From NCBI RefSeq assembly GCF_003569765.1, contig NZ_QXMG01000052.1:1-38779 (forward strand): 38,779 bases of DNA, written 5' to 3'. Position 1 is the first letter of the stretch; every line of letters starts with the position of its first letter. This stretch comes from Caldimonas tepidiphila. Lineage in GTDB: Bacteria > Pseudomonadota > Gammaproteobacteria > Burkholderiales > Burkholderiaceae_C. Both the position numbers and the translations under genes were made by a program. The notes under the pieces were generated by a model. The model was given only the letters and a program-made list of their open reading frames with translations, did not search any database and was not told where the DNA came from. Positions 1 through 38,779 of this stretch are shown here, piece by piece.

Positions 1-624
1 GAGGAAGAGGATGTGGTCGAGCCCGATCGCGATGTGGTGCAGGCCCTCGCGCAGGAAGGAGAGGAAACCGGCGGCCTGCACGTCGCCGTCCGGCCCCGTC
101 CCGAAGCGCTGCGCCGGGGAGGACGGGCCGAGCACCGCGATCAGCGGCGCGGTGCCCTCCGCGCCGCTCCAGCGCACGATGCCGCGGTGCGCCGGGTCGC
201 TGCGGGCGAACAGCCGGTAGTCCACGCTCACCGAGCGCACCTCGCCGTCGCACGCCAGCGTGCGGGTCAGTACTGCGTAGCTGCCGTCGGTGTGCGTGTC
301 GAGCATCGCCGGCCCGGCGCCCGCGCTGGCGCAGGCACGCTCCCCGGCCCGCACCGTCACCGCCGCCATGGCGAGCGCCTCGATCTCCGGCCAGCGGCCG
401 CGCACCTCGCCCCAGGTGAGGCGTCCGTCGGCGTCCGCATCCAGGTCGAGCTCGCGGTCGAGGTCGCGCAGCGCGATGTCCAGGCGCTGCTCGATGCGCT
501 GGCCGCGCGCGTCGAGCGACAGGTAGGCGTCGCTCGGCTTGTGCGCGGCGGCGCCGAGCGACAGCAGCGCGAGCAGGGCCGTGGCGAGCAGCCGCGGCAG
601 CGATCCGAAGGAATGGGCGTTCAT
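1..624 (-). CDS. HupE/UreJ-family membrane protein, C-terminus beyond window
   Basis: The frame is open from the ATG at 624 to the window edge (208 codons, no stop), so the C-terminal part lies outside. It begins with a signal peptide (hydrophobic stretch about residues 10-25, ending ALLSLGAAAH), followed by an extracytoplasmic domain of about 165 residues. The visible end reads GLHHIAIGLDHILFL, the histidine-rich motif that opens the membrane domain of HupE/UreJ proteins. HupE members are thought to take up nickel or another metal; this long variant with an exported N-terminal domain is typically annotated only as HupE/UreJ family. The start overlaps the stop of the upstream gene by four bases (ATGA, 621-624), so the two are translationally coupled. 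It is the last visible gene of the ECF sigma/DUF4331 operon. Family call is good; the substrate is unknown. Confidence 0.82.
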   Translation of the reverse strand, partial: MNAHSFGSLPRLLATALLALLSLGAAAHKPSDAYLSLDARGQRIEQRLDIALRDLDRELDLDADADGRLTWGEVRGRWPEIEALAMAAVTVRAGERACASAGAGPAMLDTHTDGSYAVLTRTLACDGEVRSVSVDYRLFARSDPAHRGIVRWSGAEGTAPLIAVLGPSSPAQRFGTGPDGDVQAAGFLSFLREGLHHIAIGLDHILFL

Positions 625-1865
625 CGCGAAGCCTCCAGGCGGCCGGACACCGGGAGCCGGCGGTCGACGAGGCCGGTCTCGCGCAGGAAGTCGTGCACCG
701 GCTGCGCGGCCTGCGGCCGCCCGGCCGCCGCGGCCGCCTCCAGCAGCAGCCGCGCGTCGGCCGGCTCGCGCTGCACGGCCCAGTTGGCCTGCGCCAGCGC
801 GAGCGCGCGCGGCGGGTCGCGCTGCAGGCGCAGCGCGAGGCGCGCCTCCTCGCGGCGGTGGGTGGCGTCGCCGCGCAGGCGCAGCGCATCGAAGCGCGCG
901 GCCAGCTCCCGCACGGCGTCCGCCGCGCGCGGGTCGCCCAGCGCCTGCAGCGCCTCGGCCCGGCGCAGCAGCAGCGCGTCGGCCCCGTCGCGGCCCTCGA
1001 GCAGCCGCAGCACCTCGGCCGGCCGGCCGCGGTCGAGCAGCCAGTCGGCGAAGGCGCCGAGCTCGTAGACCCCGGCGCCCGCCGCGAGGCTCTGCCGGTA
1101 GAGCGCCTCGGCCCCGGCGTCGGCCTGGCGCTCGGCCAGCTCGGCGCGCACCAGCGCGAGCCAAGCCGCGTGCGCGGGGCCCGCCTCGCGCGCCAGCGCG
1201 GCCAGCAGCGCGCGGGCGCGTGCCGGCTCGCCAGTGAGGCTGAGCAACTCGGCCTCGCAGGCGCGCGCCGGCAGCGCGACCGCCTCGCCCAGCGCCCGGA
1301 AGCGCGGACCGCCCAGCTCCCGGCAGGCCTGCGCCGCCTGCGCGTAGCGGCCCTGCACCTGCCACACCGAGGCCTGCGTCAGCAGCGCCTGCGCGCGCAC
1401 GGGCAGCGGCGCGTCGGGGTCGGAAACCAGCGCGGCGAGGTCCGCCAGCGCCGCGCCGAAGGCGTGCTCGCTCTGCAGCACGATCGCGCGCAGCAGCCGC
1501 GCCGGCGCGGGCGGCGCGGGCTGCTCCCACCAGGGTGCGAGCGCGGCGCGGGCCTGGCCCAGCGCGCGCGGGTCGCCGCTGGCGCGCGCCTCGTCGATCG
1601 CCTCGCGGGCGAGCCGCAGCGCGAGCGGCAGGTCCTGGGGGCGGGCCTGCAGCGCGGCCTGTGCCGCGCGCCGCGCGCGTCGCTCGGCGGCATCGGGGCC
1701 GCCGAGCGACGGCCGCAGCGTCTGCACGACGCTGTCCTCGCTCTCGGGGACGAAGGGCGCCGCGTGCGCCAGCGCAGCGGCGGCTGCGGCGAGAGCCGCG
1801 GCGGCGAGGCGGCGCAGGCGCCGTCCCGCAGGCGGGCGGGGGGCGGAGGTCGGGTTCGATGGCAT
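621..1865 (-). CDS. Exported helical-repeat (TPR-like) protein
   Basis: This 414-residue protein has an N-terminal signal sequence: twin arginines (RRLRR) followed by an alanine/leucine-rich segment ending AHAAPF. The rest is almost entirely Ala/Leu/Arg-rich helices with weak tetratricopeptide periodicity, for example the ALLTQASVWQVQGRYAQAAQ and ALLLRRAEALQALGDPRAA segments. That suggests a periplasmic TPR-type scaffold. No catalytic motif is visible. It lies 68 bases downstream of the small lipoprotein gene and its stop overlaps the start of the HupE/UreJ-like gene, so it belongs to the same transcript. A role as partner of the DUF4331 protein or of the membrane protein is inferred from gene order only. 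Confidence 0.75.
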   Translation of the reverse strand: MPSNPTSAPRPPAGRRLRRLAAAALAAAAAALAHAAPFVPESEDSVVQTLRPSLGGPDAAERRARRAAQAALQARPQDLPLALRLAREAIDEARASGDPRALGQARAALAPWWEQPAPPAPARLLRAIVLQSEHAFGAALADLAALVSDPDAPLPVRAQALLTQASVWQVQGRYAQAAQACRELGGPRFRALGEAVALPARACEAELLSLTGEPARARALLAALAREAGPAHAAWLALVRAELAERQADAGAEALYRQSLAAGAGVYELGAFADWLLDRGRPAEVLRLLEGRDGADALLLRRAEALQALGDPRAADAVRELAARFDALRLRGDATHRREEARLALRLQRDPPRALALAQANWAVQREPADARLLLEAAAAAGRPQAAQPVHDFLRETGLVDRRLPVSGRLEASR

Positions 1866-1933
1866 GGCGGGCGAAGCGGGGAAGGGGTGGGGCGCGCGAC
1901 GGCCGGGGCCGCCGCGCGCGGGCCGGGGGCCGC

Positions 1934-2221
1934 TCAGGACAGCGGGACGGGCTCGTCGGTCTCGGATGCCGGCGGCACGAGGCCGCCGATGCCCACCGGC
2001 TCGGCGTTTTCCGGCTGCAGGCCGGCCACCTGCATCAGGTAGCCGATGAAGTCGGAGACCGAGCGGGCGGCGCTGCCGGGCGCGTCGCCCGGCCCGGTGA
2101 GCGCGACCGGGCCCGAGGAGTCCGGACCGTGTCCGCCGTCGCCGCCCCCGCCTCCGCAGGCGGCGAGCGTGGCGGTGGCCGCGAGCAGCGCGGCGGCGAG
2201 GAAGGTTCTGGATGCGTTCAT
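1934..2221 (-). CDS. Small predicted lipoprotein
   Basis: A 95-residue protein with a classic lipoprotein signal: a hydrophobic Ala/Leu stretch and lipobox LAAC at residues 18-21, followed by a glycine-rich linker (GGGGGDGGHG) that should keep the mature chain on a flexible tether. The remaining part contains a short segment SVSDFIGYLMQVAGLQPENAEPVGIG, after which the protein ends in an acidic, proline-rich tail. It starts 13 bases after the DUF4331 gene ends, so it is probably cotranscribed with it. No family is recognised. A lipoprotein in this position would sit on the periplasmic face of a membrane, where the DUF4331 protein is also expected. Confidence 0.72.
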   Translation of the reverse strand: MNASRTFLAAALLAATATLAACGGGGGDGGHGPDSSGPVALTGPGDAPGSAARSVSDFIGYLMQVAGLQPENAEPVGIGGLVPPASETDEPVPLS

Positions 2222-2234
2222 GGCCTCGCTCCTG

Positions 2235-3761
2235 TCACTTCGCGCCGGGGAGCGGCGTGTTCAGGTAGGGGAAGCGGTCCAGCAGCGGCACCACCGCCTG
2301 GTCCACCGCGTCGTGCAGCGTCAGGCTGTTCTCCTTCAGCGGCACCGCCTGCGGGTTGCACGCGCGGCCGAAGCCGAGCTTGTCGTCCGTGCCGTTGGCC
2401 ATGCACAGGCCGCCCATCACCGCGACCAGCGAGATGTCGACCACGTCGTCCTTCGGGCGGCGGCCGTTCGGGTAGCCGGCGAGGTCGCCTTCCAGCACGC
2501 CGAGCCGCTTCTGCTGCGCGAACGCCACCGGCGGGGTGGCGGTGTTCAGGCGCAGCATCTCCGACAGCGCCTTGCCCGAGCGCGGCTGGTTGACGCCCTT
2601 GATGCCGGTGAGGAAGGTGGTCACGAGGTCGGTGCGGGGGAAGTTGGTCGGCGCGATGTTCGGGCTCGCGAGCGCGATCTCGAGCAGCGCGGGCAGCGTC
2701 GGGTTCGTCACGTAGTCGGCGAACTGGCCGTCCTTCGCGGGTCGGGAGGCGTTGAAGCGGTCCTTGTCCTTCAGGCCGATCACCACCTCGTTGACCAGCG
2801 GCATGCCCAGGCGCGAGACCTGCGTCCACGCGCCGCCCGCCTTCTCGTTCGCCTGGAGGCCGGAGCCCGGCGAGCCGTCGAGCAGCCGGCCCTGGCGCAG
2901 GCTGGCGCTGGTCCAGGCGCCGATCACGTCGTCGCCGTTCGTCAGACAGGACTTGTGGACCTCGAGCGCGAGCGTGGTGACGTTCTTGTCGCCGATCGTG
3001 TTCGGCGCGGCGCCCTTGTTGGCCGGGTTGATGATGAAGCCGGCGCTCGGCACGTTCACGAGGTCGAAGATCGCGCCGAGGTTCACCGCGAAGGGGTCCT
3101 GGCGCTGGCCGACGAAGAGCTTGCCCGGCATCGTGCAGCCGGGGATGTTGACGCTGTGCACGTGGCGCGCCGCGTAGCCGGCGTAGTCGGGCAGGGTCTT
3201 CGTGCCGATGTGGTCCACGGGCTTGACGAAGCTCGTGCCGCCGCCACTGGTGTTCGTCAGCATGCGGGCCGTGCCCTTGCGGCTGCCGCCGCGCACCAGC
3301 GTGACGCTGTAGCTCTCGCGCAGGTTCAGCGTGTCGGCGCCGGGGGCGGTGACCTGTCCGGCCTGGATCAGCGGGATCGCGACGTCCTTGCCGCCGATGT
3401 TCAGCGCCACGCCGTCGCCGCCGGCGAGCTCGTTCCTGAAACGGAACTGGAAGGTGAGGTCCTCCTGGTTGTCGCCGTCGTTGTCGACGTGGATCTCGTA
3501 CAGCGCGTTCGGGTCGAGCGAGAAGTAGTTCGGCCCGCCGTAGGGGTCCTGCAGCGGCAGGTAGTTGGCGAGCAGCGTGACGTAGCCGTCGTCGCCGCTG
3601 GCGTAGCTGCGGAACATGTAGAAGTCGGTGGCGTCGACCTTCGGCACGGTGGTGATGAAGGGCGCCTCGCGGTGGCTGGAGGCGTGGGCGCCGCCGAGCA
3701 GGCCGATCGCGAGCGCGACGGGCGCCATCGCGAGCGCAGGGGTTCGAAGGGAAGCAAGCAT
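2235..3761 (-). CDS. DUF4331 domain-containing exported protein
   Basis: This 508-residue protein carries a Sec signal peptide (about residues 1-28, ending GGAHASS), followed at once by the DUF4331 hallmark SSHREAPFI and a D-A-T-D-F-Y-M-F segment. Other typical family stretches are the acidic DNDGDNQEDLTFQFRF region and the C-terminal LPLLDRFPYLNTPLPG motif. The family has no assigned biochemical activity. It is often encoded beside ECF sigma factors, as here. The gene lies 129 bases downstream of the anti-sigma gene, a gap that holds a hairpin and an 11-base repeat, so it may have its own promoter read by the upstream sigma factor. It is followed closely by the lipoprotein gene. The family call is firm; function is unknown. 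Confidence 0.9.
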   Translation of the reverse strand: MLASLRTPALAMAPVALAIGLLGGAHASSHREAPFITTVPKVDATDFYMFRSYASGDDGYVTLLANYLPLQDPYGGPNYFSLDPNALYEIHVDNDGDNQEDLTFQFRFRNELAGGDGVALNIGGKDVAIPLIQAGQVTAPGADTLNLRESYSVTLVRGGSRKGTARMLTNTSGGGTSFVKPVDHIGTKTLPDYAGYAARHVHSVNIPGCTMPGKLFVGQRQDPFAVNLGAIFDLVNVPSAGFIINPANKGAAPNTIGDKNVTTLALEVHKSCLTNGDDVIGAWTSASLRQGRLLDGSPGSGLQANEKAGGAWTQVSRLGMPLVNEVVIGLKDKDRFNASRPAKDGQFADYVTNPTLPALLEIALASPNIAPTNFPRTDLVTTFLTGIKGVNQPRSGKALSEMLRLNTATPPVAFAQQKRLGVLEGDLAGYPNGRRPKDDVVDISLVAVMGGLCMANGTDDKLGFGRACNPQAVPLKENSLTLHDAVDQAVVPLLDRFPYLNTPLPGAK

Positions 3762-3890
3762 CGGGATCTCCCAGGGTTGAGGGCGGGGAGATGTCCCTTA
3801 CGCAGGGGGATGCGGGCCGGATGCGGCGGCTTCTTTCCCCCTCAGGCCGGAGGGGGCATTGCCGGCGCCGCGCGGCCGGCCGCGGCGGCG
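3762..3890 (-). promoter_or_regulatory. Candidate regulatory gap upstream of DUF4331 gene
   Basis: The gap contains a GC-rich inverted repeat (a CCCCCT arm and an AGGGGG arm around 3837-3855). It also contains two GGATGC hexamers starting at 3808 and 3819, exactly 11 bases apart (read GCATCC on the gene strand). The repeats lie 47-63 bases ahead of the DUF4331 start codon. One helical turn of spacing would suit a factor binding one DNA face, or the repeats could be part of an ECF promoter. No standard sigma-70 promoter is visible. The repeat and hairpin are seen; the regulatory role is a guess. Confidence 0.3.
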
Positions 3891-4583
3891 TCAGAGGCGC
3901 AGCTTGCCGACCGAGACGATCGGGCCGGTCGGCGCGCCGGTCGGCGAGCCGCCGGGCGGCTCCAGGCTGACCGCGAACGCGGCCGTGCCCTGCAGCAGGC
4001 GCGGCTGCACCACGGTGGCGCCCTGCTGCGGCGACACCAGGCCCAGCGAGCGCGGCGCGCCGTCCGCCGGCACCGCCCACAGCTCGAGCGCCCGTTCCGC
4101 AGAGACGCTCACCGGGCCGACCGGGCGCAGCACCAGCGCGCGGCCGTCGGCGCTGATGCTCGCGACGAAGTTCGCCGCCGCGACGCCGCCCGCCTGCGGG
4201 TTCGGGTCGAGCACGACGACGATCGGCGGCTGCGCCGGAGGCGGCTGCATCAGCACGAGGCCGAGCGCGAGCGTCGCGACGAGCGCGCTGCCGGCCAGCC
4301 CCTGCCACAGCCCGAGCCGTTGCCACCAGCGCGGCACCGCGGCGGGCGCGGGGGCGCCGAACAGCTGCCGCTCGATGCGCGGCCACAGCGCGGGTGGCGG
4401 CGGCACCGGCTCGATGCTGCCGGCCAGCGGCTCGAGCCCCGACTGCCAGAACGCGACTGCGGCGCGCAGCGCGGGGTGCGCGGGCAGCAGCGCCTCGAAG
4501 CGGCGGCGCGCCGGGCCGCGCAGCGTGCCGAGCACGTATTCGGCGGCGAGCCGGTCGGCGAGGGCGGGGCGGCCGTAGTCCAT
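3891..4583 (-). CDS. RskA-like anti-sigma factor
   Basis: A 230-residue protein with RskA-family layout. The N-terminal segment (about 1-70) contains AAEYVLGTLRGPARRRFEALL and the W-x-x-x-L / PPPALWPRIERQLFG pattern seen in anti-sigma-K proteins. One membrane helix lies at about residues 90-112 (GLAGSALVATLALGLVLM), and the C-terminal domain of about 115 residues would be periplasmic. It starts one base after the stop of the sigma-factor gene (4585), the usual pairing in which this protein holds the sigma factor at the membrane until a signal is sensed. No HxxxCxxC zinc motif is seen in the N-terminal domain, consistent with the RskA class. The signal is not evident from the sequence. Confidence 0.88.
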   Translation of the reverse strand: MDYGRPALADRLAAEYVLGTLRGPARRRFEALLPAHPALRAAVAFWQSGLEPLAGSIEPVPPPPALWPRIERQLFGAPAPAAVPRWWQRLGLWQGLAGSALVATLALGLVLMQPPPAQPPIVVVLDPNPQAGGVAAANFVASISADGRALVLRPVGPVSVSAERALELWAVPADGAPRSLGLVSPQQGATVVQPRLLQGTAAFAVSLEPPGGSPTGAPTGPIVSVGKLRL

Positions 4584-4584
4584 C

Positions 4585-5220
4585 TCAGCCCCCTTTCGCC
4601 GTCTCGCGCTCGACCGCCTTCACCAGGCAGGACTTCAGCGCGACGAGCGCGCGCCGCACCCAGCTCTTGACGGTGCCGAGCGGCTGGACCAGGTGCTCGG
4701 CCAGCTCCGCATGCGACAGGCCCTGGTAGTAGGCGAGCGCGATGCACTGCTGCTGCTCGCGGCTGAGGTCCTGCATGCAGTGCGTGAGACGGCGCGCCTC
4801 GCTCGCCTGCAGCAGCGCCTGGAGCGGGCCGGCGTCTTCGGAGGCCAGCGAATTCAGCATGTCGCGTCCGTTCTCGTCATCGGGGTCCTCCTGCGCGGTG
4901 CTCACGGTGCGCGGCTCGGCCTGGCGGCGGCGCAGGCTGTCGATCGCGCCGTTGCGCGCGATGCGGGTCAGCCAGGTGAGCGGCTGGCCCAGCATCGTGT
5001 CGAAGCCCTGCGCGGAGCGCCAGACCTTGACGTAGACCTCCTGCAGCACCTCCTCGGCCTGCGCGCGGTCCCGGTTGATACGCAGCACGACGCCGAACAG
5101 ATGCGCGCTGGTGTGGCGGTAGAGCGCGGCGAAGGCCTCGCGGTCGCCGAGCTTGACGCGCGCGAGCAGCCGCGCCAGCTCGCGGCTGCGCTCGCTCCAG
5201 TCCTCGTTGCGGATGCTCAT
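4585..5220 (-). CDS. ECF RNA polymerase sigma factor (SigK-like)
   Basis: A 211-residue sigma-70 family protein with only regions 2 and 4. Region 2 spans about residues 30-100, with the core-binding and -10-reading segments VLQEVYVKVWRSAQGFD and TWLTRIARNGAIDSLRRRQ. Region 4 is at about 150-200, with a helix-turn-helix GLSHAELAEHLVQPLGTVKSWVRRAL. These features and the following RskA-like gene place it in the SigK-type ECF group. It heads a minus-strand set of genes (anti-sigma, DUF4331, lipoprotein, repeat protein, HupE/UreJ-like) and likely controls at least the DUF4331 part, as well as itself. Target promoters cannot be proven from this sequence. Confidence 0.92.
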   Translation of the reverse strand: MSIRNEDWSERSRELARLLARVKLGDREAFAALYRHTSAHLFGVVLRINRDRAQAEEVLQEVYVKVWRSAQGFDTMLGQPLTWLTRIARNGAIDSLRRRQAEPRTVSTAQEDPDDENGRDMLNSLASEDAGPLQALLQASEARRLTHCMQDLSREQQQCIALAYYQGLSHAELAEHLVQPLGTVKSWVRRALVALKSCLVKAVERETAKGG

Positions 5221-5302
5221 GCGGTTTGCTGCCGTCGCCGAAGGTGGGCGGATTCTAGGCAGCTGCGTGCGGCCGCGCTTGCCGGGGCCCGCGGCCGCGC
5301 GC

Positions 5303-6643
5303 TCAGGACAGGCGCAGCGGCTCCGCGGCCTCGGCGGCGGCGGACAGGCTCGACTGCCCGCCCGACAGCCGCGCCAGCGCCAGCGCGAAGCTCGACACGC
5401 CCGAGCCCCGGAACAGCAGGCAGGGCTTGCCGCTGCGCTTGCAGTGGTTCTTGAGCTGGTAGTAGGCGGAGTGGCTGACGCAGTCGGTCGGGCAGAGCAC
5501 CGCGTCGGCGCTGTGGATCAGGTCGGGCAGGCGCGACAGCGCCTCCTCCTGGCCGCCGTCGTGGTGGATCAGCCGGATGCCGAGCCGCGCGGCGAGCGCG
5601 CGGTACTGCGGCAGCAGCGGCGTGCGCCCGCCCACGCACAGCACGCAGTTCGGCGCGCTGCCGCCCGCGGCACAGGAGGCCGCTGCGCCGGGCGGCGCAG
5701 CCTCGTCGGCATCGGCGTCGCGCGCCAGCAGCAGCTGCTCGAGCGCATCGCGCTCGGCGGCCAGCGTGTCGCGCTCGGCCGCGAGGCGCTCGGCCTCCTC
5801 GCGCGCCGCCTCGAGCGTGCGCTGCAGCTCCCACACCCGCTGCGCGTTGGCGCAGAGCTGCTCGTGGCTGCGCCGCAGCGCGTCGAGGCGCCGCGACATG
5901 TCGGCGAAGATCTCGCCGGACTCGAACTGCGCGAGCCGCTCGCGCAGCCGCTGCGCCTCGGCGGCCTGCTCGGCGAGGCTGCCCGTGCGCGCCTCCAGCG
6001 CGAGCGCGTGGTCGCGCCAGCTCGCCTGCAGGTGCGCACGCTGCAGGCGCTCGGCGGCCAGCTCGTGGCGCAGCTGCGCGTTCTCGGCCTCCAGGTGGCC
6101 GAGCCGCCGCGCGTCGGCGGCCTGGCCCGCGCCCACCTGGTGCGACAGCATGTGCACGTCGGCATAGAGGCGCTGGCGCGTCTCGGGGCTGCTCGCCTTG
6201 TGGCAGCAGGCGGCCCACAGCGGCCCGGCCACGTCGCCGCGCGCAAGGTGCTCCTGCCAGAGCGCGGCCACCTCGGCGTCGCTGCGTGCCGACTCGAAGC
6301 GGCGGATCGCCAGCGCGTACTTGCGGTCGAGGTACTTCTGCAGCGCCTCGGACATCGGGTTGCGCGTGCGCGAGCGGCCCACCGCCTCGACGTGCAGCGC
6401 GAACTCGTCGCGCAGGCTGGCGTGGAAGCCGAAGCGCTTCGCGAAGCGCTGCAGCTCGTCCATCGGCAGGCAGGTGCCGACCACCGGGCAGTGGTGCTTG
6501 TCCTCGAGCTCCCAGAGCTTGCGGCGGCGCGCCGCCGCGGCAGCCGGGGGCGCGTCCGGCGCCGGCAGGGCCGGCAGCTCGCCGGGCCCGCCATGCAGCG
6601 CGGCCAGTGCCTTCAGGCCGCCGAAGGGATGGGCGGCGCTCAT
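5303..6643 (-). CDS. DUF2325 coiled-coil protein
   Basis: The start at 6643 is chosen because its ATG overlaps the stop of the small upstream gene (ATGA, 6640-6643); the frame stays open further upstream but without good starts. The 446-residue product has an N-terminal segment with H-H-C-P-V-V-G-T-C (His50, His51, Cys52, Cys58), a possible metal or redox site. A long central coiled coil follows (about 190-320, with repeated LAAERD-type heptads). The C-terminal DUF2325 domain of about 100 residues begins NCVLCVGGRTPLLPQYR and ends GVSSFALALARL. DUF2325 resembles a Rossmann-like fold and has no known activity. The Fur-box-like palindrome upstream of the two-gene unit suggests a link to iron, an inference only. 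Confidence 0.78.
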   Translation of the reverse strand: MSAAHPFGGLKALAALHGGPGELPALPAPDAPPAAAAARRRKLWELEDKHHCPVVGTCLPMDELQRFAKRFGFHASLRDEFALHVEAVGRSRTRNPMSEALQKYLDRKYALAIRRFESARSDAEVAALWQEHLARGDVAGPLWAACCHKASSPETRQRLYADVHMLSHQVGAGQAADARRLGHLEAENAQLRHELAAERLQRAHLQASWRDHALALEARTGSLAEQAAEAQRLRERLAQFESGEIFADMSRRLDALRRSHEQLCANAQRVWELQRTLEAAREEAERLAAERDTLAAERDALEQLLLARDADADEAAPPGAAASCAAGGSAPNCVLCVGGRTPLLPQYRALAARLGIRLIHHDGGQEEALSRLPDLIHSADAVLCPTDCVSHSAYYQLKNHCKRSGKPCLLFRGSGVSSFALALARLSGGQSSLSAAAEAAEPLRLS

Positions 6644-6840
6644 GCCGGCAGCCCCTGCGCGCGGTCCGCGAGCTTGTCGCACATGCGCTCGCACAGCTCG
6701 CGCGTGCCGGCGTCCACCTCCGGCAGCGCCGACAGGCGCTCCAGCAGCGCGGCGGCGCGCCGCGCGGCCTGCGCGCAGCCGGTGAGGTCGTGGTGCAGGA
6801 CCAGGCTCAGGGCGCCGGCCCACAGTTCGGTGCGTGGCAT
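6640..6840 (-). CDS. Small conserved-context hypothetical protein (66 aa)
   Basis: A 66-residue, mostly helical protein with two pairs of features worth noting: histidines HH in LVLHHDLTGC and a C-E-R-M-C motif near the C-terminus. It has a strong ribosome binding site (AGGAGA six bases before the ATG on the minus strand), and its stop overlaps the start of the DUF2325 gene, so it is very likely translated. No family is recognised. Coupling to the DUF2325 gene and the palindrome about 100 bases upstream suggest the two proteins work together, possibly in iron-related physiology. Confidence 0.66.
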   Translation of the reverse strand: MPRTELWAGALSLVLHHDLTGCAQAARRAAALLERLSALPEVDAGTRELCERMCDKLADRAQGLPA

Positions 6841-6938
6841 CGCAGTCTCCTGTCTCGGTGTCTCGGATCCGGGTCGCGCCCGGGGGACGTTCGGCGGGGA
6901 AGTGGCGGCGGCTGCTGCCCACGCATGCGGAGCATCTT

Positions 6939-6959
6939 AATTGCGAATGATTCGCAATT
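6939..6959. promoter_or_regulatory. Fur-box-like perfect palindrome
   Basis: A 21-base perfect inverted repeat: arm AATTGCGAAT, central G at 6949, arm ATTCGCAATT. The inner 7-1-7 part (TGCGAAT-G-ATTCGCA) agrees with the Fur consensus TGATAAT-N-ATTATCA at five of seven positions per arm, and looks like Fur boxes of betaproteobacteria. It is AT-rich in a very GC-rich setting. It sits 99 bases before the start of the 66-residue gene (minus) and 124 before gdhA (plus), so either could be its target. The minus-strand unit is favoured, because gdhA has its own RBS and a nearer CACAAT -10-like sequence. Confidence 0.62.
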
Positions 6960-7083
6960 GCAAGATGTCCGACCTTGCCGGCCGGCGCGGCGGCACGCCA
7001 TCTGCCGGGCAGGCGGATTCCCCGGTGCCGCGGCTCGGCGCCGGGCGACACAATCCCCCTGGGACACAGCAGGAGAACCGTTG

Positions 7084-8427
7084 ATGAAATATCGCGACCT
7101 CGACCAGTTCCTCGCCGCCGTGCGCGCGCGCGATCCCGACCAGCCCGAGTTCCTGCAGGCCGTGCAGGAGGTGATGGGCAGCCTGTGGGGCTTCATCTCC
7201 GCCAACCCGCGCTACGCGGAGGCCGACCTGCTCGAGCGCCTGGTCGAGCCCGAGCGCGTGATCCAGTTCCGCGTCTGCTGGGTGGACGACAACGGCGACA
7301 CGCAGGTCAACCGCGCCTGGCGCGTGCAGCACAGCAGCGCGATCGGCCCCTACAAGGGCGGCATGCGCTTTCACCCGTCGGTGAACCTGTCGATCCTGAA
7401 GTTCCTCGGCTTCGAGCAGACCTTCAAGAACGCGCTGACGACGCTGCCGATGGGCGGCGGCAAGGGCGGCAGCGACTTCGACCCGAAGGGCCGCAGCCGC
7501 GGCGAGGTGATGCGCTTCTGCCAGGCGCTGATGCTCGAGCTGCATCGCCACCTCGGCCCCGACACCGACGTGCCGGCCGGCGACATCGGCGTCGGCGCGC
7601 GCGAGGTCGGCTTCATGGCCGGCATGATGAAGAAGCTCAGCAACAATGCCTCGGCCGTCTTCACCGGCAAGGGCCTGTCCTTCGGCGGCAGCCTGCTGCG
7701 CCCGGAGGCGACCGGCTTCGGGCTGGTCTACTTCGTCGAGGACATGCTCGAGCGCAATGGCATGTCGCTCGAGGGCCTGCGCGTGTCGGTGTCGGGCTCG
7801 GGCAACGTCGCGCAGTACGCGATCGAGAAGGTGCTGGAGCTGGGCGGGCGCGTCGTCACGGTGTCCGACTCGGGCGGCACCGCGATCGACGAGGACGGCT
7901 TCGACGCCGAGAAGCTCTCGCACCTGATGCACGTGAAGAACGAGCAGATGGGGCGAGTCGCCGACTACGCCGCGGCGCGCGGGCTGCGCTTCGAGGCCGG
8001 CAAGCGGCCCTGGGGCGTGCCGGTGGACGTGGCGCTGCCCTGCGCGACGCAGAACGAGCTCGACGGCGAGGACGCGCGCGAGCTGGTGAAGAACGGCGTC
8101 AAGTGCGTCGCCGAGGGTGCCAACATGCCCTCGACGCTGCAGGCGGTGGAGGTGTTCCGTGCCGCGCGCGTGCTGTTCGCGCCGGGCAAGGCGGCCAACG
8201 CCGGCGGCGTCGCGACCTCGGGGCTGGAGATGGCGCAGAACGCGCAGCGCCTGCCCTGGGAGCGCGGCGAGGTGGACATGCGGCTGCGCCAGATCATGGC
8301 GCACATCCACGCGAGCTGCGTGCGCTACGGCACGCTCGGCGACGGCTCGGTGGACTACGTCGACGGCGCCAACGTCGCCGGCTTCGTGAAGGTGGCCGAC
8401 GCGATGACGGCGCAGGGTGTCTGGTGA
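7084..8427 (+). CDS. gdhA: NADP-specific glutamate dehydrogenase
   Basis: A 447-residue protein, the same length as the hexameric NADP-dependent glutamate dehydrogenases, that makes glutamate from 2-oxoglutarate and ammonium in the cytoplasm. The substrate-binding and catalytic lysine segments are present (GPYKGGMRFHP and LPMGGGKGGSDFDP). So are the GDIGVGAREVGFM region and the Rossmann nucleotide-binding part with SGSGNVAQYAIEK. The C-terminal AANAGGVATSGLEMAQN stretch is typical. The ATG at 7084 has AGGAGA starting 13 bases upstream, and a CACAAT -10-like hexamer lies at 7049-7054. The gene stands alone, convergent with the radical SAM gene 10 bases away. It links to the neighbouring purine genes only loosely, through ammonium assimilation. 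Confidence 0.97.
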   Translation: MKYRDLDQFLAAVRARDPDQPEFLQAVQEVMGSLWGFISANPRYAEADLLERLVEPERVIQFRVCWVDDNGDTQVNRAWRVQHSSAIGPYKGGMRFHPSVNLSILKFLGFEQTFKNALTTLPMGGGKGGSDFDPKGRSRGEVMRFCQALMLELHRHLGPDTDVPAGDIGVGAREVGFMAGMMKKLSNNASAVFTGKGLSFGGSLLRPEATGFGLVYFVEDMLERNGMSLEGLRVSVSGSGNVAQYAIEKVLELGGRVVTVSDSGGTAIDEDGFDAEKLSHLMHVKNEQMGRVADYAAARGLRFEAGKRPWGVPVDVALPCATQNELDGEDARELVKNGVKCVAEGANMPSTLQAVEVFRAARVLFAPGKAANAGGVATSGLEMAQNAQRLPWERGEVDMRLRQIMAHIHASCVRYGTLGDGSVDYVDGANVAGFVKVADAMTAQGVW

Positions 8428-8437
8428 GCCCGGCGCG

Positions 8438-9469
8438 TCAGAACATGCCGCGGTAGAGCGCGCAGCCGCGGCACACCGAGGGCGGCTCGCCGGCGGCGAG
8501 CGCGCCGCGGAAGAGTTGCGCCTCGCGGCCGTGCCAGCGCTCGAGCAGGCGCGGCGCGTCCTCGCCGGGCTCGAACACGCGACCGAAGCTCGCGCGGTCG
8601 GCGGTCGCGACCATGCAGCAGGGCAGCAGCTCGCCGGCGGCCGTCACGTAGAGCTGCTCGCTCGGCCAGCTGCAGCGCCCGCCGCCGCCGGCGCGCGGCT
8701 CGAGCCGCGGCAGGTGCAGCGTCACGCCGAGGCTCGCCGCGAGCTCGCGCGCACGGGCGAACACGACGCGCGCGCGCGGCAGCTCCGCGAGCCCCAGCTC
8801 GGCCGACTCGACGTAGCTGCGGATCGGGATGTAGCGCGAGGGCAGCCCGGGCTGCGCGAGGTCGCTGGAGAGGCGCTGCACCAGCAGCGTCGGCACGCGG
8901 TGCTCGTGCAGCAACCGGACGAGCGCCGGCAGCTCGTCGAGGTTGCCGCGCATCAGCACCATCACCGCGCGCAGCTCCAGCGCACTGCCGGCCTCGTCGC
9001 GCGCGGCGACGATCCGGTCGAGGTTGCGCAGCACCTTCGCGAAGCTGGCCTTGCGCCGCACCGCCTCGTAGACCTCGCGGCTGGCGCCATCGAGCGAGAC
9101 CGACAGCACCGCGAGGCCGCTCTCCGCGCAGCGCCGCGCGCGCTCGGGCGTCACGAGCGTCGCGTTGGTGTTGGCCGAGACGCGGATGCCGCGCGACGCG
9201 GCGAGCTCGACCATCTCGAAGAACTGCGGGTGCAGCATCGGCTCGCCGAGGCCCTGCAGGTGCAGCTCCTCCAGCCCGGGCATCCGGTCGAGCAGCGCGC
9301 GGAACTGCGCCAGGCTCATCTCGGCCACCGTGTCGCCGCGCTCGTTGACGGTGCACATGCGGCAGGCGAGGTTGCAGCGGCCGATCGGCTCGATCTGCGC
9401 GAAGCGCGGCAGCGGCGGCGCGAGCGGGTCGGGGGAGGCGGAGGGCAGGGCGGTGGCAGTCGGGCTCAT
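8438..9469 (-). CDS. Radical SAM/SPASM protein
   Basis: A 343-residue protein from the ATG at 9469; a TTG five codons upstream is a weaker alternative. The radical SAM [4Fe-4S] motif C-x3-C-x2-C is at Cys32, Cys36 and Cys39 (CNLACRMC). Conserved barrel elements follow: ELHLQGLGEPMLHP and LSVSLDGASREVYEAVR. A C-terminal SPASM-type region has further cysteines (CSWPSEQLYV, LLPCC, VCRGC), likely for an auxiliary Fe-S cluster. SPASM enzymes modify peptides or proteins, or mature cofactors; no peptide substrate gene is visible nearby. It follows xdhC after 96 bases on the same strand, so it may be transcribed with xdhABC, but a role in xanthine dehydrogenase maturation is speculation. Confidence 0.86.
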   Translation of the reverse strand: MSPTATALPSASPDPLAPPLPRFAQIEPIGRCNLACRMCTVNERGDTVAEMSLAQFRALLDRMPGLEELHLQGLGEPMLHPQFFEMVELAASRGIRVSANTNATLVTPERARRCAESGLAVLSVSLDGASREVYEAVRRKASFAKVLRNLDRIVAARDEAGSALELRAVMVLMRGNLDELPALVRLLHEHRVPTLLVQRLSSDLAQPGLPSRYIPIRSYVESAELGLAELPRARVVFARARELAASLGVTLHLPRLEPRAGGGGRCSWPSEQLYVTAAGELLPCCMVATADRASFGRVFEPGEDAPRLLERWHGREAQLFRGALAAGEPPSVCRGCALYRGMF

Positions 9470-9565
9470 CGGCGGACGGTGCAAAGAGATGCTGCCGCTG
9501 CGGCAGGCGGCGTGCCCGTTACCGGCGCCGCCCGCGTCGCGGGGACTGCCGCCCCCGGCAGGCGC

Positions 9566-10369
9566 TCAGCCGCCGGCCGCCTGCAGCAGCTGCGCGACCA
9601 CCGCGACCGCGAGCACCTCGGGCGCCTTGCCCGTGATGCCCGGCACGCCGATCGGGCAGGTCAGCCTCGCGATCGCGTCCGGCGCGACGCCGCGCTCCTC
9701 GAGCCGGTGCAGGAAGCGCGCGCGCTTCGTTTTCGAGCCAATCAGCCCGCAATAGGAAAAGTCGCCGCGGCGCAGCACCGCCTCGACGAGGCGCAGGTCC
9801 AGGTCGTGGCTGTGCGTCATCACGAGGAAGAAGCCGCCCGGCGGCGCCGCATCCACCTCGGCCTCGACCGCGTCGACGCAGACGCGCTCGATGTGCGCCG
9901 GCCACTCCGCCCAGTCGCTCGGGAATTCCTCCTCGCGCTCGTCGATCCACTGCACGCGGCAGGGCAGCGTCGCGAGCAGCCGGGCGATCGCGCGGCCGAC
10001 ATGGCCGGCGCCGTGCAGCTGCAGGTGAAAGAGCGCTACCTCGTCGGGCCAGCGCGCGAGCTCGCCCGCGTCGAGCGCCGCGTAGCGCAGCCGTACCGCG
10101 CCGCCGCAGCACTGGCCGAGGCTGGGGCCGAGCGCGTAGTCGCGCGCGAGCGGCAGCGCGCCGGGCCGATCGAGCAGCTCGCGCGCGAGCCGGATCGCCT
10201 CCAGCTCCAGGTGGCCGCCGCCGATCGTGCCGGCGACGCCCCGGGCCGACACGAGCATGCGCGTGCCGGCCTCGCGCGGCGCCGAGCCGCGCACTGCGGC
10301 GACCTCGACCAGCACCGCCGGCCTCGCCGCGGCGAGCCAGCCGGCGGCGGTGTGCTTGAGCGCGTTCAA
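9566..10369 (-). CDS. xdhC: Xanthine dehydrogenase accessory protein XdhC
   Basis: A 267-residue XdhC/CoxI-family protein. XdhC binds molybdenum cofactor, promotes its sulfuration and inserts it into XdhB. Visible features are the N-terminal EVAAVRGSAPREAGTRMLV and GTIGGGHLELEA segments and a C-terminal Rossmann-like part with GAGHVGRAIARLL and CGLIGSKTKRARFLHRL. The chosen start is a TTG at 10369 that overlaps the xdhB stop as TTGA; there is no in-frame ATG before the conserved region, so this rare start with coupling is the best explanation. It is the third gene of the minus-strand xdhABC operon. Confidence 0.92.
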   Translation of the reverse strand: MNALKHTAAGWLAAARPAVLVEVAAVRGSAPREAGTRMLVSARGVAGTIGGGHLELEAIRLARELLDRPGALPLARDYALGPSLGQCCGGAVRLRYAALDAGELARWPDEVALFHLQLHGAGHVGRAIARLLATLPCRVQWIDEREEEFPSDWAEWPAHIERVCVDAVEAEVDAAPPGGFFLVMTHSHDLDLRLVEAVLRRGDFSYCGLIGSKTKRARFLHRLEERGVAPDAIARLTCPIGVPGITGKAPEVLAVAVVAQLLQAAGG

Positions 10370-12693
10370 GGCCGCTGGGCCGGCTCGAGGCGTCGCTGCA
10401 CCGCGCGCAGCACCTGCTCGGGCGTGGCCGGCGCGTCCATGCGCACCGGGTCAGCACGGCTTGGTGCGACCGCCGCGACCGCGTCGCGCATCGCCTCGAA
10501 CACGCTGATCGCGAGCATGAAGGGCGGCTCGCCGACCGCCTTGGAGCCGTGCACGTTGTCCTCGCGGTTGGCCTCGGGCCAGAGCGCCACCTTGAAGTGT
10601 TCGGGCACGTCGCTCGCCGCCGGGATCTTGTAGGTGCTCGGCGCCTGCGTCGTGAGCTTGCCGGCCTCGTTCCAGACCAGCTCCTCGGTGGTGAGCCAGC
10701 CCATGCCCTGCACGAAGCCGCCCTCGATCTGGCCGATGTCGAGCGCCGGGTTGATGCTGCGGCCGACGTCGTGGAGGATGTCGACGCCGAGCACCCGGTT
10801 CTCGCCGGTGAGCGTGTCGATCGCGACCTCGGTGCAGGCCGCGCCGTAGGAGAAGTAGTAGAAGGGCCGCCCCGACAGCGTGTGCTTGTCGTAGTGGATC
10901 TTGGGCGTCGCGTAGAAGCCGTCGGACCAGAGCTGGATGCGTGCGACGTAGGCCTCGTGCACCAGCTCGGCGAAGCTCTGCACGCCCTTCGGCGTCGTCA
11001 CGCAGCCCTGTGCGAACACGACCGCCTCCGGCGCGCAGCCGTCGCGCTCGGCGACGAAGCGCGCGAGCCGCTCGCGCACCTGGCGCGCGGCGAACTGCGC
11101 GGCGCGGCCGTTGAGGTCGGTGCCGCTCGACGCGGCGGTGGCGCTGGCGTTGGGCACCTTGCTGGTGTCGGTGGCGCTGATGCGCACGCGCTCGAAGGGC
11201 AGGCCGAGCTCGTCGGCGACGAGCTGGCAGACCTTGGTGTGCAGGCCCTGGCCCATCTCGGTGCCGCCGTGGTTGATCTGCACCGTGCCGTCTTCGTACA
11301 CGTGCACCAGCGCGCCCGCCTGGTTGAACATCGTCGCGGTGAAGGAGATGCCGAACTTCACCGGCGTGAGGGCGAGGCCGCGCTTGATGACGGGGCTGGT
11401 CGCGTTCCACGCGTCGATCGCGGCGCGGCGTCTTTCGTACCCGCAGTCGGCGGCCAGCCGCGCGACCAGCTCGGGCGCGATGTTGTCCTCGACGCGCATC
11501 CGGTAGTGCGTGACGTCGCGCCCGGGCCCGTAGAAGTTGCGCCGGCGCACCTCGAGCGGATCGAGCCCGAGCGTGCGCGCGATGTCGTCGACGATGTGCT
11601 CGATCACGATCATGCCCTGCGGGCCGCCGAAGCCGCGGAAGGCGGTGGCGCTCTGCGTGTGCGTCTTGCAGCGGTGCGAGCGGATCTCGACGTTTTCCAG
11701 GAAGTAGCAGTTGTCGACGTGGAAGATCGCGCGGTCGTTGACCGGGCCGGAGAGGTCGGCCGAGAAGCCGCAGTTCGACGCCATCTCCAGCCGCAGGCCC
11801 TTGATGAGGCCGCCGTCGTCGAAGCCGACCGACCAGCGGTAGGCGAAGGGGTGGCGCTTGCCGGTGACGAGGAAATCCTCGATGCGCTCCAGGCGCATCT
11901 TGACCGGGCGGCCGGTCTTTCTTGCCGCAAGCGCAGCCCACACCGCGAGGTGCCCGGCCTGCGTCTCCTTGCCGCCGAAGCCGCCGCCCATGCGCCGGCA
12001 TTTCACCTCGACGTCGTGGGCCCGCAGCCCGAGCGCCTGCGCGACCCAGTGCTGCACCTCGCCCGGGTGCTGCGTGGAGCTGTGGATGGTCCAGGTCTGC
12101 TGCTCGCCCGGCACCGCGTAGGCGACCTGGCCTTCCAGGTAGAAGTGCTCCTGGCCGCCGACCGCGAAGCTGCCGTGCAGCACGTGCGGCGCGGCCTCGA
12201 GCGCCGCGACGGCGTCGCCGCGCTGCACGTGGATGGTCGGCGCGACCTCGCTGCCGGCGGCCAGCGCCTCGTCGATGGTGAGGATCGCCGGCAGCGGCTC
12301 GATGTCGGCGCGCGCGAGCTTCGCGGCGGCACGCGCCTCGTTGACCGTGCGCGCGACGACCAGGCCCAGCACCTGGCCGAGGTACTCGACCTCGCCGGAC
12401 GGGAAGATGGGCTCGTCGTGCGTGAAGGCGGCGAAGACCGGGTCGCCGGGGATGTCGGCGGCGGCGACGATGGTCACGACGCCGGGCGCGGCGAGCGCCG
12501 CAGCGGTGTCGAGGCCGCGCAGGCGGCCGTGCGCCACCGGGCTCAGGATCGGCGCGGCGTGCAGCGTGCCGCGCAGTTCGGGGAGGTCGTCGACGTAGGT
12601 GGCGGCGCCGCAGACCTGCGCGCGCGCGCTCTCGTGGGGCAGCGGCGCGCCGCAGGCGCTCGCCGCGAGGTTCAGCTTGTCGGGGGCGTTCAT
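10366..12693 (-). CDS. xdhB: Xanthine dehydrogenase molybdopterin-binding subunit
   Basis: A 775-residue large subunit that holds the molybdenum cofactor and hydroxylates hypoxanthine and xanthine to urate. Molybdopterin-contact motifs are intact: GGGFGGKE, AFRGFGGPQG, GGTEMGQGLHTKV and EGGFVQGMGWLTTEE. Near the C-terminus lies KAVGEPPFMLA, carrying the conserved catalytic glutamate region. The length matches the separate XdhB subunit of bacterial two-subunit enzymes. It begins 46 bases after xdhA ends and its stop overlaps the xdhC start. The active enzyme should be a heterotetramer with XdhA. Confidence 0.96.
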   Translation of the reverse strand: MNAPDKLNLAASACGAPLPHESARAQVCGAATYVDDLPELRGTLHAAPILSPVAHGRLRGLDTAAALAAPGVVTIVAAADIPGDPVFAAFTHDEPIFPSGEVEYLGQVLGLVVARTVNEARAAAKLARADIEPLPAILTIDEALAAGSEVAPTIHVQRGDAVAALEAAPHVLHGSFAVGGQEHFYLEGQVAYAVPGEQQTWTIHSSTQHPGEVQHWVAQALGLRAHDVEVKCRRMGGGFGGKETQAGHLAVWAALAARKTGRPVKMRLERIEDFLVTGKRHPFAYRWSVGFDDGGLIKGLRLEMASNCGFSADLSGPVNDRAIFHVDNCYFLENVEIRSHRCKTHTQSATAFRGFGGPQGMIVIEHIVDDIARTLGLDPLEVRRRNFYGPGRDVTHYRMRVEDNIAPELVARLAADCGYERRRAAIDAWNATSPVIKRGLALTPVKFGISFTATMFNQAGALVHVYEDGTVQINHGGTEMGQGLHTKVCQLVADELGLPFERVRISATDTSKVPNASATAASSGTDLNGRAAQFAARQVRERLARFVAERDGCAPEAVVFAQGCVTTPKGVQSFAELVHEAYVARIQLWSDGFYATPKIHYDKHTLSGRPFYYFSYGAACTEVAIDTLTGENRVLGVDILHDVGRSINPALDIGQIEGGFVQGMGWLTTEELVWNEAGKLTTQAPSTYKIPAASDVPEHFKVALWPEANREDNVHGSKAVGEPPFMLAISVFEAMRDAVAAVAPSRADPVRMDAPATPEQVLRAVQRRLEPAQRP

Positions 12694-12739
12694 GTCGGGC
12701 TCCGGTGGGGAGGGCAGGCGCGCGGCAGCGGCGGGCGGC

Positions 12740-14221
12740 TCAGCCCAGGCATGTCAGGTCCTCCACGCGCACCGTCCGGCCCTTGCTTTCCATCCAGGCG
12801 CGCAGCAGCAGGTGGGCCGCGACGGTGCGCCGGTAGTCGGCCGTCGCGCGCATGTCGGAGATCGGCGTGAACTCGCGCTGCAGCACGTCGGCGGCGGCGC
12901 GCACGGTGGCCTCGTCCCAGGGGCGGCCGACCAGCGCCGCCTCGGCCTGCACCGCGCGCTTCGGGGTGGCGGCCATGCCGCCCGCGCCGATGCCGGCGTC
13001 GTGCACCCGGCCGTCGCGCAGCTGCAGCCGCAGCGCGAGGCAGACCGCCGAGATGTCGTCGTCGAAGCGCTTCGAGACCTTGTAGACCTTCAGCATCTCG
13101 CCCGGCGCGGGGGCGGGCACCAGGATGTGGGTCAGCAGCTCGTCGGGGGCGAGCCGCGTCTGCCGGTAGCCGACGTAGAAGTCCTCGAGCGCCATCTCGC
13201 GCACGCCGCGCACCTCGCTCTGCAGCCGGATGCGCGCGCCTAAAGCGATCAGCAGCGGCATCGAGTCGCCGATCGGCGAGCCGTTGGCGATGTTGCCGCC
13301 GAGCGTGCCGGACTCGCGCACCGGCAGCCCGGCAAAGCGCGCGGCGAAGGCGTGGATCTCGGGGCGCTGCGCCGCGAGCGCGTCGAAGGCGTCGGACAGG
13401 CGCACCGCGGCGCTGATCTCGAGCACGCCGCCGGCCTCGTCGATGCGCTGCAGCTCCGTCACGCCGGTCACGTCCAGCGTCTTCGCATAGCGCTGGTGCA
13501 GCTTCGTGATCCACAGCCCGACGTCGGTGGCGCCGGCGACGACCTGCGCGTCGGGGTGCTCGCGCCGTGCCGCCAGCAGCTCGGCGAGCGTGGCCGGGCG
13601 CAGCGCGGTGCCGGCGGCGGACGCGGCGGTCAGGCCCTGCCCGGCGCCGTTCAGCTCCCGCAGCTCGTGCAGCTGCCGCAGCACCGCCGCCTCGTCGACG
13701 GCGCGCAGCGGGTAGTCGGCCATGCGCTGCGCCGCGTCGAGGATCGGCCGGTAGCCGGTGCAGCGGCACAGGTTGCCCGACAGCGCCTCCTGCGCGACCT
13801 CGCGCGTCACCGGCTGCGGCGCCGCGCAGGCCACGCGCTGCTGGTAGAGGCCGAACATCGACATCACGAAGCCCGGCGTGCAGAAGCCGCACTGCGAGCC
13901 GTGGCAGTCCACGAGGGCCTGCTGCGCCGGGTGCAGCGTGCCGTCGGCGGCGCGCAGGTCCTCGACCGTCCACAGCGCGCAGCCGTCGATCGAGCTCAGC
14001 AGCCGGATGCAGCTGTTGACGGTGCGAAAGCGCAGCCGCTCGCCGTCGGGCTCGCCGAGCACGACGGTGCAGGCACCGCAGTCGCCCTCGCCGCAGCCCT
14101 CCTTGGTGCCGGTGGCGCCGGCCTCGTCGCGTAGCCAGTCGAGCAGCGTGCGGCTCGGCGGCACATCGGAAAGGCTCACGACCTCGCCGCCGCGGATGAA
14201 TCGGATCGCTCGGGTTTGCAT
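12740..14221 (-). CDS. xdhA: Xanthine dehydrogenase Fe-S/FAD subunit
   Basis: A 493-residue small subunit carrying two [2Fe-2S] clusters and FAD, passing electrons from the molybdenum site to NAD+. The plant-type ferredoxin cluster is at Cys43, Cys48 and Cys51 (CGEGDCGAC), with a further Cys in VNSCIRLL. The second cluster uses CGFCTPGFVM and CRCTGYRPI. The FAD domain follows, with VVAGATDVGLW and the GTLGGNIANGSPIGD flavin loop. The C-terminal CO-dehydrogenase flavoprotein-type domain ends with DMRATADYRRTVAAHLL. It is the first gene of the xdhABC operon and diverges from the LysR regulator gene across 137 bases. Confidence 0.96.
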   Translation of the reverse strand: MQTRAIRFIRGGEVVSLSDVPPSRTLLDWLRDEAGATGTKEGCGEGDCGACTVVLGEPDGERLRFRTVNSCIRLLSSIDGCALWTVEDLRAADGTLHPAQQALVDCHGSQCGFCTPGFVMSMFGLYQQRVACAAPQPVTREVAQEALSGNLCRCTGYRPILDAAQRMADYPLRAVDEAAVLRQLHELRELNGAGQGLTAASAAGTALRPATLAELLAARREHPDAQVVAGATDVGLWITKLHQRYAKTLDVTGVTELQRIDEAGGVLEISAAVRLSDAFDALAAQRPEIHAFAARFAGLPVRESGTLGGNIANGSPIGDSMPLLIALGARIRLQSEVRGVREMALEDFYVGYRQTRLAPDELLTHILVPAPAPGEMLKVYKVSKRFDDDISAVCLALRLQLRDGRVHDAGIGAGGMAATPKRAVQAEAALVGRPWDEATVRAAADVLQREFTPISDMRATADYRRTVAAHLLLRAWMESKGRTVRVEDLTCLG

Positions 14222-14318
14222 GGGAACCTAGGGAAAGTCAGGAGAGGGTGGAAAAGCAAGAGGCGCACCACCGCGAAAGCGGGGCGATGCGGCGACCTTA
14301 CACCCGGGGCCGGCCCGC

Positions 14319-14360
14319 CGTATACGAGAATGCGAATGATGGATATGGGGGTGGGCATAT
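14319..14360. promoter_or_regulatory. Candidate operator between xdhA and LysR gene
   Basis: In the 137-base divergent gap, two dyads are visible: CGTATACG (14319-14326), and ATATG (14343-14347) paired with CATAT (14356-14360) across eight bases. The second overlaps the LysR start codon. LysR-type regulators commonly bind AT-rich dyads in such divergent gaps and repress their own gene. Which dyad, if either, is used is not determined here. Confidence 0.33.
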
Positions 14361-15321
14361 GACGGCGCAGGCCGAATTCGGGAAGATCGAGCTACACCTC
14401 GTCCGGGTCCTCCACACCTTGATCACCGAACGCAGCGTCTCGCGCGCGGCCCTGAAGCTCAACGCCACGCAGCCGGCGCTCAGCGCGCAGCTGCGCCGGC
14501 TGCGCGAGCTCACCGGCGACGTGCTGCTGGTGCGCTCGGGCAACGGCATGGTGCCCACGCCGCTGGCGCTGGACCTGCTGGAGCCCGCGGGGGCGCTGCT
14601 GCGCGAGGCCGACCGCCTGTTCGGCGCGCCGGGGCGCAGCCGCGCCTTCGAGCCGGCGGCGAGCGACCGTACCTTCCGCATCGCGGCCAGCGACTACCTC
14701 GACCCGCTGTTCCTGCCGCGGCTCGTCGCCGACGTGAAGCGCGCCGCGCCTGCGGTGCGGCTTGACATCGAGCCGCTGACCGCGCAGTTCGACGTGCGGC
14801 GCAGCCTCGCGTCGGGCGAAGTGGACCTCGTGATCGGCAACTGGCTCGAGCCGCCGGAGGAGCTGCACCTCGGGCGGCTGCTCACCGACGAGGTGGTCTG
14901 CCTCGTCGCCGCGGACCACCCGGCGGTGCGCGCGCCGCGGCAGTGGACGGTGGAGCGCTACCTCGCCTGCGAGCATGTCGCGCCGATGCCGCTGCACAGC
15001 GGCGCGGCCGCGCGTGGCGTGATCGACGCGCACCTCGCCTCGCTGGGGCTCGAACGCCGCGTCACGGTGCGCAGCGCGCACTTCGGCCAGATCCCGCAGA
15101 TGGTGGCCGCGAGCCTGCTGGTGCTGACCACCGGGCGCCAGTTCTGCCAGCGCTACCTCGATGCGCTGCCGCTGCGCGTGGTGCGCTGCCCGGTGGCCTT
15201 CCCGCCGATGAACTACTACCAGCTCTGGCACGACCGCACGCACGCGTCGGCGGCGCACCGCTGGTTCCGCGAGCAGGTGCGCGAGGTCGCGCGCCGGCTC
15301 GCGCAACGGAGAACGACATGA
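14359..15321 (+). CDS. LysR-family transcriptional regulator of purine genes
   Basis: A 320-residue LysR regulator. The winged helix-turn-helix is at about residues 10-65 (VLHTLITERSVSRAALKLNATQPALSAQLRRLREL), and the effector-binding domain covers about 90-300. The ATG at 14359 is preferred over one at 14248, because the longer version would add 37 residues before the DNA-binding domain and span the promoter gap. A GGGGGTGG run lies just upstream of the chosen start. The gene diverges from xdhA and its stop overlaps the guaD start (ATGA), so it probably controls both directions in response to a purine or intermediate such as xanthine or urate. The effector is not shown by the sequence. Confidence 0.9.
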   Translation: MTAQAEFGKIELHLVRVLHTLITERSVSRAALKLNATQPALSAQLRRLRELTGDVLLVRSGNGMVPTPLALDLLEPAGALLREADRLFGAPGRSRAFEPAASDRTFRIAASDYLDPLFLPRLVADVKRAAPAVRLDIEPLTAQFDVRRSLASGEVDLVIGNWLEPPEELHLGRLLTDEVVCLVAADHPAVRAPRQWTVERYLACEHVAPMPLHSGAAARGVIDAHLASLGLERRVTVRSAHFGQIPQMVAASLLVLTTGRQFCQRYLDALPLRVVRCPVAFPPMNYYQLWHDRTHASAAHRWFREQVREVARRLAQRRTT

Positions 15322-16688
15322 ATCAGGACACTCCTGCCGGCCCCGCGCCGCGGCGCCTCGCGGTCCGAGGCGACCTGCTCGATTTCACCGCCGACCCGGG
15401 CTGGGCGGTCGAGCCGGGTGCCGCGGCGCGCTTCCGCCCCGACCACTGGCTGCTGGTCGAGGACGGCCGCGTGGTCGGCGCCGAGCCGACGGACGCGGCG
15501 CTCGACGCATCCTGGCTGCGCGTCGACGAGCGCGGGCGCCTCGTGATGCCGGGCTTCATCGACACGCACGTGCACGCGCCGCAGCTCGACGTGATCGCGA
15601 GCTTCGGCACCGAGCTGCTCGAGTGGCTCGAGACCTACACCTTCCCCGCCGAGGGGCTCTACGCCGACGCGGGCGAGGCGGTGCGCGGCTCGGCGCTGTT
15701 CCTCGACTCGCTGCTCGCCTCGGGCACCACCTCGGCGCTGGTCTTCCCCACGGTGCACAAGGTCTCGGCCGAGGCGCTGTTCGAGGCCGCCGAGGCGCGC
15801 GGCATGCGGCTGCTCGCCGGCAAGGTGCTGATGGACCGCCATGCGCCCGAGGGCCTGAGGGACGACGTCGCGCAGGCCGAGGCCGACTGCGTGGACCTGA
15901 TCGAGCGTTTTCATGGCCGCGCGCGCCTGTCCTATGCCGTCACGCCGCGCTTCGCCGCCACCTCCACGCGCGAGCAGCTCGCGATGGCGGGGCGGCTGTG
16001 CGCGTCCTACCCCGGCGTCTACATGCAGACCCACGTCGCGGAGAACCGCGCCGAGGTGCGCTGGATGGCCGAGCTTTTCCCGGAAGCGCGCAGCTACCTC
16101 GACATCTACGCGCGCCACGGGCTCGTGACCGACCGCTCGGTGTTCGCGCACGGCATCTGGCTCGACGACGCCGACCGCGCGGTGCTGCGCGAGGCGGGCG
16201 CCTCGATCGCCTTCTGCCCGTCGAGCAACATGTTCATCGGCTCGGGCCTGTTCGACTGGCTGCAGGCTGAAGCGCAGGGCGTGCGCGTGAACGTCGGCAC
16301 GGACGTCGGCGGCGGCACCGGGCTGTCGATGCTGCGCACGCTCGCCGACGGCTACAAGGTGCAGGCGCTGGTGCCGACGCTGGTGGACGGCGCGACTGAT
16401 CGCAAGCTCACCGCGTGGAAGGGGCTGTACGCCGCCACGCGCGGCGCGGCCGAGCAATTGCACCTGTCGCGGGAAATCGGCAGTTTCGACGCCGGTACAC
16501 TCGCGGACTTTGTCGTCTGGGACTGGGCGATGGGGCCGGTCGCGACGCGCCGCCTGGAGGTGGCGCGCGGCTTGCATGAACGTCTGTTCGCGTGGATGAC
16601 GCTCGGCGACGAGCGCAACGTGGCGTCGGCCTGGGTGGCCGGCGTCGAGCGCTACCGCCGCCCGCCGCTGGCCCGCGAGGCCGGCTGA
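15318..16688 (+). CDS. guaD: Guanine deaminase
   Basis: A 456-residue amidohydrolase that converts guanine to xanthine and ammonia in the cytoplasm. Zinc-binding and catalytic motifs are all visible: HxH at His84 and His86 in MPGFIDTHVHAPQ, TPRFAATST, QTHVAENRAEV, VFAHGIWL, and the catalytic aspartate in VGTDVGGGTGLSML. Together with CPSSNMFIGSGLFDW these are specific to guanine deaminase within the superfamily. The start is set by the four-base overlap with the LysR gene stop. It feeds xanthine to the xdhABC product and is followed by transporter genes after 54 bases. Confidence 0.96.
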   Translation: MNQDTPAGPAPRRLAVRGDLLDFTADPGWAVEPGAAARFRPDHWLLVEDGRVVGAEPTDAALDASWLRVDERGRLVMPGFIDTHVHAPQLDVIASFGTELLEWLETYTFPAEGLYADAGEAVRGSALFLDSLLASGTTSALVFPTVHKVSAEALFEAAEARGMRLLAGKVLMDRHAPEGLRDDVAQAEADCVDLIERFHGRARLSYAVTPRFAATSTREQLAMAGRLCASYPGVYMQTHVAENRAEVRWMAELFPEARSYLDIYARHGLVTDRSVFAHGIWLDDADRAVLREAGASIAFCPSSNMFIGSGLFDWLQAEAQGVRVNVGTDVGGGTGLSMLRTLADGYKVQALVPTLVDGATDRKLTAWKGLYAATRGAAEQLHLSREIGSFDAGTLADFVVWDWAMGPVATRRLEVARGLHERLFAWMTLGDERNVASAWVAGVERYRRPPLAREAG

Positions 16689-16742
16689 AGCCGCGCCCGC
16701 TCCCCCGACAACGGCCCCCGACCCGCAACCGGGATCCTTTCC

Positions 16743-18281
16743 ATGCTGCGACTCGAACTCATTCATATCAGCAAGCAGTACCCGGCGGTCCGGGCGAACG
16801 ACCGCGTGTCGCTGAAGGTCGCGCCCGGCGAGATCCACGCCGTGCTGGGCGAGAACGGCGCCGGCAAGTCCACGCTGATGAAGATCATCTACGGCGCGGT
16901 CCGCCCCGACGAGGGCGAGATCCGCTGGAACGGCCAGCCGGTGGCGGTGCGCAACCCGCAGGAGGCGCGCGCTCTAGGCATCAGCATGGTGTTCCAGCAC
17001 TTCTCGCTGTTCGACACGCTGACCGCGGCCGAGAACGTCTGGCTCGGCCTCGACAAGTCGATGAGCCTCGCCGAGGTCACCGAGCGCATCCGCGCGGTCT
17101 CGGGCGAGTACGGCCTCGACGTCGACCCGCTGCGCCCGGTGCACACGCTCAGCGTCGGCGAGCGCCAGCGCGTCGAGATCGTGCGCGCGCTGCTGACCGA
17201 CCCGCAGCTGCTGATCCTCGACGAGCCGACCTCGGTGCTGACGCCGCAGGCGGTCGAGAAGCTCTTCGTCACGCTGCGCCGGCTGTCGGACAAGGGCTGC
17301 TCCATCCTCTACATCAGCCACAAGCTCGACGAGATCCGCGCGCTCTGCCACCACTGCACTGTGCTCAGGGGCGGGCGCGTCACCGGCGAGGTCGACCCGA
17401 CCCGGGAGACCAACGCCAGCCTGTCGCGGCTGATGATCGGCGCGGAGCCGCCGCAGCTGCGCCACAAGGCCTCGGCACCGGGCGCGGTGGCGCTCGAGGT
17501 GGCCGGGCTGACGCTGCCGCGCCAGTCGCCCTTCGGCATGTCGCTGGAGGGCGTGCGCGTGCAGGTGCGCGAGGGCGAGATCGTCGGCGTCGCCGGCGTC
17601 TCGGGCAACGGCCAGCAGGAGCTGATGGCCGCGCTGTCGGGCGAGGACCGCCGCGCGGCCCCGGGCAGCGTGCGGCTCTTCGGCCAGGACATCGCGCGCT
17701 GGTCGCCGCGCCACCGCCGCAAGGCCGGCCTGCACTTCGTGCCCGAGGAGCGGCTCGGCCGCGGCGCGGTGCCGACGCTGTCGCTGGCGCAGAACACGCT
17801 GCTCACGCGCACCGAGGCGGTGTCGCGCGGCGGCTGGATCCGCACCGGCGAAGTGCGGCGCCTGGCCGAGAACCTGATCGCGCGCTTCAACGTCAAGGCG
17901 GGCGGCCCGGACGCTGCCGCCAAGAGCCTGTCGGGCGGCAACCTGCAGAAGTTCCTCGTCGGCCGCGAGATCGAGGTCCGACCGAAGGTGCTGATCGTCG
18001 CGCAGCCGACCTGGGGCGTGGACGTGGGCGCGGCGGCGCAGATCCGCGCCGAGCTGCTCGCGCTGCGCGACGCGGGCTGCGCGCTGCTGGTGGTCAGCGA
18101 GGAACTGGACGAACTGTTCGAGATCAGCGACCGGCTGGTCGTGATCGCGAAGGGAAGACTGTCGCCCGTCGTGCCGGCGGCCGAGGCCACGGTGGAACAG
18201 ATCGGCGCGTGGATGAGCGGGCTGTGGCCCGCCGCCGACGCCGGCGGGGCGAGCACGGAGAAGATGCATGCTCAAGCTTGA
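16743..18281 (+). CDS. Purine/nucleoside ABC transporter ATP-binding protein
   Basis: A 512-residue double ATPase of the BMP-type nucleoside importer family, similar in layout to the ribose/galactose importer ATPases. The first domain has Walker A GENGAGKST, signature LSVGERQRVE and Walker B LLILDEPTSVLTP. The second has a degenerate Walker A-like GVSGNGQQEL, signature LSGGNLQKFLVGRE and VLIVAQPTWGVDVG, in which the usual acidic Walker B residue pattern DEP is replaced by AQP; this half is likely less active, as is common in the family. It overlaps the first permease by 14 bases. Location between guaD and the adenine deaminase supports purine transport. Confidence 0.94.
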   Translation: MLRLELIHISKQYPAVRANDRVSLKVAPGEIHAVLGENGAGKSTLMKIIYGAVRPDEGEIRWNGQPVAVRNPQEARALGISMVFQHFSLFDTLTAAENVWLGLDKSMSLAEVTERIRAVSGEYGLDVDPLRPVHTLSVGERQRVEIVRALLTDPQLLILDEPTSVLTPQAVEKLFVTLRRLSDKGCSILYISHKLDEIRALCHHCTVLRGGRVTGEVDPTRETNASLSRLMIGAEPPQLRHKASAPGAVALEVAGLTLPRQSPFGMSLEGVRVQVREGEIVGVAGVSGNGQQELMAALSGEDRRAAPGSVRLFGQDIARWSPRHRRKAGLHFVPEERLGRGAVPTLSLAQNTLLTRTEAVSRGGWIRTGEVRRLAENLIARFNVKAGGPDAAAKSLSGGNLQKFLVGREIEVRPKVLIVAQPTWGVDVGAAAQIRAELLALRDAGCALLVVSEELDELFEISDRLVVIAKGRLSPVVPAAEATVEQIGAWMSGLWPAADAGGASTEKMHAQA

Positions 18282-19392
18282 GGCGCGGCCGCAGCCGTCG
18301 CGCGCGATGTCGATGGCCTCGCCGCTGATCGCGCTGGCGATCACGGTGCTGATCGGCGTCGTGCTGTTCATGGTGCTCGGCAAGGACCCGCTGCGCGGCC
18401 TGCAGATGTTCTTCTGGGAGCCGGTGAAGAGCGCCTACGCCTGGTCGGAGCTGGCCGTGAAGGCCACGCCGCTGGTGCTGATCGCGCTCGGCCTCGCGGT
18501 GTGCTTCCGCTCCAACGTCTGGAACATCGGCGCCGAGGGCCAGTACATCCTCGGCGCGATCTTCGCCGGCGGCGTCGCGATGCAGGCCACGCCCGAGACC
18601 GGGCGCTGGATCGTCGTCGCGGTGCTCGCTGCCGGCATGCTCGGCGGCCTGCTGTGGGCCGGCATCGTCGCGCTGCTGCGAGACCGCTTCAACGCCAACG
18701 AGATCCTCGTGAGCCTGATGCTGGTGTATGTCGCCGACATGCTGCTCGCCTACCTCGTCTACGGGCCCTGGAAGGACCCGGGCGGCTTCAACTTCCCGCA
18801 GACGATCAGCTTTCTGAAGTCGACACAGGTGCCGCGCCTGCTGCCGGGCTTTCGCGTCAACATCGGCGTGCTGATCGCGCTCGCGGCCGTGGCGGCCTTC
18901 TGGCTGTTCATGTTCCGCACCTATGCCGGCTTCCAGCTGCAGGTCGGCGGCCTCGCGCCCGCGGCGGCGCGCTACGCCGGCTTCTCGTCGCGCAGCGCGC
19001 TGTGGACGGCGCTGCTGCTGTCGGGCGCGATGGCCGGCCTCGCGGGCGGCCTGGAGGCGGCCGGACCGCTCGGCCAGCTCACCCCGCACGTCTCGGCCGG
19101 CTACGGCTTCGCCGCGATCATCGTCGCCTTCGTCGGCCGGCTGCACCCGGTCGGCATCGTGCTGTCGGGCATATTGATGAGCATGTTCTACATCGGCGGC
19201 GAGCTCGCGCAGTCGCGCCTCGGCCTGCCCAAGTCGATCACCGGCGTGTTCCAGGGCCTGCTGCTGTTCTCGCTGCTGGCCTGCGACACGCTGATCCACT
19301 ACCGGCTGCGCTGGGCGCGCGTGCCGTCCACCCCGGCCACCCGGCCCGCCGCCGCCGTCGCGGCGGACGCCCGACCCACGGAGACCCGCTGA
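18268..19392 (+). CDS. Purine/nucleoside ABC transporter permease 1
   Basis: A 374-residue membrane protein with about eight to nine hydrophobic segments and the family hallmark SNVWNIGAEGQYILGAIFAGG. The region NANEILVSLMLVYVADMLL and the cytoplasmic-loop region around APAAARYAGFSSR correspond to the ATPase-contact part. It belongs to the BPD-type-2 permease family used by BMP-dependent nucleoside importers. Its start lies inside the end of the ATPase gene and its stop shares a base with the next permease start (TGATG), so all three membrane-complex genes are tightly coupled. It forms a heterodimer with permease 2. Confidence 0.93.
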   Translation: MLKLEARPQPSRAMSMASPLIALAITVLIGVVLFMVLGKDPLRGLQMFFWEPVKSAYAWSELAVKATPLVLIALGLAVCFRSNVWNIGAEGQYILGAIFAGGVAMQATPETGRWIVVAVLAAGMLGGLLWAGIVALLRDRFNANEILVSLMLVYVADMLLAYLVYGPWKDPGGFNFPQTISFLKSTQVPRLLPGFRVNIGVLIALAAVAAFWLFMFRTYAGFQLQVGGLAPAAARYAGFSSRSALWTALLLSGAMAGLAGGLEAAGPLGQLTPHVSAGYGFAAIIVAFVGRLHPVGIVLSGILMSMFYIGGELAQSRLGLPKSITGVFQGLLLFSLLACDTLIHYRLRWARVPSTPATRPAAAVAADARPTETR

Positions 19393-20312
19393 TGGAGAGC
19401 TTCGCCCTGCTCATCGCCGCGACGCTCAACGCCGGCACCGTGCTCGCGATCGCCGCGCTCGGACTGCTGATCAACGAGCGCTCGGGCATCGTCAACCTCG
19501 GCGCCGAGGGCATGATGCTCGTCGCCGCGGTCGCCGGCTTCGCCACCGCCGTGCACACCGGCAGCGACCTGCTGGCCTTCGCGGCCGGCGCGGGCGCGGG
19601 CGCGCTGCTCGCCGCGCTCTTCGGCGCGCTGGTGATCTGGCTCAACACCAACCAGTACGCCTCGGGCCTGGCGCTGAGCCTCTTCGGCGCGGGCTTCTCG
19701 GCCTTCGTCGGCATCCGCTACACCCAGGAGAAGCTCTCGGCGCGGCCGCACTTCGAGATTCCCTTCCTCGCCGACATCCCGCTGCTCGGGCCGGCGCTGT
19801 TCCGCCACCATCCGATGGTCTACCTCGCGATCGCGCTGACGGCGGGCCTCGCCTGGTTCCTCTACCGCTCGCGCGCCGGCCTCGTGCTGCGCGCGGTGGG
19901 CGAGTCGCCCGAGTCGGCGCATGCGCTGGGCTATCCCGTCAGGCGCATCCGGCTCGCCGCGGTGGCGGTCGGCGGCGCGCTGTGCGGCCTGGCCGGCGCC
20001 TACCTGTCGGTGGTCTACACCCCGCTGTGGGTCGAGGGCATGGTCGCGGGCAAGGGCTGGATCGCGCTGGCGCTCACGACCTTCGCCACCTGGCGGCCGG
20101 CGCGCGTGCTGCTCGGCGCCTACCTGTTCGGCGGCGTGACGATGCTGCAGTTCCACCTGCAGGGGCAGGGCGTGGACATCCCGAGCCAGTGGCTGACGAT
20201 GCTGCCCTACCTCGCGACCATCGTCGTGCTGGTGCTGATCTCGCGCAACCCGACCTGGATCCGCGTCAACATGCCGGCCTCGCTGGGCAAGCCCTTCTTC
20301 CCCGGCTCCTGA
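19392..20312 (+). CDS. Purine/nucleoside ABC transporter permease 2
   Basis: A 306-residue membrane protein of the same permease family as its neighbour, with the diagnostic LLINERSGIVNLGAEGMMLVAA segment near the N-terminus and RAVGESPESAHALGYPVRRIR in the cytoplasmic loop that contacts the ATPase. The start codon overlaps the stop of permease 1 by one base. It should complete the membrane channel of the purine importer together with permease 1. It is followed by a 65-base gap with a candidate separate promoter for the binding protein. Confidence 0.94.
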   Translation: MESFALLIAATLNAGTVLAIAALGLLINERSGIVNLGAEGMMLVAAVAGFATAVHTGSDLLAFAAGAGAGALLAALFGALVIWLNTNQYASGLALSLFGAGFSAFVGIRYTQEKLSARPHFEIPFLADIPLLGPALFRHHPMVYLAIALTAGLAWFLYRSRAGLVLRAVGESPESAHALGYPVRRIRLAAVAVGGALCGLAGAYLSVVYTPLWVEGMVAGKGWIALALTTFATWRPARVLLGAYLFGGVTMLQFHLQGQGVDIPSQWLTMLPYLATIVVLVLISRNPTWIRVNMPASLGKPFFPGS

Positions 20313-20333
20313 GCGCCGCGCGCAGCCCCCATA

Positions 20334-20339
20334 GATAAT
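20334..20339 (+). promoter_or_regulatory. Candidate -10 element for the BMP lipoprotein gene
   Basis: GATAAT lies within an AT-rich patch (CATAGATAATTCG) 39 bases before the BMP start codon; no good -35 is visible 17 bases upstream. Binding proteins are often made in excess of their membrane partners, so an internal promoter would make sense. This is a weak call. Confidence 0.33.
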
Positions 20340-20377
20340 TCGCGTTTCCCCCCACTCATCGATTCACTGGAGTTGCC

Positions 20378-21541
20378 ATGTCCCATGTCTCCAAGCGCTC
20401 GCTGCTGAAGCTGGCCGGCTGGTCCTCGCTGGCTGCCGCCGCGGCCCTGGTCGGCTGCGGCAAGAAGGAGGAGGCGGCGCCCGCCGCTGCCACGACCGAA
20501 GCCCCGGCGTCGGCTGCGGCTGCAGCCAAGCCCGAGCCGCTCAAGATCGCCTTCGCCTACGTCGGCCCGGTGGGCGACGCGGGCTGGACCTTCGCGCACG
20601 ACAACGCGCGCAAGGAGGTCGAGAAGGAGTACGGCGACCGCGTGCAGACGAGCTTCGTCGAGAGCGTGCCCGAAGGCCCGGACGCCGAGCGCGTGATCCG
20701 CGACCTGGTCGGCCAGGGCAACAAGATGATCTTCGGCACCACCTTCGGCTACATGGACTACATGCTGAAGGTCGCCGCCGACAACCCGGAGGTGAAGTTC
20801 GAGCACGCCACCGGCTACAAGACGGCCGAGAACCTGCGCACCTACGACGCCCGCACCTACGAGGGCGCGTACATGGCGGGCGTGATCGCCGGCAAGATGA
20901 CCAAGTCCAACGTGCTCGGCGTGGTGGGCTCGGTGCCGATCCCCGAGGTGATCCGCAACATCAACTCGTTCACGCTCGGCGCGCAGAGCGTCAACCCGAA
21001 GGTCACCACCAAGGTGGTCTGGGTCAACAAGTGGTTCGATCCGCCGAAGGAAGGCGAGGGCGCGCAGTCGCTGCTGAACGCCGGCGCCGACGTGCTGTTC
21101 CAGAACACCGACTCGTCGGCCGTGCTGCAGACCGCCGAGAAGGCCGGCAAGCTCGCCTTCGGCTGGGACTCCGACATGAGCCACTTCGGCCCGAACGCGC
21201 ACCTGGGCTCGGCGATCATCAACTGGGCGCCGTACTACAAGAAGGCCGTCGGCGACGTGCTCGAGGGCAACTGGAAGACCGGCTCCACCTGGTGGGGCGT
21301 CAAGGAGAACACGATCGACCTCGTGAAGATCTCCGACAAGGTGCCGGCCGAGACGCGCGAGCAGGTCGACAAGATCAAGGCCGGCCTCAAGGACGGCAGC
21401 TTCGCGATCTGGAAGGGCCCGATCGCCGCGCAGGACGGCAAGGTGGTGCTGAAGGAAGGCGAGGTCGCCGACGACAAGTTCCTGCACGCCATCAACTACT
21501 ACGTGAAGGGCGTCGAGGGCAAGGTGCCTGCGGGCAAGTGA
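20378..21541 (+). CDS. BMP-family substrate-binding lipoprotein
   Basis: A 387-residue periplasmic binding protein of the basic membrane protein (BMP/Med) family, which binds nucleosides or purine bases for ABC import. The lipobox LVGC places the lipid-anchored cysteine at residue 27. An Ala/Pro-rich linker then leads into the two-lobe domain starting PLKIAFAYVGPVGDAGWTF. Other family segments are VRDLVGQGN-type RDLVGQGNKMIFGTTFGYMDY and GVVGSVPIPEVIRNINSF. GGAG lies upstream of the ATG. It closes the guaD-transporter set and is followed by a strong terminator. The exact ligand (base or nucleoside) is not certain. Confidence 0.93.
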   Translation: MSHVSKRSLLKLAGWSSLAAAAALVGCGKKEEAAPAAATTEAPASAAAAAKPEPLKIAFAYVGPVGDAGWTFAHDNARKEVEKEYGDRVQTSFVESVPEGPDAERVIRDLVGQGNKMIFGTTFGYMDYMLKVAADNPEVKFEHATGYKTAENLRTYDARTYEGAYMAGVIAGKMTKSNVLGVVGSVPIPEVIRNINSFTLGAQSVNPKVTTKVVWVNKWFDPPKEGEGAQSLLNAGADVLFQNTDSSAVLQTAEKAGKLAFGWDSDMSHFGPNAHLGSAIINWAPYYKKAVGDVLEGNWKTGSTWWGVKENTIDLVKISDKVPAETREQVDKIKAGLKDGSFAIWKGPIAAQDGKVVLKEGEVADDKFLHAINYYVKGVEGKVPAGK

Positions 21542-21593
21542 CGGGATGGCGGGCGCCCCGGGCCGCGAGGCCCCCGGGCGCCGGCTTCCGGCA

Positions 21594-21637
21594 GGCCGCC
21601 GCGGCGCGATCGATGCGCCCGGCGGCCTTCTTCTTTT
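21594..21637 (+). terminator. Rho-independent terminator after the purine transporter
   Basis: A GGCCGCC arm (21594-21600) pairs with GGCGGCC (21621-21627), with further GC pairing inside, followed by a pyrimidine tract TTCTTCTTTT. A second GC-rich inverted repeat precedes it at 21551-21583. Together they separate the transporter operon from the Rieske oxygenase gene. Confidence 0.7.
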
Positions 21638-21682
21638 CAGGCGCACGCGCCGGCGCAGTGCGGCGTGACGGAGACTGACGCG

Positions 21683-22681
21683 ATGATCGAGAACCGGCTC
21701 TGGCATCCGGTGGCCGCCGAGGCCGACCTGGGCGACGCGCCGCTGGCGGTGACGCTGCTCGGCGAGGACCTGGTGCTGTGGCGCGACGAGGAGGGCGGCG
21801 TGCAGGCCTTCGCCGACCGCTGCCCGCACCGCGGCGCGCGGCTGTCGCTCGGCAAGGTGGTGCGCGTCGACGGCGAGGCGCGGCTCGAGTGCCCCTACCA
21901 CGGCTGGCAGTTCGGCGCGGGCGGCGGCTGCCGCCGCATCCCGGCGGTGCCGGCCTTCAGCCCGCCGGCCTCGCACGCGGCGACGCGCCATGCGGTCGTG
22001 GCGGCCCATGGGCTCCTGTGGGTGCGGCCCGAGGCCGAAGGGGAGGGGCTGCCGGTGGCGCCGCCCGCCTTCGAGGCCGAGCCCGACGCGCGGCTGCGCA
22101 AGCTGCTGTGCGGCCCCTACGACGTGGAGACGAGCGCGCCGCGCATCGTCGAGAACTTTCTCGACATGGCGCACTTCAGCTTCGTGCACGAGGACTGGCT
22201 CGGCGAGCGCGGGCATGCGGAGCTGCCCGCCTACCAGGTGGCGACCGGCGCCGACGGCCTGCGCGTGACGAACTGCCAGGCCTGGCAGCCGCAAAGCAAC
22301 CGCCTGTCCACCGCCGGCTCCTGGGTCGCCTACGACTACGCGGTGCCGCACCCCTTCATGGCGGTGCTGAGCAAGGCGCCCGAGCGGCAGGCCGGCTACC
22401 GCGAGTCGATCGCGCTCTTCGTCTGCCCGCAGCAGCCCGAGCGCAGCCGCGTCTGGTTCCGGCTCGCGGTGCCGGACTTCGCATCGAGCGACGCGGAGCT
22501 GCGCGCCTTCCAGCACACCATCTTCGCGCAGGACCGCCCGGTGCTCGAGTCGCAGCGCCCGAAGCGCCTGCCGGTCGGGCGCGACGCGCCGGCGACCGAG
22601 GTGCACAGCGCCGCCGACCGCAGCTCGGCGGCCTACCGGCGCTGGCTGCGCGAGCTGGACGTGAGCTTCGGCGTGTGCTGA
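21683..22681 (+). CDS. Rieske non-heme iron oxygenase, alpha subunit type
   Basis: A 332-residue Rieske oxygenase. The [2Fe-2S] motif is CPHRG...CPYHGW (about residues 45-70), and the mononuclear iron site has N-F-L-D-M-A-H-F-S-F-V-H, i.e. the D-x2-H-x4-H pattern. The start at 21683 has GGAG nine bases upstream; an in-frame GTG at 21665 would lack a better site. The size and layout match single-component oxygenases of the VanA and methylxanthine demethylase (NdmA/NdmB) type, which need a separate reductase. Its position inside a purine catabolism region makes a purine-derived substrate plausible, but the substrate cannot be read from sequence. It is convergent with the ferredoxin-globin fusion gene 13 bases away. 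Confidence 0.88.
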   Translation: MIENRLWHPVAAEADLGDAPLAVTLLGEDLVLWRDEEGGVQAFADRCPHRGARLSLGKVVRVDGEARLECPYHGWQFGAGGGCRRIPAVPAFSPPASHAATRHAVVAAHGLLWVRPEAEGEGLPVAPPAFEAEPDARLRKLLCGPYDVETSAPRIVENFLDMAHFSFVHEDWLGERGHAELPAYQVATGADGLRVTNCQAWQPQSNRLSTAGSWVAYDYAVPHPFMAVLSKAPERQAGYRESIALFVCPQQPERSRVWFRLAVPDFASSDAELRAFQHTIFAQDRPVLESQRPKRLPVGRDAPATEVHSAADRSSAAYRRWLRELDVSFGVC

Positions 22682-22694
22682 AGGCGGCGGCCGC

Positions 22695-23855
22695 TCAGGC
22701 CGCGGCCGTCTCGTCGGCGCCGGAGCGCACCGCCGGCGCGCACTGCGGGCAGCTGATCTTGCCCAGGCGCACGTGGTAGAGCACCTCGGTGCCCTCGGGC
22801 ACCTCGCCGCCGCAGTGGTCGCACATCGAGCCCGAGGTGAGCACCTCGCTGGCGTAGCCGTGCAGCGGGAACTCGATGCCGTCCATCACCTTGGGCCAGG
22901 CGGCGGACTTCACCATGTCGCGCCGCCAGTGCTCCTCGAAGCGCGTCCAGCGCGCGATCTGCGCCGGTCGCAGGCCGTGCTTCTCGAGCGTGCGCACCAT
23001 CAGCGCCTGGCGGTAGTCGAACAGCTCGTCGGAGATCACCATCCAGTGGTGCGCGTTGCGCGGCCGCTCGCCGAAGTAGACCTTCTCGCCGGTCATCATC
23101 AGCTGCAGGAAGGAGTACTGCTTGCCGATCGCGCGGTCGATCGTCACGCCCTCGAAGAAGGACGCGAGGCGCTCGTCGGCATAGACCTGCGCGTAGAAGT
23201 CCTCCAGCACGCGGCGCACGGTGCGGCCCTCGTCGAGCTCGTGCCACAGCGCCGGGTCGGGCGCGGGCGGCTCGAGCTCGGCGCCGGCCGCCGCCGCGCC
23301 GGACTCCACCGGGCCCCAGACCTCGAACTCCTGGCCGAAGGGCAGCTCCTCGCGCAGCCAGGCGAGCGGCGGCTCCCCGCCGGGGCAGTGCAGCACCGCC
23401 TCGATCTGCCAGTCCTCCATCGGGTCGCTCGTCAGCAGCAGCACCGGGTCGAGCCCGTCGCCGCTGACCAGGCGCAGGTGCTGCCCCGGGCGGTAGGCGA
23501 GCGTGCGCATCGGCTCGAAGCGCAGCCGCAGGAAGGGCGTGCCGCGGCCCTCGACCGCGGTCAGCACGCAGGTGGTGCGCAGGTCGCTCGCGCGCGGCGC
23601 CTCCAGCGCGAGCGAGCGCTGCGGCCGGCACTGGCAGGCCAGCAGGTAGCCCAGCTCCTTGAGCCCCTGCGGCAGGCCGCGCTGCGCGGCCGCCGGCACC
23701 TCGCCCTCGCCACAGCGCAGCATGCAGGCGTGGCAGACGCCTCCGCGGCACGAGAAGGCCACGTCGATGCCGCTGCGCAGCAGCGCGTCGAGCACCGTCT
23801 CCTGCGGCCGCATCTCGACCTCCCGCCCTTGCAGGCTCACGGTGACCGGGCTCAT
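22695..23855 (-). CDS. Ferredoxin / degenerate flavoreductase barrel / truncated globin fusion
   Basis: A 386-residue multidomain protein. Residues 1-85 form a plant-type [2Fe-2S] ferredoxin with ligands Cys36, Cys41, Cys44 and Cys74. Residues 90-185 resemble the FAD-binding barrel of ferredoxin reductases (RPGQHLRLV, then DPMEDWQIEAVLH and WLREELPFG). The flavin-binding R-x-Y-S motif is replaced by P-V-L-L near 137-140, and no NAD-binding domain follows. Residues 203-295 look like a group I truncated hemoglobin, with FYAQVYAD (Tyr221 at B10) and the probable proximal histidine His269 in RNAHHW. The tail has C-D-H-C (345-348) and C-P-Q-C (369-372), a zinc-ribbon-like pair. A GGGAGG ribosome site precedes the ATG. 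Electron transfer from ferredoxin to heme is an inference. Confidence 0.85.
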   Translation of the reverse strand: MSPVTVSLQGREVEMRPQETVLDALLRSGIDVAFSCRGGVCHACMLRCGEGEVPAAAQRGLPQGLKELGYLLACQCRPQRSLALEAPRASDLRTTCVLTAVEGRGTPFLRLRFEPMRTLAYRPGQHLRLVSGDGLDPVLLLTSDPMEDWQIEAVLHCPGGEPPLAWLREELPFGQEFEVWGPVESGAAAAGAELEPPAPDPALWHELDEGRTVRRVLEDFYAQVYADERLASFFEGVTIDRAIGKQYSFLQLMMTGEKVYFGERPRNAHHWMVISDELFDYRQALMVRTLEKHGLRPAQIARWTRFEEHWRRDMVKSAAWPKVMDGIEFPLHGYASEVLTSGSMCDHCGGEVPEGTEVLYHVRLGKISCPQCAPAVRSGADETAAA

Positions 23856-24046
23856 GCGCGCCTCCCGGGTTCGGCTTGCGGGTGCTCGGGCGTCGGGGCA
23901 GGGGGCTTCATAAGCATCGTGAAATATCTGGTTACGAAAGCGTCTGCGGGATTAAACCACCTTCCCCCGCGCCGCGGGAAGGACTCCGGCATGCTTGTCG
24001 CCTGGAACCGACCGGTTCCCGTTTCGCAGACCCAGGAGAACATCCG

Positions 24047-25105
24047 ATGACGACGCCGCCCTTCGATCCCGCCCGCATTCCGCGCGAGGCGCTGCCCGCG
24101 CTGGTGCAGGCCTGCCCCAAGGCGGAGCTGCACATCCACATCGAGGGCTCGCTGGAGCCGGAGCTGATCTTCGCGCTCGCGCAGCGCAACGGCGTGAGCC
24201 TGCCCTACGCGAGTGTCGAGGCGCTGCGCGCGGCCTACGCCTTCACCGACCTGCAGAGCTTCCTCGACATCTACTACGCCGGCGCGAGCGTGCTGCTGCA
24301 CGAGCGCGACTTCGAGGACATGGCCTGGGCCTACCTGCAGCGTGCGCATGCGGACCACGTCGCGCATGCCGAGATCTTCTTCGACCCGCAGACGCACACC
24401 GCGCGCGGCGTGGACATCGGCGTGGTGTTCCGCGGCCTGGGCGCGGCCTGCGAGCGCGCGCGGCGCGAGCTGGGCCTGTCCACCGCGCTGATCCTGTGCT
24501 TCCTGCGCCACCTGAGCGAGGAGGACGCGTTCGCGACGCTCGAGCAGGCGCTGCCGTATCGCGAGCACTTCATCGGCATCGGGCTCGACTCGAGCGAGCG
24601 CGGCCACCCGCCGGAGAAGTTCGCGCGCGTCTTCGCCCGCTGCCGCGAGCTGGGGCTGCGCCTCGTCGCCCATGCCGGCGAGGAGGGGCCGCCGGCCTAC
24701 ATCGAGAGCGCGCTCGACGTGCTGCGGGTCGAGCGCATCGACCACGGCGTGCGCTGCCTGGAGGATGCGGCGCTGGTGAGGAGGCTCGCGCGCGATCGCG
24801 TGCCGCTGACCGTCTGCCCGCTGTCGAACGTGAAGCTGTGCGTCTACCCGCAGATGGCGCAGCACCGGCTCGTCGAGCTGCTCGACGCGGGCCTGTGCGC
24901 CACCGTCAATTCCGACGACCCGGCCTACTTCGGCGGCTACGTGAACCGGAACTTCCTCGAGATCTTCGCCACGCTGCCGCTCGACGCCGGGCATGCCTGG
25001 CAGCTGATGCGCAACAGCTTCGAGGCGAGCTTCATCGACGAGGCGGCGCGCGCGCGTCATCTCGCCGCGGTCGACGACTGCTTCCGGCGCTTCGCGGCGG
25101 CTTGA
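24047..25105 (+). CDS. Adenine deaminase (adenosine deaminase-like family)
   Basis: A 352-residue metal-dependent deaminase. Zinc-site motifs are the HxH pair His29/His31 in AELHIHIEGSLEPE, then HAGEEGPPAYI, RIDHGVRCL and VNSDDPAYFGGY. The combination of EEGPP, CPLSNVKLCV and SDDPAYFGGY is characteristic of the adenine deaminase branch (the type studied in Pseudomonas) rather than true adenosine deaminase, so the likely reaction is adenine to hypoxanthine. It is transcribed away from the globin fusion gene across 191 bases and supplies hypoxanthine to xanthine dehydrogenase. Adenosine as substrate is the main alternative. Confidence 0.9.
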   Translation: MTTPPFDPARIPREALPALVQACPKAELHIHIEGSLEPELIFALAQRNGVSLPYASVEALRAAYAFTDLQSFLDIYYAGASVLLHERDFEDMAWAYLQRAHADHVAHAEIFFDPQTHTARGVDIGVVFRGLGAACERARRELGLSTALILCFLRHLSEEDAFATLEQALPYREHFIGIGLDSSERGHPPEKFARVFARCRELGLRLVAHAGEEGPPAYIESALDVLRVERIDHGVRCLEDAALVRRLARDRVPLTVCPLSNVKLCVYPQMAQHRLVELLDAGLCATVNSDDPAYFGGYVNRNFLEIFATLPLDAGHAWQLMRNSFEASFIDEAARARHLAAVDDCFRRFAAA

Positions 25106-25166
25106 GGGCGGGGCGGCTCGCAAGCGGCGGCCCGGGGCTCATTGGTGCACCCTCGCGCTGTGCGCG

Positions 25167-25183
25167 GTCCCGCCAAGCGGGAC
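25167..25183. terminator. Hairpin between convergent genes
   Basis: A perfect seven-base inverted repeat, GTCCCGC and GCGGGAC with loop CAA, lies between the ends of the convergent adenine deaminase and GTPase genes. No long T-tract follows on either strand, so termination would be weak or rho-assisted. Confidence 0.4.
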
Positions 25184-25215
25184 TTCGCGCGTCTTGGGGC
25201 GGCCCGGCGACGCGC

Positions 25216-25785
25216 TCATGCCGCCCGCGGCGCGAAGCGCTCCTCCATCTCCATCATCGCCGCCAGCGTCATCAGCACCGTCTTCACGTCCTCGCGGCGG
25301 CGCGCGTCCATGCCGAGCACCGGGATGCAGCGCTGCTGCGACCAGCGCGGGTGGCTGCCGAGATAGTCGCGGTAGATGTCGAGCGGGCGCTCGCGCCGGC
25401 AGTCGACATGGGTGACGCCGATCACGAGCGGCTGCAGCCACCGGCCCATGCGGCGGTGCAGCGCGTCCAGGTAGTGCTCCAGGTCCGCCAGCGGGTCGGC
25501 GCGGCCGTGGTCGACCAGCAGCACCACGCCGCGCGACTGCTCGAGCAGGATGTCCCACATGAAGTCGAAGCGGTCCTGGCCCGGCGCGCCGTAGAGCCGG
25601 ATCTTGCTGCGGGCGTCGAGGCGGATCACGCCCAGGTCCATCGCGATGGTGGTGTGCTCCTTGAGCCGGGCCGTCTCGTCCGTGGCCCGCGCCTCGGTGT
25701 CCACCACCTCGATGTCGCTCGCGCTGCGCACCGCGCGCGTCTTGCCCGCGCCGACCGGGCCGATGAACAGGATGCTGCACTCCAT
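25216..25785 (-). CDS. Small Ras-like GTPase, COG2229/CvnD type (copy 1)
   Basis: A 189-residue single-domain GTPase. G1/P-loop GPVGAGKT is at residues 9-16. The switch region T-T-I-A-M-D-L-G at 45-52 resembles the T-T-V-A-M-D-F-G of Streptomyces conservon GTPases (CvnD). G3 is G-A-P-G-Q at 66-70 in LYGAPGQDRFDFMWD, where the usual Asp is lost as in other members. The G4 position reads T-H-V-D (125-128) instead of N-K-x-D. The GTPase has a close paralog at 26536-27102, roughly two-thirds identical by eye. It follows its small partner gene by 13 bases. Such GTPases act with roadblock or sensor proteins in polarity and signalling; a role here is unknown. Confidence 0.87.
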   Translation of the reverse strand: MECSILFIGPVGAGKTRAVRSASDIEVVDTEARATDETARLKEHTTIAMDLGVIRLDARSKIRLYGAPGQDRFDFMWDILLEQSRGVVLLVDHGRADPLADLEHYLDALHRRMGRWLQPLVIGVTHVDCRRERPLDIYRDYLGSHPRWSQQRCIPVLGMDARRREDVKTVLMTLAAMMEMEERFAPRAA

Positions 25786-25798
25786 GGCCGCGCTCCCT

Positions 25799-26260
25799 TC
25801 AGCAGCAGGCAGTGAGGTGGCGCCACAACCGGCCCGCCAGCGTGTCGCTGCACCGGCGCTGCGGCGGCGGGCTTTCCCCGGCGGCGAGCGGGACGTCCTC
25901 CGGCAGCGCCGCCCCCTGCTCCAGGGGCCGCACGTGGCCGAGGCGGCGCAGCGCCGCCAGCAGCGTCAGCGTCTCGTCGTCGGGCAGGTCCAGCACCCGC
26001 GCCACCAGCAGCCCGGCCGTGCGCTTGCGCCACAGCAGCGCGCAGACGGGCACGAGCCGGCGGTTGAGTTGCGGCGGCAACTCGGTGAGATTCGGCCACG
26101 ACACCAGCTCCAGCAGCTGCACCGCCAGGCGCTCCCGCCCGGGCTCCTGCCGGGCCTGCTCCAGGGCGAGCTGCCACTGCAGCGGCAGCGGCTCGGGGGC
26201 GCGGGCGTGCTGCGGGGCCGGGGGCGCCGCGGGCGGGGAAATGACGAGCAGGGTTTCCAT
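25799..26260 (-). CDS. Small GTPase-partner protein (copy 1)
   Basis: A 153-residue protein. The ATG at 26260 is chosen because GGGAGAG lies just upstream on the minus strand; an earlier start at 26284 lacks this. The N-terminal part is proline-rich and variable. The core contains LVSWPNLTELPPQL, LLWRKRTAGLLVARVLDLPDDE and LLAALRRLGHV, nearly the same pattern as in the second module. Short predicted helices ending LRRLGHV would suit a winged-helix-like fold such as those fused to or paired with MglA-type GTPases, but this is only a resemblance. The tail is basic and ends in two cysteines. It is cotranscribed with the GTPase. Function is unknown; a regulator or effector of the GTPase is the simplest guess. 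Confidence 0.75.
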   Translation of the reverse strand: METLLVISPPAAPPAPQHARAPEPLPLQWQLALEQARQEPGRERLAVQLLELVSWPNLTELPPQLNRRLVPVCALLWRKRTAGLLVARVLDLPDDETLTLLAALRRLGHVRPLEQGAALPEDVPLAAGESPPPQRRCSDTLAGRLWRHLTACC

Positions 26261-26381
26261 GTGGACTCTCCCAAGATGTCGCATGCCGGTTTGGCCCCGG
26301 ACGCCCTTGCGGAAAGGCGCGCTTGCGGCTTCCAGGAGGACGGTCGCTCACATCGCTTGTGCCTGCTGCGGCTCGGGGTTG

Positions 26382-26410
26382 ATTCCGACTGTGCTGGACG
26401 GATGTGTCAA
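26382..26410 (-). promoter_or_regulatory. Candidate promoter for GTPase module 1
   Basis: On the minus strand, a perfect -35 TTGACA (26405-26410 on plus as TGTCAA) is followed after 17 bases by CGGAAT (26382-26387), a poor -10. The patch around 26400-26430 is AT-rich against a GC-rich background. The leader to the partner-gene start would be about 115 bases. Confidence 0.4.
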
Positions 26411-26535
26411 AAAGATGTATTTGAATGTTTCGTTTCCGCCTTGCCCGCCCCCGGCCTGATCCGCCGCGCTCCTCGTCCTGCCTGCTTCGCCTTGCACTGC
26501 GCCTCCCGGCCGCAGTCCCGCCGCACCGCCCCTTC

Positions 26536-27102
26536 TCAGGCGGGCCTCGGGAATCTCTCCCGCATCTCCAGCATCGACACCAGCGTCAGCAGCAGCATCT
26601 TCATGTCCTGCCGGTCGCGCGCGTCCGCCTCCAGGACCGGAAGGCGGCAGGCGCCGTCCCACCGGGCCCGGCGCTCCAGATAACGGCGGTAGGGCCTCAG
26701 CGATCGCTGCGGGCACAGATCGACATGGGTGACGCCGAGCACGAGCGGGCAAGGCCGCTCCCCCATGCGGGCCTGGAGTTGCTCCAGGTAGTGCTCGAGG
26801 TCCGACAGCGGGTCCTCGCGGCTGTGGTCGATCAGCAGGATCACCCCCTCGGACTGATCGAGCAGGATGTCCCACATGAAGTCGAAGCGGTCCTGGCCCG
26901 GCGCACCGTAGAGCCGGATCCTGTCCCGGCCGTCGAGTCCGATGACGCCCATGTCCATCGCCACCGTCGTGTGGCGCTTGAGCTGCGTGGTGTCGTCGGT
27001 GGCCTCGGCGTCGGTGTCGACGACCTCGATGTCGCTCAGCGTGCGCACCGCCTCGGTCTTGCCGGCACCGACCGGCCCGAGGAAAAGAATGCTCCTCTCC
27101 AT
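26536..27102 (-). CDS. Small Ras-like GTPase, COG2229/CvnD type (copy 2)
   Basis: A 188-residue paralog of the GTPase at 25216-25785. All the same motifs are present: GPVGAGKT near the N-terminus, H-T-T-V-A-M-D-M-G in the switch region, LYGAPGQDRFDFMWDILL for G3, and GVTHVD for G4. The first 80 residues differ from copy 1 at only about 17 positions, while the C-terminal half is more divergent. The start at 27102 has a purine-rich AAAAGGAGG just upstream on the minus strand. It follows its partner gene by 14 bases, the same arrangement as copy 1, so the pair was duplicated as a unit. Which proteins switch it on or off is not visible in this window. Confidence 0.87.
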   Translation of the reverse strand: MERSILFLGPVGAGKTEAVRTLSDIEVVDTDAEATDDTTQLKRHTTVAMDMGVIGLDGRDRIRLYGAPGQDRFDFMWDILLDQSEGVILLIDHSREDPLSDLEHYLEQLQARMGERPCPLVLGVTHVDLCPQRSLRPYRRYLERRARWDGACRLPVLEADARDRQDMKMLLLTLVSMLEMRERFPRPA

Positions 27103-27116
27103 GGTTCGCCTCCTTT

Positions 27117-27614
27117 TCAGTGCACGGTGACCAGCCAGCGGCGGAACTTGCCGAGCAGCGACTGGTCGGGCAGCGGGGGCGGCAGCGCCGGCTCCTCGCG
27201 GCGGCCGCCGGCGTCGCCGCCGGGAAGCGGGACGCCCGCGGCCTCGACGTGGCCGAGCGCCAGCAGCACCTGCAGCAGCACCGCCACCTCCCCGGCAGGC
27301 AGGTCGAGCACCCGGGGGATCAGGGCGCCGGCGGTCCGCTTGTGCCACAGCAGCCCGCAGATCCGCGCCGCGGGCACGGCGAGCTCCTGCGGCAGCCGCG
27401 TCAGGTTGGGCCAGGACACGAGGCCGAACAGCCGGCTCATCAGCCCGGCCTCTGCGCAAGGGAGCTGCCGCGCTTCGGCGACCGCTTCCAGCCAGCGGGA
27501 CGCGGCCTCCGGGTTCCCGGACGCGAGGGGCGGCCTCGGGAAGGGATTGCGCGAGAGGAGGATTTCCGGGGCACGGGCGGGAAAGGGCATTCGGGAGGCA
27601 TCGCTAGTGTTCAT
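27117..27614 (-). CDS. Small GTPase-partner protein (copy 2)
   Basis: A 165-residue paralog of the partner protein of module 1. The start at 27614 is the first ATG before the conserved part. The shared core reads LVSWPNLTRLPQEL, then CGLLWHKRTAGALIPRVLDLPAGE and LLQVLLALGHVEA. The N-terminal 50 residues and the C-terminal tail (PLPDQSLLGKFRRWLVTVH) are different in sequence from copy 1, although both end in a basic W-containing helix. This pattern, a conserved core with drifting ends, suggests the core contacts the very similar GTPases, while the ends give each module its own partner. That reading is an inference. Confidence 0.75.
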   Translation of the reverse strand: MNTSDASRMPFPARAPEILLSRNPFPRPPLASGNPEAASRWLEAVAEARQLPCAEAGLMSRLFGLVSWPNLTRLPQELAVPAARICGLLWHKRTAGALIPRVLDLPAGEVAVLLQVLLALGHVEAAGVPLPGGDAGGRREEPALPPPLPDQSLLGKFRRWLVTVH

Positions 27615-28084
27615 GGGAAGGGCACGGGGGAACCGTCGAGACAGGGGACATGTATCCGCCGGGCAGCCGGGAAATCTCGGGAGCCGTTGCGGCGTTGCCG
27701 GGGGAATTCGTTCCGGGAACCCGCACAGCGGCTGCCGCTGCGGTGCTTCTCCTTGAACAACAGGGAGTGCTGACAATCTACACATCCTCTCACACCCAGT
27801 AACGCCGGCTCCCCCTTTTGAGGGGGCGGGGCAGACCCGATGCGAGGCGGGCGGCCTGCTGTGCGGGGTGCCGCAGGCATCAAGGTCTTCGCAAGCGGGC
27901 TGCACGAGGCCCCGCTGCCCGCGCAACCGTGCAGCCGCGCATGCTGGGGCTCCACGGCGGGTTCGATCCGCCGCGTGATCGCCGCCGGCCGCTTCCATCG
28001 CTTCTCGGGTCGGCGGGTCCAGCATCAGGGCCGCCTGCGCCCGCAGCGCGGCACCCAGAGCGAGGCCCTGCCTCGCCGCCCCGC
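27615..28084. other. Intergenic stretch without a convincing gene
   Basis: This 470-base stretch lies upstream of GTPase module 2 and downstream of the DODA gene, both on the minus strand. It holds a short hairpin (CCCCCT at 27811-27816 and AGGGGG at 27821-27826), which may end DODA transcription, and presumably the promoter of module 2. On the minus strand the part 27830-28080 stays open and GC-biased, perhaps the remains of a decayed gene, but no start, ribosome site or known family is recognised. Confidence 0.5.
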
Positions 28085-28945
28085 TCAGGCGGCGCCCGCG
28101 TCCAGCGCCCGCGCCAGCCGCCCCGACTCCGGGCCGAAGGCGTAGGCGTCCATGCCGAGCACGCCGTAGGTGACGCTCTCGTGCAGCCGCAGCGGCGCCG
28201 GCTCCAGCCCGCCCGCGCCTGCCGCGACATAGAAGGGCAGCAGGTGCTCGTCGGTGGGGTGCATGAAGGCGGCGTGCGGCGCGCGGCGGCGGTAGTCGAA
28301 CAGCGCCTCCCGGTCGGACGCGGCGGCGCGCTCGTGCATCCAGGCGCGGAAGGCCGCGCTCTCGGGGCGCTCGGGCAGGTCCACCCGGCGCCCGCCCTCG
28401 GCGACGAGGCGCAGGTTGTGCGTGATGCTGCCGGTGGCGAGCACCAGCACGCCCTCCTCGCGCAGCGGCGCGAGGCAGCGCCCGAGCTCGAACAGCTGCG
28501 CCGGCGTCATGAAGGGCACCAGCGCCAGCGGCAGCACCGGCACGTCGGCCTGCGGCCACAGGTAGCGCAGCGGCACCCAGATGCCGTGGTCGAGCCCGCC
28601 CGCCGCGTCGTCGCGCAGCACCTCGATGCCGGCGTTGCCGAGCCGCCGCTGCACCGCGTCGGCGAGCGCGGGCGAGCCCGGCGCGTCGTAGCGCATGCGG
28701 TGCAGCGCGGCGTCGAAGCCGCCGAAGTCGTGCACGGCCTCGTGGCGCGGCGCGGCGAGCAGCACCGGCCGCCGTGCCGCGGTGTGCGGCGAGATCGCCA
28801 GGATCGCGCGCGGGCGGCCGAAGGCGGCGTCGATCGCGGGCCCGAGCCGCTGCATGAAGGCGCCGGCCGCGCCGGGCTCGAGCGCGATCATCGGCGAGCC
28901 GTGCGACAGGAAGAGGGCCGGCAGGGGGGAGGCGGGGGTGTCCAT
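28085..28945 (-). CDS. ygiD: 4,5-DOPA dioxygenase extradiol family protein
   Basis: A 286-residue LigB-superfamily protein of the DODA class, zinc- or iron-dependent ring-opening dioxygenases. Conserved metal and active-site segments are FLSHGSP (His15), ISPHTAA, VHDFGGF, LDHGIWVPLRYLWP and GSITHNL. The length matches the E. coli YgiD family. YgiD-type proteins cleave 4,5-DOPA in vitro, but their natural substrate is unknown in most bacteria. The gene stands alone, and diverges from the FtsX-type permease gene. A possible hairpin terminator lies about 260 bases beyond its end. Confidence 0.93.
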   Translation of the reverse strand: MDTPASPLPALFLSHGSPMIALEPGAAGAFMQRLGPAIDAAFGRPRAILAISPHTAARRPVLLAAPRHEAVHDFGGFDAALHRMRYDAPGSPALADAVQRRLGNAGIEVLRDDAAGGLDHGIWVPLRYLWPQADVPVLPLALVPFMTPAQLFELGRCLAPLREEGVLVLATGSITHNLRLVAEGGRRVDLPERPESAAFRAWMHERAAASDREALFDYRRRAPHAAFMHPTDEHLLPFYVAAGAGGLEPAPLRLHESVTYGVLGMDAYAFGPESGRLARALDAGAA

Positions 28946-29117
28946 GCGTCCGATTACAGCACCGCCGCCCCGGCATGAGGTTCACGCGGATTGAAGCGAG
29001 GATTCAGTCCGATTGCGACCCTGCCGGCGCCGCGTCCCCAAGCCCCTCGCGCCTCGCCGCGCGGGCGGCTGCGCGATGATGCGGGCTCGATTCCCCCACG
29101 TGCCCATCCTCCCGCCG

Positions 29118-31652
29118 ATGCCGACCCTCCACACGCTGCGCCTCGCCTGGCGCCAGACCCTCCGCGACTTCCGCGCCGGCGAGCTGCGCCTGCTGCTCGT
29201 CGCGGTGATGCTGGCCGTCGCCTCGCTCACGGCCGTCGGCTTCTTCGCCGACCGGCTCAAGAACGGCCTCGCGCGCGACGCGGCGCAGCTGCTCGGCGGC
29301 GACGCGGTGGTGGCGGCCGACCAGCCGCCGCCGCCGCAGCTCGCCGAGCAGGCCGCGGCGCTGGGGCTGCGCAGCACCCGCACCGCGGTGTTCCCGAGCA
29401 TGGCGCGCGCGCCGGACGACAAGGGCGGCGCGACGCGGCTGGTGGCGGTCAAGGCGGTGGCCGAGGGCTACCCGCTGCGCGGCACCTTGTCGGTGGTGCG
29501 CGCACCGGGCGCCGCCGAGGAGCGCGTCGCGCACGGGCCCGCCCCCGGCAGCGTCTGGGCCGACGCCGCGGTGCTCGACGCGCTCGGGCTCGCGATCGGC
29601 GACGCGCTGCTGCTCGGCGACGCGTCGCTGCGCATCGCCGCCACGATCGCGCTCGAGCCGGACCGGGGCGCCGGCTTCATGAGTTTCTCGCCGCGCGTGA
29701 TGCTGAACGAGGCCGACCTCGCCGCGACCGGGCTGATCCAGCCGGCGAGCCGCGTCACCTGGCGCCTCGCGGTCGCCGCGCCGCCGGGCCGCGAGGCGGC
29801 GGTGCCGCGCTTCGTCGCCGACACCGAGGCGGCGATCGCGCGCGAGGGCTGGCGCGGCCTGCGGGTGGAGTCGCTCGAGAGCGGGCGGCCCGAGATGCGC
29901 CAGACGCTCGACCGCGCCGAGAAGTTCCTCAACCTCGTCGCGCTGCTCGCCGCGCTGCTCGCGGCGGTCGCGGTCGGCATCGCGTCGCGCGACTTCGCGA
30001 GCCGCCACCTCGACGACTGCGCGATGCTGCGCGTGCTCGGCCAGCCGCAGCGCACCATCGCCTGGAGCTACGCGATCGAGTTCGCCTTCGTCGGGCTGCT
30101 TGCCAGCGCGCTCGGCGTCGCGCTCGGCTTCGCGGTGCACCATGTCTTCGTCGCGCTGCTCGCGGGCCTGGTGGAGACCGCGCTGCCGCCGGCCGGGGCG
30201 GGGCCGGCGCTGTTCGGCTTCGGCGTGGGCCTGACGCTGCTGTTCGGCTTCGGGCTGCCGCCGGTGCTGCAGCTCGCGCGAGTGCCGCCGCTGCGGGTGA
30301 TCCGCCGCGACGTCGGCGCCTTGAAGCCCGCCTCGCTCGCGGTGCTGGCCGCCGGCGCATGCGGCTTCGCCGCGCTGCTGCTCGCGGCGTCCTCGGACCT
30401 GAAGCTCGGCGCGATCGCGGTGGGCGGCTTCGCAGGCGCGGTGGCGCTGTTCGCGCTGCTGTCCTGGCTCGCGGTGCTGCTGCTGCGTCGCGCGGTGCCC
30501 GAGTCGCGCGCACCGCGCTGGCTGGTGCTCGCCACGCGCCAGGTCGCCGCGCGCCCGGGCTTCGCGGTGCTGCAGGTGGCGAGCCTCGCGGTGGGCCTGC
30601 TCGCGCTGGTGCTGCTGGTGCTGCTGCGCACCGACCTGATCGCGAGCTGGCGCGGCGCGACGCCGCCCGACGCGCCCGACCGCTTCGTCATCAACATCCA
30701 GCCCGACCAGGCACAGGACTTCCAGCGGCAGCTGCGCGAGTCGGGCGTGCGGCAGTACGACTGGTACCCGATGATCCGCGGCCGCCTCATCGCGATCAAC
30801 GGCGAGCCGGTGCGCGGGGACCGCTTCGCCGGCGACCGCGCGCAGCGCCTCGTCGAGCGCGAGTTCAATCTCAGCCATGGCGCCTCGCCGCCCTCGCACA
30901 ACGAGCTCGTGGCCGGCCGCTGGGACGACGCGGCGCCCGACGGCCTGAGCGTCGAGCAGGGGCTGGCCGAGACGCTCGGCCTGAATCTCGGCGACCGGCT
31001 GAGCTTCGAGATCGCCGGGCAGGCCCACGAGGGCCGCATCACCAGCCTGCGCAAGGTGGACTGGGCCTCGATGCGGGTCAACTTCTTCGTGATGTTCGCG
31101 CGCGAGACGATGGACGAGGACGTGCCCGTCACCTACATTGCCGCCTTCCGCGCGCCGCCGCAGCGCGGCTTCGACGCGGCGCTGGCGCGCAGCTTCCCGA
31201 ACGTCACGACGGTGGACGTCTCGGCCTCGCTCGCGCAGGTGCAGCGCGTGCTCGACCAGGTGATCCGCGCGGTCGAGTTCCTGTTCGGCTTCACGCTCGC
31301 CGCGGGCCTGGTGGTGCTGTTCGCGGCGGTGACGGCCACGCGCGAGCAGCGCGCGCGCGAGTTCGCGATCATGCGCGCGATGGGCGCGGGCAGCGTGCTG
31401 CTGGCGCGCGTGCAGCGCGCCGAGCTGCTCGGCGTCGGCGCGCTCGCCGGCACGCTCGCCTCGCTGGCGGCGGTGGCGGTGGGTTGGGCGCTGGCGCGCT
31501 ACGCCTTCGATTTCCAGTGGAGCGCCTCGCCCTGGGTGCCGCTGGCCGGCGCGGTGGCGGGGGCGCTGCTGGCGCTCGCCGCGGGCTGGTGGGGCCTGCG
31601 CGAGGTGCTGCGCCGCCCGGTGGTGCAGACGCTGCGCCGCGCCGCGGAGTGA
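29118..31652 (+). CDS. FtsX-like ABC transporter permease (YbbP type)
   Basis: An 844-residue membrane protein from the ATG at 29118, preferred because LRLAWRQTLRDFRAGELRLLLVAVMLAVASLTAVGFF matches the family N-terminus; earlier ATGs at 29076/29079 are possible. It has the double MacB/FtsX layout of YbbP: one N-terminal membrane helix, a large periplasmic part, then two sets of helices (about 270-480 and near the C-terminus) with a second periplasmic domain between. Motifs include VGIASRDFASRHLDDCAMLRVLGQPQ and ATREQRAREFAIMRAMGA, typical ATPase-coupling regions. No ATPase gene is adjacent; the YbbA-type partner is probably encoded elsewhere. Such proteins handle lipids or lipoproteins at the envelope. 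Confidence 0.88.
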   Translation: MPTLHTLRLAWRQTLRDFRAGELRLLLVAVMLAVASLTAVGFFADRLKNGLARDAAQLLGGDAVVAADQPPPPQLAEQAAALGLRSTRTAVFPSMARAPDDKGGATRLVAVKAVAEGYPLRGTLSVVRAPGAAEERVAHGPAPGSVWADAAVLDALGLAIGDALLLGDASLRIAATIALEPDRGAGFMSFSPRVMLNEADLAATGLIQPASRVTWRLAVAAPPGREAAVPRFVADTEAAIAREGWRGLRVESLESGRPEMRQTLDRAEKFLNLVALLAALLAAVAVGIASRDFASRHLDDCAMLRVLGQPQRTIAWSYAIEFAFVGLLASALGVALGFAVHHVFVALLAGLVETALPPAGAGPALFGFGVGLTLLFGFGLPPVLQLARVPPLRVIRRDVGALKPASLAVLAAGACGFAALLLAASSDLKLGAIAVGGFAGAVALFALLSWLAVLLLRRAVPESRAPRWLVLATRQVAARPGFAVLQVASLAVGLLALVLLVLLRTDLIASWRGATPPDAPDRFVINIQPDQAQDFQRQLRESGVRQYDWYPMIRGRLIAINGEPVRGDRFAGDRAQRLVEREFNLSHGASPPSHNELVAGRWDDAAPDGLSVEQGLAETLGLNLGDRLSFEIAGQAHEGRITSLRKVDWASMRVNFFVMFARETMDEDVPVTYIAAFRAPPQRGFDAALARSFPNVTTVDVSASLAQVQRVLDQVIRAVEFLFGFTLAAGLVVLFAAVTATREQRAREFAIMRAMGAGSVLLARVQRAELLGVGALAGTLASLAAVAVGWALARYAFDFQWSASPWVPLAGAVAGALLALAAGWWGLREVLRRPVVQTLRRAAE

Positions 31653-31786
31653 GCGGGCGCGCCCCGGAGCGCGCGGGCGTGGCGCATGCCGGGGCAGGCC
31701 GCGGTCGGCCGGCGGCGTCGCCGCAGCAAGGGCCGGTGGCCGGGGGTGGCGGTCGGGCAAGCGGGACGGCCTATTCCCCTGCTGCC

Positions 31787-31792
31787 TACAAT
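31787..31792 (+). promoter_or_regulatory. TACAAT -10 box for the M48 protease gene
   Basis: TACAAT lies 31 bases before the ATG at 31824, in the context CCTACAAT, which also precedes the FKBP, serS and tRNA-Ser genes in this window. No clear -35 is seen. The position favours the 31824 start over the ATGs at 31686 and 31791. Confidence 0.5.
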
Positions 31793-31823
31793 GCCTTTTT
31801 TCGCCGCTGCCCGTTCCCGACCG

Positions 31824-33173
31824 ATGAGCCTTCCCGCCGAACTCGCCCTCCGCCTGCGGCGCAACCGAATCTCGCGCCGCGACGCGATGTGGCTCTTCGG
31901 CGCCGGCACCACGGTGCTGGCGGCGCCGCTGCTGCAGGGCTGCGCGTCCTCGCCGGTGACGGGTCGCACCATCGTCGTCGGCATGAGCGAGGACGAGGAG
32001 CGGCGCGTCGACGCGCAGCAGGCGCCGCACCAGTTCTCGCAGGACCTGGGGCCGGTGCAGGACGCGCAGCTCAACGACTACGTCGGCGAGGTCGGCCGCC
32101 GGCTGCAGGCGCAGGTGCAGCGGCCGCAGCTGCCGTATTCCTGGCGCGTGCTCAACGCCAACTACGTCAACGCCTACACCTTCCCGGCCGGCGCGGTCGG
32201 CGTGACGCGCGGCATCGTGACCGAGCTGCACAACGAGGCGCAGCTCGCGGCGCTGCTCGGGCACGAACTCGGCCACGTCAACGCCCGCCACGCCGCGCAG
32301 CGCCAGGGCAAGGCGCTGATCGCCCAGTCGGCGCTGCTCGGGCTGCAGCTGGCCTCCGGCGACTCGGGGTGGGCGCCGTTGATCGGGCTCGGCGGCCAGA
32401 TCGGCGCGAGCGCGCTGCTCGCGAACTACTCGCGCCAGGACGAGCGCGAGGCCGACGCGCTCGGGCAGGACTACCTGGTGCGCGCCGGCTACCCGGCCGG
32501 CGGCATGACCGCGCTGCACCAGACGCTGGTCGACCACGAGCGGCTGCAGCCCTCGCTGCTCGAGACGATGTTCTCCAGCCACCCGATGAGCACCGAGCGG
32601 CGCGACGCGGCGCGCTGGCGCGCCGAGGGCGACTACGCCGCGAGCGCGCGGCTGTCGCCGCAGCGCGAGCGCTTCATGGACCGCACCGCCTCGCTGCGGC
32701 GCCTGCGCCCGACGATCGAAGCCTGCAAGCTCGGCGAGACCGCGATGGCGCGCAAGGCGCCGCAGGCGGCGCAGTCGCACTTCGCCAACGCGCTGCGCTT
32801 GACCCCGCAGGACTACGCGGCCAACCTGCGTATGGCACAGTGCTTGCAGGCGCAGGGCCGCACCCACGAGGCGCAGCGCTACGCCGAGGCGGCGCGCAGC
32901 GTCTATCCGCAGGAGGCGCAGGCGCACAAGCTCGCCGCGGTGCTGAGCCTCTCGCAGCGCGAGCCGGCTCGCGCCCACGCGCTGCTGGACCACTACGACC
33001 GCCTGCTGCCCGGCGATGCGGGCGTGGTCTTCCTGAAAGGCGTGACGCTCGAGGGCATGGGCCGGCGGCACCAGGCGGCGCAGCACTACGAGGCATTTCT
33101 GCGGCAGGGCTCCGAGGGGGCCGCCGCACGGTTTTCAGCCGCGAGGCTGAAGGAATGGGGTTATCTGAGATGA
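31824..33173 (+). CDS. M48-family metalloprotease, lipoprotein with TPR tail
   Basis: A 449-residue zinc protease like BepA/YfgC. The N-terminus combines a Tat-like S-R-R-D-A-M (17-22) with a lipobox LQGC, giving a lipidated Cys40, so it is probably folded before export and anchored in the envelope. The zinc site HELGH is at residues 147-151, and the third ligand lies in DEREADALG. Signature loops are YVNAYTFPAGAVGVTRG and FSSHPMSTERRD. The last 130 residues contain tetratricopeptide-like helices. BepA relatives maintain outer-membrane protein assembly. The gene ends in a four-base overlap with a truncated hemoglobin gene. Family assignment is strong; Tat export is inferred. Confidence 0.92.
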   Translation: MSLPAELALRLRRNRISRRDAMWLFGAGTTVLAAPLLQGCASSPVTGRTIVVGMSEDEERRVDAQQAPHQFSQDLGPVQDAQLNDYVGEVGRRLQAQVQRPQLPYSWRVLNANYVNAYTFPAGAVGVTRGIVTELHNEAQLAALLGHELGHVNARHAAQRQGKALIAQSALLGLQLASGDSGWAPLIGLGGQIGASALLANYSRQDEREADALGQDYLVRAGYPAGGMTALHQTLVDHERLQPSLLETMFSSHPMSTERRDAARWRAEGDYAASARLSPQRERFMDRTASLRRLRPTIEACKLGETAMARKAPQAAQSHFANALRLTPQDYAANLRMAQCLQAQGRTHEAQRYAEAARSVYPQEAQAHKLAAVLSLSQREPARAHALLDHYDRLLPGDAGVVFLKGVTLEGMGRRHQAAQHYEAFLRQGSEGAAARFSAARLKEWGYLR

Positions 33174-33580
33174 ACGCCGACGACACGACCGTCACCGAGT
33201 CCACCACGGCCTTCGACCTGATCGGGGGCGAGGCGCAGGTGCGAGCGCTCGTGGACCGCTTCTACGACCTGATGGAGCTGGAGCCCGCCTGGGCGGAGCT
33301 GCGCGCGATGCACCCGACGCCGCTCGACGGCTCGCGCGACAAGCTGTTCTGGTTCCTGTGCGGCTGGCTCGGCGGGCCGCAGCACTACATGGAGCGCTTC
33401 GGCCACCCGCGGCTGCGCGCGCGCCACCTGCCGTTCGCGATCGGCATCCGCGAGCGCGACCAGTGGCTCGCGTGCATGGAGCGCGCGATGCGGGAGGTCG
33501 AGCTCGACGCGGCGCTGGTCGAGCGGTTGCGCGCCGCCTTCTTCAACACCGCCGACTGGATGCGCAACAAGGGCGGCTGA
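33170..33580 (+). CDS. Group II truncated hemoglobin
   Basis: A 136-residue globin of the GlbO (trHb2) class. Characteristic segments are ALVDRFYDLME with the B10 tyrosine, LRAMHP, LFWFLCGWLGGPQHYMERFGHPRLRARHLPF with the proximal histidine in R-A-R-H, and RDQWLACMERAM with the conserved G8 tryptophan. The C-terminal FFNTADWMRNK is also typical. These proteins bind oxygen and nitric oxide and are linked to redox or peroxide chemistry. The start overlaps the stop of the M48 gene (ATGA), so production is coupled to the protease. It is convergent with smr 48 bases away. It is a different class from the group I globin domain at 22695-23855. Confidence 0.95.
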   Translation: MNADDTTVTESTTAFDLIGGEAQVRALVDRFYDLMELEPAWAELRAMHPTPLDGSRDKLFWFLCGWLGGPQHYMERFGHPRLRARHLPFAIGIRERDQWLACMERAMREVELDAALVERLRAAFFNTADWMRNKGG

Positions 33581-33628
33581 GGCCCGGCTCCGCTGCCTGC
33601 GCCGCCCGCTGCCGCGCCATGCGGCCTC

Positions 33629-34285
33629 TCACGCGGCGCGCCGGGGCGCACCGGGCGGCGCGAGCAGCACCACCAGCGCGCCGGCGCCGCCCTCGGAAGC
33701 GCGCGCCTGAACGAAGGCCAGCACCTCGTTCTTCTGCACCAGCCAGGTCCGCACCTTGGCCTTGAGCACCGGCTCGCGGCCGGGCGAGCCGTTGCCCTTG
33801 CCGTGCACGACGCGCACGCAGCGCCGGCCCTGCTTGACCGATTCGCGCAGGAAGGCGCCGAGCGCCTCGCGCGCCTCGTCGCGGCGCAGGCCGTGCAGGT
33901 CGATCTGCGCCTGGATCACCCAGTCGCCGCGGCGCAGCCGCCGCGCCACCTCGGGCCCGAGCCCCGGGCGCCGGAAGGACAGCGCCTCGTCGGTCTCGAG
34001 CAGCGACTCGACGTCGAACTCGTCCGAGATCGACTCGAGCAGCACGCGCTGCTCGTCGAGCCAGCGCTGCACCGGCTCGGGCTCGGGGCGGGGCCGCTCC
34101 AGCGGCATGATGCCGGGGTCGCGGATCGGCAGCACCGCGCCGACCGTGCGCGAGAACAGCTCGCGCTCGCGCTGCGCCTTGTGCTCGGCCTCGCGCCGAC
34201 GCGCCTCGTTCTCCGCCGCCTCGCGCGCCGCACGCGCGAGCGCACTGCGCATCGGACCCAGATCGGCAAGACTGCGCGCCTTCAC
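33629..34285 (-). CDS. Smr-domain protein (MutS2-type endonuclease domain)
   Basis: A 218-residue protein with an N-terminal helical, charged region (about 1-90) and a C-terminal Smr domain (about 125-215). The Smr motifs L-D-x-H-x-type [15 protein letters not shown] and the catalytic-loop HGKGNGSPG are present, and the end [13 protein letters not shown] is typical of the YdaL/SmrA-like group. Smr domains cut branched DNA or RNA; the exact target for this group is not settled. The start is a GTG at 34285 overlapping the radC stop as GTGA, with a G-run just upstream, so translation is coupled. An internal ATG at 34252 would drop 11 residues. Confidence 0.88.
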
Positions 34286-34956
34286 AACAACCCCCGTTCG
34301 GCAAATGAAACCACCTCGCTGCGACCCACCACGAGGTGGTCGAGCACCCGCACATCCACGAGCGCCAGTGCGGATTTGAGCGTCTGCGTGAGGTATTCGT
34401 CGGCGCGCGACGGTTCGGCCACACCGGAGGGGTGGTTGTGCGCCAGGATCACCGCTGCGGCGTTGTAGTGCAGCGCGCACTTGAGCACCTCGCGCGGGTA
34501 GACGCTGGTCTGCGTCAGCGTGCCGCGGAACATCTCGTCCATGCGCAGCAGCCGGTTCTGCGCGTCGAGGAACAGCACCGCGAACACCTCGTGCGGGCGC
34601 GGCCCGAGCGTGAGCCGCAGGTAGTCCTTCACGCGCGTCGGCGAATCGAACACCGGCCGGTCCCGCAACTGCTGCATGAGCGCGCGGCGCGCCAGCTCCA
34701 GCACCGCGAGCAGCTCGGCGCGCTTGGCGGGCCCGAGCCCGCGGATGCCGGCCAGCGCCTCGGGCGGCGCGTGCAGCAGCCCGGCGACGCCCTCGAACTC
34801 GTCGAGCAGGTCCTGCGCCAGCCGCAGCACCGGGCGGTCCTGCAGCCCGGTGCGCAGCAGCAGCGCGAGCAGCTCCGCGTCGGCAAGCGTCTGGGCGCCC
34901 TGCGCGAGCAGCTTCTCGCGCGGCCGCAGTTCCTCCGGCAGGTTCTTGAGCGTCAT
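34282..34956 (-). CDS. radC: RadC-family protein (JAMM/MPN+ domain)
   Basis: A 224-residue RadC protein. The N-terminal part is a helix-hairpin-helix region ([18 protein letters not shown]). The C-terminal JAMM metalloprotein domain has the zinc motif H-N-H-P-S-G and [11 protein letters not shown]. Despite the name, a DNA-repair role has not been confirmed for the family. GAGAAGG precedes the ATG on the minus strand. It overlaps smr and diverges from the FKBP gene across 77 bases. It is a housekeeping gene in most proteobacteria. Confidence 0.96.
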
Positions 34957-34996
34957 GGCCTTCTCGGCACGCGCGATGCGGGTTGGGGCGCGCTTC

Positions 34997-35002
34997 TACA
35001 AT
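34997..35002 (+). promoter_or_regulatory. TACAAT -10 box for the FKBP-ispH operon
   Basis: TACAAT lies 31 bases ahead of the GTG start at 35034, in the context TTCTACAAT. It lies after the alternative ATG at 34983, which argues that the GTG is the true start. The upstream -35 region is weak. Confidence 0.55.
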
Positions 35003-35033
35003 CCGGGCCAGTCTACAAAACGCAGGACGCCGC

Positions 35034-35477
35034 GTGCCCAAAGTCCAACCCGGGTCCTTCCTGACCCTGCACTACCGCCTCTCCGCGCCCGACGGCGCCG
35101 ACATCATCAACACCTTCGACGGCACGCCCGCGACGCTGTCGCTCGGCACCGGCGAGCTCGCGCCTGCGATGGAGCAGCGCCTGATCGGCCTGGAGGAGGG
35201 CAGCCGCACGAGCTTCGACATCCCGGCCGGCGAGGCCTTCGGCGAGCGCAACCCGCAACTGCTGCAGCGCGTCAAGCGCGGGCTGCTCGACGAGCTCGGC
35301 GACCCGGACGAGACCTACCACCTCGGCGACGTGGTGCAGTTCCCGACGCCCGACGGCGCCGGCAGCTACGCGGGCGTGGTGCGCGAGATCGGCGACGAGT
35401 GGGTGCTGTTCGACTTCAACCACCCGCTCGCGGGCCAGCCGGTGCGCTTCGAGGTGCAGCTGATCGGGGTGCTGTGA
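35034..35477 (+). CDS. fkpB: FKBP-type peptidyl-prolyl isomerase, SlpA type
   Basis: A 147-residue prolyl isomerase of the SlpA/FkpB group. The FKBP core with an inserted IF domain is visible: [52 protein letters not shown], then [12 protein letters not shown] and a C-terminal [20 protein letters not shown]. The GTG start has AGGA six bases upstream and fits the promoter position. It shares a base with the ispH start (TGATG), an arrangement that is conserved in many proteobacteria. It is probably cytoplasmic, since no signal peptide is present. Confidence 0.93.
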
Positions 35478-36442
35478 TGGCGGCGCACGTCCATGAGGTG
35501 CTGCTGGCCGAGCCGCGCGGCTTCTGCGCCGGCGTCGACCGCGCCATCGAGATCGTCGAGCGCGCGATCCGCAAGTTCGGCGCGCCGATCTACGTGCGCC
35601 ACGAGATCGTGCACAACACCTACGTCGTCAACGACCTCAAGGCCAAGGGCGCGATCTTCATTGAGGACCTCGCCGACGTGCCCGCCGGCGCGACGCTCGT
35701 CTTCAGCGCGCACGGGGTCCCGAAGGCGGTGCGCGCCGAGGCCGCGCGCCGCGGCTTCCAGGTCTTCGACGCGACCTGCCCGCTCGTCACCAAGGTCCAC
35801 GTCGAGGTCGCCAAGCTGCACAAGGAAGGCTACGATTTCATCATGATCGGCCACAAGGGGCACCCCGAGGTCGAGGGCACGATGGGCCAGCTGAGCGAGG
35901 GCATCCACCTCGTCGAGGATGTTGCCGACGTCGAGCGCGTGCGGCTGCGCCAGCAGGAGCGGCTCGCGGTGGTGACGCAGACCACGCTGTCGGTCGACGA
36001 CGCCGCCGAGATCCTCGCGGCCGTCAAGCGGCGCTTCCCGCAGGTGCGCGAGCCGAAGAAGCAGGACATCTGCTACGCGACGCAGAACCGCCAGGACGCG
36101 GTCAAGGTGCTCGCGCCGCAGGTGGACATCGTCATCGTCGTCGGCAGCCCGACCAGCTCCAACAGCAACCGGCTGCGCGAGCTCGCCGACCGCCTCGGCA
36201 CGCCGGCCTACATGGTCGACGACCCGGCCGACCTGCAGTCCGCGTGGTTCGAGGGCCGCCCGCGCGTCGGCCTGACCGCCGGCGCCTCGGCGCCCGACAT
36301 CCTCGTGCAGCAGGTGATCGAGCGGCTCAAGGCGCTCGGCGCCGCCGGCGTGCGGCGCATGCCGGGCGTCGAGGAGACGGTGCACTTCCCGCTGCCCAAG
36401 GGCCTCGGCGACCGCTCGATGGGCGAGGCCCCCGCGGCCTGA
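35477..36442 (+). CDS. ispH: 4-hydroxy-3-methylbut-2-enyl diphosphate reductase
   Basis: A 321-residue IspH (LytB), the last enzyme of the non-mevalonate isoprenoid pathway, which makes IPP and DMAPP from HMBPP with a [4Fe-4S] cluster. The three cluster cysteines are in [10 protein letters not shown] (Cys17), [11 protein letters not shown] and [10 protein letters not shown]. Substrate-binding segments [20 protein letters not shown] and [11 protein letters not shown] are intact. It is translationally linked to the FKBP gene. A GC-rich hairpin follows before serS. Confidence 0.97.
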
Positions 36443-37849
<1,407 letters not shown>

Positions 37850-37865
37850 AAATTTTTCGTGCCGC

Positions 37866-37895
37866 TTGAGAAGTTCGCGAAGACTCGGCTACAAT
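37866..37895 (+). promoter_or_regulatory. Promoter of tRNA-Ser
   Basis: A -35 TTGAGA (37866-37871) and -10 TACAAT (37890-37895) are separated by 18 bases. The -10 lies 42 bases before the tRNA 5' end. This is the best-formed sigma-70 promoter in the window. Confidence 0.72.
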
Positions 37896-37937
37896 GGCAG
37901 GCTTCGCGACACAGCGAATGACCACAGCAGTACACAA

Positions 37938-38028
37938 GGAAAGGTGGCAGAGTGGTCGAATGCGCCGGACTCGAAATCCGGTATACAGGTTTCCTGTATC
38001 GAGGGTTCGAATCCCTCCCTTTCCGCCA
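37938..38028 (+). tRNA. tRNA-Ser (anticodon CGA)
   Basis: A 91-base type II tRNA. The acceptor stem GGAAAGG pairs with CCTTTCC, followed by discriminator G and an encoded CCA (38026-38028). The anticodon stem CCGGA/TCCGG encloses the loop CTCGAAA, with anticodon CGA at 37972-37974, which reads UCG. A long variable arm is formed by TACAGG and CCTGTA, as expected of tRNA-Ser. The T arm is GAGGG-TTCGAAT-CCCTC. tRNA-Ser 3' ends are common integration sites, relevant to the unusual DNA that follows. Confidence 0.97.
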
Positions 38029-38065
38029 GAACACTAAGCGCGACAAGCACTTAGCGATGCACAAG

Positions 38066-38090
38066 ACGCCCGGCACCGCCGGGCGTTTTT
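38066..38090 (+). terminator. Rho-independent terminator of tRNA-Ser
   Basis: A perfect nine-base stem, ACGCCCGGC and GCCGGGCGT, with loop ACC, followed by a run of T (38086-38090). It starts 38 bases after the tRNA 3' end. Confidence 0.9.
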
Positions 38091-38722
38091 GCTTTCCGGC
38101 TTCGGTCGGCGGCTCATGTAGCCACTGGTAAGGGGTTTCCTGCCGCGTAGTTCACCATGTAGCTACCCCCGGCCGGCTGTCGCCGTTCGGGCTCGGCGCA
38201 TTGCTGCGCGCAGTGGCAACAGGCGTACTCTTGCGCTGGTTGCGGACGGGGCGCGTTTCGGGCGCCACCCTTCCGCCGGCAAGCATCGGCCTCAGAGTCC
38301 AGCGCCTCGGCGTGCCAGGACGTCGAGAAGCGCGACACCCTGCGGGATGGCGTTGTGAGACGCGGCAGCCTCGTCGGCCGTGGAACGCAGCGCCAGTCAA
38401 TAACGAAAAAGCCCGGCGGGGGGCGGTCGGAAGTCTGGACGCTGCGGATTGGATACCCGCCGGTTTGCCTTCTCTGCTCAAATGTCCAGAAAAAAGCTAC
38501 GGCGGCGGGGTGTGAAAGTCTGCCGGCTCAGGTGGGACACCGCTCGGTTCCCTCGCTGCGTGCAGCCGAGAAATGCGCCCTTTCTTGTCCCGGGTTAGCG
38601 GTGCGAGACGAACCGGCCGGTTTCCATGTCAGGCGCTCCAGACTTTTGGCTCCCCCTCCCATCGCCGGTCGTTTGCTGATTTGATTCGCTCCCGAAGGGG
38701 GGAAATTCTGGCGTGCGGAACT
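38091..38722. other. Downstream stretch without a convincing gene; possible integrated-element edge
   Basis: No frame here has a good start, a ribosome site and normal codon use together. Short overlapping frames exist on both strands. A minus-strand frame at 38152-38481 ends with R-N-Q-R-K-S-T-P-V-A-T followed by R-P-G-V-A-T, and another at 38114-38338 ends L-P-V-A-T. From memory this resembles short Ash-like or P4-satellite-associated hypothetical proteins, but that is not verified. The repeated CATGTAG[CT]-type sequence near 38114 and 38156 is seen. Base composition is less GC-biased than the genes upstream. Position right after a tRNA gene would suit an integrated element. Confidence 0.35.
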
Positions 38723-38738
38723 GGCTTTGTTGCACAAA
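38723..38738 (+). mobile_element. Possible insertion-sequence end (IS5 family, IS903-like)
   Basis: GGCTTTGTTGCACAAA resembles terminal inverted repeats of the IS903 group of the IS5 family, which begin GGCTTTGTTG. If real, the element would run rightwards out of the window; a TTGACA near 38770 might be its transposase promoter. Only one end can be seen, and no transposase reading frame is available to confirm it. Confidence 0.35.
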
Positions 38739-38779
38739 TGGCAGCGAGGGCGCCGGGCGGGGCGTGGCTTGACAGCGCC

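Follow-up and report, generated by a model that had tools for sequence, protein, structure and literature searches.

The Caldimonas tepidiphila protein described here carries a plant-type [2Fe-2S] ferredoxin domain, a flavoreductase-type barrel without its flavin motifs, a group I truncated globin (trHb1) and a tail with paired C-x2-C motifs in one chain, and it belongs to a family that occurs in four architectural forms and is associated across genomes with signalling-type genes. We tentatively read the protein as a heme/[2Fe-2S] sensor giving input to a Roadblock-like/ABC-phosphatase signalling module, and we put the chance of this just short of even. The gene lies in a window (the whole stretch of DNA that was analysed, 38,779 nucleotides) at the following positions:

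22695..23855, minus strand: ferredoxin - degenerate FAD barrel - trHb1 - CxxC/CxxC tail protein (form B, see below), 386 aa, ATG start
23589..23855, minus strand: plant-type [2Fe-2S] ferredoxin domain, residues 1-89, with Cys36/41/44/74 (Pfam PF00111)
23307..23579, minus strand: flavoreductase-type barrel without the RxYS and GxxS flavin motifs, residues 93-183
22908..23258, minus strand: group I truncated globin, residues 200-316, with Tyr221, Gln246, His269 and His270 (Pfam PF01152; 3aq5, 1dlw, 1idr)
22731..22907, minus strand: C-terminal tail, probable metal-binding knuckle, residues 317-375, with Cys345/348/369/372

In the 386-residue query Pfam placed Fer2 (PF00111) at residues 6-79 (E 2.7e-15) and Bac_globin (PF01152), above its cut-off, at residues 211-299 (E 5.6e-9), and matched neither an FAD or NAD domain nor a DNA-binding domain; no NCBIfam family exceeded its own cut-off. 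A sequence search of the PDB aligned the P450 reductase GcoB (5ogx) to residues 5-183 (1.3e-13) and the group 1 trHb 3aq5 to residues 204-315 without net gaps (1.5e-9). The latter alignment puts H269 on the proximal His and Y221 on the distal Tyr, at positions which we take to be F8 and B10, respectively. The AlphaFold2 model, made from an alignment of 64 sequences, has a mean pLDDT of 91.2 and a pTM of 0.59, meaning that the domains are modelled well but their relative placement is not. When this model was submitted to Foldseek, the trHb 1dlw (TMt 0.88) and HbN 1idr (0.82), ferredoxins at about 0.7-0.8 (1rfk 0.79) and BenC-type reductases (BenC 1krh, E 2.2e-11) were matched. Pfam, PDB, AlphaFold2 and Foldseek thus agree on the domain order proposed in the initial annotation, and structure prediction and domain search alike find the globin fold in residues 200-316. 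The cysteines of the ferredoxin, the RPGQ of the barrel (residues 122-125), Tyr221, His269 and the paired C-x2-C motifs all stand where that annotation had placed them, and the lack of the flavin motif R-x-Y-S and of an NAD domain was borne out as well, the residues aligned to R-x-Y-S being P-V-L-L. The Bac_globin profile, the 2/2 fold, the proximal His and the B10 Tyr mark the query globin as a group I trHb, for which heme binding is predicted. For the tail, the PDB profile search gave no convincing match, those to EL5 (E 0.0085) and to a RUN/FYVE protein being weak, and the globin-tail part had no match among the plasmids searched.

Relatives were collected in one scan of a genome collection, which yielded 79 loci from the best 80 of 109 confirmed stretches; together with L002, L003 and the query they make up a family set of 82 sequences, and because of this selection the counts of forms are not population frequencies. 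Among these 82 (best 80 of 109) the globin and tail are common to all four forms and the front part varies: form A, ferredoxin-FAD-NAD-globin-tail, accounts for 39 sequences, form B, ferredoxin-barrel-globin-tail, for 14 including the query, form C, ferredoxin-globin-tail, for 11, and form D, globin-tail, for 18. Three of the D sequences (L003, L076 and L095) begin at the edge of a contig and could be truncated A-C forms, and in the L003 genome a ferredoxin piece lies at the end of another contig. In the A form L083 the first 325 residues match BenC-type reductases and fold likewise, with the globin following, and the NAD(P) domain present there is absent from the query. It is clear that the layout of the query is real and beyond chance, since 14 sequences have it, one of them (L002) in a two-contig genome. 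Two loci have longer open reading frames, with about 490 residues ahead of the ferredoxin (L098 2556-5603) and about 400 residues ahead of the globin (L069 4804-6567); in both cases the start may be too early.

Within the family set (best 80 of 109) His269 and His270 are present in all 82 sequences, Tyr221 in 81 and Gln246 in 69. The four ferredoxin cysteines are complete in 14/14 B and 11/11 C forms, and in form A three of them are kept in 38/39 sequences and Cys74 in 39/39. The four tail cysteines are found in 14/14 B, 11/11 C and 38/39 A forms, and in all 18 D forms except for Cys369 (16/18). The flavin motifs follow the form of the protein: in A the R and Y of R-x-Y-S are kept in 39/39 sequences and the S in 38/39, and both the G and S of GxxS in 39/39, while R-x-Y-S is complete in 0/14 and GxxS in 0/14 of the B forms. 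Mean identity within B is 0.35 for the barrel, 0.48 for the ferredoxin and 0.64 for the globin (12 rows, without L040 and L041), against 0.44 for the barrel and 0.40 for the ferredoxin within A, and judged from these sequences the barrel in B seems relieved of cofactor binding. Nevertheless, the barrel is not neutral, as shown by a dN of 0.217 against a dS of 0.949 between the query and its nearest relative L031; for the whole protein the values are 0.195 and 0.827, and dN is lower than dS in every domain. The suggestion in the initial annotation that the reductase is reduced to a linker therefore stands in part: comparison of A, B and C shows that it has decayed with the Fe-S centre kept beside the heme domain, but the barrel is still folded in the model and constrained by selection. 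A gene that is decaying or chimeric and without function, for which the lost flavin motif of the barrel could be cited, is scarcely credible in the light of the 14-sequence layout and these substitution rates, and was rejected on those grounds.

A tree was built on the globin and tail alone and rooted at the midpoint, some of its deep branches being weak. It places the query, with support 100/100, in a clade of 17 sequences: 12 B forms, 4 C forms and 1 D form, L003 from a contig edge. Two further B forms, L040 and L041, pair up elsewhere in the tree, the Marinobacter C forms make up a separate group, and L072, a C form, falls with strong support inside the A forms. The strongly supported branches require at least two changes for B and at least three for C, and the simplest reading of the tree suggests that the NAD domain was lost repeatedly while ferredoxin and globin were kept; a possible alternative is that the reductase was gained in some A forms. 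The query can accordingly be pictured as a stripped "reversed flavohemoglobin". With the flavin motif and NAD domain gone, a form B protein needs an electron donor from outside, which speaks against the self-contained NO dioxygenase considered in the initial annotation; the complete A forms could be self-contained.

Recurring neighbour families were obtained by clustering the genes around the loci, and because the gene calling was crude, adjacency was recounted by tblastn. Family 1 is a 135-aa Roadblock-like protein, whose kinship with Roadblock rests on a single profile match (probability 84.8, 51 columns) and was not found by Pfam or the PDB profile search. Family 2 is a fusion of an ABC ATPase with a DSP-type phosphatase, family 3 a small MglA-like GTPase, family 4 a protein of 360-400 aa in many cases and without a Pfam match, family 5 Robl_LC7 and family 6 a CxxCxxCC protein. 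The ATPase/phosphatase fusion (L123 5077-6531 and relatives) is represented by 37 members from as many loci; a Walker A pattern is present in every one and a Cys-x4/5-Arg-[ST] pattern in 33. The globin gene has one or more of families 1-5 beside it in 54/79 loci (best 80 of 109), namely A 30/39, B 7/12, C 9/11 and D 8/17, and in 35 of the 48 loci whose flanks exceed 4 kb on each side; within about 6 kb no module family was found in 5/12 B loci, nor at L002.

Family 1 is local in 51/79 loci and was found elsewhere in the genome for 22 of the 26 loci without a local copy that were searched whole (A-C 17/17, D 5/9), leaving 4/9 D genomes without it. This amounts to 73 of 77 genomes, the number 77 being reached by setting aside L086 and L102, which have no local family 1 and were left out of the whole-genome search. 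The ABC-phosphatase is local in 44/79 loci; among the 35 remaining genomes it was found elsewhere in 28 at E 1e-15 and in 25 at 1e-40, so that 69/79 have it locally or, at E 1e-40 or better, elsewhere, as counted in globin-carrying genomes only. The GTPase is adjacent in 34/79 loci; among the 45 genomes without a local copy it was found elsewhere in 12 (1e-25) and in three more at 1e-7 to 1e-9 only, and 30 gave no match at 1e-6, the nearest relative L031 among them. Counted by form, local and elsewhere together, the GTPase is present in A 26/39, B 7/12, C 10/11 and D 3/17. Many of the genomes are drafts, which makes these absences soft. In the two-contig genome of L002, family 1 and the ABC-phosphatase are present elsewhere and the GTPase as a distant match only (26% identity; 2.1e-26 by profile). 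At L143, the same record as L039, the B globin gene is flanked by Robl_LC7 on one side and a winged-helix/Roadblock gene on the other, all in a row of one direction. Other genes seen near the globin gene are dynamin-type GTPase families at the Rhodobacterales A-form loci L085, L102, L104 and L108 (Pfam, one member each) and a GGDEF/EAL-type family at L046, L049, L052, L059 and L061 (Pfam on the L046 member), a possible link to c-di-GMP.

The association was also followed in genomes unselected for the gene. In a class sample of 184 genomes the globin-tail part was found at E <1e-50 in the query's own genome and two others, and G060 gave a weak match (5.7e-11) to the globin part only; family 1 was found at E <1e-30 in the own genome and 3/183 others, both carriers included, with matches near 1e-12 in three more genomes. 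In a phylum sample of 397 genomes (E 1e-25) the globin-tail part again occurred in the query's genome plus two more, and family 1 in the query's genome plus at least 7/396 others, both carriers included; these phylum counts are possibly low, at most 10 and 8 candidates having been scored per genome. The carrier G638 is the same record as locus L039. The chances of such co-occurrence are about 2e-4 (class) and 3e-4 (phylum) if genomes are taken as independent, and are optimistic owing to kinship between the genomes. The GTPase occurs in at least 44/396 other phylum genomes, both globin carriers included, and being frequent without the globin it is not a specific partner; as the partner of the family it was rejected on this count together with the 12/45 genomes without a local copy that have it elsewhere. 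In three globin-free genomes with the ABC-phosphatase/family 1 pair the GTPase is missing from the 16 kb around the pair and present elsewhere.

In the window the following genes of the module type lie near the query gene:

25216..25785, minus strand: small Ras/MglA-like GTPase, module family 3, 189 aa (Pfam ATP_bind_1 5.2e-11; Ras 8e-4, below cut-off)
25799..26260, minus strand: short family-4-like protein (37% identical to the family 4 protein of L032, E 9e-17; no Pfam match)
26536..27102, minus strand: another MglA-like GTPase of 188 aa, with 66% identity to the one at 25216..25785
27117..27614, minus strand: another short family-4-like protein, assigned from its position and the look of its translation only

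These are two tandem pairs of a short family-4-like gene and a GTPase gene (25216-27614, minus strand), without the receiver part seen in relatives, and they are separated from the globin gene by a plus-strand gene for adenosine deaminase. The first GTPase is 59% identical to a Polaromonas module GTPase, and by analogy with Group 3 MglA systems (PMC4316618) the protein at 25799..26260 is probably a winged helix lacking the receiver part. Both GTPases have THVD as G4 and DAR as G5; among the 30 members of the GTPase family DAR is found in 22 and [NT]KxD is kept in 4. In the available text of Wuichet and Sogaard-Andersen (PMC4316618), Group 3 MglA is described as having a G4 without Lys, a DAR G5, a receiver/winged-helix partner and one or two Roadblock proteins. 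The module resembles it in the altered G4 and DAR G5 of its GTPase, the Roadblock partners and the receiver/winged-helix protein, and differs in that the same text names no globin or ABC-phosphatase partner and in that the GTPase is not constant in the globin family. Coupling of the GTPase to Roadblock and receiver/winged-helix genes is seen at L143, at L145 and at a third copy in the host genome (L123); the window copies stand beside short family-4-like genes only. This third GTPase lies on contig C10 with an ABC-phosphatase, family 1 and Robl_LC7 and is not followed by a globin, and a second ABC-phosphatase/family 1 pair of the host lies on C20. The region 10366-25105 of the window encodes xanthine dehydrogenase-type subunits, an amidohydrolase, an ABC transporter with a Bmp protein, a VanA_C Rieske oxygenase and the adenosine deaminase; it is, as judged from sequence, a probable purine-use region, and the Rieske oxygenase may act on a purine. 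Since the other module genes are on other contigs, and the B globin of L143/L039 occupies the very spot left globin-free on C10, the globin gene may have moved into this region.

The main rival to a sensor would be an NO dioxygenase, or a heme-oxygen enzyme of another kind, that is reduced through its ferredoxin by an external reductase, with the signalling genes regulating it or merely co-inherited; we consider this a serious alternative whose probability stays clearly below even. Tyr221 and Gln246 agree with the pocket of trHb1, where the Tyr B10/Gln E11 pair has a role in NO dioxygenation, the A forms carry a complete NADH-FAD-FeS chain and the GTPase is not constant, and the available text of a review (PMC3820574) names FNR-type donors for trHbs. 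On the other hand, it would be odd for an enzyme of high turnover to give up its own reductase, as B and C have, the steady partners resemble signalling genes, and no nitric-oxide gene is among those recurring neighbour families that Pfam identified.

A redox partner for another enzyme had also been envisaged in the initial annotation, and the Rieske oxygenase next door would be the obvious candidate: the end of its gene is only 13 bases from the globin gene, and the ferredoxin-barrel part resembles oxygenase reductases. The two genes are convergent and thus not one transcript, however, L031 adjoins pyruvate dehydrogenase genes instead, the globin would be superfluous for such a role and no Rieske gene is among those recurring families that were identified by Pfam; a carrier for the Rieske oxygenase of the purine cluster is therefore very unlikely, and was rejected as the main reading for its convergent orientation and its absence from the identified families. 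It also appears improbable that the Cys4 tail contacts nucleic acid or a transcription factor and makes the protein a redox-dependent regulator outside the module, since no DNA-binding domain was found by Pfam, and the EL5 and RUN/FYVE matches that might point this way, as does the retention of the tail in all four forms, are weak.

In our searches of open-access PMC papers we found no description of this architecture or of its association with signalling genes. Flavohemoglobins of the Hmp type also combine a globin and an FNR-type reductase in one chain, the NADH-FAD chain being complete in form A, but the order is reversed in the present family, with a C-terminal 2/2 truncated globin in place of an N-terminal 3/3 globin, an extra ferredoxin and a Cys4 tail, and the query lacks the flavin motif and NAD domain. 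Group I trHbs such as HbN and GlbN share the fold, Tyr B10, Gln E11 and His F8, and differ in lacking the fused ferredoxin and barrel, the second invariant His270 and the tail. The BenC/GcoB-type reductases have the ferredoxin-FAD-NAD order of form A and the plant-type [2Fe-2S] domain and barrel of the query; the family adds a C-terminal globin, and form B is without RxYS (0/14) and the NAD(P) domain. Globin-coupled sensors carry an N-terminal sensor globin and a transmitter, unlike the query, where the globin is C-terminal and no transmitter was found by Pfam. A 2006 survey, in its available text, gives flavohemoglobins and globin-coupled sensors as the chimeric globins (PMC1457004), and the terms ferredoxin, fusion and 2Fe-2S do not occur in that of a paper on the trHb family (PMC4720485). 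The trHb donors named in the accessible part of PMC3820574 are FNR-type reductases, as in the Legionella glbN/reductase operon and a nitrate reductase-trHb fusion; this raphidophyte fusion likewise joins a trHb to a reductase of the FNR superfamily, but it is a eukaryotic nitrate reductase and a plant-type ferredoxin is not mentioned there. HGbRL of Methylacidiphilum is a 3/3 globin fused to Roadblock that is proposed as a sensor and said to be unique to one genus in the available text of PMC4476040; it shares the coupling of a heme globin to Roadblock and differs in its 3/3 globin, its single chain with Roadblock and the lack of a ferredoxin.

For the sensor reading we rely on the domain order with its predicted folds, on the ferredoxin cysteines and heme His being kept while the flavin motif was lost, on the adjacency of families 1-5 in 54/79 loci, on the steady companionship of family 1 and the ABC-phosphatase, with family 1 present in both carriers of each control sample, on the gene row at L143 and the two GTPases in the window, and on the HGbRL precedent, as far as the available text of PMC4476040 describes it. 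The signalling companions, which did not figure in the initial annotation, lend some support to the oxygen sensor that it listed among its options. Against it stand the GTPase, which is inconstant and frequent without the globin, the 5/12 B loci and L002 without a nearby module family, the deaminase gene on the opposite strand and the off-contig position of the other module genes, the 4/9 D genomes without family 1, the ABC-phosphatase/family 1 pairs of globin-free genomes, the single profile match behind the Roadblock kinship of family 1, the fit of Tyr B10 and Gln E11 to an NO dioxygenase and the enzyme-like form A. The inconstancy of the GTPase, with the Roadblock-like protein and the ABC-phosphatase ranked first among the partners, is what keeps our estimate for the sensor just under even.

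The domain order, the lost motif, the four forms and the association across genomes are shown by the sequences; in the scheme that follows we infer the cofactors, the route of the electrons, the ligand, a contact between protein and module, and sensing as opposed to catalysis. The full form of the family would be an NAD(P)H-FAD-[2Fe-2S]-trHb1 protein with a Cys4 tail, and in the query lineage electrons would pass from a separate reductase to the ferredoxin and on to the heme. Most likely the ferredoxin, by holding the heme ferrous, would allow it to bind O2 or NO, and the ligand or redox state would be conveyed, via the tail or by contact, to Roadblock-type proteins and from these to the phosphatase and the GTPase. 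The Roadblock-like protein and the ABC-ATPase/phosphatase fusion would be the steady parts of the module, to which many beta- and gammaproteobacteria appear to add the MglA-like GTPase, Robl_LC7 and the receiver/winged-helix protein. That the family has shed its own reductase more than once, leaving the ferredoxin/reductase pool of the cell to set the activity of both the heme and the Roadblock-type switch, is a plausible extension, although we think it rather more doubtful than probable.

Most of the known heme-gas sensors act on kinases, cyclases or transcription factors. If the sensor reading is true, a heme-gas sensor feeding a Roadblock/phosphatase/GTPase module would provide a signal for these little-studied systems. 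The series from A through B to C, in which a flavin enzyme appears stripped to a ferredoxin-globin core, would offer a direct test of Fe-S to heme electron transfer within one chain.
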